NCBI RefSeq assembly: GCF_000512895.1 | Contig: NZ_CP007033.1 | Coordinates: forward strand, 402,001-466,000 | DNA: 64,000 nucleotides | Source of the DNA: Dehalobacter restrictus DSM 9455 | GTDB lineage: Bacteria; Bacillota; Desulfitobacteriia; Desulfitobacteriales; Syntrophobotulaceae | Direction: 5' to 3' | Shown here: piece by piece, positions 1 to 64,000 of the stretch | Position numbering within the stretch: the stretch's first letter is position 1 | How the letters are laid out: every line of letters starts with the position of its first letter | The notes under the pieces: model-generated | The model's input: only the letters and a program-made list of their open reading frames with translations | Database searches by the model: none | Told to the model about the DNA's origin: nothing | Translations under genes and position numbers: made by a program

Positions 1-1
1 C

Positions 2-1009
2 GGTTCCGGCAAGAGCTTTACTGCCAAGCGGGAGATAGTCAACCAGATCCTGTCCAGTGATGATGACATTATCCTGATAGACCCGGAAAGGGAGTATTCG
101 CTCTTGGTCAAAGCCATGGGCGGCGAGATCATCCATATTTCCGCAACCTCCCCCAATCATATCAATGCTATGGACATGAACCGGGATTACGGGGACGGGG
201 CCAACCCTGTCATCCTGAAATCCGAATTTGTTCTTTCCTTATGCGAGCAGCTGATCGGCGGCCAAAACCTGGGGGCCAAGCAAAAGTCCCTGATTGACCG
301 CTGCACCGCGAGTGTATACCGGAAGTACCTGCAAAGCAATTTCGAGGGAATAACGCCTACCTTGCAGGATTTTCATGCGGAGCTTATAAAGCAGGACGAA
401 TCGGAAGCGCAGGAAATTGCCCTGGCCATCGAACTGTTTACCAGCGGCAGTCTGAACACTTTCGCCAAGCCGACCAATGTGGACGTGAACAACCGCCTGA
501 TTTGCTACGACATCCTGGACTTAGGCAAACAGCTTTTGCCCATCGGCATGCTGGTGGTGCTGGACAGCATCCTGAACAGGATTACTCAGAACCGGGCCAA
601 GGGGAAAAACACCTTTATTATCATTGATGAAATATACCTGTTGTTTCAGCATGAGTATTCCGCCAATTTTCTTTTCACCCTGTGGAAGCGCGTCCGGAAA
701 TACGGCGCGTTTTGCACGGGCATAACCCAGAATGTCGATGATCTGTTGCAGAGCCATACGGCCAAGACAATGCTGGCTAATAGCGAATTTATTGTCATGC
801 TCAACCAGGCTTCGACCGACAGGATGGAACTGGCCAGGCTCTTGAATATTTCCGATCTTCAGCTCAGCTATATTACGAATGTGGACGCGGGAAACGGACT
901 GATTAAGGTGGGTAGTTCCCTGGTACCCTTTGCAGATCAATTCCCCCGAAACACCAGGCTTTACCGCCTGATGACTACTAAACCGGGTGAACAGGTGGAA
1001 GTCCAGTAA
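2..1009 (+). CDS. VirB4/TraE-type conjugation ATPase, C-terminal part
   Basis: The gene enters from outside the window, so only the ATPase half is present. The reading frame opens with a P-loop (GSGKSFTAKRE) followed by the LIDPEREY strand. A Walker B-like segment (TFIIIDEIYLLF) lies about 200 residues later, followed by a TRKYG/TGITQN-like arginine and glutamine region. This layout fits the VirB4/TraE ATPases that power type IV secretion in Tn916/Tn1549-like conjugative elements, acting at the cytoplasmic membrane. The gene after it is a CD1108-type cell-wall hydrolase, the usual neighbour in these elements. Family placement rests on motifs and context. The start and the N-terminal domain are not visible. 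Confidence 0.88.
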   Translation, partial: GSGKSFTAKREIVNQILSSDDDIILIDPEREYSLLVKAMGGEIIHISATSPNHINAMDMNRDYGDGANPVILKSEFVLSLCEQLIGGQNLGAKQKSLIDRCTASVYRKYLQSNFEGITPTLQDFHAELIKQDESEAQEIALAIELFTSGSLNTFAKPTNVDVNNRLICYDILDLGKQLLPIGMLVVLDSILNRITQNRAKGKNTFIIIDEIYLLFQHEYSANFLFTLWKRVRKYGAFCTGITQNVDDLLQSHTAKTMLANSEFIVMLNQASTDRMELARLLNISDLQLSYITNVDAGNGLIKVGSSLVPFADQFPRNTRLYRLMTTKPGEQVEVQ

Positions 1010-1199
1010 ATTAGTTTAATGCGAAAAGCCGTATAAGGGCAGCCTTTTCATTTATTGAGGAGGGAAGAACAATGGAAACTATCCGGCTGCGCTATCCCGA
1101 ATATTGCCGGAGTCTGGAATATCCCCTAATGCAGCTTTCCGTAATGGAACGGTAAATCCTTCAGAAAGATGGGGACTAGCGGGGAAGACGGTGAGGGTT

Positions 1200-2981
1200 A
1201 TGAAAGAAATAAGGACAAAATCGACTATTAAAGATATCAAGGTGTTAGATAAGGCCTCGGATGTATCCCGTAGGATGAAAAACGCCTATATCCGTACGAA
1301 GGAGCAGACTAGACAAAACGGGCATAACGAAGACGGCAACTATGTGAATGAGGCAGTGGGTAAAGTAAAAGACGGTTCGGAAACAGTTGGTCGAAAAACG
1401 GCAACTGCGGGAGATTACGGCAAAAACACAGTTTGGAGATTAAAGAAACATACCTTCAAAACCGGAGCCAGTGTTCCAAGAACAGAACAGAAATTTGTTC
1501 AAAAACCAGTTTTTCAACCGGCAGAAAAAGCAACGTTGACGGCTGAAAAAACTTACAGCCAAACAGGGCGCAGGATCAAGCAATTTGACGCAGCGAGCGG
1601 CAAAAGCGTAAAACAAGCGGCTAGAGACACGTTTAAAATGGTACAAGGAAGAGTCAAGACCGCTGAACGCAGTGCCAAAACTGCTATTAAGACCTCGCAA
1701 TCAGCAGCTCAGACTGCCGTTAAAACCGCCCAATCTGCCAAAAAGATGGCGCAAGCAACGCGGGCCGTAGCGAGAGTAGCAGGTGTCTCGGCAAAAGCGG
1801 CGACAAAAACAATGGTGGCCACAATTAAAGCGATCATTGCAGCATTAAAGACCCTGATTGCTATGATTGCCGCAGGAGGCTGGGCGGCAGTTGTAGTTAT
1901 CCTGCTGGTATGCCTTGTAGGGCTTATGTCAAGCTCGGTTTTCGGGGTTTTCTTTTCCAACGAAGACAGCGGCAAGAACACGCCGGTAATGTCGGAGGCC
2001 GTCAGTCGGCTGAACGGAGAATTCACGGCACAACTGGAACAGATAGAGAAGGAAAACCCGCATGATACGCTGGATTTGTCCAACAACGGCAACAGCACTA
2101 TGGTCAGCAACTGGCGGGACGTCCTGGCAGTTTACGCGGTGAAAGTGGCTGCCGATCCGGAAAAAGGCATGGAAGTTGCCACCCTTGACGACACAAAATT
2201 GGGAATAATGCGGGACATCTTTTGGAATATGAATAAAATCGACTACTGGCTGGAAACGATTGAGCACACGGACGGGAAAACAACCAGTACCGAGACTGTT
2301 TTGCATATCTGTGTGACCGCAAAATTTTATTCGGACATGCTCGCCCAATATCATTTCAATCCGCAGCAAGTGGGGATGTTGAATGAGTTGATACAGGACA
2401 AATACCGAGAGCTATTTATGAAGCTTATCGGCAGCTATACGAATATTACTCTTTCTCCGCAGGAAATCGCTTCTATTTCACAAAACCTGCCGCCGGATTT
2501 AGATGAACAGCGCAGAAATACTGTTCTGGCAGCTTATTCCCTTATCGGCAAAGTAAGCTATTTTTGGGGCGGCAAATCCACAGTCATCGGCTGGGACAGC
2601 CGGTGGGGAACACTTACCAAGGTAACAGCTGAGGGAAGCCTAACCACCGGGGCAGTACGGCCTTACGGACTGGACTGCTCAGGATATGTGGCATGGGTAT
2701 TCGTCAACGCGGAAAATAATAAAGATGCTGTAGATATAATAGGAAGCGGTACTTCAAGCCAGTATGCCGCCTGTACGCCAGTAAACTGGAGCAACGCACA
2801 GCCGGGGGATCTGGCGTTCTATCTCGACTTAAGCCATGTGGGTATAGTTGTTGGCAAGCAAAACGGAGATATGTTGATTGCCAATTGCAATGCCGGAGAG
2901 AACAATGTAGCGGTAACCAGTGTTTCCGGCGCAAGTTCATCAGGCTTCTATATGATTGGCAGACCTAAATTTTTTGAATAG
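1200..2981 (+). CDS. CD1108-type conjugative-element protein with NlpC/P60 domain
   Basis: This is a membrane-anchored peptidoglycan hydrolase of the kind that opens the cell wall for conjugation. The N-terminal 200 residues are Lys/Ala/Thr-rich and basic, one strong membrane segment follows at about residues 216-252, and an extracytoplasmic region ends in an NlpC/P60 (C40) domain. The domain has the catalytic Cys in GLDCSGYVAW near residue 492, a His in DLSHVGIVVG, and a later polar residue region. The opening MKEIRTKSTIKDIKVLDKA is what I recall as typical of CD1108-family proteins. I chose ATG 1200 for that reason. The frame is open back to a TTG at 1104, and a well-spaced GAGGAGGG precedes an out-of-frame ATG at 1073 that encodes only 27 codons, so the 5' end could be frameshifted. 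Confidence 0.82.
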   Translation: MKEIRTKSTIKDIKVLDKASDVSRRMKNAYIRTKEQTRQNGHNEDGNYVNEAVGKVKDGSETVGRKTATAGDYGKNTVWRLKKHTFKTGASVPRTEQKFVQKPVFQPAEKATLTAEKTYSQTGRRIKQFDAASGKSVKQAARDTFKMVQGRVKTAERSAKTAIKTSQSAAQTAVKTAQSAKKMAQATRAVARVAGVSAKAATKTMVATIKAIIAALKTLIAMIAAGGWAAVVVILLVCLVGLMSSSVFGVFFSNEDSGKNTPVMSEAVSRLNGEFTAQLEQIEKENPHDTLDLSNNGNSTMVSNWRDVLAVYAVKVAADPEKGMEVATLDDTKLGIMRDIFWNMNKIDYWLETIEHTDGKTTSTETVLHICVTAKFYSDMLAQYHFNPQQVGMLNELIQDKYRELFMKLIGSYTNITLSPQEIASISQNLPPDLDEQRRNTVLAAYSLIGKVSYFWGGKSTVIGWDSRWGTLTKVTAEGSLTTGAVRPYGLDCSGYVAWVFVNAENNKDAVDIIGSGTSSQYAACTPVNWSNAQPGDLAFYLDLSHVGIVVGKQNGDMLIANCNAGENNVAVTSVSGASSSGFYMIGRPKFFE

Positions 2982-3010
2982 CTGTCTCCTTATCTTGAAA
3001 GTAAAGGCGG

Positions 3011-3691
3011 GTGATTATCACGGATGGCCAATCAAGAAGTTCAGTCTGTTTTCTGGACAATATTTTGTCCGGCAGGATAAAAACAGAAATAGCTTTTCAG
3101 CCAATTTGGGACTTGCAGAAAATAAAGGTATTCGGTTTTGAAGCTTTAGCCAGATGGAAAAATCTTAAGCCGAATGAAGTCTTTTGGGAAGCTGCCCAAA
3201 ATAATTTAGTGCTGGAATTGGAAACTTTGATTTTGACGGAAATATGCCGGATCGGAAAAAGTACAAAAGGAAAGACGTTTATAAACGTTCATCCAAGCTT
3301 GCCCGATCCTTATTTTTGGGAATGTTTAAAAGGTAAAAATGTAGTTTTAGAAATAACGGAATCGGATACAATCTGCTTTACGGCTTTAAATGTCTTAAGA
3401 GATTTAGGTTTTATTTTGGCGTTAGATGATTTTGGTACCGGTTCGGCAACATTAGAATCTTTGTGTCTTGTCGAGCCTGAATATATTAAGCTTGATAAAA
3501 GCCTCATCCAATCAAAGAATATTTTAAGCCGGGATAGCCTGATAACGGCTTTTGTCGGACATGCCACAAGAATGAATACCAAGGTGATAGTTGAAGGCAT
3601 AGAAAACCGTGAGCAATTGCAGGCTGCAAGGATAAACGGTTCTCACTACGGACAAGGTTATTTCCTCGGAAAACCTGAAATTATTTGTTGA
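3011..3691 (+). CDS. EAL-domain protein, probable c-di-GMP phosphodiesterase
   Basis: This is a stand-alone EAL domain of 226 residues with no sensor or GGDEF partner. It should hydrolyse c-di-GMP to pGpG in the cytoplasm. The hallmark motifs are all present in order: FGFEALARW (the EAL signature), FINVHP, LEITES, ALDDFGTGSA (the DDFGTG metal and dimer loop), YIKLDKSLI, VIVEGIE and GQGYFLGKP. The key acidic residues, Lys and Gln are kept, so activity is likely. It starts at a GTG behind AAGGCGG and ends 30 bases before the CpaB gene, at the head of the Flp/Tad block, which suggests it tunes pilus production or function. Two c-di-GMP-I riboswitches lie further right in the same window. Confidence 0.88.
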   Translation: MIITDGQSRSSVCFLDNILSGRIKTEIAFQPIWDLQKIKVFGFEALARWKNLKPNEVFWEAAQNNLVLELETLILTEICRIGKSTKGKTFINVHPSLPDPYFWECLKGKNVVLEITESDTICFTALNVLRDLGFILALDDFGTGSATLESLCLVEPEYIKLDKSLIQSKNILSRDSLITAFVGHATRMNTKVIVEGIENREQLQAARINGSHYGQGYFLGKPEIIC

Positions 3692-3720
3692 AGGTGATAA
3701 TAAATTAAGGAGTGGTTTTT

Positions 3721-4482
3721 TTGAGAAGAGTATTATTTATTTTAGGTTTGGTTATCGCTTTAGGGAGCGGCATAGGCCTTTATTTTTATATGGATTATGC
3801 AAAAGGTTTGATTTCTGTGGTTTATGCCGCCACAAATATTACTGAAGATACCGTTATAAGCGCACAACAATTGAAAGTTAAAAATGTTCCAAGGGAAAGT
3901 GTGCCTTCAGGAGTTGCAGCAAGTATCAACCAGGTAGTAAATAAGTCTCTTAATTGGCCTTTAAAAGAAGGCGATCCGGTGCGGTTGGATAAGATAGAAC
4001 AAAACACGAAGGCGGAGGTTGAGAATTCGCGATTAATTGCCTTCAAAACAGATTACAACGGATCCATTGCCGGTCTCGCCAAATACGGACAAACCGTCGA
4101 TCTTGTTTTAACTCTTGACCCGAAACAAACAGGCAATTTATCGCTTTCAGGATATATTGTCACAGGTTTATTTATTGAAGCGACTGCTGATTCATCGGGA
4201 AAGATATTATCTTCTGCAGATATCCCGAATTTAAATAGATCAGCATCTGTTGTGAGTTTATCAGGCAGTGAGCAAACAACCGGTATCCCAACAGAAATAA
4301 TAGCAAAGGTTACGTCTAAACAGTTTTTAGTAATAAAACAAGCCGAAACAATGGGAACTATTTCGTTGGGGCAGCGCGATAAGAATGCTATGGATCTATA
4401 CAACATAAACAATGTTATCGAAAATTCACAGATGAATATTGGTAAAGATTTTATTGTTTCATTGCTTCAGCTTCAAAAGTAA
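3721..4482 (+). CDS. cpaB: CpaB/RcpC-like Flp pilus assembly protein (SAF domain)
   Basis: This is a membrane-anchored protein of 253 residues with an N-terminal transmembrane segment (residues 2-22), then a SAF-type domain (VVYAATNITEDTVISAQQL and the segment that follows) and a second beta-rich part. CpaB/RcpC proteins belong to Flp/Tad pilus assembly and sit outside the membrane near the pilus base. I prefer TTG 3721, because AAGGAG at 3707-3712 overlaps the alternative GTG at 3712 but is correctly spaced for the TTG. It is followed after 20 bases by the TadZ-like ATPase, in the usual Gram-positive Tad order. Confidence 0.82.
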   Translation: MRRVLFILGLVIALGSGIGLYFYMDYAKGLISVVYAATNITEDTVISAQQLKVKNVPRESVPSGVAASINQVVNKSLNWPLKEGDPVRLDKIEQNTKAEVENSRLIAFKTDYNGSIAGLAKYGQTVDLVLTLDPKQTGNLSLSGYIVTGLFIEATADSSGKILSSADIPNLNRSASVVSLSGSEQTTGIPTEIIAKVTSKQFLVIKQAETMGTISLGQRDKNAMDLYNINNVIENSQMNIGKDFIVSLLQLQK

Positions 4483-4502
4483 ATGTTATTGGAGGAAATC
4501 TT

Positions 4503-5306
4503 ATGGCTGATGAAAATAAAGCGGTTAATGAGCAGGTGAAGAAAATAGTCGCGTTGTGGAGTGTGTGCAGTGTTGGAAAGTCGACACTTGCTTGCAATCT
4601 TGCCCGAAAACTGGCAAAGGAAACAAACTTAAAAATTGGGTTGTTGGATTTTTCGTTAATAACGCCCTGTCTCCACTTTTTTTTAGATCTGGAAGATAAA
4701 GAAAGCTCGATTGAATATATCCTTAAGTCTTGGCAGGATAAATATTCTTATCACGAGTTACTTAAGGAAAACGCCCACATAAATAAGAACCTTCCAAATT
4801 TATTATGTTGGACAGGATTAATAAAAAAACCTGAATTGATAGATAAACTTGGGGATATTCAAGCTCGTACAATAATCTCTGAGTTGTCCGGTCTTGTAGA
4901 TATTCTCTTTATTGATGTACAAAGCGATACGCTGATTATTCCTACAGACGTATCGCTTAAAACAGCAACAGATGTTTTGGTTATTGTTGACCAGAACAGA
5001 AACACAATTGAAAACACCGCTAAATGGCTTAACAATTTGCATGCCCGAAATATGGAAATAAGCAAATTCAAACTGATCATTAACCAATATTCAAATAAGG
5101 CACTGTACACAAAAAATAAAATTGAGAGCAATCTTGCGTTGCCGTTGCTCGGAACAATTCCGGGTGTTTCCAAGGTAATTTATGATAACGCGACTGTTTC
5201 GTTGATGCCATTGTTAAAATGCGGTAAATTTGATAAATCAATTGAAAACATTCTGTTGCAGCTTCATTTATATAAAGCCGTAAAAAAACGTCGTATATTT
5301 TTTTGA
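4503..5306 (+). CDS. TadZ/CpaE-like MinD-family ATPase
   Basis: This P-loop protein of the ParA/MinD superfamily most likely has the TadZ/CpaE role of placing the Tad machine at its cellular site. The P-loop reads SVCSVGKST: the GKST part is intact, but the signature lysine and GG of the usual KGGVGKST are replaced. Such degeneration is known among TadZ proteins. The switch-like strand GLLDFSL and the strand LFIDVQSDT follow, and LVIVDQN and LIINQYS correspond to the later strands of the fold. The gene starts at an ATG behind GGAGGAAATCTT and is followed by cpaF. Nucleotide hydrolysis may be weak or absent. Confidence 0.8.
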   Translation: MADENKAVNEQVKKIVALWSVCSVGKSTLACNLARKLAKETNLKIGLLDFSLITPCLHFFLDLEDKESSIEYILKSWQDKYSYHELLKENAHINKNLPNLLCWTGLIKKPELIDKLGDIQARTIISELSGLVDILFIDVQSDTLIIPTDVSLKTATDVLVIVDQNRNTIENTAKWLNNLHARNMEISKFKLIINQYSNKALYTKNKIESNLALPLLGTIPGVSKVIYDNATVSLMPLLKCGKFDKSIENILLQLHLYKAVKKRRIFF

Positions 5307-5334
5307 TGCGGAATTCGAATTGGGGGATATTTAA

Positions 5335-6759
5335 ATGAGAATCAGTTCAGCTAAAGCTGTTGAACAAAAAGCATATGACACAGACAGCAGAAATCAACTA
5401 GATAAAACAACAAGTATTATCCAGTCAGTATTGACTGAAAATCACCAAAAATTGCTTAATGATGCTATTTACGGGGTAGGTGAATGTCAAAAACAAATCC
5501 GCAATGTAATAAAAGATATCATTCGGCATGAGAAACTGGATGTACCCGATATGAGTATCGATGAAATTGCCTGGGGCGTATATAAATTCATTATTGGGTA
5601 TGATGTTATCCATGACCTTCTTCTTGATACGGAGATAACAGAAATATGCGTAAATGGTCCGTATCAAATTACTTATAAAAAGAATGGAATCAGGTATTTC
5701 GCAAAGGATATTAAGTTTACAGATCTGTCCCACCTTGAAAAAATAACAGAACGCATATTGCTCACCTGCCACTCAGAAGCCAACGAGGGCAGCCCTATGG
5801 TGGATAATGCTTGGCTTCCGGATCGAAGCAGGGTTGTAATCAATAAAAGCTCAATCGTCCCCAGCCATGGAATTACCTTAAATATCCGGAGATTCAGGGA
5901 TAAAAACTTTTCCTTGGAAGAACTTGAAAAGATCGGGACGTTAAAAAAGGCTGAGAGGAGCAAATCACGCAACTCTCTTAATAAAGAGTATGAAGAGATC
6001 ATAAGTATTCTGAGCGAAGAACATTCTTACCGGCAGCTTGATTTTATTCGGGATGTGGTAAGAGCGGGAGCTACTATCATAGTCAGCGGCGGGACTCACA
6101 CCGGAAAAACAACTTTGATCCGTACCTTGGCCTCGATTTTCCAAGATCTTATTCCGGATGAAAACGGTCCTGGCGATCCCGAAAGCGGTTTGCGGATAAT
6201 AACTATCGAAAACGGACCGGAGCTGCAGCTGGTTAAATACTACCCCGGCCTTGAGGTTGTTGAAATGCTGGAACGCGACACAAAATACAATCCTATAGGG
6301 GTAGAGGATATCTACCCGCAGGTTATGAGAATGGACCCGGATGTGATTTTGGTTGGCGAGATCCGTTTTCCGGTCGAGGCAATGTATACTTTGCGGGCCA
6401 TGCGCTCCGGCCATGCAAATACAATGGCTTCAATTCATACCTATGATGCTGAATCATGCTGTCAGGAATTACGAACCAAGGTTCAAGCTATCTCCAATGT
6501 CAGTGACAAGGTAATTAACACTGAAATCGTCACGGCAGTAGATATTATTATCCAGTTAGGGATAGTGGATAGAAAAATTGAAATCACCCAAGTAGCTGAA
6601 TTGGATTTGGATCCGGAGTGCAATATTGTCATTAAAGATATTTTTAAAAGAGACAGCGACGGGAAAATGATCTTTAACCCCATAAGCAAAAAACTTGCTT
6701 ATCGTCTTATTGCCAAGGGCAGAAAAAATGCTGGTGATGTTAAGAGGTGGTTGGTATGA
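5335..6759 (+). CDS. cpaF: CpaF/TadA pilus-assembly ATPase
   Basis: This is the secretion ATPase of the VirB11/CpaF family that drives Flp pilin polymerisation at the inner face of the membrane. Visible elements are an N-terminal helical region, the Walker A segment SGGTHTGKTTLIR near residue 250, an Asp/Glu box around ITIENGPELQL, the Walker B-like segment DPDVILVGEIR and the His box GHANTMASIHTYDAES. The 474-residue length is normal for the family. An insertion of Lys/Arg/Ser-rich sequence (about residues 200-225) separates the N-domain from the motor. The stop overlaps the start of the next gene as ATGA, implying translational coupling to TadB. Confidence 0.93.
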   Translation: MRISSAKAVEQKAYDTDSRNQLDKTTSIIQSVLTENHQKLLNDAIYGVGECQKQIRNVIKDIIRHEKLDVPDMSIDEIAWGVYKFIIGYDVIHDLLLDTEITEICVNGPYQITYKKNGIRYFAKDIKFTDLSHLEKITERILLTCHSEANEGSPMVDNAWLPDRSRVVINKSSIVPSHGITLNIRRFRDKNFSLEELEKIGTLKKAERSKSRNSLNKEYEEIISILSEEHSYRQLDFIRDVVRAGATIIVSGGTHTGKTTLIRTLASIFQDLIPDENGPGDPESGLRIITIENGPELQLVKYYPGLEVVEMLERDTKYNPIGVEDIYPQVMRMDPDVILVGEIRFPVEAMYTLRAMRSGHANTMASIHTYDAESCCQELRTKVQAISNVSDKVINTEIVTAVDIIIQLGIVDRKIEITQVAELDLDPECNIVIKDIFKRDSDGKMIFNPISKKLAYRLIAKGRKNAGDVKRWLV

Positions 6760-7712
6760 CGCTTGTTCTTTGTTATGGAATAAGCATCGGGCTTTTATTG
6801 TCTGTAATTGTATGGTTTCTCGGGAAAAAAGAAAAGAAGCAAATATCAGGTTTCATAAATAAAAGAATAAACTATTTGCATGACAAAGTGAAAAATAACA
6901 ATAGGATAAGTAATTTTGCAAGATATTACAATCAAAGAATCTATATTACAAATTTGAAGTTGAGCTTAAAAGCTCTTCTTTTTATTAGTATAGGGTTTTG
7001 TTTTATTGCTTTTTTCCTGTCAATAGTGATCCTTTCTGAAAAAATTCCGAATCCAATCTATCAGAATCCGGGGGCTGTAATCGTAAGCCATAATATTTTC
7101 GGGATTGTTATTTTTATGATTGTCGGCTTCATGATCCCGTGGGTATTGTTAAATTTAATCTATCACAGTATGCGAAGAATGCTGAATAAACAAGCCTTGA
7201 ACACTTTCAATCTTATATTAAACAATTATATTGTGCGTAATAATCTTGAAGCTGCAACCTGGGATTCAATTGCTGCCATGCCTTCTCAAATGCGCTCTTT
7301 GTTTAGCCGAATCCAGTCCCGGGTCAATAATGGGGAAGAATTCGACACGGTTATATATAAAATATCGATACTTCTAAAACTGCAGTCTTTCAGGGATTTT
7401 TACAACGTTATCGTTTCTTCGAGAATGGCCGGGGGCAACACGGAAGATCTTTTATACAGGCTTTCAGACAAAATCAGATCAAGAAAAAACAGGGCCCAAT
7501 CAATTAAAGAGGATCTTAATCCGCTAATCTCTAAAGCTGTGGCTTTTACGCTGGTAATGATTCTTACGTATTTCGGCGTAAGTCTTGTTTGGCCGGATTC
7601 AATCGCCCTGGTAAAACAATCCTCAATAGGACATCTTTATATCAATGCCATAATAATCTCCATTTTAATTGAGGCTGCTCTGTTACTGAAATTCTTATCA
7701 ATGGAGGATTAA
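6756..7712 (+). CDS. tadB: TadB-like type II/Flp secretion membrane protein
   Basis: This is an integral membrane platform protein of the GspF/TadB family. Hydrophobic segments lie at the N-terminus, at about residues 75-95 and 115-140, and as a pair at the C-terminus. Between them lies the cytoplasmic T2SSF-like helical domain with the pattern FRDFYNVIVSSRMAGGNTEDLLYRL. ATG 6756 overlaps the cpaF stop (ATGA) and has AAGAGGTGG upstream. The frame extends only three more codons to GTG 6747. TadB and TadC normally form a heteromeric base that couples CpaF to the growing pilus. Confidence 0.85.
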   Translation: MTLVLCYGISIGLLLSVIVWFLGKKEKKQISGFINKRINYLHDKVKNNNRISNFARYYNQRIYITNLKLSLKALLFISIGFCFIAFFLSIVILSEKIPNPIYQNPGAVIVSHNIFGIVIFMIVGFMIPWVLLNLIYHSMRRMLNKQALNTFNLILNNYIVRNNLEAATWDSIAAMPSQMRSLFSRIQSRVNNGEEFDTVIYKISILLKLQSFRDFYNVIVSSRMAGGNTEDLLYRLSDKIRSRKNRAQSIKEDLNPLISKAVAFTLVMILTYFGVSLVWPDSIALVKQSSIGHLYINAIIISILIEAALLLKFLSMED

Positions 7713-7718
7713 GTAAAT

Positions 7719-8624
7719 ATGAATATACTATTGATCTGTTCTATAGGAATTTCAATGGGTTTATTGCTACTTTCTGCGGCGTTTTTTATTAAGACAAACC
7801 TCAAGGAGTTTAAGAGGATAAATTCTCTGCGCACTACTGTGCTTTCATATAGACAAGCCCAAGATACTGCTTTGAAAAAACTTCGCAAAAAGACGGCAAA
7901 TTATATCACGAAATTATTAAGCAAAAAGCCGGGGCATAATCGTTCGGATAACATGCTGGAAATACTCAAACAGCCTGGGAAACCAATGCCGATAGGATAT
8001 GCGGAATATAAGACTTTTAAAAATGTATCCCCGTTCATATTTGCGCTCTTATTTGGCTTTGCAGGCTTTTCCACGAAAGATTTGCTGATGGCAATAGGGT
8101 TGATCTGTGCAGGCTTTTTTGTGGGGATAATAGCGCCTACGGCCATTCTTGCGTATTTTTATAACCAATACAAAAATGATCTTATCAATGAGCTGTCGGA
8201 AATTATGACCTATATTGTTGATTTAAGAAAAGCGGGGCAAACCATACCTGATTCTATTCGCGGGGCTTTATTTGCAACAAATAAATTACGGCCTCACTTA
8301 GAAAAACTCTTGCAAGAGATGTCAATAACAGGGCCAAAACCGGCACTCGCAAAATTGAGTAAAGAAACTGATATTGATGAATTGAAAAACTTAGCGGATA
8401 TTTTAATGCAATCTATCACAATTGATAGTTCTAATATGGTTGCATATTTAGCAAGCCGGTCACGGGATATTGATTATATTGAAGGATTAAAAGAAGTAAG
8501 GCGGTATAAAAACAAAAAAATGCTTGTCGAAGCATTGACCGCAATTCCGTTTATTATGATCCCGATAATAATTCTTGTCCCGCTGCTATACCAGGCTAAT
8601 CAAAGCCTTGGTCAAATAATGTAG
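7719..8624 (+). CDS. tadC: TadC-like type II/Flp secretion membrane protein
   Basis: This is the second platform protein of the TadB/TadC pair, 301 residues. It has an N-terminal membrane segment, two central hydrophobic stretches (about residues 105-145), a T2SSF-type helical domain containing IVDLRKAGQTIPDSIRGAL, and a C-terminal membrane helix (LTAIPFIMIPIIILVPLLY). It follows TadB by six bases, with GGAGG well placed before the ATG. The first pilin gene follows 14 bases later behind AGGGAGGTGG. Confidence 0.85.
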   Translation: MNILLICSIGISMGLLLLSAAFFIKTNLKEFKRINSLRTTVLSYRQAQDTALKKLRKKTANYITKLLSKKPGHNRSDNMLEILKQPGKPMPIGYAEYKTFKNVSPFIFALLFGFAGFSTKDLLMAIGLICAGFFVGIIAPTAILAYFYNQYKNDLINELSEIMTYIVDLRKAGQTIPDSIRGALFATNKLRPHLEKLLQEMSITGPKPALAKLSKETDIDELKNLADILMQSITIDSSNMVAYLASRSRDIDYIEGLKEVRRYKNKKMLVEALTAIPFIMIPIIILVPLLYQANQSLGQIM

Positions 8625-8638
8625 GGAGGTGGCAATAT

Positions 8639-8818
8639 GTGAAAAAAATTGTCTGCTATCTGACAACAGTATTGCGTGATGAAAGGGGGGATCTTGTTCA
8701 AAATATCGTCTTGCTGTTTGGCGGCATTCTAGCAACGATAGGCATTGCAGTGATTCTATATAATACAATAACATCCAAAATAGCAAATGACTCGGCCGGA
8801 ATGAGCAAACTTAATTAA
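8639..8818 (+). CDS. Small Flp-type pilin subunit 1
   Basis: This is a 59-residue protein starting at GTG behind AGGGAGGTGG. It has a short basic leader, the segment DERGDLVQN, one hydrophobic helix (IVLLFGGILATIGIAVILY) and a short polar tail. Size, layout and position directly after TadC fit a Flp pilin. The leader would be cut by the prepilin peptidase encoded downstream, probably after the Gly of RG. The residue five positions after that Gly is Asn or Gln rather than the usual Glu. The next gene is a clear paralogue. Confidence 0.8.
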   Translation: MKKIVCYLTTVLRDERGDLVQNIVLLFGGILATIGIAVILYNTITSKIANDSAGMSKLN

Positions 8819-8837
8819 GAAGGGGGGTTATTTTTTT

Positions 8838-9014
8838 ATGGGAAAAACTCTAAAAAACCTTTATCAGGATGAAGGCGGTGATTTAGTCCAAAACATCATC
8901 TGGATCTTCGGTGGTGTTCTGGCCACGGTGGCAGCCGTATCGGTGTTGTTTGTTACAATCCGGGGCAAATTGACGGATATGAATACCAGTATAACAAATA
9001 TCACCACTCCATAA
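8838..9014 (+). CDS. Small Flp-type pilin subunit 2
   Basis: This 58-residue paralogue of the preceding pilin shares the pattern DE-x-G-DLVQNI-x-FGG-ILAT with it (here DEGGDLVQNIIWIFGGVLAT). It has one membrane helix and a Thr/Asn-rich tail. The ATG lies behind AAGGGGGG. Two non-identical pilins in tandem may be a major and a minor subunit. A perfect 12-bp inverted repeat follows 36 bases after the stop and separates the pilins from the pseudopilin genes. Confidence 0.8.
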   Translation: MGKTLKNLYQDEGGDLVQNIIWIFGGVLATVAAVSVLFVTIRGKLTDMNTSITNITTP

Positions 9015-9050
9015 TTAAAATATTCCTCACCGTGAGGAGGAAGGGAGAGG

Positions 9051-9084
9051 GCGGATAGTATATGTTCAGACGTATACTATCCGC
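9051..9084 (+). promoter_or_regulatory. Perfect 12-bp inverted repeat after the pilin pair
   Basis: GCGGATAGTATA and its exact complement are separated by a 10-base loop. No T-run follows, so this is not a simple intrinsic terminator. Placed just after the two pilin genes and just before the TadE-like gene, it may be an RNA processing or stability hairpin that raises pilin mRNA over downstream genes, or a protein-binding palindrome. Confidence 0.6.
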
Positions 9085-9092
9085 TTAAAATT

Positions 9093-9527
9093 ATGCTTAA
9101 ATTACTAAAAAAACAAATGAAAAATCCTGATAATGAACGCGGATCTACCTTGATTGAATTCTTGATTGTCTTTGCCTTATGGATGGCGATATTCTTCACA
9201 TTTATATCGATGTTTTTCCTTAATAACTTACAGGGTTCAATGGTTAATGCCGTGAATCTCGGGTTGGAAAGGGCTGCTATTGTTGGAGGAACTACGACAG
9301 AGGTCCGAAATCTAATTAAAGATCAACTGAAACACACCGGCGTCGATACTGGTTTATTTTCGATTACAGGGTCGGGCAGTGATACAAGCCGCGTTGCTTA
9401 TGGACAATATATAACAATTTCCATAACAGGACCCCGAAAATTTACTGATTGGTCAAGCGGGAACCCGGTTTCCAAATCGGAGACGGTTACAGTAACCAAA
9501 ACAATCATGAGTCAATATTTGCCTTAA
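9093..9527 (+). CDS. TadE-like pseudopilin
   Basis: This 144-residue protein has a type IV prepilin signature, ERGSTLIEF. The putative cleavage follows Gly, with Glu at position +5 of the mature protein, and a hydrophobic helix follows (FLIVFALWMAIFFTFISMFF). The rest is a polar, beta-rich globular part. This is the layout of the TadE/TadF minor pilins that accompany Flp pili. It starts at an ATG within an AT-rich context, with only a weak ribosome binding site, directly after the inverted repeat. Confidence 0.82.
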   Translation: MLKLLKKQMKNPDNERGSTLIEFLIVFALWMAIFFTFISMFFLNNLQGSMVNAVNLGLERAAIVGGTTTEVRNLIKDQLKHTGVDTGLFSITGSGSDTSRVAYGQYITISITGPRKFTDWSSGNPVSKSETVTVTKTIMSQYLP

Positions 9528-9539
9528 ATGAGGGTGTTT

Positions 9540-10064
9540 ATGAAGAAGCTATATAAAATAATAAAAGACGACCGGGGTTCAACTTTAATTGAACTGCTGA
9601 TTTTTTTGGGTATTTTTCTAGCCCTTATTGGCTGGGCGACGGATTACTACCACGCAATAAACATAAAACGAGGAATAACAGACAGTATAAAATTTGCCGC
9701 TTTAGCGGCCAGCCAGCAAACCGACCAGGCCAGATTAAACCAAGGTATTTTGGCTATAGACTCAACGCAAGCGGATGTTGTTTTTTTAGAGATGTTAAAG
9801 AAAAATTTATCTTTGGACAATAACCTCAATCCGCTACCGGGCTCGCCGGTGATTTATGTTAATAAAGCAACGCTTTATTATCAAACCTATAATTCTGATG
9901 TTTTGCCGGCAGTAAGCCCGATAGACAGTCACGCTATCACTGAGCCGTCCTATGTGGTTTATATTGAAGTCAGAGTAAGTCGCGGCTTAACACAAATCGT
10001 AAATTCAACTCCATATTGGACTATTAAAGTAGCCAAAGACGCTGCTTTAAAAATCTCACCATAA
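9540..10064 (+). CDS. TadE/TadF-like pseudopilin
   Basis: This 174-residue minor pilin has the prepilin motif DRGSTLIELL, again with Glu at +5, a hydrophobic helix (IFLGIFLALIGWA) and a mixed globular tail. I chose ATG 9540, spaced from GAGGGTG, over the ATG at 9528 that overlaps the previous stop. It is adjacent to another TadE-like gene and the prepilin peptidase. Confidence 0.82.
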   Translation: MKKLYKIIKDDRGSTLIELLIFLGIFLALIGWATDYYHAINIKRGITDSIKFAALAASQQTDQARLNQGILAIDSTQADVVFLEMLKKNLSLDNNLNPLPGSPVIYVNKATLYYQTYNSDVLPAVSPIDSHAITEPSYVVYIEVRVSRGLTQIVNSTPYWTIKVAKDAALKISP

Positions 10065-10078
10065 TTTGAAATGTAAGG

Positions 10079-10609
10079 ATGATGCAAGAAATGGTCAATG
10101 ATTTAGCATTTTTGGTACCTTTAATGATGCTGTCAATTTGTGTTTTGACGGATTGGCGGAAGCGGAAAATATATAATTGGGTGACAATACCCGGTTTTGT
10201 TATTGGGATAATTTATATCATATACGCCAAAACATATTCAGTAAGTTATGGCTTTTCTTTTTTATTCCTTTTCTTAATTCTCTTATTCGTCTATTCCCAC
10301 GGGGCGATGAGGGGAGGTGATGTTAAATTGCTGATGGCTCTCAGCCTGTTTTTAACACCCGGGGCCTTCTTCTTTAATTCAGCTCTCTTCATGTTTTCAG
10401 CTTTCTTTTATTTCTTTTTCCAAACTGTACGGGTTAAAGGCTTATCCCAAACTATTAATGATGTAAAAACAGATTCCCTTGTTTTGATAGCTATCGGAGA
10501 AAATAATAATTCCTTTGCAAATGGTGTAGAAAGCAGGTTTTTCCCCGGCGGCGGAGCCGCTTTGATCTCTTTATGCTATATAGTTACATCATTCTTGTTT
10601 TCGTATTAA
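10079..10609 (+). CDS. Prepilin peptidase (A24 aspartic protease)
   Basis: This is a small polytopic membrane protease of 176 residues that would remove leader peptides from the Flp pilins and TadE-like proteins. Two catalytic Asp motifs are visible: LTDWRKRKIYNWV near residue 22 and MRGGDVKLLMAL near residue 80, the latter being the GxGD-type site. About five hydrophobic segments surround them. It lacks the N-terminal methyltransferase domain of classical PilD, as usual for TadV/CpaA-type peptidases. It lies directly after its likely substrates. Confidence 0.9.
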   Translation: MMQEMVNDLAFLVPLMMLSICVLTDWRKRKIYNWVTIPGFVIGIIYIIYAKTYSVSYGFSFLFLFLILLFVYSHGAMRGGDVKLLMALSLFLTPGAFFFNSALFMFSAFFYFFFQTVRVKGLSQTINDVKTDSLVLIAIGENNNSFANGVESRFFPGGGAALISLCYIVTSFLFSY

Positions 10610-10633
10610 AATTATTTCTAAGGGGATGTGGAT

Positions 10634-10900
10634 ATGGTGAAATGGGAATTGGATGTTTCGGATAACTTAAATCAAAGAACGGAAGGATTTAGTGCTTCGA
10701 TAGGGATGAGCAGGGAAAGGTTTATCACGCTTGCCATATTGTCTCAGCTGGAGGAAATGGAGATGAATATGGACGAACGTCGCAAAACTGCTGACCCGTC
10801 GGAGAAAAAAACACTTTCCCAAACCTATATTAAAATAGGTGATGAGGATGTTCCGGTAGGTCCGAAAGGAGGATACGACCATGTTAAAGTTAAGAGTTAA
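10634..10900 (+). CDS. Small ribbon-helix-helix-like protein
   Basis: This 88-residue protein has an N-terminal part (VKWELDVSDNLNQRTEGF, then IGMSRERFITLAI) that matches the strand-helix-turn-helix pattern of RHH DNA-binding or adaptor proteins. The tail is polar and ends in GPKGGYDHVKVKS. ATG 10634 is favoured because AAGGGG lies eight bases upstream. The gene overlaps the following lipoprotein gene by 20 bases, so the two are probably co-translated. It could be an operon regulator or a subunit of the pilus system. The role is inferred only from the fold pattern. Confidence 0.6.
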   Translation: MVKWELDVSDNLNQRTEGFSASIGMSRERFITLAILSQLEEMEMNMDERRKTADPSEKKTLSQTYIKIGDEDVPVGPKGGYDHVKVKS

Positions 10901-11660
10901 AACATTTTCTATTCTGCTTCTTGTTTTGTCCTTGATTCTTTTTGGGTGCAGTTCCAAAAAGGCCGAGCCGGTACAAAATGTTCCGGTCCAGCAGGATACC
11001 CAGACTCAAAAAAATATTCAAAGCCCGGAAAAGGAGCTTGAGCCGATTAAAGAGGCTGAACCTGAGCAAGTTCCACAGCCGGAAGTCAAAAGCGAAACAA
11101 AAGCTGAGTCCAGTGCTGAGCCCAAAGTCCAGCCAAAGCCTGAGCCGGATCAGCCAAGCAAGCCGGAGCCGGAGCAGAAACCTCCCGCCAACTCCGGGTT
11201 ATCTTTGTATAGCTTGGGGCATCAGGTTGATGTCCAAAACAATGTTACCAAAACAGACAAAGAGAAAGTCGTTTATGAAGCGGCCGCCAGGTGGCTGGTA
11301 GAGTTCAAATCTACCGATTATAAAAAGCTTGAGGCAATGTCGCAAATGCCGGGAAGCAGTTACACGACGGCAAATTTCCAAAATTCGTTGGACAACTTTT
11401 ATCCGAATTTCAAATCGGAAAGCATCAAAAATAAGGATACCAGACAAGTGAAGTCTTTATGCCTTGACGATATAAGTTTTAGCCAAATCCCCCAGTTAAA
11501 TAATCAAGAAGGGGCTTTCCTGAAGTTGACCATCGTAATTAATGCAGCGCAAAATGGGGGCAACTATTGGGTAAGCAAATATGAAGAAAGAATTATTTTG
11601 CTTCAGGCAAACGGGGTTTGGAAGGTTGATTCTGAAGAAAACACCCAGCTGAAGATGTAG
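10881..11660 (+). CDS. Lipoprotein with Pro/Glu/Lys-rich spacer
   Basis: This is an exported lipoprotein. Its signal peptide ends in the lipobox LFGCSSK (Cys near residue 23), so it should be anchored to the outer face of the membrane. A low-complexity spacer rich in Pro, Glu and Lys (about residues 45-100) probably spans the wall, and a C-terminal globular domain of about 150 residues (from LYSLGHQVDVQNN) follows. I do not recognise that domain. Its position between the Tad genes and the radical SAM genes suggests a surface partner of one of these systems. Confidence 0.75.
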   Translation: MLKLRVKTFSILLLVLSLILFGCSSKKAEPVQNVPVQQDTQTQKNIQSPEKELEPIKEAEPEQVPQPEVKSETKAESSAEPKVQPKPEPDQPSKPEPEQKPPANSGLSLYSLGHQVDVQNNVTKTDKEKVVYEAAARWLVEFKSTDYKKLEAMSQMPGSSYTTANFQNSLDNFYPNFKSESIKNKDTRQVKSLCLDDISFSQIPQLNNQEGAFLKLTIVINAAQNGGNYWVSKYEERIILLQANGVWKVDSEENTQLKM

Positions 11661-11672
11661 GGGGGTATACCT

Positions 11673-13133
11673 ATGAATTTAATAGCCAAAGATGAATTGT
11701 ATCAGTTCCGTAAATTCAACAACAAATACGAAAGGGAGTTGCGCAGCTCAGTTTACCAGGAAATTATGCCCGCCATGAGTTCCGGGGAGATTCTGGACGT
11801 TATTGCCGGCAATAAAAGCATGATGTTCTCTATGTCTCTCAAGCAAATAAAAAGGCATAACGATTACTTTGAGGGGGATATCGACTTCAAAAAGATGGCT
11901 GCGGCGGAAAATATTACGTACCCCGATAAAACTACTTTGATCGTAAAAACGACGCATGCCTGCAACTTGCATTGCCCGTATTGTTACGACGTGATGTTTC
12001 GTAAGGATCTTAATGCGGAAGGCAACAAGATCACGCTGGAAGTGGTCACGCAGATTTTAAAAGTGTTCAAAGACGTGAATGTCGGCACCTGGATATGGCA
12101 CGGCGGGGAGCCTTTGCTGATCGGGAAAGAATTCTATGAAGAGGCAAATGCCCTGATCAAGCAGCAATTCAAGAAAGCAAATATTTGCATGCAATCCAAT
12201 TTGACGCTGATTGACGATGAGAACGCCGCTTTGTTAAGGAAGTGGAACATCCGGCCGGGGTTTAGTTTCGATGGCTTAACAAACCATTTGACCCGGAAAA
12301 ATACCAATAGATTAATGCGGTCCATTGCCACAGCGGATAAAAACGAAGTCTTGGGCGGCGCAATCATGATCATTACGAAAGATAATATCCACCAAATGAT
12401 TGACGAATATGAATACTTTAAGCGCTTAGGCCTGGGCTGCAAGATGAATCTCATCTTTGCGGCCCATAAAAATATGAATTCCTATACCCTGGACGGGAAA
12501 ATGACTGCCGAGAAGATTTGCCAATTCTTTGACTATTGGATTTTAGATACTTATAGGCCTGCTGATTCTGATCTGTGCGAGAGATATTTAATGGCCACTT
12601 TGGATGCTGGCGGTTCGTGCGCTTTTACGGACTGCGCAGGGAAGGATTACTGGTTTTCAACTCAGCCCGACGGTACGATTTATCATTGCGGCCGGGACTG
12701 GCCGGAGAGCGCTTCCGTGTCCTTCGGGAATATTTTTGAGATGGAATCGGTTCAGGATATCTTAAATCATCCCAATCATAAAAGATGGCACGAGGGAACC
12801 CGGCGGATGCTGCAGCATTGCAGCGATTGTGATTATTTCTACAGCTGCCATAGCGGCTGCTACAATGACAACATCCAGTATGACTTGTCAATGAATAAAC
12901 CGGAGCCTGATAATTGCTACACGCACCAGCACGTGATCAGCCATATCATAAGCCTTATTAATGAAATTGATTTTGACGATATGCCGAAATATAACCCGAG
13001 ATTCTTAAACTTTTTATTCCGGCATCAATTCAGGAGCGCCAAGATGATGAAAAATATTTTAGAAGAATCTATTAAACGGATCGAAACTCCTGTTAATGCG
13101 GAAAATAAGCTAAAGGAGTTTCTCGTTATTTAA
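11673..13133 (+). CDS. Radical SAM/SPASM peptide-modifying enzyme
   Basis: This 486-residue protein has a radical SAM core with the cluster motif CNLHCPYC (Cys 97, 101 and 104), then GGEPLL and the usual later strands. A Cys-rich C-terminal region (CAFTDC, CGRDWP, CSDCDYFYSCHSGC) is typical of a SPASM domain with auxiliary Fe-S clusters. About 90 residues precede the core and could bind a substrate leader. SPASM enzymes of this size modify ribosomal peptides or proteins (thioethers, C-C crosslinks, epimers) or formylglycine sites. The next genes encode a U32-like protein, a Tyr/Trp-X-Asn repeat protein and a second radical SAM enzyme, so the repeat protein is the natural substrate candidate. 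Confidence 0.9.
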   Translation: MNLIAKDELYQFRKFNNKYERELRSSVYQEIMPAMSSGEILDVIAGNKSMMFSMSLKQIKRHNDYFEGDIDFKKMAAAENITYPDKTTLIVKTTHACNLHCPYCYDVMFRKDLNAEGNKITLEVVTQILKVFKDVNVGTWIWHGGEPLLIGKEFYEEANALIKQQFKKANICMQSNLTLIDDENAALLRKWNIRPGFSFDGLTNHLTRKNTNRLMRSIATADKNEVLGGAIMIITKDNIHQMIDEYEYFKRLGLGCKMNLIFAAHKNMNSYTLDGKMTAEKICQFFDYWILDTYRPADSDLCERYLMATLDAGGSCAFTDCAGKDYWFSTQPDGTIYHCGRDWPESASVSFGNIFEMESVQDILNHPNHKRWHEGTRRMLQHCSDCDYFYSCHSGCYNDNIQYDLSMNKPEPDNCYTHQHVISHIISLINEIDFDDMPKYNPRFLNFLFRHQFRSAKMMKNILEESIKRIETPVNAENKLKEFLVI

Positions 13134-13148
13134 GAGAGGTTGATATTT

Positions 13149-14342
13149 ATGATCAATATTTTTAAGAAAAAACAAAAATTCCAACCCCCAAACCAGCCAA
13201 AGGAACTGTACTTCTCAGTTCCTTTATTGTTTGACTATGGGTATATTCAGGAATTGACAAGGCTTAACAGCCAGGATAAGACGAAGTATAAGATCCGCTC
13301 TGTTTATAACAGTTTGCCTGTTACTTCCTATGCAAAATCAGGGCATGAACATGGCCGGTCAGTTAATTTGCAGGAAGATAGCGGTAGAATCCGGACCCTG
13401 GAAGATTTGAGGCCCTATATAAAAGAACTTTCAGAAAACGGGTTGGCGTTCATTTATCTGATGAATAATATCTCAACCATTTCCCTGTATGACTTTGAAT
13501 CGAATATTCCCCAACTGAAGCAGTTTGTCGAGCATCTGGCGGATATTGGGGTGCGAAGCATTACGGTTGGAAGCCAGCTTCTCGCCGACTTCCTGAAAGA
13601 TGAATTCAGCGGGTTGGCAGTAAACGCCTCAACGATGATGGATATTCGGTCAATCAACCAAGCGAAGTATGTCAGCGAGAATCTAGGGATCTCCAATATC
13701 ATTCCTGCATCCGATCTTAATAAGGATTTTGCTTTTATTGAATCGTTTAAAAAGCTGCTGCCTGGTGTTGGCTTGGAATTGATGGCTGATGAGGGCTGCA
13801 TATTTTGTTGTCCGACCAAGAATATTCACTATGCCTTGTTTGGCAAGCAGGAAAACATTCATAAATGTAGCCCGTTATTCCGGGAATTCCCTAAATTCAT
13901 TTGCGATCAGATTACCTTTAAAAGTCCGGCAATTCAAATGGTGCTGAACCGGATTATTTACCCTTGGGAAATCCCTTGTTATGAGAAAATGGGGGTCAAC
14001 AGCATCAAGCTTGTTGGCAGGGATCACCCCAAGCCGGAATTGGTCAATAAGATTAAGGCCTATATGCTTGGCGTTACCGATCCGGAATATGCATTGAATG
14101 AATTCTATAACACTTACAATTCGCGTTTTATGAACAACGTTTTCCATCCGTACGGGACGCTGAAGATGAAGGAAATATTTGAGTTTTTGCCGAAGCTCGA
14201 TTATTTCATGGAAAATAAGCCGCAATGCGCCGCCAAGTGCGGGGCTATATGCAAGTATTGTTTTAGTAAAGCGGAACAGATTGAGAATTATGTTGCGGGG
14301 AAAGGGCAGGCAGATCCATTATCCTGTGCAGTAGGTGAATGA
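13149..14342 (+). CDS. U32-family protein, likely Fe-S dependent
   Basis: This 397-residue protein resembles the peptidase U32 family: LYFSVPLLFDYGYIQEL at the start, then VRSITVGSQLLADFL, VNASTMMDI and ELMADEGCIFCCPTKNIHY, with the Cys-rich signature in its expected place. Further Cys lie at HKCSPLF, IPCYEKMG and the C-terminus (CAAKCGAICKYC). Some U32 members (UbiU/UbiV, TrhP, RlhA) are not proteases but Fe-S proteins acting in O2-independent hydroxylation. Others accompany radical SAM maturases. ATG 13149 has GAGAGG nine bases upstream. It sits between the radical SAM gene and the repeat protein, whose start overlaps its end region. Confidence 0.75.
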   Translation: MINIFKKKQKFQPPNQPKELYFSVPLLFDYGYIQELTRLNSQDKTKYKIRSVYNSLPVTSYAKSGHEHGRSVNLQEDSGRIRTLEDLRPYIKELSENGLAFIYLMNNISTISLYDFESNIPQLKQFVEHLADIGVRSITVGSQLLADFLKDEFSGLAVNASTMMDIRSINQAKYVSENLGISNIIPASDLNKDFAFIESFKKLLPGVGLELMADEGCIFCCPTKNIHYALFGKQENIHKCSPLFREFPKFICDQITFKSPAIQMVLNRIIYPWEIPCYEKMGVNSIKLVGRDHPKPELVNKIKAYMLGVTDPEYALNEFYNTYNSRFMNNVFHPYGTLKMKEIFEFLPKLDYFMENKPQCAAKCGAICKYCFSKAEQIENYVAGKGQADPLSCAVGE

Positions 14343-14343
14343 C

Positions 14344-15120
14344 ATGGCAAGAACCTTTTCTAGATTGAAAAAATTGCTGTTTGCCTTTCTTTCATTAAGC
14401 ATCCTTCATACTTCAATAACCCAAGACCTGGTTCTTGACAACAATCATCCGGATCGGCCCAAAGCCAAGGAGGGCAAATACTCCAAGGCTTTGGGCCTTA
14501 AGTTTTCCTTGCAGCCCGAAAAGGCGTTCGCTTGGGTGGAATGGTCCTGGCCCAACTCTGGATGGAGCAATTATCAAAATTATGGCGCATATAGTGATGT
14601 CTACAACAATACTTATGGCAATTACGTAAATTGGAACGCAAATTACAATAATGCTGGTGTTTGGGAAAACCATTCGCAATGGGAAAATCATAGTGAAACA
14701 TGGAGCCAATATTCGAATTGGACTGCTTATTCGAATTACAGTAACTACAGCAACTACAGTAATTATGGTGATTGGGGCGCATATAGCAATTATTCCAATT
14801 ATAGCGATTGGAATAACTGGACACCGCCCCCGTCGGTTGTCGCAAGTGTACAGGCCGTTGCATTTCCAGACACCACAATTCAGATTACAGCAACAACAAC
14901 CGGAACCACCACTTCCGTCACTGTGACGAATACTTTTAATTCAACAGTAATTGCCTTTACAAATACCGGCGGAAATACATGGGTGGGATATTTTAATATC
15001 CCTGCCAGGACAACTGTTCAGCCGATAACTTTTTATGTTACCGCCAGTAATAGTTACGGATCGAGCAATGCTGTTGCCGTCACAAACGTAAAACACTTTC
15101 AAAATGTAATTACCCGGTAA
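14344..15120 (+). CDS. Exported aromatic-X-Asn repeat protein, candidate modified substrate
   Basis: This 258-residue protein has four parts: a basic, hydrophobic N-terminus (KKLLFAFLSLSIL) like a signal peptide; a polar stretch ending in EKAFA, a possible second cleavage site; a repeat region (residues 64-159) in which nearly every Tyr or Trp begins a triplet ending in Asn or Asp; and a Thr/Val-rich beta-sandwich-like domain (160-258). In the repeat region I count 28 Tyr/Trp-led triplets, of which 17 end in Asn and 3 in Asp, including four consecutive YSN. Aromatic-X-Asn is the motif crosslinked by cyclophane-forming radical SAM enzymes (triceptides). The gene lies between two radical SAM genes. 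ATG 14344 has AGGTG upstream. No named family is recognised. Confidence 0.8.
   Translation: MARTFSRLKKLLFAFLSLSILHTSITQDLVLDNNHPDRPKAKEGKYSKALGLKFSLQPEKAFAWVEWSWPNSGWSNYQNYGAYSDVYNNTYGNYVNWNANYNNAGVWENHSQWENHSETWSQYSNWTAYSNYSNYSNYSNYGDWGAYSNYSNYSDWNNWTPPPSVVASVQAVAFPDTTIQITATTTGTTTSVTVTNTFNSTVIAFTNTGGNTWVGYFNIPARTTVQPITFYVTASNSYGSSNAVAVTNVKHFQNVITR
14533..14820 (+). repeat. Triplet-coding repeat region (Tyr/Trp-X-Asn units)
   Basis: These 96 codons give a degenerate nine-base periodicity, such as TAY-AGY/TCN-AAY units. Synonymous codons alternate between copies (tattcgaat, tacagtaac, tacagcaac, tattccaat), which shows selection on the protein sequence rather than recent slippage. The densest part is at 14716-14811. 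Confidence 0.85.
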
Positions 15121-15184
15121 ATTAAAGCATCATTGCTATTGTTCGGAATGTTCTAAAGATATTTTGTTTATAAGGAGTGTTACC

Positions 15185-16165
15185 ATGAATATTATGTTAA
15201 ATAATTACTGCAACTTAAATTGTTCATATTGCTTTGCAAATTGTAATCTGAAGAACAAGGTTGATATTTCTGATGATAATTATGGATATATAATCAATTT
15301 CTTTAAGAAGTCGGCGCATGTTGATTTAAGATTGCTCGGGGGGGAGCCGACACTGCATCCGAATTTTGAAAAATGGGTGAATCAAGGAACAGACGATCCA
15401 TTTTTCCGGAGAATTCAGATTTTCACCAATGCCATTGCTTTGGAAAATGCATTGAGCCGCTCGATAGTGGATAATAAGGTTTCGTTTTTGATTAATTTGA
15501 ATGGGCCCGATGTGATCGGTGAAAATCTATATAATAAGACAATAGACAATGTAGAAAACCTGGTATTTGAATATCGCAGAAGAAATATCGAACCTCAAGT
15601 TACGCTCGGCATTAATATCTTCGAGCCGAATTTTAAATATCAATATATTATTGAGCAAAGCAAAAGACTAAAATTAAAGACCATACGATATAGTATTACG
15701 GTTCCCTCGGATAATAAGCAGAATGGCAGTCTTGAACATTATGAAAGTTTTGTTCCTGGATTAGTTGACTTCTTAGATGATTGCCATAAAAATGGGATTT
15801 CTCCTCATGTTGATTGCAATAATCCACCCAAGTGTATTTTTACTAATGAGCAGCTTGTAAATTTCATTTACTCAGGTTTTGATCTTATCCATAAGGGAAT
15901 ATGTTCACCGGTTATGGATATACGGCCCGACTTGAGCGTCGCCCGATGTTTCGTTTTTGAAGATTATCTAAGGGTAAATATTAAAGATTTTAATACCGTT
16001 CGAGATGTCAACGATTTTTTTCTGCGTGAGATTGACAGTAAAAGATATAGCAGTCTAGCGTTTAAGCAATGCGCTGGATGCAGGTTCTGGGACGAAAAGA
16101 AATGTATCGGCGGTTGTTTAGGTTATAATATCGAGGGAAAATCATCTGCTTGCTGTGCAGGATAG
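15185..16165 (+). CDS. Second radical SAM/SPASM-like enzyme
   Basis: This 326-residue radical SAM protein carries its CxxxCxxC motif almost at the N-terminus (CNLNCSYC, Cys 9, 13 and 16), so no N-terminal recognition domain is present. RLLGGEPTLHP gives the SAM-binding GGE motif. The C-terminus has a compact Cys cluster (CAGCRFWDEKKCIGGC, then CC four residues from the end), like a shortened SPASM domain. ATG 15185 has AAGGAG eight bases upstream. It follows the repeat protein after 64 bases and ends the co-directional block. It may add a different modification or work after the first enzyme. Confidence 0.87.
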   Translation: MNIMLNNYCNLNCSYCFANCNLKNKVDISDDNYGYIINFFKKSAHVDLRLLGGEPTLHPNFEKWVNQGTDDPFFRRIQIFTNAIALENALSRSIVDNKVSFLINLNGPDVIGENLYNKTIDNVENLVFEYRRRNIEPQVTLGINIFEPNFKYQYIIEQSKRLKLKTIRYSITVPSDNKQNGSLEHYESFVPGLVDFLDDCHKNGISPHVDCNNPPKCIFTNEQLVNFIYSGFDLIHKGICSPVMDIRPDLSVARCFVFEDYLRVNIKDFNTVRDVNDFFLREIDSKRYSSLAFKQCAGCRFWDEKKCIGGCLGYNIEGKSSACCAG

Positions 16166-16445
16166 GTTTCCTCACTGCCGCATAAATATTAACAATTATA
16201 ATTATAAAATAAGGAAGTTGATTTATCTTTATCCTAAGCTCCAACAAAATGCAACTTAGAGCAAGTTACTCTGGATAGTGGAAATAATTTGTGTTGATGG
16301 TAAAATAAAGAAAAATGAATAAGGGTTTGAATCAACGCAGCGTAATTGTGAAAACAATGTCACCAATGCACTAATAGTCGCCTTGTCCATTTATGTTAAT
16401 TTCAGGTTTCGCTGTTGTTTTATAGCAATGCCAGGAGGCCATAGC

Positions 16446-16982
16446 ATGCTCACTTACTTATTAATGATTACTGGGGAAAAAGATAAAGAAAAATTTGAAC
16501 TTATTTATGAAAAATACAGAAAGCTAATGTTTTATGTCGCCAATCAGATTTTGAACGATCCCTATATGGCGGAAGATGCTGTTCATCATACTTTTATCAA
16601 AATTATAGAAAACCTTGATAAAATCGAAGATGTCCATAGTCACAAAACCAAGAGCTATATTGTTACTATGGTGAAAAACCGCGCTATCAATTTGTATAAC
16701 CAGCGTCAAAGACACACCATGATTCCCCTTGAAGAAATTAATTATAACTTGGCAGACGATATAACCAGCCATGAAGAACTGGATTACCTTACAAAAGCCA
16801 TTATTCAATTGCCGGTTATTTATCAGGAAGTACTAAAGCTTAAATACGTTCAGGAATATTCAAACACGGAAATCGCTCAAATGCTGGATATCTCTGAAGT
16901 AACGATCAGAAAAAGATTGGAGCGAACCAAAAGAAAACTACAGGAAATTCTGGAAAAGGAGGACCATACAGATGAACTTTAA
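16446..16982 (+). CDS. ECF-like RNA polymerase sigma factor
   Basis: This 178-residue sigma-70 family protein has region 2 (FELIYEKYRKLMFYVANQILND, with AEDAVHHTFIKI) and region 4 (LPVIYQEVLKLKYVQEYSNTEIAQMLDISEVTIRKRLERTK), joined by a short linker. AGGAGG lies seven bases before ATG 16446, so the upstream in-frame extension to 16383 is not needed. It overlaps the next gene, a membrane protein that is likely its anti-sigma factor. Nearby exported-protein genes are possible targets, but no shared promoter motif could be proven by eye. Confidence 0.88.
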   Translation: MLTYLLMITGEKDKEKFELIYEKYRKLMFYVANQILNDPYMAEDAVHHTFIKIIENLDKIEDVHSHKTKSYIVTMVKNRAINLYNQRQRHTMIPLEEINYNLADDITSHEELDYLTKAIIQLPVIYQEVLKLKYVQEYSNTEIAQMLDISEVTIRKRLERTKRKLQEILEKEDHTDEL

Positions 16983-17649
16983 ATTTAATGATGCGATGCT
17001 AAAAATTGCAGTTATTAAAGCTGATCTGTATGAACTAAATGCTTTGCCGTCCGATGACAATATAGACCATATGTTTTCACCGGAATTTGAAAGGAAAATG
17101 AAGGCGCTTATTCGTCAAAGCAAAAATAATAAATCAGTCAGCAGACGACATAGAAAGTTGGTCGCGATCCTTGTTGCCGCCATCATATTATTGTTTGGAT
17201 CCGCAATGAGCGTATCGGCTGTACGGGAAACTGTCTTTAAGTTTATAACAGAGGTATATGAAAAATATACGCAGGTATCTTTTGAGAAAATGCAGTCTTC
17301 CCAGGCAACCAATGAAGAATTTACAGTCTATGCACCAAGTCAAATGCCCGCAGGGTTTGAGCTAATCAATGAGAATTTGAATGGCATCGTTTCGCTGGAA
17401 TATGAAAAGGGAAATGACTATCTGAATTATGAGCAAAAAAAACTTGATAAGGTTTCCATGCAGATCAATACGGAAGGTATTGATCTGGAAGAACTGGAGT
17501 TTAACGGCTTGCCTGCTAAGTATTATTCCAATCAGGGAGTGCAAAACCTTATTTGGTATGATAATAATTATATGTATATGATATCCTCAACTTTAAACAA
17601 AGATATGGTCTTGGACATAGCTAAAAGTGTTGAACTTTATCAAAAGTAA
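16972..17649 (+). CDS. Membrane anti-sigma-like protein with DUF4367-type domain
   Basis: This 225-residue protein has a cytoplasmic N-terminus of about 60 residues, one membrane helix (LVAILVAAIILLFGSAMSVSA) and an extracellular part containing YAPSQMPAGFELINENL, LEYEKGNDYLNYEQ and IWYDNNYMYMISS. The extracellular part matches DUF4367-like domains found in sigma-linked membrane proteins. The start overlaps the sigma gene by 11 bases behind GGAGG, a common sigma/anti-sigma arrangement. It would hold the sigma factor until an envelope signal arrives. Confidence 0.75.
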   Translation: MNFKFNDAMLKIAVIKADLYELNALPSDDNIDHMFSPEFERKMKALIRQSKNNKSVSRRHRKLVAILVAAIILLFGSAMSVSAVRETVFKFITEVYEKYTQVSFEKMQSSQATNEEFTVYAPSQMPAGFELINENLNGIVSLEYEKGNDYLNYEQKKLDKVSMQINTEGIDLEELEFNGLPAKYYSNQGVQNLIWYDNNYMYMISSTLNKDMVLDIAKSVELYQK

Positions 17650-17771
17650 AAAATTATGCTAAACCTTATTTATTTTTCCTTTCTGCTATGTAAGAAAGGT
17701 GTTCAAACGTGACTTTACTTGAACTTTTTTACCTGTCCAAAATATTTAAAAAAATATCCAAATAATGTCAC

Positions 17772-17826
17772 AAAATCCTCCTTTGATTTGTTCTATTGTC
17801 ATAGTAACAAAATAAAGGAGGATTTT
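17772..17826 (+). promoter_or_regulatory. Shine-Dalgarno-masking leader hairpin, copy 1
   Basis: AAAATCCTCCTTT pairs with AAAGGAGGATTTT, which contains the ribosome binding site and ends one base before the ATG. An inner stem TTTGTT/AACAAA and a tip CTAT-TGTC-ATAG continue the same hairpin. The element is repeated before the two paralogous genes downstream. It could be an RNA thermometer, a target for a trans-acting RNA or protein, or a translational brake. Confidence 0.75.
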
Positions 17827-17827
17827 T

Positions 17828-18253
17828 ATGTTAACAAAAAAACTTGTATCGTTTGGAATCTGCATGTTGCTCCTGTTTTCGTTTTCAGCACCGCTGCTTG
17901 CGGCAAATGAAAGCCCTACGCTCACATCTCCAATAGGGGTGAGGTATGTCTACGTTAACAAGGCAAGCAGTACATTGTCGATTTCTTCTAATGGAACAGC
18001 CAGTATCAATGGTTATGTGCAAAAGACGCCTTCGGGCACGAGCATTCAACTTACATCAACTCTCCAGCGTTATTCAAGTGGATCATGGGCAACGGTAGCA
18101 AGTTGGTCAACAACTTCCGCATCATCCTCTGCTTCCATATCACAAACCTATACGGTTTACAGTGGTACGTACAGAGTGGCAACATCTTATTCAGTGAGCG
18201 GGCCAAGCGGCACGGAGTCGGGTACTGTTTACAGCACAACGGAGACTTATTAG
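17828..18253 (+). CDS. Small secreted beta-rich protein, paralogue 1
   Basis: This 141-residue exported protein has a signal peptide ending near LLAANESP and a mature Ser/Thr/Tyr-rich beta domain (LQRYSSGSWATVASWS, YTVYSGTYRVATSYSV). It resembles the small secreted domains annotated in Firmicutes as DUF6147. The function is unknown. Two close paralogues lie about 2.3 and 6.6 kb downstream. Copies 1 and 3 are identical in DNA across most of their length and differ only near the 3' end. Its strong ribosome binding site is hidden in a leader hairpin. Confidence 0.8.
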   Translation: MLTKKLVSFGICMLLLFSFSAPLLAANESPTLTSPIGVRYVYVNKASSTLSISSNGTASINGYVQKTPSGTSIQLTSTLQRYSSGSWATVASWSTTSASSSASISQTYTVYSGTYRVATSYSVSGPSGTESGTVYSTTETY

Positions 18254-18306
18254 GTTTTAATAAATTGTGGGGGTGATTCCGATGTTTTTCTGATTTATTA
18301 AGTGAA

Positions 18307-18420
18307 GATTGGTGAATGGTTATTATTAACGCTTGAGTTCAAGCAGGGTAGCCAATCAGAATGTTGTGCTACAGCAGACTTCTTATGCAGGGCCAAGTTT
18401 TGGCATAAGTTTAAGCTTAT
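18307..18420 (+). promoter_or_regulatory. Structured leader before the metalloprotease, unidentified
   Basis: Nested helices are visible: GATTGG (18307) with CCAATC (18352) enclosing GCTTG/CAAGC, then CTTATGC (18382) with GCATAAG (18403). The last arm can instead pair with CTTAT at 18416, giving two exclusive folds upstream of AAGGAGGA. It matches no riboswitch consensus I could confirm. A cis-regulatory RNA is possible. Confidence 0.35.
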
Positions 18421-18456
18421 AGCTCTCCAATAATAATTATAAGGAGGATCGATTAA

Positions 18457-19125
18457 ATGAAGTTCAATGTTTTAAAAAAAAGTATTGTCTCTTTTTTGGC
18501 TATTGGTGTTATTTTCTTACAAGTAGCAGCTCCAGTAAGCGCCGAAGTAGTTGTATCAGGAGCAAAATGGACAAATACAGTTACTGTAAGTGGTGTTAAA
18601 TATTTAAATACTCCAGTAAACACAACATATTTAGCGACCAATTGGCAGACGCCAGGAAGTACAGCAGTAAGCAATTGGACCAATTATTCGGGCAGTTATG
18701 TGAAAGCCTCTGTTCAAAACAATTCGACTTCCAAAGTTGATTGTGCTTCTAAAGTAAGTGGGACTTGGTATAGTTGGGCTCCCGCCAATGCATATGCAAT
18801 TACTAATATTCAAGATTCCTCCGGAGTTTGGGCGTATAATTTTAATACTGGGGCGTCAAACTCACTCGGAACAAGTTTTGTATATGCACAGATATATACC
18901 AATCCTATGTACGATAGTAATTCGGATTTAAGCCAAACAAGTAAAACTTATGTCTTAACACATGAAATAGGTCATACACAAAATCTAGGTCATACCCAAA
19001 GCCAAACAACTGCCTCGGTGATGCGTACAGGTTATGCATCTTACTCTTGGGCAAATTATGATAGACCTCAAGATTATGACCGAGCAGTTCTTGTTGCTCT
19101 TTATCAAACTTATCTCGGAAGATAA
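18457..19125 (+). CDS. Secreted metzincin-like zinc metalloprotease
   Basis: This 222-residue exported protein has a signal peptide ending at PVSAEV. The zinc site HEIGHTQNLGH matches HExxHxx(G/N)xxH with Asn at the central position, which some metzincins allow. SVMRTGY about ten residues later can serve as the Met-turn. The prodomain-like segment is short. It probably cuts surface or extracellular proteins. An unidentified structured leader and AAGGAGGA precede the ATG. A membrane-anchored protein of unknown function follows after 25 bases. Confidence 0.83.
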   Translation: MKFNVLKKSIVSFLAIGVIFLQVAAPVSAEVVVSGAKWTNTVTVSGVKYLNTPVNTTYLATNWQTPGSTAVSNWTNYSGSYVKASVQNNSTSKVDCASKVSGTWYSWAPANAYAITNIQDSSGVWAYNFNTGASNSLGTSFVYAQIYTNPMYDSNSDLSQTSKTYVLTHEIGHTQNLGHTQSQTTASVMRTGYASYSWANYDRPQDYDRAVLVALYQTYLGR

Positions 19126-19150
19126 TAATTAATTAAGGAGAGTTTATCTT

Positions 19151-19792
19151 ATGAAAAGAAAAATAGCATGGGCAGTTCCCTTGGGGTTGGTTGCAGTATT
19201 ATTTATTGCAGGGTTTGTCGGATACAATAAAACGTTGATATATAACAACAACCCTGATACAGCAAGTAAGATTATTGGCTCAGAAAGTATGATGATGAGC
19301 AGGCCGGAAGCAACAAAAATGGATGATTTGACGAAATACGCTGATTTAATCATTGTAGGAGAGGTCTTATCCGATGCGGTTGATAGTGAGATTGAATTTG
19401 ATTTTCCAAATGAAGAATTAAAACAAAAGGCAATGGGAGAGTCAAGTGAGGTACCAAAAGTTGCTTTAGCGTGTTCTCAAATAAAAATCATAAAGACACT
19501 ATACGGCGAATCTCAGCGTGACACAATTACATTGGCACAGGTCGGAAAAGCAGGTAACGATAACGGCGAAACAAAAGTCAAAAAAGGAGATAAAATGCTC
19601 TTAGTCCTTCAGCGGCATACTGATGATCCCAATAAATATTCATCAGTTGCAGTTGAAGATGGACTTTTTAAAATCTCCGAAGACAATAAAATTCTTTCAC
19701 TATCAGATAATAGATTTACTTCGAGATACGATGATCGATCTTTAGATCTTTTGGTTAAAGATATGAATAAAGGAGCAAAGAAAAATAAGTAA
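19151..19792 (+). CDS. Membrane-anchored extracellular protein, unknown
   Basis: This 213-residue protein has an N-terminal membrane anchor (WAVPLGLVAVLFIAGFVGY) and an outside-facing globular domain with the pattern LTKYADLIIVGEVLS, IKIIKTLYGE and VKKGDKMLLVLQ. I do not recognise the family. It probably shares a transcript with the metalloprotease and is followed by an intrinsic terminator, so a partner or inhibitor role is possible but unproven. Confidence 0.7.
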   Translation: MKRKIAWAVPLGLVAVLFIAGFVGYNKTLIYNNNPDTASKIIGSESMMMSRPEATKMDDLTKYADLIIVGEVLSDAVDSEIEFDFPNEELKQKAMGESSEVPKVALACSQIKIIKTLYGESQRDTITLAQVGKAGNDNGETKVKKGDKMLLVLQRHTDDPNKYSSVAVEDGLFKISEDNKILSLSDNRFTSRYDDRSLDLLVKDMNKGAKKNK

Positions 19793-19804
19793 CTATAAGT
19801 GATT

Positions 19805-19853
19805 AGGGGCTGGTGCAGACGAAAAATTTATTCGTTTGTAATAGCCCCTTTTT
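19805..19853 (+). terminator. Intrinsic terminator after the protease pair
   Basis: AGGGGCT pairs with AGCCCCT, an inner GACGAA/TTCGT(T) stem stacks inside, and a short T-run follows. Confidence 0.75.
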
Positions 19854-20103
19854 GTTAGAAAATCAAGGGTTAGGAAGCCTGAGATGTCGGGATCTACTTA
19901 TGGAAGATACTATGTAATACTGAAATGGGTGCCGCAATCTTGAAGAAAAATCAGTAACTAGGCACAACAGTAGGGTAGTCGTAATGTAAAAAAGTAAAAC
20001 AGATGCAAGAATGCAATTGGTGGTAACATCATACACCCACTTACTTTGACCCGGATTCAGACGAAACTAATATAAATATATAGAAATAACCAAATTATGT
20101 CAC

Positions 20104-20158
20104 AAAATCCTCCTTTGATTTGTTCTATTGTCATAGAAACAAAATAAAGGAGGATTTT
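20104..20158 (+). promoter_or_regulatory. Shine-Dalgarno-masking leader hairpin, copy 2
   Basis: This has the same element as at copy 1, with both 13-base arms unchanged (AAAATCCTCCTTT and AAAGGAGGATTTT) and one base changed beside the inner stem (ATAGAAAC instead of ATAGTAAC). Conservation of the hairpin while the signal-peptide region has diverged suggests that the leader is functional. Confidence 0.75.
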
Positions 20159-20159
20159 T

Positions 20160-20576
20160 ATGTTAACCAAAAAGCTTTTATCACTGGGAATCTGCATGCT
20201 AATCTTATTCTCATTCTCAACACCGCTACTTGCGGCGGAGGCGAACACATCATCCCCACTGGGGGTGAATTATGTTTACATTAACAAGGCAAGTAGTACA
20301 CTGTCTATTTCTAATGGAACAGCCAGTATCAATGGTTATGTGCAAAAGACGCCTTCGGGCACGAGTATTCAACTTACATCAACTCTCCAGCGTTATTCAA
20401 GTGGATCATGGGCAACGGTAGCAAGTTGGTCAACAACTTCCGCATCGTCCTCGGCTTCCATATCACAAATCTATACGGTTTACAGTGGTACGTACAGAGT
20501 GGCAACATCCTATTCAGTGAGCGGGCCAAACGGTACGGAATCAGGCACGGTTTACAGTACAACGGAGACTTATTAA
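20160..20576 (+). CDS. Small secreted beta-rich protein, paralogue 2
   Basis: This 138-residue paralogue of the 17828 gene has a more diverged signal peptide and N-terminus (MLTKKLLSLGICMLILFSFS) but nearly identical DNA from about codon 55 onward. That pattern is best explained by gene conversion among the copies. The mature part keeps the TLQRYSSGSWATVASW and SGTYRVATSYSV segments. The function is unknown. Confidence 0.8.
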   Translation: MLTKKLLSLGICMLILFSFSTPLLAAEANTSSPLGVNYVYINKASSTLSISNGTASINGYVQKTPSGTSIQLTSTLQRYSSGSWATVASWSTTSASSSASISQIYTVYSGTYRVATSYSVSGPNGTESGTVYSTTETY

Positions 20577-20810
20577 GGAAAAATTGTTATGCAGGGGGGT
20601 GAGTCCAGTGTTTTGTATATTTGTTAAATATAGACTGTAATATGCATAGCGTTGTCTGACAAATAAAAGGCCCTTGCATATCTCCCCTATCTTGAACCAT
20701 CCAAACGATCATGATCGGTAGATATTTAAGAGCCCGTATCAAAATTATACAGGATTATAAAGCGAATGTAAATTTAAGATTAACTGCTATATAAAGGAGG
20801 AAGTATAAAT

Positions 20811-22205
20811 ATGTTAAAGAAAAGTGTTATTTCGGTTCTCTGCGCAACCCTATTATTAATCGGTATCCCAGGAAGTATTTTTGCTGCAAATGATGATTCT
20901 AACACGCCATTTCCGTCAACGAAGGTGGATCAGACTACTTATATGCCAGCAGATGTCGTAGCTGCACTCGATGCCACCAATACTGATTCAAATAAGTCCA
21001 TTGCCCCAAATACTACTACGGGTGATCTTCTTACTGCCATAGTGTTGCCAAGATCAATGAATATCAATACTCCAAAAATTGATATGAAGAAAGTGCACGA
21101 TACAAATCCTTTAGAAAAATTACAGAAAGAAAATCTTAAAAGTCACGGGTATAGTAACGAAGAAATCAAGGACATGGACGCAGGGGACTATAATGAAATA
21201 GAGAAAACATGGAGGATCTCTGAAAGCGACATATCTCTTTATAAGAGCTTTTTCCCTGAGCTTGAAAATGTTGATATCAGCAATTGGACCTATGGCGACT
21301 ATTTGGCATACGATGAAGAAGCTGCTGCAAATGCAAATGTTTATGCCCCAACACCAGAACAGGCTACAGCTCTTGAGGCTAGAAATATCACTCTCAGTGA
21401 TGCCAGAACGCTCTTGAAAGATTTCTACTCTTATGATGGTATTTTAGAACAAAGTGATGAAACTTTGAAAGAATATATCGAGGCTTACTATCAGTTCACT
21501 GTCGACAACATTTATGCACTTGCTGATATTAGCGAGAAAAAGAATTCAATAAAAAATACCCAGTCTATCAACACAGGTAAATTTACTGTTCAATATCAGG
21601 AAGAACCGGATCCTCTTCTGCAAGGAAACACATATCGATATGTTAGTTTTCCCGGAGGGTATGGGTACGATTGGTTCCATGAAGATGCCGGGACTCATGT
21701 GAGCCAGACGGTTCGTGATAACCAAAAAGCAGCTGTTGTAAAGGGATATAACAGGCTATACGGAGTATCAGGAACCACTTATACCTGTGGCAACTTATGG
21801 GGAACATGGTCCAAGAGCCAAGCAGGTGCGCATGAAGGAATCGACTATAATCGCGGTACAAATCCTACAATCTATACGATGGCTACAGGGTCTGTCTATT
21901 ACTACTATAACAATGGCTCTACTAGAAGCCAAGTATGTGTAACTGATGCATCATATACGTATACCTATCTTCACATGGCAACAATAAATATTAAAAACAA
22001 TGGTGTGGTAACTGGACCGACCTATCCATCTGGTGTTAACGTGACAGCAGGGAGCAGTTCTCTGGGAACCCAGGGGTCGGTAGGGAACTCCAGTGGAAAC
22101 CATGTGCACTTTGAAGTTCATTCCGGCAGCACAATTGGCTTATTTGGAGAAAATGAGGATACACTATCCTGTCTTAATCCATATAACGCTATAAACCGAT
22201 TCTAA
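20811..22205 (+). CDS. Secreted M23-family peptidase
   Basis: This 464-residue exported protein has a signal peptide ending at SIFAAND. About 260 residues of unknown helical sequence follow, then an M23/LytM-like domain. The domain has the zinc ligands in AHEGIDYNRG (HxxxD), a later His in YTYLHMA, and the HVHFEVH motif near the end. It should cut peptide crosslinks in peptidoglycan or another Gly-rich target. AAAGGAGGAAG precedes the ATG. Of the upstream 230 bases, only a possible hairpin near 20720 stands out. Confidence 0.85.
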   Translation: MLKKSVISVLCATLLLIGIPGSIFAANDDSNTPFPSTKVDQTTYMPADVVAALDATNTDSNKSIAPNTTTGDLLTAIVLPRSMNINTPKIDMKKVHDTNPLEKLQKENLKSHGYSNEEIKDMDAGDYNEIEKTWRISESDISLYKSFFPELENVDISNWTYGDYLAYDEEAAANANVYAPTPEQATALEARNITLSDARTLLKDFYSYDGILEQSDETLKEYIEAYYQFTVDNIYALADISEKKNSIKNTQSINTGKFTVQYQEEPDPLLQGNTYRYVSFPGGYGYDWFHEDAGTHVSQTVRDNQKAAVVKGYNRLYGVSGTTYTCGNLWGTWSKSQAGAHEGIDYNRGTNPTIYTMATGSVYYYYNNGSTRSQVCVTDASYTYTYLHMATINIKNNGVVTGPTYPSGVNVTAGSSSLGTQGSVGNSSGNHVHFEVHSGSTIGLFGENEDTLSCLNPYNAINRF

Positions 22206-22330
22206 AAAAGTTGTAAGTATTCTATTATACACCTTAAAATAATAAGTATTATCTGAATGATATTTAGGGGAGACCGGCATGAGCTTTTAGCTTGTTTCCC
22301 CTGTATCATTTCAATAAAAAAGAGAGGCTG

Positions 22331-23473
22331 GTGCAGTTATTGAGACGAGTGCTTATTCCATTTATACTCATTGCATTATTATTATACTCGGGTTGTAATA
22401 GCGCCCCTGCCACACAACAGGTTCCTCCTGATCAAACCGTTAATCAGGAGTCCCGAACATTCAGCAAAGGATTTACTTTGGAAAACCAAAGTGACCCCGA
22501 GTTAACGGATCGATCTTCAAACTACATTACCGAAGAATTTACCGGTATTCAGGGAGTAATTTGGAACCCTATACGTTTCCTGGATAATGATCGTTTCCTT
22601 TATTTGGCCACTAATATGGATAATACGGACCCGTGGATCTATTGCTATAACCTCAAAACTAAAAAAGCTGATAAACTATATCCATCCGAAGGCGGTTTCG
22701 GAAATTTGTTTATTCAGAATATTGATAGTTATTCTATGGTGGACAGCACTGCTCTGGTGTCAATTAAAAATAATCAGGTTAGCAATAAGGTTTTATTTGA
22801 GGACTGGAAACAGAAAAATCAACAATATAAAGCCTGTGATGCCATTGCCAATCCCCGTACCGGTAAAGTAGTTCTCGTGGACAATAATACAAAAAAGTGT
22901 ACATTAACCGACTTGAATTTGGAAAAGGCAGTAGATTTGCCTTTTATGGGAGTGTATAGTGCTTGCTGGGCCGACGACAACAACATCATTTTTGGGGCCT
23001 TTGATAATTTTAAGGAGCGTCAGGGCAGTGCTGTCATTACATACAATATTCAGAACGAAGTGACAGCAAAAACCTATCTTGGGGATGACCAGGTTTTTGT
23101 TGGTCCCGGACGAGACTCCGATGATTATTGCGAGTTTGCGTACCAGGATGATTACCACGGCTCTCCGGGGGCTTTGGGGGTAATTGGCTATGCTCAAAAT
23201 AAAATCATTTTTTTTGAATTTAAAAATATAGCAGATATGGACTTTCAATATCATTGGATCATTGCGGCAGCAACTGAGAAACCGATCGACTGGGAAGCGT
23301 GGGGGAGGACAACTGAGGGAACAGTACGCCTGTGCGTTTATGATGTGGCTACGAACGCCTATATTATTAGAGACAAGGCTTTACCCCGTCCGGCAGGAAT
23401 GATCGTTTCACCGGATGGAAGGACAATCGTTTATAAAACCTTCGGGAAAGACTATATCAACCGGGAGAAATAA
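22331..23473 (+). CDS. Lipoprotein with TolB/WD40-like repeats
   Basis: This 380-residue protein has a lipobox LLYSGCNS near residue 20. The exported part has repeating beta motifs (RFLDNDRFLYLATN, WADDNNIIFGAF, MIVSPDGRTIVYKTF) that suggest a beta-propeller like TolB or DPP-IV N-terminal domains. GTG 22331 lies shortly after AGAGAGG. TTG 22340 is an alternative. The last 75 codons are duplicated as a fragment near 28.5 kb, together with the c-di-GMP riboswitch that follows this gene. Confidence 0.75.
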   Translation: MQLLRRVLIPFILIALLLYSGCNSAPATQQVPPDQTVNQESRTFSKGFTLENQSDPELTDRSSNYITEEFTGIQGVIWNPIRFLDNDRFLYLATNMDNTDPWIYCYNLKTKKADKLYPSEGGFGNLFIQNIDSYSMVDSTALVSIKNNQVSNKVLFEDWKQKNQQYKACDAIANPRTGKVVLVDNNTKKCTLTDLNLEKAVDLPFMGVYSACWADDNNIIFGAFDNFKERQGSAVITYNIQNEVTAKTYLGDDQVFVGPGRDSDDYCEFAYQDDYHGSPGALGVIGYAQNKIIFFEFKNIADMDFQYHWIIAAATEKPIDWEAWGRTTEGTVRLCVYDVATNAYIIRDKALPRPAGMIVSPDGRTIVYKTFGKDYINREK

Positions 23474-23560
23474 TACTATCTTATATTTATTTATATATTC
23501 AGCTGGACAGTGATGATCTTGGGTCATCAAAGTCAGCAGCTCTTCTTTAGAATATGAACG

Positions 23561-23645
23561 ATAAAGGGCAAACCTGTCCAAAGACAGGGACGCAAAGCCG
23601 TAGGGTCTAAGGTGCTTATCCGCACAATGACAGCCTGGCTGCCGA
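23561..23645 (+). ncRNA. c-di-GMP-I riboswitch (GEMM-I), copy 1
   Basis: The conserved core is easy to follow: AGGGCAAACC, a tetraloop hairpin CTGTC-CAAA-GACAG, GGACGCAAAGCC, CTAAGG, a variable stem, then GACAGCC-TGGCTGCC closing P1 with GGCA. It lies upstream of the 23737 lipoprotein gene. No terminator is visible between them, but CCTT at 23716 can pair with the AAGG of the ribosome binding site, so control may be at translation. Confidence 0.93.
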
Positions 23646-23736
23646 ATGATTTAGAGCAATATATAAACCATGAATTTTATTAATGATTGTTCATACGCCA
23701 TTGTAATTATTAAAACCTTCTGGAGATAAAAGGGAA

Positions 23737-24183
23737 ATGATTAAAACAAAAAAATACAAGGTTTTATGTGGTATTCTCTTCCTGGTTATACTGGTAATCA
23801 TCTTGGCGGCATGCGGGAATACTAATTCATTAAATGAAGGGGAAAATGTGATTTCTAAAGATAAAGATAATATTTCTTTAAAGATTAAAAATACAAAAAG
23901 CATCAGTATTCATGACATAGTCAGTAGCAGTAGCAACAGTATTGTCCATATCACAGACCCAGAAATCATCAATCAGATGGAGAGCTTATTCAACAAAGCC
24001 TCTTTTATCAAATGCACAGATAGCATACAAGCACCCCTCCTTTACATTAATTTTTCCAACGACAGTAGCTCAATCAGCTTTTTTGTTTACGCAAATGACA
24101 TTGTAGATATTGACGGAACAAAATACAAATCGAAGGATATTACCTTCGATGCGATCAATATGTTTTATCTCAAGAAAAAATAG
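23737..24183 (+). CDS. Small lipoprotein under a c-di-GMP riboswitch
   Basis: This 148-residue lipoprotein has a signal peptide with lipobox LAACGN. The mature part is polar, Ser/Asn/Ile-rich, with no recognised domain. AAAGGGAA precedes the ATG, 92 bases after the riboswitch. It is the only gene clearly placed to be controlled by that riboswitch, and a surface protein is a common type of target. A terminator follows. Confidence 0.75.
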   Translation: MIKTKKYKVLCGILFLVILVIILAACGNTNSLNEGENVISKDKDNISLKIKNTKSISIHDIVSSSSNSIVHITDPEIINQMESLFNKASFIKCTDSIQAPLLYINFSNDSSSISFFVYANDIVDIDGTKYKSKDITFDAINMFYLKKK

Positions 24184-24239
24184 GGCTGCGCGCACATTTA
24201 TAACATTTTCATACGACAAACATCAGTTTCAAGCTACTT

Positions 24240-24261
24240 ACCGGGGCAATTCCCGGTTTTT
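24240..24261 (+). terminator. Intrinsic terminator
   Basis: ACCGGG pairs with CCCGGT around a six-base loop, followed by TTTT-C-TTTT. It ends the lipoprotein transcript. Confidence 0.75.
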
Positions 24262-24388
24262 CTTTTCTGTTTTCCGTAAGAGGCCGAGCATTTTTAGTAT
24301 GCGACGGTTCATTTTTGCAGAGTTATATTGGTCCAAACAATTTAGAATTTCATGAGATAATTACAAAAAAATATCCAAATAATGTCAC

Positions 24389-24444
24389 AAAATCCTCCTT
24401 TGATTTGTTCTATTGTCATAGTAACAAAATTAAAGGAGGATTTT
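24389..24444 (+). promoter_or_regulatory. Shine-Dalgarno-masking leader hairpin, copy 3
   Basis: Identical to copy 1 except for one extra T before AAAGGAGG in the internal loop. Both main arms are intact, and the ATG follows directly. Confidence 0.75.
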
Positions 24445-24445
24445 T

Positions 24446-24871
24446 ATGTTAACAAAAAAACTTGTATCGTTTGGAATCTGCATGTTGCTCCTGTTTTCGT
24501 TTTCAGCACCGCTGCTTGCGGCAAATGAAAGCCCTACGCTCACATCTCCAATAGGGGTGAGGTATGTCTACGTTAACAAGGCAAGCAGTACATTGTCGAT
24601 TTCTTCTAATGGAACAGCCAGTATCAATGGTTATGTGCAAAAGACGCCTTCGGGCACGAGCATTCAACTTACATCAACTCTCCAGCGTTATTCAAGTGGA
24701 TCATGGGCAACGGTAGCAAGTTGGTCAACAACTTCCGCATCATCCTCTGCTTCCATATCACAAACCTATACGGTTTACAGTGGTACGTACAGAGTGGCAA
24801 CGTACTATGCAGTCAGTGGACCAGGCGGCACGGAGTCCGGCACTGTTTACAGTACAACGGAGAGTTATTAA
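24446..24871 (+). CDS. Small secreted beta-rich protein, paralogue 3
   Basis: This 141-residue exported protein is identical to paralogue 1 up to about residue 117. It then changes to YYAVSGPGGTESG, ending TTESY. The shared DNA block, including the leader, is about 435 bases. Recent duplication or gene conversion explains this. The function is unknown, but three copies suggest dosage or variant benefit at the cell surface. Confidence 0.8.
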   Translation: MLTKKLVSFGICMLLLFSFSAPLLAANESPTLTSPIGVRYVYVNKASSTLSISSNGTASINGYVQKTPSGTSIQLTSTLQRYSSGSWATVASWSTTSASSSASISQTYTVYSGTYRVATYYAVSGPGGTESGTVYSTTESY

Positions 24872-25021
24872 GGTTTAGTTTGTATTAATTAGTAGGAAGC
24901 CCCCATATAGACGTTGGTAAAATATGAAATGGAGCTACTTCTTAAGTCAATACTCCTTTTGAAACTACAGGGAAAACTAATTTACTATATACACTATATT
25001 TTCTTAATAAATGTAAGGAGA

Positions 25022-25057
25022 TATGATATCCATACATTTAAATACATGGATATCATA
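25022..25057 (+). promoter_or_regulatory. Perfect 12-bp inverted repeat and tiny leader ORF
   Basis: TATGATATCCAT and ATGGATATCATA flank a 12-base loop containing the palindrome ATTTAAAT. A strong AAGGAG just before it serves ATG 25023, which opens a 15-codon ORF ending three bases before the next gene start. This looks like an operator or a leader-peptide hairpin controlling the bacteriocin-like cassette. Confidence 0.55.
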
Positions 25058-25072
25058 CAAAGTATTTTAATT

Positions 25073-25522
25073 ATGAAAGTAAATAAAAGATTTTCATGGG
25101 TTGCCATTAGTCTTGGAGTAGCATTTCTTGCTGTACTATTAATAGTAAATGTCAATACAGCATATTCGGACAGTAATAAATCTCAGGAAGAACTTGCATT
25201 TAAAGATAAGGCTGTAGAAATTATGAAAATAGATACCAATGTGGCCAAACCTGTGTATTTGCGAGAAGTATATGATGAAAGTATTGCTGAATTGAGTTCT
25301 GATATAAGATATAAATGCGTACATGCTCTTACTTCGTTATCGATGGACGGAACTCACAGAAATGGTGATTTCATGCCAGTATTCTTCATTGAAGGAAATG
25401 ATAAAGTATCGATAGCAATTAAACACGACGACGGAACCCTAACCCTTGATGAATTTGATATATCGGGAAAAAATCCGGTTAAAACAAATCAAATAGTTAA
25501 GGAGCAGAATAATGATTGGTAG
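25073..25522 (+). CDS. Exported protein heading the bacteriocin-like cassette
   Basis: This 149-residue protein has a signal peptide or anchor (WVAISLGVAFLAVLLIVNVNTAYS) and an acidic outside domain (YKCVHALTSLSMDG, FFIEGNDKVSIAIKHDDG). ATG 25073 was preferred over the long upstream extension because it begins a proper signal sequence. Translation may depend on the short leader ORF before it, since no good ribosome binding site is seen. Its end overlaps the start of the 49-residue peptide gene. The family is not recognised. Confidence 0.65.
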   Translation: MKVNKRFSWVAISLGVAFLAVLLIVNVNTAYSDSNKSQEELAFKDKAVEIMKIDTNVAKPVYLREVYDESIAELSSDIRYKCVHALTSLSMDGTHRNGDFMPVFFIEGNDKVSIAIKHDDGTLTLDEFDISGKNPVKTNQIVKEQNNDW

Positions 25523-25661
25523 AAAGTTGAAAATTTCAATTTTAACATTGGCATTTACCCTATTATGTGCCAATGTTGCATTTGCCTTTAATTGGGGTTC
25601 GAGTGGTTGTTATTCTCGCCTCAGTAATCAAATTTATCAAGTATACGGTTATTCCGTTTAG
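25512..25661 (+). CDS. Lactococcin-972-like exported peptide precursor
   Basis: This is a 49-residue peptide with a clear Sec signal (KISILTLAFTLLCANVAFA) and a 24-residue mature part beginning FNWGSSGCYSRL and rich in Tyr. GGAGCAG precedes the ATG. The arrangement of small Sec-exported peptide, large DUF1430-type membrane protein and ABC ATPase is that of lactococcin 972-type bacteriocin systems. The mature part is much shorter than lactococcin 972 itself and has one Cys. It could be a bacteriocin, a signal peptide or a degenerate remnant. Confidence 0.65.
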   Translation: MIGRKLKISILTLAFTLLCANVAFAFNWGSSGCYSRLSNQIYQVYGYSV

Positions 25662-25764
25662 TTATAATATAAGGAGTTTGAAGGTTCGGTTACGATATGT
25701 CGATATGGAGGCATTCTTTCTTTCAGTATTTGCCACGATTTATAATAGAAGGGTTTTTTGTCCT

Positions 25765-27747
25765 ATGAAGAAAATAAAACTGATAATCATATACTTGTTA
25801 ATCACGATTGGCTTTATTTTTAACGGAGAATTGTTCATTCTTTATCTGGATGGTTTTCAAGAATCCTATTACCAGTCAAGCTTTGATTTTGTTAACCGGG
25901 AAGCCGCTATAGAGGAAAAAGAAGTCATCCAGGATTTTAACGATGCGGGGAAGGCGTACGATGTCGATTTCTTCTTTGTGGACAGTACAATAATTTCGGC
26001 ATACGCCAAAGAGATAACGATATTCGGCACGCCGAATGCCTTGAAAACCCTGCAAGCCAATGGTATTTTTGAAGGAAAGCATAACAGCCTTTTTATGGGA
26101 GAAACACAAGTTAGATATGCAGATTTCAATAATATTAAGACGATTGAAAAGTTCAAAGACTGTTATTACATAGGCGATCAATCCCAACAGGAAGCGATGC
26201 GCTTATTCAAAGCGAGCCTGGTAGGTAAATACGGAGGCGGACTCCCTAAATTGTTCAGTTCCGATAAAGAGACCTGGTTGAATCTATTGGCAGTTTGGTC
26301 TATTGTTTTTGGCTTGATCCTGCTGCTGACGATTTATGAAATCATCAGCCTGAAGAAGGAGATCATGGTGCGGATAACCCTTGGGGAGGATGTCAGAGCC
26401 GTTTTCGGCAGAAATGCATTGGCTGATATCGGTATCCTGGTTAGCGCGTTCATTAGCGTGCCGTTCATATTAAGCCTATTATCCAATTCCAATGTACTTT
26501 TTAAGATTCAAGCCCTGGCCTTGGTCTTTCTGGTGTTCATGCTTGCCAATACCCTGATCAATGCAGCCGTTTTGCGCGTTAACTTTAAAAAAGATATCGC
26601 CGCCAGACGCTCCGGCGGCGGACTACTTACAGCCAACTATATCCTGAAAACCATAACCACCATACTGACCATCATTGTCCTATCCAGTAATTTCGCCATA
26701 CTGACGCAAGGATATCTGATGTATAAGCAAGGCGACTTCTTCTCCGAACATAAGGATTATAGTTACTATCAATTGAATTACAGGGTGAATAATCACCTAG
26801 GCAAAACAATATCAGATACCGAGACGATGAATCAAGAATTCTATAAACGATTTCAAAACTATTCCTTGCAATACAACGATTTAACAGCTAATTTCAGCAG
26901 CCCGTACCCTGTTATCTTAATCAATAGAAACGCCTTTGAAGAAATATCAAGAGTAAGCAATGCTTTGACAGCGACGGTCGAAAGCACCGACGACGATTAT
27001 TATATTCTGATCCCGTCCGGTATATCGGAGGATTCTCAGGAATGTTTTATTGCGAAAGAAATGATCACCGCTTTTTTTGGAGAAAAAATTCTTTCAAGCG
27101 TTAAAACCAAAGTATATGACGGCAACATGAGTTTTGTGGGCATTCATAATCAGCCGAACAAGTACGTAAGCCGACCAATGGCGAACCCAATCATAATTTT
27201 CAATAATACGCTTCAACAAATTGATGAATATCAAGCAGGTAACGATATGTACTATGCCTATGATACGATGTACAATATCCCCGAACAGGACCTCAATCAG
27301 TTCATCGCGGAGTATCAGCTGTCAGATCAAATCAGGGTCAAATCCAATGCCCTGGATGTCTATGAACACAATTGGGCGATTATCTTACGCAATGTGAAAT
27401 TAGTCGTTATTTTATCGATCTTCTTGCTGGCGCTTGAAATCGCGCTGATCAGTTTTATTATCAAACTTGAGTATCAGTTCAACGCTATGGAACTGGCGCT
27501 GAAAAAAGTACTTGGATACTCGCTTTTTGCCAGGAATATCCGGTTGATACGCCTCACTTTAGTCGTTTTTCTGCTGAGCGTAATGCTGGCGTTTTTGCTT
27601 AGAGGACTTTTGGGGATTGCCGAGGGGGCTGATCTCATCTGGGGAGGACTCATTTTGCTGGCGCTTGAGTCAGTATTTATCGCTAAGAAGGCAGGTACGA
27701 TGGAAAAAGCCAATGTACCGGCAATTCTAAAAGGAAGGGTATTATGA
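25765..27747 (+). CDS. Bacteriocin-associated 7TM-type integral membrane protein
   Basis: This membrane protein has about 660 residues with an N-terminal helix (IKLIIIYLLITIGFIF), a long external region, helices near residues 180-200, 225-265 and 290-320, another external loop, and three C-terminal helices. The pattern matches the DUF1430/bact_immun_7tm proteins paired with lactococcin 972-like peptides, which resemble MacB/FtsX permeases. I chose ATG 25765 (MKKIKL), though the frame is open further upstream. It ends in an ATGA overlap with the ABC ATPase gene, so the two probably form one transporter or immunity complex. Confidence 0.75.
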   Translation: MKKIKLIIIYLLITIGFIFNGELFILYLDGFQESYYQSSFDFVNREAAIEEKEVIQDFNDAGKAYDVDFFFVDSTIISAYAKEITIFGTPNALKTLQANGIFEGKHNSLFMGETQVRYADFNNIKTIEKFKDCYYIGDQSQQEAMRLFKASLVGKYGGGLPKLFSSDKETWLNLLAVWSIVFGLILLLTIYEIISLKKEIMVRITLGEDVRAVFGRNALADIGILVSAFISVPFILSLLSNSNVLFKIQALALVFLVFMLANTLINAAVLRVNFKKDIAARRSGGGLLTANYILKTITTILTIIVLSSNFAILTQGYLMYKQGDFFSEHKDYSYYQLNYRVNNHLGKTISDTETMNQEFYKRFQNYSLQYNDLTANFSSPYPVILINRNAFEEISRVSNALTATVESTDDDYYILIPSGISEDSQECFIAKEMITAFFGEKILSSVKTKVYDGNMSFVGIHNQPNKYVSRPMANPIIIFNNTLQQIDEYQAGNDMYYAYDTMYNIPEQDLNQFIAEYQLSDQIRVKSNALDVYEHNWAIILRNVKLVVILSIFLLALEIALISFIIKLEYQFNAMELALKKVLGYSLFARNIRLIRLTLVVFLLSVMLAFLLRGLLGIAEGADLIWGGLILLALESVFIAKKAGTMEKANVPAILKGRVL

Positions 27748-28352
27748 TTGAAGGAATTAATCTCACCAAAAAATTTGATGGGCTGACTCTATTTCAAGAC
27801 TATAATTTTCTGATCGAAGACAAGGAATTCGTATGTTTTTTTGGCGCCAGCGGAACGGGGAAGACCACATTATTAAACATGATTGGTTTAATAGAGCCGA
27901 TTGACGCCGGAAGTTTGAGAATTAACGGAATAGAGTACACTACGAATAAGCAAAAACTGGCGTATTATCGCTCTGTCGTCGGTTTTCTATTTCAGAATTT
28001 TGCGCTGATCGAGAGTAAAACAGTTGAACAAAACCTTGAGTTGATCAGGCAGGGCAGCCGCACGAATTATACGATTGAAGACGTGCTGGAAAGAGTCGGG
28101 TTAGAAAGTAAACTGCATAGTAAGGTTTATACACTGTCCGGCGGAGAGCAGCAGCGCGTAGCGTTGGCTCGTTTATTTCTTAAAAAATGCGATATCATTT
28201 TAGCGGATGAACCAACAGGATCGCTGGACGCCAAAAACGCTCAAATCATTATGGATATTCTACTTTCGCTGAATGCCGAAGGTAAAACCGTCATTATCGT
28301 GACACATGATCAAAAAATTAAAGATAAGGCACGAAGGGTTATCGAACTATAA
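27744..28352 (+). CDS. ABC transporter ATPase of the bacteriocin-like cassette
   Basis: This 202-residue ABC ATPase of the MacB/LolD type carries the Walker A GASGTGKTTLLN, Q-loop LFQNFALIE, signature LSGGEQQRVALARL, Walker B IILADEPTGSLD and H-loop VTHD. All catalytic parts are present. It is translationally coupled to the preceding membrane protein. In lactococcin 972-like systems this ATPase works with that protein in export or self-protection. Confidence 0.93.
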   Translation: MIEGINLTKKFDGLTLFQDYNFLIEDKEFVCFFGASGTGKTTLLNMIGLIEPIDAGSLRINGIEYTTNKQKLAYYRSVVGFLFQNFALIESKTVEQNLELIRQGSRTNYTIEDVLERVGLESKLHSKVYTLSGGEQQRVALARLFLKKCDIILADEPTGSLDAKNAQIIMDILLSLNAEGKTVIIVTHDQKIKDKARRVIEL

Positions 28353-28465
28353 ATTTTGATTTGAACGTATGCTAAGGCAACGTCATTTATAAGTCAATAT
28401 GTTTCGGTTAATCTCCATTGCGTATTAGAGCAAACATGTTGCGTCTGTTTAAGACGTTGTGAATA

Positions 28466-28732
28466 GTGGGCCATTATTCAACCGATCATGCTGATATGAG
28501 ATTTCAACATCACTGGATCATAGCGGCAGCAACTGAAAAACCTATTGATTGGGAAGAATGGGGAAGTACAACTGAAGAAACAGTATGCTTGTGCGTCTAT
28601 GATGTTGCCACAAATTCCTATGTTGTTAGGGACAAGGATTTACCCCGTCCTGCCGGAATGATCATTTCGCCGGATAGCAAAACAATTGTATATAAAACCT
28701 TTAGGGGGAATTATATCAACCAGAAAAAATAA
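28466..28732 (+). pseudogene. C-terminal fragment of the 22331-type lipoprotein
   Basis: Residues ADMRFQHHWIIAAATEKP to YINQKK match the last 75 residues of the lipoprotein at 22331-23473 with few changes. No start signal, signal peptide or upstream domain is present, so it is a truncated duplicate. Like its parent it is followed within 50-90 bases by a c-di-GMP-I riboswitch, showing that gene end and riboswitch were copied together. Confidence 0.85.
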
Positions 28733-28784
28733 AACGTACAGCACAGTGCGCTGTTGCTTCATGTTATTTTGAATATGGAAACGA

Positions 28785-28866
28785 AAAGGGCAAACCTGCC
28801 TAAAGGCAGGGACGCAAAGCCGCGGATCTAAGGCATTTTTTGGTGCTATGACAGCCGGGTTGCCGT
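28785..28866 (+). ncRNA. c-di-GMP-I riboswitch (GEMM-I), copy 2, apparently orphan
   Basis: The core AAGGGCAAACC, hairpin CTGCC-TAAA-GGCAG, GGACGCAAAGCC, CTAAGG and GACAGCCGGGTTGCC are all present. A terminator with an eight-T run follows 15 bases later, a classical transcription-control platform. There is no gene on this strand for more than 1 kb, so its target was lost or it yields only a short RNA. Confidence 0.93.
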
Positions 28867-28880
28867 CGAGGCATATTGCT

Positions 28881-28907
28881 TAGCCCTTTTATGCGGCTAT
28901 TTTTTTT
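28881..28907 (+). terminator. Terminator of the riboswitch expression platform
   Basis: TAGCC pairs with GGCTA around a nine-base loop and is followed by eight T. It lies just downstream of the second c-di-GMP aptamer. Confidence 0.8.
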
Positions 28908-29029
28908 GTTAGGACGATAAGGAAGAGTTTTAATTCTATTGCATTAGTATGACAATTTTTATTACAAGGTATAACTGAACTATGTAGTATGTACATGATG
29001 CAAATAGTTTTGCTTACAACAGAAAACAG

Positions 29030-29380
29030 TTAAAAAATCTTATTCGTAATATGCTGTTTCGTTTCCAGTAGAGTTTTCACCATAGCCGTCACAATTCTAA
29101 GGTCACGCTCATCACACAAACTAAGAAGCGGGATCAACTGTTCTCTTTCAGTATTCGTGCATTTATTTTCTGGGAAAAAGATCGTATCCGTAGATATCTT
29201 TAGTTCCCGAATGACTTGAAAAAGAATTTTATAGCTGGGTTTTTGATTCTCATTTTCAATGGACATAAGGTAGCGCGGCGTTATATGTATCCGTTCCGAT
29301 AACTGGTCGCGTGTAAGGCCTTTTGCTTTGCGGGCAGTTTTAATAATCCCGCCCAGTCTGTCAAAATCATTGTGATTCAT
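29030..29380 (-). CDS. XRE-family helix-turn-helix regulator
   Basis: This 116-residue protein has an N-terminal HTH (IIKTARKAKGLTRDQLSERI, then ITPRYLMSIENENQKPSYKILFQVI) and a helical tail. GGAGGTGA lies correctly before the ATG on this strand. Proteins of this type control conjugative elements and phages in Firmicutes. It is the only leftward gene in this stretch and faces away from the sigma-like gene, consistent with a repressor of a mobile-element promoter in between. Confidence 0.85.
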   Translation of the reverse strand: MNHNDFDRLGGIIKTARKAKGLTRDQLSERIHITPRYLMSIENENQKPSYKILFQVIRELKISTDTIFFPENKCTNTEREQLIPLLSLCDERDLRIVTAMVKTLLETKQHITNKIF

Positions 29381-29579
29381 TAGTTCACCTCCAATATCAG
29401 TTTACAGTTCCTGTTTGAATGAAAAAACGAGTTACTGCATCTATTTATACAGGAACTAGCAGAACACATTTTATTAAGAGATCGCATTAATGGATTGGCA
29501 ATAATTAAATATGTCAGGTGGACCCGCTAATAAAAAAAACGTGAGTTTGGCGGGGATATTTTCATGCTTAATTACCGGT

Positions 29580-29615
29580 ACCCCTCTGAATTCGTGTTCA
29601 GCGGGGTGTTTTTTT
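29580..29615 (+). terminator. Intrinsic terminator
   Basis: ACCCC-T-CTGAA pairs with TTCAG-C-GGGGT around a six-base loop, followed by a T-rich tail with seven consecutive T. Confidence 0.85.
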
Positions 29616-29887
29616 ATGCCAAAGCATTATGCGGCAAAAAGACCAGCCGCTATTTATAATTAGCGGCTTGGCGTGATGAAGCATACATCAGTATTTATGC
29701 TTGCTTCAAATTTTAATAATGAATTGTTAAAAAAAGTCTCCAATGCACAAGGGGAAAGTTTAGCCTTCATATAGAACTGTCAGAACCTAAAAATAAGAAT
29801 CTGAAATTCATAAACGCTCATTTGGGCTGTATCCAATTGGGTGTTTTTTGCTGTAAAAGAGGTGTTTTTTCCGGTTGCCGCTCGCCT

Positions 29888-29929
29888 CCCTCTGTTTTGG
29901 TTTTCTACCTAAAAAACCGAAACGGAGGG
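29888..29929 (+). promoter_or_regulatory. 17-bp hairpin masking the ribosome binding site
   Basis: CCCTCTGTTTTGGTTTT pairs with AAAACCGAAACGGAGGG over all 17 positions, two of them U-G. The 3' arm contains GGAGGG, the ribosome binding site of the gene at 29937. The loop has eight bases. It should silence translation unless opened. Confidence 0.75.
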
Positions 29930-29936
29930 TTATATT

Positions 29937-30359
29937 ATGGCAAGAATCAATTTGCGGAATTACTATTCGGTTGATATACCTGATCTTTTTGTTGAAGTAA
30001 CTGAGGAGGTTGCGGATTTACTCAGACAGTATAACCGAAAGGACCATGCAGATTATGAACGAAGGCGTATACACAAGGCGTATTATTCTCTTGATGCTGA
30101 CGATGGTATTGAAAAAGATGTAGTCTTACTGGTCTTATCTCCGGAGGAAGTCTATGAAAGAAAACTGAGCAATCAAGAATTGTATGCCGCTATAAACAGG
30201 TTGCCAGAAAAGCAAGCAAAGCGCCTTTATGCTCATTTCTTTCTGGATATGAGCATAGCACAAATCGCCAGGATTGAAAGGGTTGGCAAAAGTAGAGTAT
30301 CCCATTCGATAAATCAGGCGCTAAAAAATATAGAAAAGTTTTTAATAAGCAATTTGTAA
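29937..30359 (+). CDS. Sigma-70 region 4-like mobile-element regulator
   Basis: This 140-residue protein has a C-terminal half (LPEKQAKRLYAHFFLDMSIAQIARI, then SRVSHSINQALKNIE) matching sigma region 4, without region 2. Such proteins are standard cargo of Tn916/Tn1549-like elements, where they act as regulators. Its ribosome binding site is enclosed in a perfect hairpin. Together with the XRE gene it points to an element remnant here. Confidence 0.8.
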   Translation: MARINLRNYYSVDIPDLFVEVTEEVADLLRQYNRKDHADYERRRIHKAYYSLDADDGIEKDVVLLVLSPEEVYERKLSNQELYAAINRLPEKQAKRLYAHFFLDMSIAQIARIERVGKSRVSHSINQALKNIEKFLISNL

Positions 30360-31128
30360 AGGAGGAAACAAACGGCTGAAAATCTGTTGATACAGACTTG
30401 CGAGGACCTCACCGTAAGGCTTGAGAATACAAATCATGCTATTTCCGTTGGATCCGTTGATTTCCAACACTAATCATCGGCTGTTTCGCTCTTGTAATGT
30501 ATATTTGTAATGGGCTACCATCTGCTGTGCTCGTTGTTACTCATTTTGGCTCGTTCACACGAAAGCCAGATGGGTTTCGGCCAGCTTAAGCGAGTATTTA
30601 CAATGAGAGAAGGCCGACAGTTTAACGAACGGATTTTTGTTACGCTTATTTGTACAATCAAACCAAAAAATATTGGAGTTTGCATCAGGACATTGTTAGA
30701 ATCAAGTTGTCCAATTTACTCGGAAAACATAAAATGAAGCAGAAGTCTTATCGGAGCTCGCCGGTATAAGACCGGTGACCATATGCAAGATACTAAATGG
30801 ATTGAAATAAATCAGATTGATAAAATATGTGCAGTGTTTAAGCATAAAAGTTTTGACCGCTAATCCGCAAGGATGGCGGTTATATTTTGACCTTTTTAAT
30901 TGTTATAAGATTTTGAGTTTTCTCTAGCATTAGACAGGATATGAGGAAGATAAGGAGAATTGTTACACAAATAGTCAATTTTGCCAGACAAAGATATAAA
31001 AATGACAAATATTCGGAGGTTCAATAAAAATGCTTACGCTGATTTATAATAAATCTGTGTGATATCGAATCTCTGAAATTATTAAGAAATACGACAAACG
31101 AGCTGCTGTGAAATAATGGATGTGAGCT
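30360..31128. other. Decayed mobile-element DNA without a credible gene
   Basis: An AGGAGG follows the sigma-like gene directly, but the frame after it (GCT GAA AAT ...) has no start codon, as if a downstream gene were deleted. A short frame at 30510-30737 lacks a ribosome binding site and family resemblance. A hairpin ACCGC..ATCC-GCAA-GGAT..GCGGT lies at about 30858-30885. The rest is AT-rich. Confidence 0.5.
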
Positions 31129-31614
31129 TTGGGGGTGACTAAATTGTCGGAGCAACACACTTGCAGAATCGAATATCTTAAGAGATTAAAAGAATCATCT
31201 AGGGAAGCTGTAGAAAACACTGATTATTTTAGTGATTTTAATGAATATATGCACATTAAGAGACCAGTTGAAGATGAATTGCTAGAACTACTAAAAAAGC
31301 AATTCAATCAGAAAAACCGCAACTCATATTACTGTGGTGGTGTGGGTGATGGAAAGTCACATATAATCGCATATCTTAAAAATACTCATCCGGACTTACT
31401 AAACAAATTCAATATTCACAATGATGCTACAGAAAGCTTCCAACCAACCAAGACTTCGCTTGAAACATTAAATGAATTTTTAGATGATTTTTCGGATGAA
31501 AGAATTGATGTTGAAGGCAATTGGGTTAATGGAGAAGTAGGAGTACGGCATGAGGTTAGTAGAAAGTCGAGAAATAATGCCTATATTTTTGCTTTGATAG
31601 ACAAAATACGTTAA
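31129..31614 (+). pseudogene. dptF: Truncated dptF, phosphorothioation-dependent restriction ATPase
   Basis: The first 125 residues read like DptF: a helical N-terminus, FNEYMHIKRPVEDELLELL, the P-loop CGGVGDGKSHIIAYL, then NIHNDATESFQPTKTS and LNEFLDDFSDERI. DptF belongs to the DptFGH restriction complex that cuts DNA lacking phosphorothioate marks. The family is several times longer. Here the frame switches to an unrelated tail (from VEGNWVNGEVGVRH) and stops. No dptG, dptH or dnd genes follow, so this is a remnant. The start (TTG 31129, GTG 31135 or TTG 31144) is uncertain. Confidence 0.65.
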
Positions 31615-31628
31615 ATGAAGGTGATGGG

Positions 31629-32390
31629 ATGTCTTATAAAAGATATAAAAGTGAAATAGCTTTATCAAAACCAGAAAAAGTGAATATAATGTCCGAATAC
31701 ATTGCTTATTATGAGCGCTTAATAAATGAACAAGGCCTCGATATTCTTAATGTCAAAATACCACGTGATGTATTTGCAAATATATTGGATGAAATAGGTG
31801 GCGTTTTAAACCAAATGGCAATCGAAATGGCTAGTGAAGATGGCCCGGTAAAGGAGTTTCTTGAAGCGAATCCATTGCCACCGCATATGAAGGAATTATT
31901 GCTAGATGATTTTCGGGTGTTTTCACTTCTTTTAAATGCGCTTAAACAATGGGTTTCCGCAGAATCACAATCAACAGATAGATACCTTCTTGGTGGCACC
32001 GCTCGGGCAACTTGCAGAGAGGCTGTGAATAAATGCATTGTTACAGGTGAAGAACTTGGTGAAAATCCTGAGCTGCATCATCCGCTTAGAGATGGCAGAC
32101 CACCGATTTTGTTAAGTAAAAAAGGACATAACTTGGTCGAACAGAACAACCAGATAAATAGTTCTGCAAATTCTGATGATGATAGCGATAATGAGGTCTG
32201 GAATATCATAAAACAAATAAGAACTAAGAAAAGCCAGTCGTGGGCGCAGCTTAGGGAAGGTTGTAATGCGATATTAACCGGAAGTTACAATTGCCGACCG
32301 GGAGCTAAATCTTTTGCAAATGTTGTAATAAGGGATACCGGCTTATCAGCAAGTGATATTCTCGAAATGCTCGATAACAAGGGCTTATAA
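31629..32390 (+). CDS. Unknown protein with HNH-like motif
   Basis: This 253-residue protein is not assigned to a family. It is helical for about 130 residues (IPRDVFANILDEIGGVLNQMA), followed by CIVTGEELGENPELHHPLRDGRPPI and KKGHNL, which resembles an HNH/ββα-metal core (HH, then a His about 15 residues later) without the usual zinc Cys pairs. A Ser/Asp-rich linker precedes a C-terminal helical domain (SWAQLREGCNAILTG). GAAGGTGATGGG precedes the ATG. Its place next to a dptF fragment and a small partner gene hints at a defence or nuclease role. Confidence 0.5.
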   Translation: MSYKRYKSEIALSKPEKVNIMSEYIAYYERLINEQGLDILNVKIPRDVFANILDEIGGVLNQMAIEMASEDGPVKEFLEANPLPPHMKELLLDDFRVFSLLLNALKQWVSAESQSTDRYLLGGTARATCREAVNKCIVTGEELGENPELHHPLRDGRPPILLSKKGHNLVEQNNQINSSANSDDDSDNEVWNIIKQIRTKKSQSWAQLREGCNAILTGSYNCRPGAKSFANVVIRDTGLSASDILEMLDNKGL

Positions 32391-32417
32391 ATGATTTACA
32401 TATAAAGGAGTACAGCC

Positions 32418-32732
32418 ATGGGACCGATTGAAAATAAAATTAATGATGACATGAAGAATATTTACTTTACTGCAAAAAGAGATATTGGCTACACTGCATC
32501 GCGTTTTATGCAATTAGTGTCTCAAAAGGGAGGCCTTCAGGCGGCTAAACAACTCATAGCAAAAGAGGGCGGCACATATGGCTTCGAAGTATTATGGGAA
32601 AATAAACGACTAGATTTATCTGTTGAAGCTCTTGTTTTAAAGTCTGAGTATGTAACTTTATTTTCTGACGAAGAACGGATGCTTTGTAGGGATAGACTTA
32701 AAAAATTCGGATACGATACGACGGCTATGTGA
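32418..32732 (+). CDS. Conserved hypothetical protein, possible partner of 31629
   Basis: This 104-residue protein has the pattern GGLQAAKQLI, GGTYGFEVLWENKRLDLSVEALVL and LFSDEERMLCRDRLKKFGY. I associate this kind of domain with proteins near restriction or HNH nucleases but cannot name it. AAAGGAG lies nine bases before the ATG and 27 bases after the preceding gene, so it is probably the same operon. Confidence 0.6.
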   Translation: MGPIENKINDDMKNIYFTAKRDIGYTASRFMQLVSQKGGLQAAKQLIAKEGGTYGFEVLWENKRLDLSVEALVLKSEYVTLFSDEERMLCRDRLKKFGYDTTAM

Positions 32733-32815
32733 TCAAATGAATATCAGAATTTCTGAATTGGCTTTCTGATGGCAATGAAATAAAGACAGGAAGCGAGTAA
32801 AGGAGGCGGTCTACT

Positions 32816-32947
32816 ATGATGATTAGCCCGGAAGGCTACTATGAAGAGCATCTCAAGGGAAAAACTAAAGAAAAGATTATGACCGCCATGCGTGGTCTTA
32901 AACAAGAAATAGGTCACCTTAAAAATACGATGGAAAGCTCAGACTAG
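32816..32947 (+). CDS. Small helical protein, unknown
   Basis: This 43-residue ORF (MMISPEGYYEEHLKGKTKEK and on) has an excellent AAAGGAGGCGG before the ATG. It is predicted helical and charged. The next gene begins five bases after its stop, so the two are probably co-translated. The function is not recognised. Confidence 0.6.
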   Translation: MMISPEGYYEEHLKGKTKEKIMTAMRGLKQEIGHLKNTMESSD

Positions 32948-32951
32948 GGAA

Positions 32952-33443
32952 GTGTCCCTCCCTGAGGGGAAAGCCATCAGCGTACCCGATGTGGAGGGCC
33001 TGATCGAAAAGAAGTGGCGGAAGAAAGAAGAATTAATAAGCAACCTCAAATCGCTTGAGGATTTAGCGCACAAGCTGATAGACAGAGTCAACACTCTTTC
33101 AAATAAGCTGAAACATCGTGAAAAGGAAATCGCCAAATTAAAAAGCGATAAAGAGAACCTGGAGAAAAAAGTAGGAGACTTAGAGGAAGCGATATTTAAA
33201 CTTTTTCGCTACATTCAGCTTGATTCAAGCGACCAAACAAAGGTGATTACCCAAAGAGCGTTGAAAGATATCTATACCAATCCGAATCCGATAGACTATT
33301 TCATGACGTTTGAATCCAACATTCAATCCTCGCAAAAAACGGATGAGCTGCCTGAAAAGAGTAAAGTTACCAGCCTGACGGATCTACTCCAGGCTAAGTT
33401 TAATATAACAGGCCCCATGGGCAGTGATAATGGTTCAAAATAA
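32952..33443 (+). CDS. Coiled-coil protein, unknown
   Basis: This 163-residue protein begins with GTG. Heptad-rich sequence at about residues 18-80 (KKWRKKEELISNLKSLEDLA, LSNKLKHREKEIAKLKSD) forms a coiled coil. The C-terminus is polar. It follows the 43-residue gene directly. Together they may be a small accessory operon of the mobile element. Confidence 0.55.
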   Translation: MSLPEGKAISVPDVEGLIEKKWRKKEELISNLKSLEDLAHKLIDRVNTLSNKLKHREKEIAKLKSDKENLEKKVGDLEEAIFKLFRYIQLDSSDQTKVITQRALKDIYTNPNPIDYFMTFESNIQSSQKTDELPEKSKVTSLTDLLQAKFNITGPMGSDNGSK

Positions 33444-33558
33444 CAGGAGGGTGATATCGTTGACCACTACATACTTCACGGGGTGCGGGATACCATCCTA
33501 TGAAAAACGGGTGACTATTTCAATCGATTTTATGAGTATCTTCAGTCAAATATCCTCC

Positions 33559-34694
33559 TTAAAGCAGACTGGACATCATGGGATATTCCTCATCGGCAAC
33601 GGTTCCACCCGTCATGGGGCTAAGCGCGTTATGCGGAAATGAGGAACGAATAATTGAACGGGGTCCAAATCGTGATCGAATATTATCTACGATCCTATCG
33701 AGTGAACTTTGCTTTTCGACGGCTTTCTGGAAGAGAGAAAGCTGGACAAAATCGTTCGTCGAAAGTTTAGATACTCTGACGCCTAAATGCCGAATCGGTT
33801 GCCCTTGCCACAATTCGTCGAATAGCTCACACACCGCCGCATGAATTGTATTCGTACAGTCTGTTGGGGTGTGTATTTTTTTTGATGGGAGCAGGAATAA
33901 AATTCATTTGTTCTTAAGGAAACAGAAATAACCTGAGCACAGTACTCAGCTTGCCGGAGCCTGGCTCCCACGGTTTCAGTTAACGAGAGCAATGCTAAAT
34001 GAGCGGTCTCCCGATCGTCAATATCGAAAGCAATAGTCGATGAATTTCCAATGCCTTTTATGACAATACGTAGATTCTCACGTACCGGTGAGAGATCATA
34101 TCCGTTGGCATAGTTCCAAACCAGCATTCCAGGGCTTTTGAGAAAAAGCTTTATATCCTTGGGATCACTGTTGGCTAAATCCCCTATGGTGTAGATAAGT
34201 CTGCTTTTGAATTTCTTAGCCGTAGCGCTGCCGATCATAAACAATTCTTCTATAGGGAGTGGCCACATTTTCGCAGGAATTTCATCCGGAAACAAGGTAT
34301 GGACCATATCGGTTTTTTTTAGCTCACCGGCCATCTTGGCCAATAATTTATTCGACGAAACCCCTATGTTTACAGTAAACCCGAGTTCAGATCTAATACG
34401 ATCCTTGATCAAATGAGCTGCCTTAACCGGGTCACCGAACAGCCCTATAGAATGAGTATAGTCCAAGAAATATTCGTCAATCGAGTATTGTTCGACCACT
34501 GAGGAATATTGCCTTAGTACATGGCCGAGTGCGGAACTGCATTGCATGAAAAGCTGATAATTGGGTGGGACAATAACAAGATCCGGGCATTTCACATGAG
34601 CTGAAAAAATACTCTCGCCCGTTTGGATTCCAAATTTTTTTGCCGGAATCGATTTTGTCAAAACAATTATATAGTGCTTTGTCAAGGTGTGCAT
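33559..34694 (-). pseudogene. uvrX: UvrX/DinP-like Y-family DNA polymerase, broken
   Basis: The frame carries the Y-family palm and little-finger parts: YSIDEYFLDYT (catalytic SIDE), NIGVSSNKLLAKMAGELKK and MWPLPIEELFMIGSATAKKF. The N-terminal 45 residues with the first catalytic Asp are missing. The frame breaks at a run of eight A (coding sense, near 33875) and continues one frame over as CELFDELWQGQPIRHLGV to PMMSSLL. N-terminal loss plus a frameshift indicate an inactive remnant, unless the A-run slips. Related fragments lie at about 51.8 and 52.0-52.4 kb. Confidence 0.85.
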
Positions 34695-34932
34695 TCCTCC
34701 GTTGTAAGAGTAGTAATTGTTTTAGCCACTTTTTTTTGAACTAACTGACGTATCAGAGGTCCGGTGGAGCGGTAAAGATGCCAACACTTTAAGGCTTAAA
34801 AATATCCTAATATTTGCTTGTAAATAGAAAATATGGACATTAACCCATTAATCCACTAAGGATTAATCCTGCTATTTATGTAATTTTAGATAGGTGAATT
34901 GTTTTTTGCATAAGCTGCAAGGAGGGACCTAT

Positions 34933-36132
34933 TTGAAGAAATGGACTAAACTTAAAATTCTAATATTTACATTAATCCTGCTCGGAGGGGCTATTTATCT
35001 TACTTCTACCAAAGTGACTGTAGCAGAAGTACAGAATTATGTTTCGCCTTTGGTCCCTGGATATGGATTAAGTATTAATGGCAAAGTACTTGCTATTCTG
35101 CCAAACGAAGAAAATATCGATCAAGTTTTAGATAAGTATAAAAACTTACAAACGAAACCTACCGAAGGCTGGATAATCACTTCCAGTGACTTTGATGAGA
35201 CAGTTGAAAAGGTGCTTACCAATGTTAAACCCTCTGAAATAAAGACTGTCGATGAAGTATATAATATTTTGGTCCAGGGACAACGATCTGCAATCAGCTA
35301 CACAGTCGATGAAAACGACTCCATCTGGCTGATCGCTCAAAAAAACGGTATGTCTACTGGGGAAATCCTTGCTTCAAACCCGGGATTAACGGAAGAAACC
35401 TTTCTCCCAGCCGGGCAGGTTATAAAACTGAATAAAATAACTCCTTATCTTACCGTAGTTACCATAGGACAAATGGTAAGCAAAGAAGTGATCCCATTCG
35501 AAGTCGAATCCAAAACAAACAACCAGCTGGCCAAAGGAGTAAGAATCATCAAAGATCTTGGCGAAGATGGGGAAAAAGAGGTTACCTATTCCTACGTTGA
35601 AAAAAACGGGAAAATCATATCGCAGGAAAAAATCAAAGAAAATATCCTGGTAAAACCAGTGGTCCAGATAATAGAGCAGGGAACACAAGTAGTTAAAAAT
35701 CAGGAATATGACCCTGAATCCATAGCGAATAACACATCGCACGGATCAGGATCAATCTCCGGATTGATCTGGCCCTTAAATGGCCCTATCACATCTTATT
35801 ATGGCAATAGGCATGGAGAATTTCATAGCGGGATCGATATCGCCGGTGAAACCGGACAGCCTTTTAAGGCTGTAAACTCAGGAACAGTTATTTATGCCGG
35901 TTGGCACGATATCTACGGCAATATGATCTTAATCGACCACGGAGACGGAGTAGTAACCCGTTATGGGCATAGTATCAAACTATTAGTCACTAAAGGGCAA
36001 AAGGTAACCAAGGGTCAAATAATCGGATATGTCGGATCTACCGGAAGATCAACCGGTCCTCATCTTCATTTCGGAATCATGATTAACAGTAAAGCAGTAA
36101 ATCCAATAAATTATCTTTCAACAAGCAAATGA
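34933..36132 (+). CDS. Cell-wall hydrolase with LysM, G5 and M23 domains
   Basis: This is an exported peptidoglycan hydrolase of 399 residues. The order is an N-terminal membrane anchor (ILIFTLILLGGAIYL), a region of about 90 residues, a LysM-like wall-binding repeat (YTVDENDSIWLIAQKNG to AGQVIKL), a G5-like domain (IPFEVESKTNNQLAKGVRII to VKPVVQIIEQGT) and a C-terminal M23 peptidase with HSGIDIAGETG, YGHS and GPHLHFGI. TTG 34933 is chosen because GGAGGG lies seven bases upstream. This architecture is common for spore or vegetative endopeptidases of Firmicutes. A terminator follows. Confidence 0.9.
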   Translation: MKKWTKLKILIFTLILLGGAIYLTSTKVTVAEVQNYVSPLVPGYGLSINGKVLAILPNEENIDQVLDKYKNLQTKPTEGWIITSSDFDETVEKVLTNVKPSEIKTVDEVYNILVQGQRSAISYTVDENDSIWLIAQKNGMSTGEILASNPGLTEETFLPAGQVIKLNKITPYLTVVTIGQMVSKEVIPFEVESKTNNQLAKGVRIIKDLGEDGEKEVTYSYVEKNGKIISQEKIKENILVKPVVQIIEQGTQVVKNQEYDPESIANNTSHGSGSISGLIWPLNGPITSYYGNRHGEFHSGIDIAGETGQPFKAVNSGTVIYAGWHDIYGNMILIDHGDGVVTRYGHSIKLLVTKGQKVTKGQIIGYVGSTGRSTGPHLHFGIMINSKAVNPINYLSTSK

Positions 36133-36472
36133 GATTAATTAAATAATAAATATGAATTAACAATTAGGAGATCTTTAACAGAGATCTCCTTTAAATTTTG
36201 CCTAATGTTTAAATAATTTAGGTCCAAAAATGTCTTGGAAGTTTTAACATTATATAAAAGTCAAAGGTAATTATTGTAGAATCAAACAATATATGCTTGT
36301 TAAGCCAATTATTATTTAATTTATATTTATATATTCCTTAGATATAAATAATTTACCAATTAAATAAGAAATATTAACTCTATTTCCAAAAATATTATAA
36401 AGAAAAAACAATATTTTAAGCTATTTTTAATATGGCATCTAAATATAATTTTTTTTACATGGGAGGAAATGC
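36133..36472. other. AT-rich intergenic region before the RHS gene
   Basis: It contains the terminator at 36166-36192 and then about 270 bases of very AT-rich DNA with no recognisable gene. Several TATAAT-like and TTGTTA-like words occur, too many to choose a promoter. The RHS ribosome binding site GGGAGGAAA closes it. Confidence 0.6.
36166..36192 (+). terminator. Intrinsic terminator after the M23 gene
   Basis: AGGAGATCT pairs exactly with AGATCTCCT around a seven-base loop, followed by a short T/A-rich tail. Confidence 0.7.
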
Positions 36473-39400
36473 ATGAAAAGGCTTAGTTCAAAATTAATTT
36501 CAACATTACTAATCCTTACTCTTTTTTTCACAGGAATCCTGCCTCAAGCAGCATTTGCTGCTTCAGAGACTGAAGCACAAGTCCAGCAGAATGGTGCACA
36601 ACCGGATTTTACCAGCAAAAAAGAAGTTCATCAATTGCTGGAACTCACAGAATTGAGAGACCAGCATACCAAGCACTACTTAAATGATGACGGCAGCAGG
36701 ACAGCCGAAGTGTCCTTAGAACCGGTCCATTACAAAGATGCGAACGAGAAATGGCAAGACATTTCTAATAAGCTTGTTCCGTCAAACGAACAAGGTTTTT
36801 CGCTGCAAAACGAAGCTAATTCCTTTAAAACCAGGTTTGCGAATAATTCCAGAGCACCTTATCTTGTATCCATACAGAACAGACAGTTGTATTCCGTATC
36901 TTGGGGAATCGACAATCCCAATAATGTGAATTTGGTGAAAAAAGAGAATACGGTTACCTATCCTGAAGTGTATTCCGGAGTTGATCTTGAGTATACCCAA
37001 CTGCCGGATGGGGTAAAAGAAGATATCATTTTAAAAGCACCGGGCACATCCAACTATTTCACATTTAACTTAAAGACAGGTGGACTTACCCCCAAGCTTC
37101 AAGATGACGGAAGTATTGGGCTTTTTACTGCCAGCAACGGCAAAACCCCTGGGGAAATAAAATTTTCAATACCCAAACCTTATATGATCGACAGCAATAG
37201 CGAAAAAAGCCTGGATGTAACTTTCCAGCTGAAAAGCACCGGGGAGGATACCTGCCAGCTTAATGTCATTGCTGATTACAATTGGCTAAGCGATCCAGCA
37301 AGATCCTACCCGGTAAAAATTGACCCGATAGTTACGGTATATGACGAAAGTGCTTCTGTGAACCAAGATACCTATATCCTTGAAAACTATGGTACCCAGG
37401 ACTATAACAGCATTAATATGTATTCGGGCTATGATTCGACTAATCAAGGCCGTACCCGTTCTCTTGTTCAATTTAACCTGCCATCCATTCCAAGCGGATC
37501 AATCGTTACTGATGCCGTGTTTCGAACCTATAAAAACACAACTACGGCCTACGATGATGATTTTCTTGTGGCCCGTATTAAAAGCGGCTGGAGTGTTGGC
37601 AGCGTAACCTGGGCTAACAAATATAACGATATTGATTTGACCAATGAGAAAACCCCTACTGCAATTACCCATGTCCTTGGTAGTCATACTGGTTGGGTGG
37701 ACTTCAATGTCTGGTCAATTGTCAAGGGTTGGTACGCAAGTGAGTTTTCCAATGCTGGTTTCATGCTAATGAACAATCAGGAAGGAAACCCTACTAGTCG
37801 TTTCTATACCAGCAATAACGGTTCCAATATTCCAGGATTGAAAATTACCTATATCACCGATCCCCTGGGATTGAATCCTTACTGGGGCTATGCTAACACG
37901 CCATGGGGTTCTGTGAATACGATGAGCGGTAATTTTCTTTCGTCATCAATGGATTATTCACTTCCGGGCAGAGGGATCCCTATTGCGGTAAGCCGGACCT
38001 ATAACAGCCGGAGCAATTTAACCGGAATCTTCGGCAATAAATTGTTTTCCAATCTTGATATGCAGCTTCAATACGAAACCTGGGGCCGTGTCCTGGTGGA
38101 TTCATCCGGAGCGGAACGGCCTTTCCTGTGGGCAAGCGATGGACAAACTTTTATCGCGCCGACCAACTACCCCATGCAGCTTTATAAAAACGGAGATGGA
38201 ACATTTACTCTCCAGGAAGCCTATACCAATCCAGGAATTATCGACAAATCACAGTACACTTTAAAAGCTGAACTGCCAAGCGCCACCTTCAACAGCAGCG
38301 GAAAACTAATTCAATTAAAAGACGGCAAAGGCAATACCACTTCACTTACTTGGAATGCTTCCTCGGTTGTGATCACAGACCCATCAAACCGCCAAGTAAC
38401 GATTAATCTTGACGCGAACGGCCGGGCCACAAGCATCCAGGAGCCTGGCGGCGCCCAAAAAGTCACTTACAGTTATGACGGCAGCGGCAACCTGACAAAG
38501 GTAACCTATAAAGATGCAGTTACAGGGGACAAGTCTGTAAGCTATGAATGGGATAATGGCGTCATTATTAAAGCGGTAGATAAAAACGGAACGCCAATTT
38601 ATTTGCAATATAACAGCAGCAACCAAACGGTCAGCATCGGCGCAGTCAATATGCTGGGCAACCCCAGCTTTGAAGATTTAAACGGAGGCAATGATCCATA
38701 TCTCTGGGACGAATATGTTGACCAGGATAACGGTTCCGTTACCCAGGATGCAACAAATCACTTCTATGACAATGACAGTGTCAAGATAGAAAGTGTTTTT
38801 AAAAGCGGAACCAGCGGAACGAGCTACCTATATGCCTACCAACAGGTAAAAGTTAAGCCTAACCAGCAATATACTTTTTCTTCTTTCATCAAGACCAGCG
38901 GCCTTAACGGCAGGGCATTCCTCAATGTCCGCCAGCTTGATGCAAATCAGAACCACATTTCATGGACTGATAATAGACCAGGTATTACAGGCACAAACGA
39001 CTGGACGGACAGCAGACTTACTTTCACGACGTCCGGAACCACGCAATATGTTCAAGTCTATATGGAAATTGATCATGACGCTACCCACTTCGGAGGAATT
39101 GCTTATTTTGATGGTGCTCAGCTTGAAGAAGGAAACGCTCCGAGCGGTTCCAAATTCTTCGGCCATACCGATTTCTGGAATTATACCGAAAGCACTACCC
39201 AGACTACCTTAGTGACCTCCCCTTCGGGAGAACAGGTTAAATACCAGAACAACAAATGGGGCAACCCTATTCTTATCATGAACGATGTCAAGGACAAGCA
39301 AGCCAAGACCATCATGAGCTGGGACACCTCTGACCGCCTGCGTTCATTGATTACGCCCGAACATTCAAAAACTGGCGGTGACGGAAATGGATATACCTAC

Positions 39401-42400
39401 ACCTATGATATCGTCGGCAACATGACAAATGCCAAGGATCCTTTGGATCGCCAAACCAGCCATGATTACTACTATAACCATCTCCAGAAAACTACCCTTC
39501 CGGACAGCCAACAAGTTGCAACGACCTGGGACCCTGTCAACCTTACAGGAGTAACCAGTATTGACCAATCTCTAAATTCCAAGGCATATATCTATAATAC
39601 CTACGGTAACCTGTTAGAAGAATCCAATACCATCGGAGTAGCGGATAACCGGATCTTAAACAACAACTTTGAAACCGGCTATGATTCGATTGCCGCTCCT
39701 ACCTTTGCCCGTTCATCTTCGGCATATACTCTGGACGGCCTGCTGGTTGGGACCAATGAACCCCGCTATGCCACAGGAAAATTCGGACAGGCGCTGACCA
39801 TTGAAAAAGCGACAACCAACCTGATCGATACCCAGGGCGGCGGGGCCAGCACGGACTGGACCAAATGGAACCACTGGGGAGCAAGATCGTATTGGTCCTC
39901 CGAAACCCAGACCGATGATCCCAATTACGGCAAGGTCTATGCCGGGGTCAACGCCAACAGCACGGAGACCTACCTTTATGATTACTATCCCTATTCCATA
40001 ACTTCCGGTCAGTCATATACGGTCTCTATGTACCTAAAAGCGAGCCAAAACTGGACAGGCACGACCGCGGCCTATTTCACTAATTCAGACTGGAGCTTCT
40101 ATCAAGGGACGAATCAAAATATTTCTCTGACAACCTCCTGGCAGAAATTTACCTGGACCATTACAGCCAGCCAGACTAAATCCGCGATCGGATTAGGCAT
40201 TAAATTCGCTAACCTTCCTTCGGGTGTTACACTTCAGGCAGCCAGGCCCCAGCTGGAAAACTTGCCTTATGCGACTTCCTATGCCAACTCTTCCCGCAGC
40301 GGGGAAACACTTACCCTTCCTTCGGGACTGTTTTCGGCTTCCCAGGGTACCATTGAAGCCTGGGTCAAACCGTTACGGAATTATGACAGCTCCACCAGCA
40401 ATAGTATCCAGATGATTACCGATGTCGCCGGTACAGGAAACAACGGCCTTCTGCTGGCAATCGACCAGTATGGGAAATTCTATACCCAGGCGGGGACGGG
40501 AAGCAGCGTCGTCAAAGCGATCTCCACCACCACAGCTCAAAAAGACACCTGGTACCATGTGGCCGGAAGATGGAACGCCAGTGGCCTTTCCATCTTTGTT
40601 AACGGAGTCAAGGAAACCACTACCCCCAGTGCTTTAAATATCAGCTTGTCTCAGACTCCGATGGTCGGCAGGCAGTCGAGTACGGATATTCGCTATCTCG
40701 ACGGACTAATTGACGACTTAAGAATTTCCAATATCGCCAGAACGGATACGGCGATCCAGGATTCATATAATCTGATGAAGCCCACCGGCACTGACAGCAG
40801 CACCACGTACAAACTTAACTTCGACCAGAGCTTAAGAGCGGTCTACCAGCCGACTGGCTGGAGCAAATCCAGTCCGACCGGCAGGGTCAGCCAGGCTGAA
40901 TATGACCCCACAGCGCCATATGGCGGCAGTAATGTCCTGCATATTAATCCTGGAACGGATGCAAGTGCTTACCAGTGGACGGATTATATCGCGCTTACGG
41001 GAGTAGACGACTTTATTGTGAGCGGAGATATTAAAGTCAATGGTTCAGGAACTGATGGCGTCCGTCTCCATGTTTACTGGTTTGACACCAGCTATACCGA
41101 AATAGCACAGGATCGCTGTTTTGTTATTAACCAGACTCAGGACTGGAAACGCTACAGCATGTCCCTTACCCCTCCAACCAATGCCGTCTATGCCAAAGTC
41201 ATGGCCATTGCCTATACCGGCTTTGACGGTTACTTCGATAACATCCAGTTTGAAAAAAGTTCCCAGGCCAGAGACTATAACTCTTTAGAAAATTCCTCCT
41301 TCGAACGGGACATGACCAAATGGACCGCCTCCGATGGCAATTCCAGTATTACCACGGAAGACAAATATTCCGGGACCAAAAGCTTGAAGATCCAGCGTTC
41401 CACTACTACAGGAACTTCCTATGTAGAGTCCCAGACCGTCATCCCGGTGAGAAAGGGCCAGTCCTATAGCTTAAGCGGTCTCTTAAAGACCGACTTCGAT
41501 AATCTGGGGACCGATGGCGGTGCCTGGGTGCATATCTACTATTACGATGAATCAGGTACTTCCCTTAACGACTTTGCCACCAAACTAATTACCAAAGACA
41601 GCGGCTGGACCAAGTACGTCTATGTAGTTAAGTCTACCCAGACTACTCAGAATGGCTTCTTCAAGGTTAGGCTGGAAATGAAGAATGCTTCCGGTAAAGT
41701 TTATTTTGATAATATTCGTTTTAGTAACGGTGTCCAAACTACTCGAAACGAATATGACGCAAACAACAATTATGTTACCAAAGCCATCAACCAGCTTGGT
41801 AAGGAAATAAACTATGTCAACGACAGCTACGGTCAAGCAACCCAGGTCACGACCCCTACGGGTGAAGTTACCCAATTTTCCTACGACGGACAGGAAAACC
41901 TGCGGACGGTTACGGACAACGCCGGAAATACGGCGACTTATACCCAGGACAGCAACGGCAATGTCACGGACGTAGAGATCAAGGAGAACGGGACAACAAC
42001 GGTCTACAAGAATTCGTTCGAGTATGACGAATACGGCAATATGGTCAAAGAGATTGCCAAACCCAACTTGAGCCAATCGGCCAATGACAAAATCACCGAA
42101 TACCTCTATGACGAATCCGGCAGGCTGACAGGTAAGGTTAATCCCGGAGACAGCGTAAATAACCCCAGCGTTACCCTTGGGTATAAATACTTCGGCCTGG
42201 ACTTCCTGAAGATCCTGAACGGCCCCAAATACAAATTCGATTACAACCTGGAAGGCCAGGTAACCAAGGAAGAACTGTTAAACAACAGCGATACCAAGAT
42301 CGGGGAATTCAGCTACACTTATGACGGTATGGACAGGCTCAGCACCTACACCGAAAAAGACGGAAGCGGTACTGAGGTCTCCAAAATCAGCCAGCCTACG

Positions 42401-44212
42401 GGACAGGACATGTATTCCCCAACGGACCAGCTGAACGGGTTTGATCTGACGGTTAAACAGCAAACATCAAATCCAATAACTTACCTGTTCACGTATCTAA
42501 GCAACAATCTTGTCAAAACCATTACAGCCGCAGGTAAACAGTTCAGTCTATACTTCGATGAAAGCGGTCGCTTCTCTTCTATCATAAATCCGAATAATAC
42601 CAGTGATGAATTAAAGTACAACGATGCCGGTCAGGTCATCGAAAGCAAGACCAATAATATTAGCAAAAGCATTAACGGAAACAACACAACGACCACTGTC
42701 TCCACTAAATGGTCAAGCCTTTACACCTACGACAGCGACGGCAGGATAACGGCTATAACCGGTCAGGGTGCGGGAAGCCCGAGTGCGGCTTACACCTATA
42801 ATAATGGCAGCGAAGAATTGAACCGTTTGACCCAAGCCCAAATCACTTATGACAGCAATAACTACACCTTCGACTACTCCTATGATTCGAGGGGCAATAT
42901 TCTGAACATGGATCTGTTAATCAGTGGAACCATCCAGAATCAGACGTTCAGTTACAACGACGACAACCAGATCACCACTTCCGGCTTTGTCTATGACAAC
43001 AGCGGCAACCTGACCAGTGCTGTCGTCAAGGGGGTAACGTATAATTACGTTTATGACAAAGCCAACAGGCTGATAGAGGTCAAAGATGGCAGTAATCAGA
43101 CTATAGCAACTTACACGTACGATTCCCAAGGTCAAAGACTTACAAAAACAACCGGCGGCAGCACCATCACTTACCACTATGGGAACGGCGGGGTTTTGTA
43201 CGAGACTAAGAGCGGAGATGCCAACAACATCCTGCATGCGCTATACGTCAAATCACCCAACGGCAAACCGCTGGCAGTAAGCATGAACTACAACATCACC
43301 AATCCCGGCTCCAACACCTGGTATTATTACCATTACAACGCTCACGGAGACGTAATTGCCGTAACGGACGGCAACGGAAATGTCTTCCGGGAATATGATT
43401 ACGATCCTTATGGGAATATATTAAGTGTGAAGGATGGCAGCGGCCAGGCAGTAACTATTTCTGCCGACTCAGCCTTCAACCATGCTTACACTTATGCAGG
43501 CTACAGGTTCGATAAAGAAACCGGATTGTATTATCTCAACTCCAGGTACTACGAAGCAGGAATCGGCAGGTTTTTGACGAAGGACTATCTGATCAGTCTT
43601 AACAGATATAGCTATACAGGTGGAGATCCTGTCAATTTTGTTGATCCGTCCGGTTCTTGGTTTGAAACAGCGTTAGATATTGCCAGTATTGGGTGGAGTG
43701 CAACAGAATTTTGGAATGATTCAAGCTGGGCTAATGCAGGATATTTAGCTTGGGATATAGGAGCGGCATTCTTACCTTTTGTTCCGGGTTCGTATGTTGT
43801 CAAAGTTGGCAAGTTATTAAACAAAGCTGACGGAGTTGTCGATGTTGTTAAGTCGACGGGTAGAGTTGATAATGCTGTTGATGCGAGTAAAGGTGTTACA
43901 AAAGGTTCTACTGCAACCAAACCTCTTCAGGAACACCACTTCTTAAGTAATAAAAGCAAGAGCTATTCTCCTCAATTTCAAGAAATAACTAATAAATATC
44001 GATTAGATTTAAATGGCACATGGAATAAAGAACTATTACCACATCAAGGTAGGCATCCTAATGCATATCATGACTTTATGCTTGATAACATTAGAGGATT
44101 TGATAATATAGCAAATGGAGATAAAGTATTATTTCTAGACTTGTTCAATGGATTAAAACAAAATGTTATTAATAATCCTGAGATGCTATATAAAAGCTAT
44201 TGGAGGAAATAA
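36473..44212 (+). CDS. Full-length exported RHS polymorphic toxin with HNH/AHH-type tip
   Basis: This 2579-residue exported protein has, in order: a signal peptide (cut near AAFAAS), a DNRLRE-like module (about residues 290-460), YD/RHS repeats, a carbohydrate-binding-like module (about 725-890), a LamG-like module (about 1265-1440), a second binding module, a long YD-repeat shell, and the conserved core ending in GRFLTKD. The variable tip after VDPSG (about residues 2393-2579) holds EHHFLSNK, then LNGTWNKELLPHQGRHPNAYH, which fits the HNH/Endo VII AHH-type nucleases. Expected role: a contact-dependent or secreted DNase toxin whose shell encloses the tip. The next gene is its likely immunity protein. 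Confidence 0.9.
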   Translation: MKRLSSKLISTLLILTLFFTGILPQAAFAASETEAQVQQNGAQPDFTSKKEVHQLLELTELRDQHTKHYLNDDGSRTAEVSLEPVHYKDANEKWQDISNKLVPSNEQGFSLQNEANSFKTRFANNSRAPYLVSIQNRQLYSVSWGIDNPNNVNLVKKENTVTYPEVYSGVDLEYTQLPDGVKEDIILKAPGTSNYFTFNLKTGGLTPKLQDDGSIGLFTASNGKTPGEIKFSIPKPYMIDSNSEKSLDVTFQLKSTGEDTCQLNVIADYNWLSDPARSYPVKIDPIVTVYDESASVNQDTYILENYGTQDYNSINMYSGYDSTNQGRTRSLVQFNLPSIPSGSIVTDAVFRTYKNTTTAYDDDFLVARIKSGWSVGSVTWANKYNDIDLTNEKTPTAITHVLGSHTGWVDFNVWSIVKGWYASEFSNAGFMLMNNQEGNPTSRFYTSNNGSNIPGLKITYITDPLGLNPYWGYANTPWGSVNTMSGNFLSSSMDYSLPGRGIPIAVSRTYNSRSNLTGIFGNKLFSNLDMQLQYETWGRVLVDSSGAERPFLWASDGQTFIAPTNYPMQLYKNGDGTFTLQEAYTNPGIIDKSQYTLKAELPSATFNSSGKLIQLKDGKGNTTSLTWNASSVVITDPSNRQVTINLDANGRATSIQEPGGAQKVTYSYDGSGNLTKVTYKDAVTGDKSVSYEWDNGVIIKAVDKNGTPIYLQYNSSNQTVSIGAVNMLGNPSFEDLNGGNDPYLWDEYVDQDNGSVTQDATNHFYDNDSVKIESVFKSGTSGTSYLYAYQQVKVKPNQQYTFSSFIKTSGLNGRAFLNVRQLDANQNHISWTDNRPGITGTNDWTDSRLTFTTSGTTQYVQVYMEIDHDATHFGGIAYFDGAQLEEGNAPSGSKFFGHTDFWNYTESTTQTTLVTSPSGEQVKYQNNKWGNPILIMNDVKDKQAKTIMSWDTSDRLRSLITPEHSKTGGDGNGYTYTYDIVGNMTNAKDPLDRQTSHDYYYNHLQKTTLPDSQQVATTWDPVNLTGVTSIDQSLNSKAYIYNTYGNLLEESNTIGVADNRILNNNFETGYDSIAAPTFARSSSAYTLDGLLVGTNEPRYATGKFGQALTIEKATTNLIDTQGGGASTDWTKWNHWGARSYWSSETQTDDPNYGKVYAGVNANSTETYLYDYYPYSITSGQSYTVSMYLKASQNWTGTTAAYFTNSDWSFYQGTNQNISLTTSWQKFTWTITASQTKSAIGLGIKFANLPSGVTLQAARPQLENLPYATSYANSSRSGETLTLPSGLFSASQGTIEAWVKPLRNYDSSTSNSIQMITDVAGTGNNGLLLAIDQYGKFYTQAGTGSSVVKAISTTTAQKDTWYHVAGRWNASGLSIFVNGVKETTTPSALNISLSQTPMVGRQSSTDIRYLDGLIDDLRISNIARTDTAIQDSYNLMKPTGTDSSTTYKLNFDQSLRAVYQPTGWSKSSPTGRVSQAEYDPTAPYGGSNVLHINPGTDASAYQWTDYIALTGVDDFIVSGDIKVNGSGTDGVRLHVYWFDTSYTEIAQDRCFVINQTQDWKRYSMSLTPPTNAVYAKVMAIAYTGFDGYFDNIQFEKSSQARDYNSLENSSFERDMTKWTASDGNSSITTEDKYSGTKSLKIQRSTTTGTSYVESQTVIPVRKGQSYSLSGLLKTDFDNLGTDGGAWVHIYYYDESGTSLNDFATKLITKDSGWTKYVYVVKSTQTTQNGFFKVRLEMKNASGKVYFDNIRFSNGVQTTRNEYDANNNYVTKAINQLGKEINYVNDSYGQATQVTTPTGEVTQFSYDGQENLRTVTDNAGNTATYTQDSNGNVTDVEIKENGTTTVYKNSFEYDEYGNMVKEIAKPNLSQSANDKITEYLYDESGRLTGKVNPGDSVNNPSVTLGYKYFGLDFLKILNGPKYKFDYNLEGQVTKEELLNNSDTKIGEFSYTYDGMDRLSTYTEKDGSGTEVSKISQPTGQDMYSPTDQLNGFDLTVKQQTSNPITYLFTYLSNNLVKTITAAGKQFSLYFDESGRFSSIINPNNTSDELKYNDAGQVIESKTNNISKSINGNNTTTTVSTKWSSLYTYDSDGRITAITGQGAGSPSAAYTYNNGSEELNRLTQAQITYDSNNYTFDYSYDSRGNILNMDLLISGTIQNQTFSYNDDNQITTSGFVYDNSGNLTSAVVKGVTYNYVYDKANRLIEVKDGSNQTIATYTYDSQGQRLTKTTGGSTITYHYGNGGVLYETKSGDANNILHALYVKSPNGKPLAVSMNYNITNPGSNTWYYYHYNAHGDVIAVTDGNGNVFREYDYDPYGNILSVKDGSGQAVTISADSAFNHAYTYAGYRFDKETGLYYLNSRYYEAGIGRFLTKDYLISLNRYSYTGGDPVNFVDPSGSWFETALDIASIGWSATEFWNDSSWANAGYLAWDIGAAFLPFVPGSYVVKVGKLLNKADGVVDVVKSTGRVDNAVDASKGVTKGSTATKPLQEHHFLSNKSKSYSPQFQEITNKYRLDLNGTWNKELLPHQGRHPNAYHDFMLDNIRGFDNIANGDKVLFLDLFNGLKQNVINNPEMLYKSYWRK

Positions 44213-44215
44213 AAA

Positions 44216-44797
44216 GTGAGATATTACAAAATAATGTTTGATGATGAAAGAAGCAAAAAAGAAGATATTGTATGTACTTCAGAAGAAGATTTTCTAGAAA
44301 AATATGAAGTAAAACAATATGATTTAAATGAGGGAAAGTACTTTGATGATTGGAATAGTAATTTTACATTCTACTATAATTCTAAAGAAGGTACTAAACC
44401 TACAGATTTATTAGCTAATAATTTAGGATGGTTTTTAATATCACAAGATTTTCAAGATATATTAAAAAATATTGGAGTGTCAGAAGTACAGTTTTTGCCA
44501 GTTAAAATAGTTGAAAAGAATACTGGTAAAAAATTAGAGGGATTTTCAGTTCTTAATATTATTTCCCTGTCCGATGCCCTAGATTTAACTCATTCCACTT
44601 ATACAGAAATTGAAGCCAGGGGACAAAAGTATTTAACAATAATAAAATATGCCTTAAGCAAAGAAAAATTAAATGGTTTCCATATTGTTAGGTTACAAAA
44701 TAGTAAATTTGCATCTTTTGTATCCCAAGTAGTAAAAGAACAATTGGAAATTAACAAAATTACAGGATGTGATTTTTTAGAAGTTAAAATTATATAA
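44216..44797 (+). CDS. Imm11/DUF1629-like immunity protein
   Basis: This 193-residue cytoplasmic protein has the pattern LGWFLISQDFQDILKNIGVSEVQFLPVKI, then SVLNIISLSDALDLTHSTY and FHIVRLQNSKFASFVSQVV, ending GCDFLEVKI. It resembles Imm11 (DUF1629) immunity proteins. Its GTG start uses a GGAGG lying inside the last codons of the RHS gene, so toxin and immunity are tightly coupled. It should neutralise the tip of the preceding RHS protein. Its AT-rich base use differs from the RHS shell, as usual for exchanged tip/immunity modules. Confidence 0.75.
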   Translation: MRYYKIMFDDERSKKEDIVCTSEEDFLEKYEVKQYDLNEGKYFDDWNSNFTFYYNSKEGTKPTDLLANNLGWFLISQDFQDILKNIGVSEVQFLPVKIVEKNTGKKLEGFSVLNIISLSDALDLTHSTYTEIEARGQKYLTIIKYALSKEKLNGFHIVRLQNSKFASFVSQVVKEQLEINKITGCDFLEVKII

Positions 44798-44824
44798 AAT
44801 CTCATAAGGTTTCTATAAACAGAC

Positions 44825-44863
44825 AAGTTCCCCTGGAAACTGAAAAATCCAGGGGACTTTTTT
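44825..44863 (+). terminator. Intrinsic terminator after the immunity gene
   Basis: AAGTTCCCCTGG pairs with CCAGGGGACTT (one bulged or U-A shifted position), followed by a run of six T. Confidence 0.85.
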
Positions 44864-44964
44864 CTTGTAATCTACTCTTCCAATTAGAATAGGGTATTAT
44901 TTTTTTAGCTGGAGGGTACTGTCAATATTGCTGGTAAGTGGTGGAGATCCTGTAACCAGAATAT

Positions 44965-47900
44965 TTACAGCCAGCTAGACCAGATCCTCGTTAGAAATAC
45001 ATCAAATTTGCCAACCTCCCTTCGGGCGTTACACTTCAGGCAGCCAGGCCCCAGCTGGAAAACTTGCCTTATGCGACTTCCTATGCCAACTCTTCCCGCA
45101 GCGGGGAAACACTTACCCTTCCTTCGGGATTGTTTTCGGCTTCCCAGGGTACCATTGAAGCCTGGGTCAAACCGTTACGGAATTATGACAGCTCCACCAG
45201 CAATAGTATCCAGATGATTACCGATGTCGCCGGTACAGGAAACAACGGCCTTCTGCTGGCAATCGACCAGTATGGGAAATTCTATACCCAGGCGGGGACG
45301 GGAAGCAGCGTCGTCAAAGCGATCTCCACCACCACAGCTCAAAAAGACACCTGGTACCATGTGGCCGGAAGGTGGAACGCCAGTGGCCTTTCCATCTTTG
45401 TCAACGGAGTCAAGGAAACCACTACCCCCGCTACGTTAAATATCAGCTTGTCTCAGACTCCGATGGTCGGCAGGCAGTCTACGGTGGATATCCGTTACCT
45501 GGACGGACTAATTGACGACTTAAGAATTTCCAATATCGCCAGAACGGATACGGCGATCCAGGATTCATATAATCTGATGAAGCCCACCGGCACTGACAGC
45601 AGCAGCACGTACAAACTTAACTTCGATCAGAGCTTAAGAGCGGTCTACCAGCCGACCGGCTGGAGCAAATCAAGTCCAAACGGCAGGGTCAACCAGGCTG
45701 AATATGATCCCACAGCGCCTTATGGCGGCAGCCATGTCCTGCATATTAATCCGGGAACAGATGCGAGTGCTTACCAGTGGACAGATTATATTGCGCTAAC
45801 CGGAACAAGTGAAAATTTTATTGTGAGCGGGGACATTAAAGCAGAGGGTTCAGGCACGGATGGCGTCCGTCTCCATGTTTACTGGTTTGACTCAAGCTAT
45901 ACCGAAATAGCACAGGATCGCTGTTTCGTTATTAACCAGACTCAGGACTGGAAACGCTACAGCATGTCCCTTACCCCTCCAACCAATGCCGTCTATGCCA
46001 AAGTCATGGCCATTGCCTATACCGGCTTTGACGGTTACTTCGATAACATCCAGTTTGAAAAAAGTTCCCAGGCCAGAGACTATAACTCTTTAGAAAATTC
46101 CTCCTTCGAACGGGACATGACCAAATGGACCGCCTCCGATGGCAATTCCAGTATTACCACGGAAGACAAATATTCCGGGACCAAAAGCTTGAAGATCCAG
46201 CGTTCCACTACTACAGGAACTTCCTATGTAGAGTCCCAGACCGTCATCCCGGTGAGAAAGGGCCAGTCCTATAGCTTAAGCGGTCTCTTAAAGACCGACT
46301 TCGATAATCTGGGGACCGATGGCGGTGCCTGGGTGCATATCTACTATTACGATGAATCAGGTACTTCCCTTAACGACTTTGCCACCAAACTAATTACCAA
46401 AGACAGCGGCTGGACCAAGTACGTCTATGTAGTTAAGTCTACCCAGACTACTCAGAATGGCTTCTTCAAGGTTAGGCTGGAAATGAAGAATGCTTCCGGT
46501 AAAGTTTATTTTGATAATATTCGTTTTAGTAACGGTGTCCAAACTACTCGAAACGAATATGACGCAAACAACAATTATGTTACCAAAGCCATCAACCAGC
46601 TTGGTAAGGAAATAAACTATGTCAATGACAGTTACGGCCAGGCAACCCAGGTCACGACCCCTACGGGTGAAGTTACCCAATTCTCCTACGACGGTCAGGA
46701 AAACTTGCGGACAGTCACGGATAATGCCGGAAACACGGCGACTTATACCCAGGACAGCAACGGTAATGTCACGGACGTAGAGATCAAGGAGAACGGGACA
46801 ACATCTGTCTACAAAAATTCGTTCGAGTATGACGAATACGGTAATATGGTCAAAGAGACAGTCAAACCCAACTTGAGCCAGCCGGCCAATGACGAAACGA
46901 CCGAATATCTCTATGACGAGTCCGGCAGGCTGACGGGGAAAGTCAATCCCGGAGACAGTCCGACCAATTCCAGCGTAACGTTAGGCTATGAATATTCCGG
47001 TCTGGACATCCTGAAAATCCTGAACGGTCCAAAATATTCCTTTGATTACAACCTTGAAGGACAGGTAACCAAGGAAGAACTCTTTAACAGCAGCGATACT
47101 AAGATTGGTGAATTCAGCTACACTTATGACGGTATGGGCAGATTGGCTACGCTAACCGAAAAAGACGGAAGCGGTACTGAGGTCTCCAAAATAAGCCAGC
47201 CCACAGGACAAAGCATGTATTCCCAGACTGACCAGCTGAACGGGTTTGATCTTACGGTTAAACAGCAAACATCGAATCCGATCACCTACCTGTTCACTTA
47301 TTTAAGCAACAATCTGGTCAAGACCATCACAGCCGCAGGCAAGCAATTTAATCTCTACTTCAACGAAGGCGGATTATTCCAATCCAGAGTAAACCCCAAT
47401 AACACCGGTGACGAATACAAGTACAACGATGCCGGTCAGGTTATTGAGAGCAAGACTAACAACATTACTAAAAGTACGAATGGAAATAACACAACAACCG
47501 GTGTTTCCGCCAAATGGTCAAGCCTTTACACCTATGACAGTGACGGTAGGATTACGGCTATAACCGGTCAGGGTGCGGGAAGCCCGAGCGCCACTTACAC
47601 TTACAATAACGGAACTGAAGAGCTCAACCGCCTGACCCAGGCCCAAATCACGTCTGGTTCCAATAATTACACCTTCGACTATTCCTATGATTCGAGGGGC
47701 AATATTCTGGACATGGATCTGTTAATCGGAGGCAGTGTCCAGAACCAAACCTTCACATATAACGACGATAACCAGATCACCACTTCCGGCTTTGTCTATG
47801 ACAACAGCGGTAACCTTACCAGTGCTGTGGTCAAGGGAGTAACGTATAACTATGTCTACGACAAAGCCAACAGGCTAATCGAAGTCAAGGATGGCAGCAA

Positions 47901-49068
47901 TCAGACAATAGCGACTTACACTTACGATTCCCAGGGACAGAGACTGACCAAAACGACAGGCGGCAGTACGATCACTTATCACTATGCGAACGGCGGAGTC
48001 TTGTACGAGACCAAGAGCGGCGATGCAGATAATATCCTGCATGCTCTGTATATTAACTCGCCGAGCGGCCGGCCGCTGGCGGTAAGCATGAACTACAATA
48101 TTAATAATCCCGGATCCAACACCTGGTATTATTACCATTACAACGTTCACGGAGACGTAATTGCCGTAACGGACGGCAACGGAAATATATTCAGGGAATA
48201 CGTTTACGATCCTTATGGGAATATATTAAGTGTAAAGGATGGAACGGGTAATTCAGTAAACATTTCAGCCGATTCAGCATTTAACCATACCTACACTTAT
48301 GCAGGATACAGGTTCGATAAAGAAACCGGATTATATTATCTCAATGCCAGGTACTACGAGGCAGGAATCGGCAGGTTTTTGACGAAGGATAATGTGCTTG
48401 GGAACCCAGGTAACATTCAGACTTTAAACAGATATGCTTATTGTGGCGGAGATCCAGTAAACTGTGTTGACCCAAGCGGACAAGTATTCATGTTAATTAC
48501 TGGAGGAATTGGAGCAGTAGCTGGCGGTATTATTGGTGGTATTGTAGCTTATAATAATGGTGGTGATTGGAAAAAAGGTGCATTGATAGGAGCGGCAGCC
48601 GGTGGATTAATTGGACTTGGCGCTGGAGCTGCAGCTGGAGTATTGTTAGCAGGAAGTGCAACGGCCTCGACGGGAGCAGTTATGGCCGGAGGGGGTGCAC
48701 TCTTAGCAGGAGCTGTTGGTGGAACAACGGCAGCAGTTGCTCGGAATACGCAAAGAGTAGCATCAAATGTCGGAACTGTTTATGGCAAGCTTGGGACAGT
48801 AATTGAAAAAGCCCCAATAAATAAAATCAGCGGTATGGCATCAAGCCATCCGGTACAGCAAGCTATTAATAGAGGGGTATCACCAAACACTATAATAAAT
48901 ACAGTCCGAAATCCACAAGTAACACTTTCTCAATGGGGTGGAGAACGATTTGCGTATATATCCGAGAATGCTACAATAATAATGAATAAAAATGGACAAC
49001 TGGTAACTGTATGGGCTAAAAGTGACTTTGGTCCATTAGTTATAAAAGCGTTAGCGGAGAGTAGATAG
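44965..49068 (+). pseudogene. 5'-truncated RHS cassette with a BECR RNase-like tip
   Basis: Homology to the full RHS gene begins in degenerate form near 44965 and is clean from about 45005, inside the LamG-like region. No signal peptide or start with a ribosome binding site exists; the long open frame from TTG 45064 encodes 1334 residues. The core is intact to GRFLTKD. It then carries its own tip: a Gly/Ala-rich membrane-like segment and SSHPVQQAINRGVSPNTI, ERFAYISENATIIMN and LVTVWAKSDF, a pattern like BECR-fold RNases (ColE5/RelE/EndoU-like). It is probably a silent donor cassette for tip exchange by recombination. Confidence 0.82.
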
Positions 49069-49069
49069 T

Positions 49070-49255
49070 ATGAAAAACAAGTATTTTTGTCCAATCTTTC
49101 AAAGAGAAATTGATAACGGAAAATGTCTTGATATTAATTTCGAAATTGAAAAAATAAAAAAACCTGAAGAAATTATTTTGATTAAACGCATATTAGGTTT
49201 TAACGAAAGTAAAATAAAATGCATTTGCATGTCATGTAAAAACTATCCAATGTAA
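49070..49255 (+). CDS. Small Cys-containing protein, possible immunity protein
   Basis: This 61-residue protein starts two bases after the RHS cassette stop. It carries four Cys (FCPIF, GKCLD, KCICMSCKNY), possibly one metal site. It matches no family I know. By position it is the candidate antidote of the BECR-like tip. No separate ribosome binding site is strong, so it would rely on coupling. Confidence 0.55.
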   Translation: MKNKYFCPIFQREIDNGKCLDINFEIEKIKKPEEIILIKRILGFNESKIKCICMSCKNYPM

Positions 49256-49352
49256 AATTATTATTTGTCAAGTTTTCTTAAATGAGAATTTAAATCATTT
49301 AAAATTTAGACTCTATTTTTCTGATCAAAGGCAGGTAAAATCGGTCACAATT

Positions 49353-49399
49353 AAAGAGAGAGTTGATTCTCCTCGGGAGGACCGACTCTCTTCCTTTTT
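49353..49399 (+). terminator. Intrinsic terminator
   Basis: AGAGAGAGT pairs with GACTCTCTT (with slippage), an inner TCCT-CGGG-AGGA hairpin stacks inside, and CCTTTTTC follows. Confidence 0.7.
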
Positions 49400-49436
49400 C
49401 AATCAAGGAACCTGTCCCTTTGATTGTGATTGCACT

Positions 49437-49694
49437 TTGATTACAGCGTTTGAAAAAGGAGTACAAGCTCTAAACAATCCACTTTTAAGGACGGAGGTTT
49501 CTTTTAAAAATGCCTTAGAGGTTGCAAGAGGAACTCGTGGCTCTGTTCGATTAGACGTGCTAGAATATAATGCAAACAACACTTTAAAAGCAGTTTATGA
49601 TTTCAAGACTGGCAGTGCAAATCTGTCGGCACAAAGAATTTCACAAATACAATCACACTTACCTGATATAGTTCCAGTTTTTATGATTAAATAA
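49437..49694 (+). pseudogene. Orphan toxin tip, restriction-endonuclease-like
   Basis: This 85-residue fragment has no proper start and no RHS shell. The segment GSVRLDVLEYNANNTLKAVYDFKTGSA, then LSAQRISQIQSHLP resembles the PD-(D/E)XK-type toxin tips in polymorphic toxins (D...D-x-K-T-G, then R and LP). A likely immunity gene follows after 13 bases. It is best read as a displaced third tip module. Confidence 0.6.
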
Positions 49695-49707
49695 TGGAGA
49701 GTGGAAA

Positions 49708-50394
49708 ATGAATCAGGAATTAATTAACAAAAAGAACGTCTATGGACTAATTAAAAAAGCCTTCACAGATTTTGCTAAAGAAAATGGTTTTACCTTTCTT
49801 AAAAATGGTATCCTTGTGAGAATACGGGGAGACATTCTTCATACCATCTACTTTGACTTAGGGCTTAGCGGATTGGCCTGTGACATTGCTATTCAGCCAC
49901 TCTATGTCCCCTCTGAGAATATAGTATTAAGTTTTGGGAATCGAATTAGTAAATTTAAGGTAAACATGAGTGAACGATGGCCCTATGGAAAGACGGAACA
50001 CCAATTAGAGCAGACCTTAAAAGAAATTAAGGAACTACTAGAAAAAAATGCCTTAAACTGGTTTCAAGAGACAGGAACTCCACGAGGGATTGTTGAATTC
50101 ATTCAAGCCGGTTATGCGGATGATCAGTCCTTGATATTGGGGCTTCCAAAATTCGTCAAGAAACAATACCTTGCATTTAGTTATTTATATCAAAATGAAC
50201 TTGAATTAGGAACACAGGAATTAAGGAACTTAGAACAAGTCTTGGTAGATGATAGTCGTCCATGGGCGGTCGGAATTAAAGAATTATCAAAAAATATGCG
50301 AGAGTTAATAATAAATTGTCCAGACTTAGTGGAAAAAACATTGAAACAATTTGTATTAAAAACGCGTCAAAATTTAAAGTTACAATCAATTTAG
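49708..50394 (+). CDS. DUF4304-like immunity protein
   Basis: This 228-residue protein has N-terminal features KKAFTDFAKENGFTFLKNGI, IYFDLGLSGLACDIAIQPL and YVPSENIVLSFGNRI that match DUF4304-type proteins found next to polymorphic toxins. The rest is helical (LEQTLKEIKELLEKNALNWF). GGAGAGTGG precedes the ATG. It would protect against the REase-like tip beside it and may be kept as an orphan immunity gene. A terminator follows. Confidence 0.65.
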   Translation: MNQELINKKNVYGLIKKAFTDFAKENGFTFLKNGILVRIRGDILHTIYFDLGLSGLACDIAIQPLYVPSENIVLSFGNRISKFKVNMSERWPYGKTEHQLEQTLKEIKELLEKNALNWFQETGTPRGIVEFIQAGYADDQSLILGLPKFVKKQYLAFSYLYQNELELGTQELRNLEQVLVDDSRPWAVGIKELSKNMRELIINCPDLVEKTLKQFVLKTRQNLKLQSI

Positions 50395-50470
50395 TACTAT
50401 CAAGACACTTCATTTTTTGAATTCTGCATGAGTTTTTGGTGGTGGAAATCCGGCTAAATCATGAGGCAAA

Positions 50471-50508
50471 AGGGTCAAGACCAAAATTAGCTTGGCTCTT
50501 CTTTTTTT
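50471..50508 (+). terminator. Intrinsic terminator
   Basis: AGGGTCAAG pairs with CTTGGCTCT (two G-U pairs) around an 11-base loop, followed by seven T. Confidence 0.75.
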
Positions 50509-50639
50509 AACTAGACATACTCCCGGGGGTATAGTGAGAGCCTTTCTTTGCTGCAGATAGCCTCCCTAATAAATTCAAGAGATTTCAATATTTATTTCTT
50601 AAATCAAAGCAAACGAGTCCGGCACTCTTAACGGTGGGA

Positions 50640-51763
50640 ACGCTCCTTAGTCCAATGACCAAACCCAAACCCAAAACCAAATACTGGACCAAGTACGTCT
50701 ATGTCATTAAACCTACTGAGATTACCCAGGACGGCAACGGTAATGTGGAAGAGGTGGAAATCCAGGTAAACAGGACAACTTCTGTCTATAAAACACTTTG
50801 AATACGATAAATACGGCAATATGGTCAAAGAGACAGTCAAACCCAACTTGAGCCAGCCGGCCAATGACGAAACGACCGAATACGTCTATGACGAGTCCGG
50901 TAGGCTGACAGGGAAAGTAAACGCGGGAGACAGTATAAATAACCCTTGGGTATGAATACTCCGGCCTGGACTTCCTCAAAATCTTAAACGGCCCCAAATA
51001 CACCTTTGAATACACATTGAAGGCCAGACCACCAAAGAAGAACTCTTTAACAGCAGTGATACCAAGACAGGTGAATACGACCCCGACTATGACGGTACGG
51101 GCAGATTGGCTACCTTCACCGAAAGAGACGGCAGCGGGACAGATGTATCCAAAATCAGCTAGCCTACAGGACAAAGCATGTATTCAGCAACCGACCAGCT
51201 CAACGGGTTCAACCTCACGGTTAAACAGCAAACATCAAATCCTATCACTTACTTGTTCACTTATCTAAGCAACAATCTTGTTAAGACCATCACTGCCGCA
51301 GGCAAACAATTCAGCCTATACTTTGACGAAGGCGGACAGTTTATTTCCAGAACAAACCCCAATAATACCGGGGACGAATTTAAGTACAATGATGCCGGGC
51401 AGGTTATTGAGAGCAAGACCAACAGTATTACACAAAGCAACAATGGAAGTCAAGGATGGCAGCAATCAGACAATAGCGACTTACACTTACGATTCCCAGG
51501 GACAGAGACTGACCAAAACAACAGGCGGCAGCACGATCACCTACCATTATGGGAACGGCAGCGTCTTGTACGAGACCAAGAGCGGCGACGCTGACAACAT
51601 CCTGCATGCGTTGTATATCAACTCGCCAGGAGGAGAACCGCTGGCTGTAAGCATGAACTACAATATTACTAATCCCGGTTCCAACGCCTGGTACTACTAT
51701 CATTACAATGTCCATGGGGATGTTGTGGCTGTAACCAGTGCAGACGGAAGTATAATGGTCTAA
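50640..51763 (+). pseudogene. Decayed third RHS copy
   Basis: Blocks matching the YD-repeat shell of the other two RHS genes appear in changing frames (VKETVKPNLSQPANDE, MYSATDQLNGFNLTVKQQ, IATYTYDSQGQRLTKTTGG) with frameshifts, an in-frame TAG in KIS*PTG and a deletion that joins two distant shell parts near 51445. It ends at GDVVAVTSADGSIMV before the core is complete, so it has no tip. Confidence 0.85.
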
Positions 51764-51794
51764 AAAATCTTGTCGAGTTTTCTTAGACCATTAT

Positions 51795-51895
51795 AGGCAC
51801 AGTTCGTAAATCCAGAGAGTCACCATGCTGGAGCCTATAAACAGCAGTCCATGACAGATATGCGGAGTTCGCGTCAATGTGCATGATAATGCGTT
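51795..51895 (-). pseudogene. UvrX N-terminal fragment
   Basis: Read on this strand, the sequence gives RIIMHIDANSAYLSW, AVYRLQHGDSLDLRTV, the N-terminus of the UvrX-type polymerase also found at 52027-52386. It has about 34 codons and nothing follows in frame. Confidence 0.7.
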
Positions 51896-52026
51896 TACCT
51901 TCCAAGTTGATCACCCCTTTTAGGTCTAAAGTAGTTGTAGAATAGAGGACCTGAGACAATTATGCCTATATCTGATAGGCATAATTGTATGTAATGCCGA
52001 GTGCAGCTCAGATTAACCAAATGTGC

Positions 52027-52386
52027 CTATCCACTTTTTACATATAATTCATCAATTGAGTACTGCTCCACTTGAGGGGAGTATTCCCGGAGAATATCTC
52101 CAAAGGCCGTACTGCATTGCATATATAAAAGATAATTTGGCGGAACAATAATCAGTTTAGGGCACTTTGCCTTCGCTTCATAAACCGATTCCCCGGTTTT
52201 GATACCATACTTTTTGGCGGGAATCGACTTCGTCAAAATAATTCCGTGTCTGGTTTCAGGGTTGCCCCCGACAACAGAAGGTACAGTTCGTAAATCCAAA
52301 GGATCACCGTGTTGGAGTCGGTGGACGGCTTCCCAGGACAGATATGCTGAATTGACGTCGACGTGAAAAATGATACGCCTGCTCAA
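52027..52386 (-). pseudogene. uvrX: UvrX N-terminal fragment with first catalytic motif
   Basis: This 119-residue fragment begins MSRRIIFHVDVNSAYLSWEA (first catalytic Asp region), includes RHGIILTKSIPAKKYGIKTGE, and stops just after EQYSIDELYVKSG, at the second catalytic motif. The rest of the polymerase is absent. It overlaps in content with the 33559-34694 remnant, so these are two different copies. A small gene and a LexA-type box lie upstream. Confidence 0.85.
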
Positions 52387-52398
52387 AAGAAGTCACCT

Positions 52399-52659
52399 CT
52401 ATATTTTGAACAAAAACCATTTGCCGGTACTTGGCTCAAATTTCAATTCAAAGACTTTTAATAATCCGTTAATCGTACTCTGGCATTGAAACGTAATCAT
52501 TTTATTGCCTGCGAGTTTATCCTCAGACCGAAAACAGACATGTTCCACTTTAATGATGGTAGGGGAGTCTTGTTCCTGAATTCTAAATTTTAACGGTGTA
52601 GACATTCCGTCAACTTTGAAGGATGCTATCACTTCAATCGGTTTCATAACAGTTTTCAT
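52399..52659 (-). CDS. Small protein of the SOS-linked UvrX operon
   Basis: This 86-residue protein (MKTVMKPIEVIASFKVDGMS, ending GKWFLFKI) is beta-rich and of unknown function. It ends 12 bases before the UvrX fragment on the same strand and begins about 30 bases from a LexA-type box. Small proteins of this kind often precede UvrX-type genes in Firmicutes. Confidence 0.7.
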   Translation of the reverse strand: MKTVMKPIEVIASFKVDGMSTPLKFRIQEQDSPTIIKVEHVCFRSEDKLAGNKMITFQCQSTINGLLKVFELKFEPSTGKWFLFKI

Positions 52660-52687
52660 GAAGATCCCACCTAAAACGTTATTCTCC

Positions 52688-52701
52688 AGAACGTATGTTC
52701 G
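52688..52701 (-). promoter_or_regulatory. LexA (DinR) box
   Basis: Read on the minus strand this is CGAACATACGTTCT, close to the Firmicute SOS consensus CGAAC-N4-GTTCG with one outer mismatch. It lies just upstream of the 52399-52659 gene and would make this operon DNA-damage inducible. Confidence 0.75.
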
Positions 52702-52996
52702 TATTATAGATTATACATTTGACTTGAATTTAATACAACATTTTGGGATGGTAATATTAGTTAAAGAATTAATATTGTGTCTTACTGATGAGAAAATATA
52801 TAAAAGTTGGAGAGCCGTGAGGAGACTTGTTATGTATATTTGAATTTAGACAGCTAAAATTCTAAAAAAGAAAGAAAGATATAAATCTAAATCTAAATCG
52901 AATTCAACATAAAAGGTTACATTGGATTCTAATTACTAAACTCACAAAGAGCTCAAGGACTTTTCTTATTATAATTGTGTAAATACAATACGTAAT

Positions 52997-53061
52997 GATG
53001 TTGTGTCAATATTAAAAGCGAATTCAATATATAAATGCGCATTTAATATTGACACAACATC
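52997..53061. repeat. Perfect 20-bp inverted repeat
   Basis: Arms 52997-53016 (starting GATGTTGTGTCAAT) and 53042-53061 (ending ATTGACACAACATC) are exact complements around a 25-base spacer, and pairing resumes inside after one mismatch (GCG/CGC). No T-run follows. It sits 60 bases before the RelE-like toxin gene and may be its operator, a recombination site or the scar of a small element. The rest of the 52660-53120 interval shows no gene. Confidence 0.7.
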
Positions 53062-53120
53062 AAAAGAGAGCTATTATGTGGTTGTGCTTAAAAATTATTA
53101 TATAGGAGGTATCTGAAAAA

Positions 53121-53479
53121 ATGTTAAAAGTAAGCAGCCATGCATTTGAAAGGTTATCCCTGAGACTTAGCCTCGATTCTGTGAAAAATAATAAAGAAAT
53201 AAAAAATATGATAGAAGAATCATATGAAGTTACTCTTGAAGTTGCATCGAAACTAGTAAACATAATTCATAACAAAAAAAGAACAAATATTATATTGCCT
53301 TTGATCCGATAAAAAACGATCCTATTATTATAATTGTTAGGGATAATGAAATAGTTACAATATTAACCAAAGACTTGGATTGGCTGATGCCTAAAGTAGG
53401 TATTCCGAAAAAAGTTTATAAAAATAAAAAGTGTTATTCAATTTATAATAATTACAACGGAGATAAGTTAATCTGCTAA
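53121..53479 (+). pseudogene. RelE/BECR-like toxin gene, frameshifted at an A7 run
   Basis: The first frame (63 residues, SSHAFERLSLRLSL to IIHNKK) stops early. One frame over, the sequence continues as KYYIAFDPIKNDPIIIIVRD, EIVTILTKDLDWLMP and ends at LIC. Adding one A at the seven-A run near 53275-53281 joins them into a coherent protein of about 119 residues with the HxxxR start and ITV-like strands of RelE/BECR RNases. TATAGGAGGTATC precedes the ATG. Either a mutated gene, a sequencing error or slippage-dependent expression. Confidence 0.65.
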
Positions 53480-53514
53480 TAAAGTATATTCTGTTAATTT
53501 AGAAAGGAGTTAAA

Positions 53515-54312
53515 ATGGATAAAAAATACAGTCAAAGAATTATTGCAACCCTTGATAATGAAACTACTGCAATTAAGAATTATTCTTGTTTGAGAAACTT
53601 AATGAAAATTGCAGCTAAAACTTTTAAAACAACTTTAGAAGAAATAATTACTTTTACTACGAGGGAACGTTATGATACATCGGCAAGTCTTAGATCTGGG
53701 ACATTTAATAATTACTGTCGAACTGGAAAAGTAAGTGAATATGCATGTAATATATTTTATGATTTTTTTGGAGGAAAAATTGATTTAGAGGTGTTTTTAG
53801 GGAATAGAAAGATAACATATAATGACTGTATTACAATGTTATCGGTCATGTTTTACCATATTAATCATCCGCAAAATGATATTAAGGTCAATGTATTTTA
53901 TGATTATTTTTTAAGTATAGAAGACTTTGAAAACAGCATAAGTCTAGCACTTGCATTTTATTTTACTTCGAGTGAGGACAGGTTAAAAGTTCTATTTTTG
54001 ACTGTTGATAATGATGATGCTAGTAATATTTTTATTTTTGACGAGGAGATGGAATATATTCAGCGCGAGATTGCTGAATCTATTAAACCTAATATCATTC
54101 AAGGGGTTGCGTCAAGAACTCATGGAGATTCTCAAGATGATTCTATTTTTAATGATCCATATAAATTTCTGTCGTATATGGAAAATTTAACGTCAAAGGT
54201 TGATTTAAATTTATCCTTGTCTCAAGGACCGGAATACATAAGAAGAATTATTTCGGCAATTGATAAACAAAAAGAGTATTTTGGATATATTCTAAAGCTA
54301 ATCGAATTATGA
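53515..54312 (+). CDS. Unknown protein beside the RelE-like toxin
   Basis: This 265-residue protein starts at ATG behind AGAAAGGAG. The N-terminal 90 residues (LRNLMKIAAKTFKTTLEEII, FNNYCRTGKVSEYACNIFYDFF) look like a small helical DNA-binding fold. A helical middle and an acidic C-terminal half follow. No family is recognised. Position suggests a partner or antitoxin of the preceding toxin-like gene, but its size is unusual for that. Confidence 0.6.
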   Translation: MDKKYSQRIIATLDNETTAIKNYSCLRNLMKIAAKTFKTTLEEIITFTTRERYDTSASLRSGTFNNYCRTGKVSEYACNIFYDFFGGKIDLEVFLGNRKITYNDCITMLSVMFYHINHPQNDIKVNVFYDYFLSIEDFENSISLALAFYFTSSEDRLKVLFLTVDNDDASNIFIFDEEMEYIQREIAESIKPNIIQGVASRTHGDSQDDSIFNDPYKFLSYMENLTSKVDLNLSLSQGPEYIRRIISAIDKQKEYFGYILKLIEL

Positions 54313-54405
54313 AACTAGTTTGGTTACTTGAGTATTCAGATAGGATGGATTTGTGTTACTCGCGCTTAATAATATGAAAAAAATAAAGTAGAAGAAGGAA
54401 ATTAT

Positions 54406-54672
54406 ATGAACCAAGATTATGATTTATGCCACTGTGGAAATGAAAAAAAAGTATCTGAGAAAGAGTGTAATAGATGTAATGAAATTTTAAATGAATGGAT
54501 CAATTTGACATTCAAAAAAGGAGTCAAGAATCTTCATCAAAGAGAAGCTAAATGTTGGAGTTGTAAAACTAAACTTTCAACTTTAACACATAAGAAATGT
54601 CCTGCATGTAACTGGATAAAATGTGCATGTGGGGCGTGTGGATGCAACATCCCTCAAACCACTCTCAATTAG
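54406..54672 (+). CDS. Small multi-zinc-ribbon protein
   Basis: This 88-residue protein has 13 Cys arranged as CHC, CNRC, CWSC, CPAC and CACGACGC. The two CxxC pairs in the middle (CWSC...CPAC) make a typical zinc ribbon, and the others may form a second site. AGAAGGAAATT precedes the ATG. No function is assigned. It may bind nucleic acid or act as an adaptor. Confidence 0.65.
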   Translation: MNQDYDLCHCGNEKKVSEKECNRCNEILNEWINLTFKKGVKNLHQREAKCWSCKTKLSTLTHKKCPACNWIKCACGACGCNIPQTTLN

Positions 54673-54796
54673 AAATTTCATTGTGAAGCGTTTAATTTGC
54701 ATACATTGAGTAAGTGCTTACAGAAGCACAGTCATCGGATATACCGGCGGATGAAGCAACTTTGTACCGGTTAAAGAAATGGTTTCATCATATCAT

Positions 54797-54836
54797 AAGC
54801 CTTGGGTCGTAGGTTCGATCCCGACCAGCTCTATCA
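54797..54836 (+). tRNA. 3' fragment of a tRNA gene (probable attachment-site remnant)
   Basis: GGGTCGTAGGTTCGATCCC, then GACCAGCTCTATCA, looks like the T-arm and acceptor 3' strand of a tRNA. The matching 5' half, D-arm and anticodon arm are absent upstream. The reverse strand spells ELVGIEPTT, a classic false translation of tRNA 3' ends. A terminator follows, as after a real tRNA. It is probably left by an element that integrated into a tRNA gene. Confidence 0.6.
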
Positions 54837-54845
54837 GAAACATAG

Positions 54846-54867
54846 ACACCGCATCTGCGGTGTTTTT
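54846..54867 (+). terminator. Intrinsic terminator after the tRNA fragment
   Basis: ACACCGCA pairs with TGCGGTGT around a two-base gap (TC), followed by TTTTT. Confidence 0.85.
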
Positions 54868-54869
54868 GC

Positions 54870-55511
54870 ATTTCCAAAACACTATAGAATTGAACAAACT
54901 AATAGATTTTAAGTAGGAAGTAAAAGCCGGGTATCTCACCCCAATCATTAACCGCAAAAAATATTGAAAATTTCCCAAAAATATTTTTCGAAGGGGGGGT
55001 ACAAACAGCAAAAAAATCTGCTGATTAATAGAGGGATGTATTCTACCCCCTCGGAGGTCTTTGGAAATTGAATATGTGTTATATCCGGTATTTTCCCCGT
55101 ATGTCCTGTAAAAGGAAAGCCAGATTGCAGGTACGCCATGATCACCTTTCCGGTAATGCTCGGATTGCAAATAAAGGATCAATGTAATTAATGAGTTGAT
55201 GAAGGTAAGGTGGAAGCGATTAATACCAGTGCAATAAATAAATGTTGGCAGCATTTATGGCCATGACACATACGGAGGGATTATGATACTTGCGTGCAGT
55301 CGAGGTTAAGTCCCAGAGTGCGCCCCGGTCACTGACGGGGAGGTGAAATTCCTATGAGACGGTCAACCGCCGTCTGCCGGATAAAACCAATGACCTTAAT
55401 AAACCAAAACAGAATATGGCATAGGGTATGCCTGAATAAGCGTAAATACGTTATCAAAACACAGGCATACCCTAAGGCCTTATACCATTTGAGCAACGTG
55501 GGAGGCGCCTT
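54870..55511. other. Non-coding stretch with several hairpins
   Basis: There is no gene I can support. At 55330-55375 two hairpins follow each other (CCCCG/CGGGG and AGACGG/CCGTCT), with GTGCGCC just before, slightly recalling a group II intron 5' end but without intron core or reverse transcriptase. At 55422-55474 a 13-bp perfect inverted repeat (arm AGGGTATGCCTG plus one base) encloses a second stem. It ends at the small gene before the recombinase. Confidence 0.45.
55422..55474. repeat. 13-bp inverted repeat near the recombinase
   Basis: TAGGGTATGCCTG and CAGGCATACCCTA are exact complements, with a weaker inner stem AGCGTA/TACGTT. It could be a recombinase or regulator binding site, or a terminator-like structure without a T-run. 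Confidence 0.6.
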
Positions 55512-55673
55512 ATGTACAACGATAGCCAGTTGAAAATAACTATTGTGTCAAATAAACCATCTGATCAGGCACTCAAGAGTTTTCAGAGAAAACTATATCA
55601 ACTCCTGACTAGCAAAGAGTTGAATAAAGCGATTAATCCAGTCTATGACAGCAAAACTGTCAAACTAAGTTAA
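55512..55673 (+). CDS. Small protein preceding the serine recombinase
   Basis: This 53-residue protein (MYNDSQLKITIVSNKPSD and on, with FQRKLYQLLTSKE) starts behind GGGAGGCGCC. Small genes at this place, just before large serine recombinases, are frequent in Firmicute elements, possibly as directionality or accessory factors. The assignment is by position only. Confidence 0.6.
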   Translation: MYNDSQLKITIVSNKPSDQALKSFQRKLYQLLTSKELNKAINPVYDSKTVKLS

Positions 55674-55752
55674 TCTAAATTTGGCACCTTTGATTCTGTT
55701 CTTGTTCTAATTGATAATATTCACAAAGGCATTTTTCTGGGAGGTGATCATA

Positions 55753-57270
55753 TTGGATATTGAGAGCAAAAAATTCATTATTCGGTATGTAGCTATATAT
55801 ATCAGAAAATCACGTGCGGAAAACATGGAAGATCTGGAAAAACATCGCATGGTTCTTATCGATCTCTGCAAAAGAAACAATTTCAAATATGTTGAATACC
55901 TGGAGGTCGGAACATCCGACAGCATCGATATGCGTCCGAAGATTTGCAAGCTTCTGAACGAAGTTGAGGAAGGTGTGTACGATGCTGTATGTGTTGTTGA
56001 ATATGACAGGCTTGGCCGGGGCGATCTCGGAGAACAAGACCGGATTAAAAAAGCGTTTCAAAAATCCAATACCTTCATTATTACTCCGGATAAAATCTTC
56101 GATTTAAACGATGATGTTGATGATACATACGCAGATTTTAAAGGCTTTTTTGCGCGTCAGGAATATAAAATGATAACGAAGAGGCTGCGCCAAGGCAAAA
56201 AAATCGGGGCAAGGCGAGGGCAATGGACAAACGGGATTCCCCCTTTTCCATATGTTTATCAAACTTATAAAAATAAAGTAAATAAAAAAGGGCTTGTTGT
56301 TGATGATGACAAGCTCTCTATATACCGTGATATGCTTGAGCAAGCGCTAAAAGGTATTGACCCTAAAAAAATTGCGGAAAATATTAACCAAAGGGGAATT
56401 TTAACGATCAAAGGCAATTATTGGAGTAATGTTACTATTCAAAGGCTTCTGGTTGATGAAACTCACCTGGGCAAAATTATAAGCAATAAGACGCAGGGGG
56501 ATGCTCACAAAAATAAGCGGCCGAATGCAAAGCCATATAAAATCATTCCGCAATGTGATTGGGTTATCGTAGAAAATTGCCATGAGCCGGTTAAAACGCA
56601 GGAAGAGCATGATCGAATTTTGACGCTTATACATCAGCGAAATAGTGTTCCTGTTGCAGGACGTAAGCAAAAGCATGCATTAACCGGTTTAATTAAGTGT
56701 GCTAAGTGCGGACATAATCTTACTTTTAATATGACTGAAGAAAAAGTGTTTGTAAAGCCATGCTGGTTTATTGACGCCTTTGGGAAAAAATGCGGTAATA
56801 AGGGTATCTCAGTAGATATATTGGAAAAGTTCTCAATTGATGAGATAAAAAAATATAACGATAACTATCTTATATCGTTTGATTCAGAAGATGCCGAAAA
56901 GGCTGAGATTATGCAAGAATTAATTTTGGAAAAAGAAATTACGCTGCAAAAGCATAAAAGGGCTTTAGAGCTTGTTAATGACGCCTATGAGCTTGGCGAT
57001 TATACCCGTCATGAATGGTTATTGCGTAAAGAGAAATGGCAAAAATCTATTGAGCAGCTTAAATCTGAGATATATGAACTGAAAAGGCAATATCGTTCTA
57101 CAGACAAAATAACGAAAGAAGAACGGCAAAAAAAATTATCTGCTTTTTTAGACAGCATTACTGCTGTCACGGAAAATGCGCAGCGAAACGATCTGTATAG
57201 AACCATCATTAATGGTATTATTTATTTACGGGAAAGAGATACTATAGAGATAAAAATTGATTTCAAATAA
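55753..57270 (+). CDS. Large serine recombinase
   Basis: This 505-residue site-specific recombinase has the catalytic domain YVAIYIRKSRAENMEDLEKH (nucleophile Ser in RKSR), VVEYDRLGRGDL and EYKMITKRLRQGKK, then a recombinase domain (IYRDMLEQALKGIDPKKIAENIN, WSNVTIQRLL), a zinc ribbon (CAKCGHNLTF with CWFIDAFGKKCGNKG) and a C-terminal coiled coil. TTG 55753 is chosen because GGAGGTGAT lies just before it. It lies beside the tRNA fragment and the core genome, so it may be the integrase of one of the elements in this island. Confidence 0.92.
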   Translation: MDIESKKFIIRYVAIYIRKSRAENMEDLEKHRMVLIDLCKRNNFKYVEYLEVGTSDSIDMRPKICKLLNEVEEGVYDAVCVVEYDRLGRGDLGEQDRIKKAFQKSNTFIITPDKIFDLNDDVDDTYADFKGFFARQEYKMITKRLRQGKKIGARRGQWTNGIPPFPYVYQTYKNKVNKKGLVVDDDKLSIYRDMLEQALKGIDPKKIAENINQRGILTIKGNYWSNVTIQRLLVDETHLGKIISNKTQGDAHKNKRPNAKPYKIIPQCDWVIVENCHEPVKTQEEHDRILTLIHQRNSVPVAGRKQKHALTGLIKCAKCGHNLTFNMTEEKVFVKPCWFIDAFGKKCGNKGISVDILEKFSIDEIKKYNDNYLISFDSEDAEKAEIMQELILEKEITLQKHKRALELVNDAYELGDYTRHEWLLRKEKWQKSIEQLKSEIYELKRQYRSTDKITKEERQKKLSAFLDSITAVTENAQRNDLYRTIINGIIYLRERDTIEIKIDFK

Positions 57271-57285
57271 GGGAGGTGATGCCCT

Positions 57286-59528
57286 ATGTTGTCAGATAAA
57301 AAAATACCCAATAGATTGGTAAACGAAAAGTCGCCTTACCTGCTCCAGCACGCTAATAACCCGGTGGATTGGTACCCCTGGAGTGATGAAGCTTTTGCAA
57401 AAGCAAAAGCCGAGGATAAGCCGATTTTCCTTTCTATTGGGTATAGCTGACTTACATGATTTTATGTACATGTCATTGGTGTCATGTCATGGAACGGGAA
57501 TCTTTTGAGGATGAAGAAGTCGCCGCAATACTGAACCGCAGTTATATTCCGATTAAGGTGGATCGCGAAGAAAGACCGGATATTGATCAGTTGTATATGA
57601 CCTATTGTCAGATGATGACCGGAGCAGGCGGCTGGCCACTGACTGTGCTGATGACGCCGGATAAACAGCCTTTCTTTGCCGGAACGTATTTCCCGAAACA
57701 CAGCCATTACGGACGTCCCGGCCTCATGGATATTCTGAGTCAGGTAGGTGAGCTGTGGCAGACAGAGAAAGATAAAGTCATCCAAACGGCAGCGGAACTT
57801 TACGAAACAGTTACCAGGCATTATCGTGGGGATAAAAACGCCACGTCTGCCGTGCCAAAGAACAAGCAGACCCTGCCATTTACAGAGAAAGAAAAAGACA
57901 GCGGTGATATAGCTGTCTGGGGTAAAAACGTACTGGACAAAGGATATGCACTGCAGGAAGACAAGTTTGATTCACGATACGGGGGATTCGGTAGTGCTCC
58001 GAAATTCCCGGCTCCCCATAACCTGGGTTTTTTATTGCGGTATTCAATGGAAGAGCCACAGAGCAAAGCACTGGTAATGGTTGAAAAAACATTGGACAGC
58101 ATGGCTGACGGAGGGATCTTCGATCATATCGGGTTTGGCTTTGCACGCTATAGCACAGACCGTTACTGGCTGGTTCCCCATTTTGAAAAAATGCTTTATG
58201 ACAACGCCGGTCTGGCCCTTGTGTATTTGGAAGCTTATCAGAAAACCAAAAAGGAAAAATACCGCCGGGTTGCACAAAATATATTTGGGTATGTTCTGCG
58301 CGATATGACTTCTCCGGAAGGAGGCTTTTATTGTGCAGAAGATGCAGACTCCGAGGGTGAAGAGGGCAAATACTATCTTTGGTCTAATGATGAAATCAGA
58401 AAAACGCTGCAGGAAGGGATCGAACTTCTTCAAAAAGCAAAAGATGCAAAAAATAAATTTGAACCTTTTCTAAATCAACCGGAAGAAATTGTGGAAATCT
58501 ACTGTGATGCTTATGGAATTACGGAAGAAGGCAATTATGAAGGGAAAAACATTCCTTCACAAATCTTCAGTGGCAGAGACGATCTGGCTTTTCGCTGCAG
58601 TTTGACCGGAGATGAACTCGACGAATTGCTGAACCTCTGCAATGCTATTCTGTTTAAGGCGAGAGAAAAAAGGGCCCGTCCAGCAAAAGATGATAAGATC
58701 CTGGTTTCCTGGAACGGTTTGATGATCAGTGCTCTAGCCAAAGGAGTGCAGGTGCTCGCAGGCGATCTCTCCTGGAGAAGCGACAGAGTGAGCCTACTTC
58801 TGGCTGCAGAAAATGCCGCAGGCTTTATCATGGCCAGGATGTTTGATTCACGCGGCAGACTGCTCGCCCGGTACAGGAATGGTGAGGCAGGTATACCTGG
58901 TTATCTTGACGATTATGCTTTTCTGGTTGATGGGCTGCTGGAACTCTATATGGCGTGTGGAAAAACAGTATATCTGGAGCAGGCTATACATCTGCAGGAA
59001 GAACAGGAAAAACTATTCCGGGATGAAACAAACGGCGGATATTATTTTACCGGAAGAGATGCTGAAGAACTGCTATTCAGGCCCAAGGAGATCTATGACG
59101 GTGCGATGCCTTCCGGGAACTCGATGAGCGCCTGCAATCTAGTGAGGCTGTGGAGACTTACCGGCCTATCCAAATGGCAGGAACTGGCCGAAAGACAACT
59201 TAATTCGTTCCGAAACGCTGTTGAGGACTACCCTCCTGGATACACCGCTTTCCTTCAGGCAATCCAATACGCCTTAAGTCAGGGCGAGGAACTGGTATTG
59301 TCCGGATCGGCCGGTAATGAAGAATTAGAAAAAATGCAGGCCGTCATTTTTAAAGACTTTCATCCGCATGCTGTCGTGGCCTATAATGACGGTTCATTAG
59401 CGCAGGTGATCCCGAGAATGCAAGATTACCCTGTCAGTGAGACTCTTTGTGTTTATGTCTGCAGGGATTTTGCCTGCAGGGAGCCTGTAAATACCCCCGA
59501 AGAATTAGCAAAAATCTTGACGGAATAG
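57286..59528 (+). pseudogene. yyaL: YyaL/DUF255 thioredoxin-fold protein, broken by a short insertion
   Basis: The intact family has an N-terminal thioredoxin-like domain with SIGYSTCHWCHVM and an (alpha/alpha)6 barrel. Here the first frame starts properly ([32 protein letters not shown] to FLSIGYS) and then hits TGA. The CHWCHVMERESFEDEE part resumes in another frame from about 57471. About 20 extra bases (TGACTTACATGATTTTATGT) separate the codons for GYS and TCHW and cause both stop and frame change. The rest (to LAKILTE) is open and well conserved (FEKMLYDNAGL, EDADSEGEEGKYY). The normal protein is thus disrupted. Confidence 0.85.
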
Positions 59529-59571
59529 TACTGCCTTGATGCGTCGTCGTACTTTATCTTTCCGATGCTTG

Positions 59572-60000
59572 TTACCTTTCCGTGTATCTATTTGTGAGTA
59601 CGACAAAAGCATCAAGTTTCCGATGGACTCGCTCAAAGAGAAGACCGCCGGCAAACCACACCGGCGCAAAGCTCAGCGTAATAAGTCCGTTTATCGCCAG
59701 CGGATCCGTATACCGCCACGGATAGACCCCCAGAATTTTAAGCAGAAACAGACCGCTTGTATATTCTATCCCCCAGATTGCTGTGAGCCAAACGAGTCCC
59801 CTCAGCGGCCACCTCCACTCTGAAATCAAATCGTGCAAAGGTTCAAGAATAACAGCGGAACCATATATAAAGAACATCCAAAGGTTGGTAAAGCCCATCA
59901 GCCGGAAATCCCCGTGGACAAAAGAATCAAGTCCTGTCCAGATTATTTCGAGGCTCCAGCCCATCAGCCCGTAAAATAAATATCGTTTTAGCATGATCAT
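59572..60000 (-). CDS. CmpB-like membrane protein (putative ABC permease family)
   Basis: This 142-residue polytopic membrane protein has four hydrophobic segments and the pattern YGLMGWSLEIIWTG, RLMGFTNLWMFFIYG, GIEYTSGLFLLKILG, PWRYTDPLAINGLI and PVWFAGGLLFERVH. This fits the CmpB-like family often labelled putative ABC transporter permease. Transport is not shown. It is transcribed away from the core operon. Confidence 0.75.
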   Translation of the reverse strand: MIMLKRYLFYGLMGWSLEIIWTGLDSFVHGDFRLMGFTNLWMFFIYGSAVILEPLHDLISEWRWPLRGLVWLTAIWGIEYTSGLFLLKILGVYPWRYTDPLAINGLITLSFAPVWFAGGLLFERVHRKLDAFVVLTNRYTER

Positions 60001-60085
60001 AGTTTGTGACAGGGAGGGATATTTTACTTATTGTAAAATATCCCTTAATAATTAGTACCATGGTTAACCCTAATCTTAACTATTC

Positions 60086-60688
60086 TTAGATAAAAGTGAA
60101 TAGTTCGGAAAGCGCACCGAATACGGGGACTCCTTCTTTGTGAATTAGTCCTGGGAAAGGATTCTCTTTTCCAGTGTGTTCGATTGCTTTTGTGATCACT
60201 TCAAGACTCATCGGGGCGATAGGTAAATTACGACAATCTTCGAGCGAGTAGAAACCGGCCTGGATTACCTCGACCGGATCATGTTTTAATTGACCGCCCA
60301 GACCGCGAAGAAAGAAGACAATATAAATATTGTGTTTCACGTTCGGGATATCTTCAGGGTAATCGCGGACTGCCAGAATGCTTACAGGCTTCGACAGGAT
60401 GCCGGTTTCCTCGCGGACTTCCCTGACAACCGCTTGGGCAATTTTTTCATTCTGTTCTACATAGCCGCCGGGAATAGTCCATCTTCCTTTACCGGGGTTA
60501 TGCGCTCTTTGGACGAGGAGTACTTTGTCGTCTTGAAGCAAAAGACCGCCTACGCCCAGGGAGTATTCCCCCCAGTGGATATAGTCACAGGCCGGGCAGC
60601 TTTGCCTCTTTTTGTCTTCAATTAGTTTATACTCCAGGGCGGCAGAACACACGGGACAAAACTTAAATTCCGGATAAAGAGACGGCAT
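60086..60688 (-). CDS. Nudix hydrolase with N-terminal zinc ribbon
   Basis: This 200-residue protein has a zinc ribbon (FCPVCSAALEYK with SCPACDYIH), then a Nudix domain with the full box GGYVEQNEKIAQAVVREVREETGI. It belongs to the NudC/YfcD-like group that hydrolyses nucleoside diphosphate derivatives such as NAD or ADP-ribose. The exact substrate is unknown. ATG 60688 (MPSLYPEF) has GAAGGAAT upstream on this strand. The frame is open for eight more codons. Confidence 0.88.
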   Translation of the reverse strand: MPSLYPEFKFCPVCSAALEYKLIEDKKRQSCPACDYIHWGEYSLGVGGLLLQDDKVLLVQRAHNPGKGRWTIPGGYVEQNEKIAQAVVREVREETGILSKPVSILAVRDYPEDIPNVKHNIYIVFFLRGLGGQLKHDPVEVIQAGFYSLEDCRNLPIAPMSLEVITKAIEHTGKENPFPGLIHKEGVPVFGALSELFTFI

Positions 60689-60862
60689 ATGATTCCTTCT
60701 TTCTCTAATCAAAGTTATTAATCCTATTTTATCCTGAAAAAGAGAAGATGCAAATTTTATCTAAATTGGGAAATACGGCACGAAGGATAAATAATTTCTT
60801 TGTAGAACTACTAAATAATACTTTAATCGACTGAATTTTCAACCTGTGGGGGAAATATAAGA

Positions 60863-61627
60863 ATGAAAAATGATAAGAAAAAAGAGATTTGGCTCGATCC
60901 TGAGGAACTCCGGCAGTTGTTGGAGGGAGGCTTGTATTGGAAAGATATAGAGCCCAAACTGTCCGAGGAAAATGCGGAAAGCATCAGAAGGCAGCTTAGT
61001 CTTGAAGATGAGGCTGATATTAATGACGGTGCTATTGACGAGTATGACCAGAACACCGGGGAATTTGACCAGACCAACGGAGAATATGGCCGGACGGCCG
61101 GGAAGTCTCCGGAAGAGGATCAAGCGGAAGCAGGGCCTGTTTTTGCCGGAGATTCGGATGAAGACAATGAGGAGATCAGAACGATTTTGCTTGGTGATCA
61201 AAATTCGGGGCAGGATGAACTGCAAAGACTGTTTATCTCCCAAGCGGCTTCCCTGGAAGATGACTTTAATGAAATGAAAAATCCGGCGGAAACAAGTCCG
61301 GACAGCTTCAGCCCGCTTGCTGATACTGAGGCAGCGGATGATTTGAATAAAGCTGATGAAGCCTACAACGCAGAAGATACCGCTATGAACCCGACAGATC
61401 TGGGTACTCTGGAGGAAACAGAAGTAGGGGCGGAAGAAAGAAGCCGCTTTTCTGATTTAAATAGTTATATCATGAACAGTAAAAATGACCCGAGTGCGGA
61501 CGATGACGATGACTTAGATTTTGAGTTCGAACAGAAACGCGGCTTTGGTGGACTAAAGCTTGTTATTCTGGTTGTGATTGTTGCAGCGGTCACCTTCGGT
61601 TTGTGGTATTTCTTTATCAGCGATTGA
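60863..61627 (+). CDS. Acidic protein with C-terminal membrane anchor
   Basis: This 254-residue protein is highly acidic (Asp/Glu/Asn-rich, with a run of Asp near residue 215). It ends in one hydrophobic helix (LKLVILVVIVAAVTFGLWYFF) and two or three residues outside, so it is tail-anchored with a cytoplasmic bulk. The N-terminus (WLDPEELRQLLEGGLYWKDIEPKL) is a small amphipathic helical motif. No known family. A terminator separates it from the ctsR operon. Confidence 0.7.
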   Translation: MKNDKKKEIWLDPEELRQLLEGGLYWKDIEPKLSEENAESIRRQLSLEDEADINDGAIDEYDQNTGEFDQTNGEYGRTAGKSPEEDQAEAGPVFAGDSDEDNEEIRTILLGDQNSGQDELQRLFISQAASLEDDFNEMKNPAETSPDSFSPLADTEAADDLNKADEAYNAEDTAMNPTDLGTLEETEVGAEERSRFSDLNSYIMNSKNDPSADDDDDLDFEFEQKRGFGGLKLVILVVIVAAVTFGLWYFFISD

Positions 61628-61680
61628 GGACTTTTCGCTAAGTACAGCAATGTTGAATTTTTTATAGTCAGCGAGCAAAA

Positions 61681-61708
61681 AAACCTATCTTCGGATAGGT
61701 TTTTTTTA
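61681..61708 (+). terminator. Intrinsic terminator before the ctsR operon
   Basis: AACCTATC pairs with GATAGGTT around a short TTCG loop and is followed by seven to eight T. Confidence 0.88.
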
Positions 61709-61717
61709 ATAAAATAG

Positions 61718-61746
61718 TTTTCAAAATGATCAAAAAGGGTTAAAAT
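61718..61746 (+). promoter_or_regulatory. Candidate sigma-A promoter of the ctsR operon
   Basis: TTTTCA (-35-like, 4 of 6) and TAAAAT (-10-like, 5 of 6) are 17 bases apart, immediately upstream of the CtsR boxes. This spacing places the repressor sites over the start of transcription. Confidence 0.6.
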
Positions 61747-61755
61747 AGTTACGAA

Positions 61756-61790
61756 GGTCAAAAAAGGTCATAAAGTCAGCAAAGGTCAAC
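61756..61790 (+). promoter_or_regulatory. CtsR operator (two adjacent heptad-repeat sites)
   Basis: GGTCAAAAAAGGTCATA fits the CtsR consensus RGTCAAANANRGTCAAA almost fully. One base later AGTCAGCAAAGGTCAAC forms a weaker second site. They lie 23 bases before the CtsR start, so the operon is self-repressed and released by heat or protein stress. Confidence 0.9.
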
Positions 61791-61812
61791 ATTGAAATAA
61801 GGATGGATGACG

Positions 61813-62286
61813 ATGAGTAATTTGGCGGACAGAATCGAGGAGTACCTCAAGAAGATTATAGAGCAGGCCGAAGTTGGGTATATTGTCCTGCAAAGAGGTT
61901 ATCTTGCTGATTTCTTTTCATGTGCTCCTTCCCAGATTAACTATGTTCTTACAACGAGGTTTACTGCAGAACGCGGCTATCTTGTTGAAAGCAGAAGAGG
62001 CGGCGGCGGATATTTAAGGATTGTTAGGCTGGGACTTGATCCTGAGGGTAAATTCCAGAGACTCATGTCGGAACTCATTGGGGATGACCTTTCCCAGGAT
62101 CGGGCTAACAATCTTGTGGACAGACTCAGAGAAGAAGAGCTGTTCACCAAAAGAGAAGCAATCCTGGTAAAAACGATTTTTTCCGACCGGCTTTTGGCTG
62201 GAGTGACGAATTTGCCTTCTACGCTTAGGGCCCGTATGATGAAAGAAATACTGGCGAATATGTGCCGGGACGATGTTAATGATTGA
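61813..62286 (+). CDS. ctsR: CtsR heat-shock repressor
   Basis: This 157-residue DNA-binding repressor controls clp genes. The N-terminal winged helix is visible (MSNLADRIEEYLKKIIEQAE, FFSCAPSQINYVLTTRFT, ESRRGGGGYLRIVRL, where the glycine-rich wing is the thermosensing part), followed by the C-terminal dimer/McsB-contact domain. I prefer ATG 61813, nine bases from AAGGA, over ATG 61807. It heads the operon ctsR-mcsA-mcsB-clpC. Confidence 0.95.
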   Translation: MSNLADRIEEYLKKIIEQAEVGYIVLQRGYLADFFSCAPSQINYVLTTRFTAERGYLVESRRGGGGYLRIVRLGLDPEGKFQRLMSELIGDDLSQDRANNLVDRLREEELFTKREAILVKTIFSDRLLAGVTNLPSTLRARMMKEILANMCRDDVND

Positions 62287-62300
62287 TCGGGGGAATAGCA

Positions 62301-62825
62301 ATGCTTTGTCAGAACTGTCAACAACGGGAGGCTGTGGTTCATCTGACCAAAATCATTAATGGACAGGCGGCGCAGCTTCATCTTTGCCAGGAATGTGCTC
62401 AGAAAGCGCCTGGTACCGGCTTCAATCTCTACCCTGGAATGGTATCGGATTTTTTACAGGCATTATTTGGGGTAAATCCGGCAGGACAGTATGATCAGAC
62501 GATCGTAGACAGTCAGCCCGGAAAATGTCCCGGGTGCGGAAGAACTTTTTCCCAGATACAGCAAGCCGGGAAAATGGGCTGTAGCAAATGTTACGATGAA
62601 TTTGAGCCCCAAATGGAAATGCTCCTGCGCCGGATCCATGGAAGAGGGATGCATGTCGGGAAAGTGCCGGTAAGACGAGGCGCTTCGTTCCGAAACAAAC
62701 AGGAAATAGTCAAATCGAAAGAACAACTCTTGGAGCTAGTAAAAGCAGAAAAGTTTGAAGAGGCAGCTATATTAAGAGACCGGATTAAAGAAATGGAGAA
62801 TACTGTCGGAGGTGAAAGCAAATGA
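62301..62825 (+). CDS. mcsA: McsA, zinc-binding activator of McsB
   Basis: This 174-residue protein has paired zinc motifs (MLCQNCQQREAVVHL with LCQECAQKAP; CPGCGRTF with GCSKCYDEF) and a C-terminal UVR-type helical motif (LLELVKAEKFEEAAILRDRIKEME). McsA binds and activates the arginine kinase McsB and takes part in CtsR control and metal stress. ATG 62301 sits behind GGGGGAAT. The stop overlaps the mcsB start (ATGA). Confidence 0.94.
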   Translation: MLCQNCQQREAVVHLTKIINGQAAQLHLCQECAQKAPGTGFNLYPGMVSDFLQALFGVNPAGQYDQTIVDSQPGKCPGCGRTFSQIQQAGKMGCSKCYDEFEPQMEMLLRRIHGRGMHVGKVPVRRGASFRNKQEIVKSKEQLLELVKAEKFEEAAILRDRIKEMENTVGGESK

Positions 62826-63889
62826 CTTATCGGGAACTGCTTGCCAAAGACAGCTTCTGGATGAAGGATACCCTGGACATTCCGATTGTACTGAGTTCCA
62901 GGATCAGACTGGCCAGAAATATCGCGGACAATCCTTTCCCTCACGTCATGTCCCATGATGATGCCGAAAAAATTGAAGCACAGATTTCCGGCGTCCTGGA
63001 CGGTTTTACCGCTGAAGGGGAAAAGCTTGTTTATATTCCATTGAAAATGCTTATTCCGGTGGAGAAGAAGGTATTGATTGAAAAGCATCTGGTCAGCCCG
63101 GGTTTTAACGAGACTGAATATGCACGCGGTCTGGCCTTGTCCGAAAGCCATAAAATTGCAGTCATGGTCAATGAAGAAGATCACCTGAGAATTCAGGTGC
63201 TGATGCCGGGGAACAGCCTCAGGGAAGCTTGGCATCTTGCAGGATTGGTCGATGATCATCTGGAAGCGCATCTGGATATTGCTTATAAAGAAAAGCTTGG
63301 CTATTTGACGACTTGCCCCACCAATGTTGGAACCGGCCTGAGAGTATCCGTGATGGTTCACTTGCCAGCCCTGGTGCTGACCAATCAGGTCCAGCAGGTT
63401 CTGGGTGCCCTGACTTCGCTTGGGTTGGCAGTACGCGGTCTGTACGGTGAAGGCTCCAGGCCCTTCGGAAATATCTTTCAGATATCCAACCAGGTTACTT
63501 TAGGCAAGAGTGAAGAGGACACCTTAACGCATCTTGATGCGGTGACGCGGCAGCTGATGGAACGGGAAGTCCAGATGCGGGAAGTTATTCGCAAAGAATC
63601 TCCGCTTATCGTCGAAGACAAAGTATGGAGGGCCCGGGGGACTTTGGAAAATGTCAGGATCCTTGAAACGGAAGAGATCTATTCACTTCTATCGGAGGAC
63701 CGGCTGGGCATTGATATGGGCATTTTATCTAGAGTTTCTGCAGGTTTCGTGTCTGTCTTGATTAACTCAATGCAGGGATGTCTGCAATATAATCTCAATA
63801 AGCAGCTGGATGCTTATCATATTAACGCAGAAAGAGCTAATTTTGTGCGTGGAATCTATCATCACAAAATGAGTGAGAATGTAAATTAA
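62822..63889 (+). CDS. mcsB: McsB protein-arginine kinase
   Basis: This 355-residue kinase of the phosphagen-kinase fold marks proteins with phosphoarginine for ClpCP. Visible motifs are VLSSRIRLARNI (phosphate-binding arginines), NEEDHLRIQVL (catalytic Glu loop), TCPTNVGTGLRVSVMVHLP (reactive Cys region) and RGLYGEGS. The length is normal. It is translationally coupled to mcsA and followed by clpC after 31 bases. Confidence 0.95.
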   Translation: MTYRELLAKDSFWMKDTLDIPIVLSSRIRLARNIADNPFPHVMSHDDAEKIEAQISGVLDGFTAEGEKLVYIPLKMLIPVEKKVLIEKHLVSPGFNETEYARGLALSESHKIAVMVNEEDHLRIQVLMPGNSLREAWHLAGLVDDHLEAHLDIAYKEKLGYLTTCPTNVGTGLRVSVMVHLPALVLTNQVQQVLGALTSLGLAVRGLYGEGSRPFGNIFQISNQVTLGKSEEDTLTHLDAVTRQLMEREVQMREVIRKESPLIVEDKVWRARGTLENVRILETEEIYSLLSEDRLGIDMGILSRVSAGFVSVLINSMQGCLQYNLNKQLDAYHINAERANFVRGIYHHKMSENVN

Positions 63890-63920
63890 ACGCCGATAGA
63901 TTTGGAAAGGAAGGATCAAA

Positions 63921-64000
63921 ATGTCAAGAAAATTTACGCAAAAGGCAGAAAAAGTATTTATGCTTGCTGAGGCGATTGCCAAACGCATGGGCCATAAGAT
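63921..64000 (+). CDS. clpC: ClpC ATPase, N-terminal start
   Basis: Only the first 26 codons are in the window: MSRKFTQKAEKVFMLAEAIA and on, the typical N-domain helix of ClpC (Clp_N). GGAAAGGAAGGATC precedes the ATG. Position after mcsB is the standard order of the operon. The protein is the unfoldase partner of ClpP. Confidence 0.85.
   Translation, partial: MSRKFTQKAEKVFMLAEAIAKRMGHK

Follow-up and report, generated by a model that had tools for sequence, protein, structure and literature searches.

In the window, by which we mean the whole 64,000-nt stretch of Dehalobacter restrictus PER-K23 DNA that was analysed, four genes follow one another on one strand. The first (11673..13133, +) encodes rSAM-1, a radical SAM/SPASM enzyme of 486 aa that carries an additional N-terminal domain of ~85 aa, and the second (13149..14342, +) encodes a 397-aa U32-family protein, a candidate O2-independent oxidase. 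The third (14344..15120, +) encodes a Cys-free exported protein of 258 aa containing an aromatic-X-Asn/Asp repeat region (WVEW...NNW; 14533..14820, +), the putative modified core. The fourth (15185..16165, +) encodes rSAM-2, a radical SAM enzyme of 326 aa that lacks an N-terminal extension. The intergenic gaps are 15, 1, and 64 nt, bearing out the gene order, shared orientation, and close spacing claimed in the preliminary description. By eye, each likely start follows a Shine-Dalgarno-like purine run; these are 11673 for rSAM-1, 13149 for U32, ATG 14344 over GTG 14335 for the repeat protein, and ATG 15185 over TTG 15164 for rSAM-2.

A Tad/Flp-type pilus operon (1104..10609, +) lies immediately upstream, and its T2SSE, T2SSF, and A24 matches support the pilus setting that had also been claimed. 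It contains NlpC/P60, EAL, SAF/CpaB-like, and ParA-like genes along with those for a T2SSE/CpaF ATPase, T2SSF/TadB, and an A24 prepilin peptidase (10079-10609). A 301-aa TadC-like protein and a TadE/F-like protein were assigned by position, and a 58-aa protein (8838-9014) was judged by eye to be Flp-like. As in Tad/Flp pilus loci, the assembly gene set upstream thus includes a CpaF ATPase, TadB/C, a Flp-like pilin, and an A24 prepilin peptidase in one operon. To our knowledge, radical SAM, U32, and aromatic-repeat genes are no standard part of Tad loci. Genes for a 90-aa protein and a 259-aa lipoprotein-like protein (10628..11660, +) lie between the prepilin peptidase gene and rSAM-1.

Eight cassettes were found in six genomes of one family, two of them in D. 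restrictus. All eight keep the four-gene order and share the Tad-like locus. The 90-aa and lipoprotein-like genes are also present at all 8 loci, conserved with the cassette to an equal degree. The repeat protein and the TadE/F-like gene co-occur in the identical 6 of 25 family genomes, with 8 copies each. Because the six genomes are related, the eight cassettes do not represent independent events. Incidentally, the main text of a D. restrictus functional-genomics paper mentions neither the locus tags nor radical SAM or pilus terms.

The aromatic repeat

The repeat protein consists of a hydrophobic N-terminal helix (residues 1-27), a conserved spacer (28-63), the repeat (64 to ~160), and a C-terminal beta-sandwich (~164-258). 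Searches of Pfam and NCBIfam at E 0.1 and of PHROGs at 0.01 assign it to no family. Assignment of the C-terminal domain as a CBM, pilin, or adhesin beta-sandwich was rejected, as the structural matches (Z ≤7.3) are in the noise band.

Within the 96-residue repeat stretch, 28 Tyr/Trp residues are present and 20 of them have Asn/Asp at +2, exactly reproducing the triplet counts first reported. The spacing between successive Tyr/Trp is exactly 3 in 19 of 27 cases; when His is included as an aromatic, there are 30 aromatics with a spacing of 3 in 22 cases. In 20,000 composition-preserving shuffles of the stretch, Ar-X-N/D occurs 7.2 times on average (maximum 15) and spacing 3 occurs 4.0 times (maximum 12). 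With 20 of 27 triplets ending in Asn/Asp, the repeat has the form of a triceptide-type substrate, aromatic-X-X3 with X3 such as Asn/Asp. Recent DNA slippage was dropped as its origin, because the repeat uses mixed codons for Tyr, Asn, and Ser.

Relative to the window sequence, the change rates are 3.7% at the aromatic position, 12.6% at position 3, 20.6% at position 2, and 23% at other positions. This position-specific constraint fits Ar-X-N/D as the putative unit. In all eight copies, Cys is absent from the repeat protein, and Lys and Arg are absent from the repeat region, features that the preliminary description had left unremarked. Therefore, thioether chemistry of the sacti- and ranthipeptide kind (PapB-type), which takes Cys donors in the substrate, is excluded on this protein, and Trp-Lys/Arg chemistries have no partner in the repeat. 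An AlphaFold model gives the repeat very low confidence (block pLDDT ~22-31), and crosslinks cannot be modeled, so the model is uninformative on rings.

Recurrence outside the family

Related enzymes also occur beside other aromatic repeats. In a jumbo phage represented by three metagenome contigs in IMG/VR, rSAM-1-like, U32, and rSAM-2 genes overlap by 4 and 1 nt, followed by a gene whose product contains 24 perfect Trp-X-X-X units. All 24 Trp of the phage protein are in one phase of 4 (shuffle maximum 15), and the phage rSAM-2 homologue is 44% identical to that of D. restrictus (6.7e-88). In another bacterial family, a tailocin-like (contractile-tail) locus contains rSAM-2, three rSAM-1-like genes, and a gene for a Tyr/Cys/His-repeat protein. 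This protein contains 18 [YWFH]-X-[ND] triplets, against a mean of 7.2 and a maximum of 16 in shuffles, and an Ig/FnIII-like region, read by eye, follows the repeat. A 67-aa ORF in this locus matches the rSAM-1 N-terminal domain, and no U32 gene is found nearby.

Among the observations that would count against it, the preliminary description had named homologous enzyme pairs consistently found without aromatic repeats. Within the databases covered, a search for this did not refute the idea. The repeats are Y/W-X-N in Dehalobacter, W-X-X-X in the phage, and Y/C-X-X-H in the tailocin-like locus. This difference in period and residues means that the enzymes do not all carry out one chemistry or that the repeats have been assigned as substrates too strictly, and with a phage period of 4 the linkage cannot be identical throughout.

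As a control, Ar-X-Asn (Tyr-X-Asn) repeats were found in several phage proteins whose 103-112 kb records contain no radical SAM gene, so the motif alone proves nothing. Such proteins would suit a reading in which the enzymes have a different substrate, such as the Flp pilin, the 90-aa protein, or some other part of the Tad machinery, while the repeat serves simply as an aromatic, hydrophilic linker of low complexity or as an adhesive segment. The genes for the 90-aa and lipoprotein-like proteins, as conserved with the cassette as the repeat is, would suit it as well. However, the homologous enzymes adjoin unrelated aromatic-repeat proteins in the phage and the tailocin-like locus, where the neighbors are tail genes and not pilus genes. 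The repeat gene also sits between enzyme genes, and its aromatic positions are the most conserved. We consider the linker reading very unlikely and the repeat, with high probability, the substrate of the enzymes.

Viral pattern scans were made for W-X3 and Y-X-N repeats; among the fetched loci, the enzyme profiles matched only the known jumbo phage in the matches listed. INPHARED yielded no match to the phage rSAM-2 or rSAM-1, and the viral contigs yielded none to the tailocin rSAM-2. Two plasmid matches to rSAM-2 were rejected; the one in Chlorohelix belongs to a multi-radical-SAM cluster whose target is of another type, and the one in Thiodictyon is accompanied by a YcaO-like gene.

The radical SAM and U32 enzymes

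rSAM-1 has a radical SAM domain (PF04055, 1.8e-14) and a SPASM domain (PF13186, 1.1e-6), the combination expected of a triceptide enzyme. Its CNLHCPYC motif is invariant in all eight copies, and so is a complete SPASM Cys set (C321-x12-G-x4-C339; C383-x2-C386-x5-C392-x3-C396; C415). rSAM-2 (PF04055, 2.8e-10) has CNLNCSYC at residue 9 and 13 Cys invariant in the eight copies; its C-terminus is SPASM-like without an invariant last Cys. Relatives of rSAM-2 are rare, occurring in 2 of 267 genera in a phylum sample.

Neither enzyme reaches the cut-off of a named cyclophane maturase (XyeB, GrrM, FxsB, YhhB, AmcB, or DynA). The best NCBIfam score of rSAM-1 is with DynA (128.8 bits against a cut-off of 450), and further scores are 74 of 310 for GrrM and 79.7 of 425 for AmcB. 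The HxsB cut-off of 370 (His-Xaa-Ser system) is likewise missed by rSAM-1 (54 bits) and rSAM-2 (21.2 bits).

The trio could instead modify the repeat by a non-cyclophane route such as epimerisation (D-Asn/D-Ser), Tyr/Trp ethers, or other C-H chemistry. rSAM-2 weakly resembles YydG, PapB, and SkfB, and rSAM-1 comes close to DynA, an enzyme that forms more than one bond type (PMC11002830), and also to anaerobic sulfatase maturases. With two radical SAM enzymes for a single substrate, two or more tasks are implied, and the phage period of 4 misfits an i to i+2 bond. On the other hand, Cys for thioethers is missing, and conservation falls from the aromatic residue to position 3 to position 2, as a ring-to-position-3 bond predicts. 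We give this route a minor, though real, chance.

The U32 protein (PF01136, 1.7e-11) is predicted to fold as a TIM barrel (pTM 0.78), and its best solved structural match is U32 Mk0906 (5d88; Z 17.8, 3.7 Å over 215 residues), the next row being 14.4. Family and fold thus agree with the U32 oxidases UbiU/UbiV, TrhP, and RlhA, as do conserved Cys and an anaerobic host. Those enzymes hydroxylate without O2 (PMC11574389). Known U32 oxidases act on quinones or RNA and have CX6CX15CX3C as an Fe-S ligand motif (PMC11574389), whereas the Dehalobacter protein, in a peptide-modifying setting, lacks this motif and instead has C217-x3-C221, a third Cys (C252), and a C-terminal Cys cluster. Among 12 U32 homologues, C217, C221, and C252 are invariant, and C360/C364/C368/C371 are present in most.

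The family name U32 and a conserved Ala-X-Ala-like KAFA ahead of the core would suit a protease that removes the N-terminal spacer (~28-63, ending KAFA-W), with modification left to the radical SAM enzymes. Such a role would affect only the U32 step and is compatible with cyclophane formation. The invariant Cys and the C-terminal Cys cluster of most homologues are, however, as in Fe-S enzymes and unlike proteases. A homologue from a RiPP-like cluster weakly matches the TrhP and UbiU hydroxylases, and homologues are located in RiPP-like, sugar/acyl, and phage DNA-modification-like clusters. Proteolysis is therefore unlikely. Between the two, O2-independent oxidase is the likelier identity of the U32 protein, and the chance that it performs an oxidation in this cassette is roughly even. 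Hydroxylation by U32 oxidases depends on prephenate, which the cell can make, given a chorismate mutase domain encoded in its genome.

Searching the viral contigs with the window U32 protein gave no relative, scanning the genome collection with a U32 alignment gave close relatives only, and searching PDB sequences with a U32 profile gave no match. U32 matches in INPHARED, mostly T4-like phages among the matches listed, were rejected as the same system, because the two loci read have nucleotide-metabolism and replication neighbors and no annotated repeat protein or radical SAM enzyme.

Proposed modification and related systems

We propose that the cassette modifies an exported fibre or adhesin protein co-produced with the Tad-type pilus. 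rSAM-1 and rSAM-2 would act on the repeat in the cytosol before export. The most likely bond would be a ring-to-Cβ C-C bond from residue i (Tyr/Trp, possibly His) to i+2 (Asn/Asp, perhaps Ala/Gln/Glu), giving up to ~20-28 consecutive three-residue cyclophanes with a loss of 2 Da per ring. The U32 protein would most likely contribute O2-independent oxidation, e.g. hydroxylation, rather than proteolysis. Export would follow, with surface display together with the beta-sandwich domain, and the crosslinks would turn a flexible Tyr/Asn/Ser chain into a stiff, protease-resistant one. Taken by itself, cyclophane chemistry on the repeat stands at even chances or slightly above, and a structural role of the product is fairly probable. 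That the cassette modifies the repeat mostly as three-residue cyclophanes and yields a rigid surface element is, as a whole, marginally probable. The modified-surface-protein interpretation put forward earlier is supported in part. The module exists as described, is conserved, and lies in a Tad-like pilus locus in all eight cases, and its enzymes recur beside aromatic repeats, while ring formation is a prediction and neither radical SAM enzyme reaches the cut-off of a named cyclophane maturase. That interpretation had assigned no role to the U32 protein.

The system is a variant of an already known kind, the triceptide-like, repeat-target radical SAM systems. Known triceptide products are mostly short peptides with few rings. 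As in the triceptide systems (XncB, OscB/GrrM, MscB, YxdB, HaaB, YhhB), a SPASM radical SAM enzyme lies beside a leader-bearing aromatic-X-Asn/Asp substrate. Unlike there, the 258-aa substrate here combines ~20-28 units with a beta-sandwich domain, two dissimilar radical SAM enzymes are joined by U32, and the enzymes score far under the curated cut-offs. XncB, OscB, and YxdB link Trp/Phe/Tyr with Asn/Asp at i+2, and the linkages known among triceptides include Tyr-Asp, Trp-Asn, and Trp-Asp (PMC11002830).

Aro-X-X-Asn radical SAM precursors have been predicted to give larger cyclophanes (Cluster 27, Kostenko et al., PMC9062424). Their repeated aromatic-led motif lies beside one radical SAM enzyme, and its spacing of 4 matches the phage protein, unlike which the Cluster 27 precursor peptide has two motifs only and U32 is unmentioned (PMC9062424). 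In TvgA/TvgB, a repeated TVGG target becomes poly-cyclopropylglycine (PMC9062424).

Repetitive substrates modified many times are common to TvgA/TvgB, GrrA/GrrM, HxsA/HxsB/HxsC, and the present cassette. GrrA and HxsA are further long repeat proteins modified by radical SAM enzymes, two of which, HxsB and HxsC, belong to the Hxs system. In contrast, the motif differs here, and the consulted descriptions of the Tvg, Grr, and Hxs systems include neither a U32 protein nor a pilus or phage-tail setting. The novelty first claimed therefore stands in part; long radical SAM-modified repeat targets have precedents (TvgA, PMC9062424), while the rSAM-U32-rSAM trio appears undescribed so far. Together, the trio and the repeat point to an undescribed means of hardening surface fibres.

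A broader and quite unlikely version would be a three-enzyme anaerobic armouring system common to bacteria (Tad-type pili and phage-tail-like particles) and a jumbo phage. The two radical SAM enzymes would build a continuous poly-cyclophane chain, whose aromatic rings U32 would hydroxylate anaerobically; the resulting adhesive fibre would be stiff and either DOPA-like or rich in hydroxy-Trp. If so, it would be the first case known to us of a U32 oxidase that modifies peptides and of a structural protein made of poly-cyclophane.

If a structural protein does contain dozens of such rings, it would embody a new material principle, in which a disordered aromatic chain is stiffened by C-C bonds before export. 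If U32 is a peptide oxidase, it would let anaerobes obtain hydroxylated aromatic residues, whose formation normally requires O2. With the enzyme trio also present in a phage, the association of the enzymes with aromatic repeats can be tested on independent substrates. The host, an organohalide-respiring bacterium, has been isolated and its genome is complete, so the native protein is open to examination.

A conserved cassette behind the Tad genes

Four genes on the forward strand, encoding a radical SAM enzyme (rSAM-1, 11673-13133), a U32-family protein (13149-14342), an exported 258-aa repeat protein (14344-15120) and a second radical SAM enzyme (rSAM-2, 15185-16165), form a real, conserved module, apparently undescribed so far. 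In the window it is preceded by a Tad/Flp-like pilus operon (SAF/CpaB-like, ParA-like, T2SSE ATPase, T2SSF, Flp-like 58-aa protein and A24 prepilin peptidase). Eight cassettes were found across six genomes, with two apiece in D. restrictus (G000) and G001; named genomes with a related locus are Ca. Dichloromethanomonas elyunquensis and a Peptococcaceae MAG. The gene order rSAM-1, U32, repeat, rSAM-2 is kept in 8/8, as are the identical preceding Tad genes. The same 6 of 25 family genomes carry the repeat protein and a TadE/F-like gene, in 8 copies each. Because the six genomes are mutually related, this conservation does not amount to six independent events.

Genes for a 90-aa protein and a lipoprotein-like protein separate the prepilin peptidase from rSAM-1. 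In three loci (L029, L031, L033), additional genes intervene between the peptidase gene and that for the 90-aa protein, yet the 90-aa, lipoprotein-like and cassette genes remain together. An ECF sigma factor and a DUF4367 protein lie directly 3′ of the cassette (16443-17649), a pair not found in this position at the other examined loci. A different part of the D. restrictus genome has an orphan piece of the rSAM-2 C-terminus with 71% identity (L048:9609-9791; G000:C1:237614-237784), likely a relic of a lost third cassette.

The aromatic repeat and its proposed crosslinks

The repeat protein runs from a hydrophobic helix through a conserved spacer ending in KAFA and the repeat to a predicted beta-sandwich, and has no match in Pfam or NCBIfam (to E 0.1) or PHROGs (to E 0.01). 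The preliminary description had counted 28 Tyr/Trp per 96 residues and 20 aromatic-X-Asn/Asp triplets, numbers that we reproduced exactly. Aromatics are spaced by exactly 3 in 19 cases, and 20,000 shuffles of the repeat gave at most 15 triplets and 12 such spacings. Two conserved His, in HSQ and HSE of the window sequence, stand where the triplet register would otherwise be interrupted. Divergence from the window sequence is 3.7% at the aromatic position, rising to 12.6% for position 3 and 20.6% for position 2, against 23% for the other residues of the repeat, and repeat length varies among cassettes by whole triplets in some cases.

rSAM-1 has a CX3CX2C motif and a complete SPASM pattern, and rSAM-2 a SPASM-like tail whose final Cys is not invariant; this difference in build suggests two tasks. 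Their closest named families include DynA, AmcB, GrrM/OscB, YhhB and PapB, with all scores far below curated cut-offs, so that no membership is claimed. As the protein has no Cys, a thioether is excluded, and as its repeat has no Lys/Arg, so is a Trp-Lys/Arg bond. The precedented radical SAM crosslink that remains for aromatic-X-Asn/Asp is the three-residue cyclophane (PMC11002830), and we therefore consider it most likely that many cyclophanes would form in the repeat; the leading chemical alternatives are epimerised residues or ether bonds. With cyclophanes as the preferred product, the radical SAM enzymes would install multiple rings, the U32 protein would act alongside them as an oxidase, and the product would be displayed at the cell surface, adjoining the pilus. 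Such a system is of the same kind as radical SAM repeat-target/triceptide systems, to which the cassette adds a U32 protein as partner and a location among pilus or phage-tail genes.

The predicted U32 model is a TIM barrel, best matching the U32 protein Mk0906 (Z 17.8). Three Cys (C217, C221 and C252) are invariant among 12 homologues, and a C-terminal Cys cluster is common to most of these; the Fe-S motif of known U32 oxidases, CX6CX15CX3C (PMC11574389), is not matched by the window protein. Homologues occur in a sugar/acyl-type biosynthetic cluster, a RiPP-like cluster and T4-like phages. From the invariant Cys and these settings, we infer that an oxidase fits better than a protease. Read by eye, the first cluster (L025:6265-12512) has AMP-ligase-like, epimerase-like, glycosyltransferase-like and carrier-protein-like genes. 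The RiPP-like cluster (L027:7983-11622) has a 90-aa peptide with the C-terminus GMGAFHTDNHSNW, a YhhB/sulfatase-maturase-like and an HxsC-like radical SAM enzyme. In Yersinia phage phiR1-RT (L308:605-7812), the homologue, annotated as a peptidase, lies amid arabinose-5-phosphate isomerase, thymidylate synthase and thymidylate kinase genes. Genes beside the T4-like phage homologues read as DNA hypermodification, in which these homologues are perhaps oxidases.

Related enzymes in phage-like loci

When phylum samples of 266 and 267 genera were searched with the rSAM-2 profile, one additional genome, from another family, was found beyond the window's family (35% identity). Its contractile-tail locus (L047:2300-19773; G382:C1:2260098-2279900), a tailocin or prophage with sheath, tube, Baseplate_J and Gp48 genes, has four radical SAM genes, three of them rSAM-1-like, and a subtilase. 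A 67-aa ORF adjoining one of these enzymes matches the N-terminal domain found in rSAM-1 of the window, with 18 of 54 residues identical, a result equalled by 0/2,000 shuffles. A 385-aa protein there has Tyr/Cys/His repeats, with 18 [YWFH]-X-[ND] triplets where shuffles reached at most 16, followed by a region judged by eye to be Ig/FnIII-like; it is possibly a radical SAM-modified tail fibre.

In IMG/VR, the same profile matched three metagenome contigs (146, 195 and 70 kb) from one jumbo-phage lineage. Its rSAM-1-like, U32 and rSAM-2 genes overlap end to end and are followed by a 233-aa protein with 24 Trp-X-X-X tetrads, for which the remaining precedent is a larger, predicted Aro-X-X-Asn crosslink (PMC9062424). 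Phage rSAM-2 is 44% identical to that of the window. The phage U32 protein matches the window U32 profile only weakly (8.6e-8) and its rSAM-1 matches at 7e-25, so synteny and rSAM-2 do more to define the trio than any close likeness of all three. Because the adjacent phage genes are not pilus genes, this trio is the strongest evidence tying the enzymes to aromatic repeats. The region (L049:2829-11974) also holds, before the trio, a third, PapB-like radical SAM gene (5229-6332, 4.7e-39) and two proteins of no known kind (6329-7084 and 7047-7853); a phage protein encoded just upstream matches a tail-fibre family.

The repeat period differs among the Tad-locus cassette, the jumbo phage and the tailocin-like locus. 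Phage proteins with aromatic-X-Asn repeats lie in 103-112 kb records holding no radical SAM gene, so a repeat of this sort need not be accompanied by a radical SAM gene in the same record. Tyr-X-Asn runs (e.g. NYSNYSNYDNYSNYGNYNNYSN) occur in phage proteins of L214, L184 and L239, where no radical SAM gene was detected, the L184 record being only 11.9 kb.

Other observations

On a Ca. Chlorohelix plasmid (L059:5237-12286), three radical SAM genes surround two proteins that resemble each other at the C-terminus (PAGAVC[TV]CNCVAGT ... HYW[YH]PN), a candidate radical SAM target family. In the window, a 222-aa protein (18457-19125) with a hydrophobic N-terminus and an HEIGHTQNLGH motif shows weak matrixin-like (M10) similarity. 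The window also encodes two large proteins that combine RHS repeats with laminin-G-like domains (36473-44212 and 45064-49068), the former with a polymorphic-toxin-like C-terminal AHH nuclease domain.
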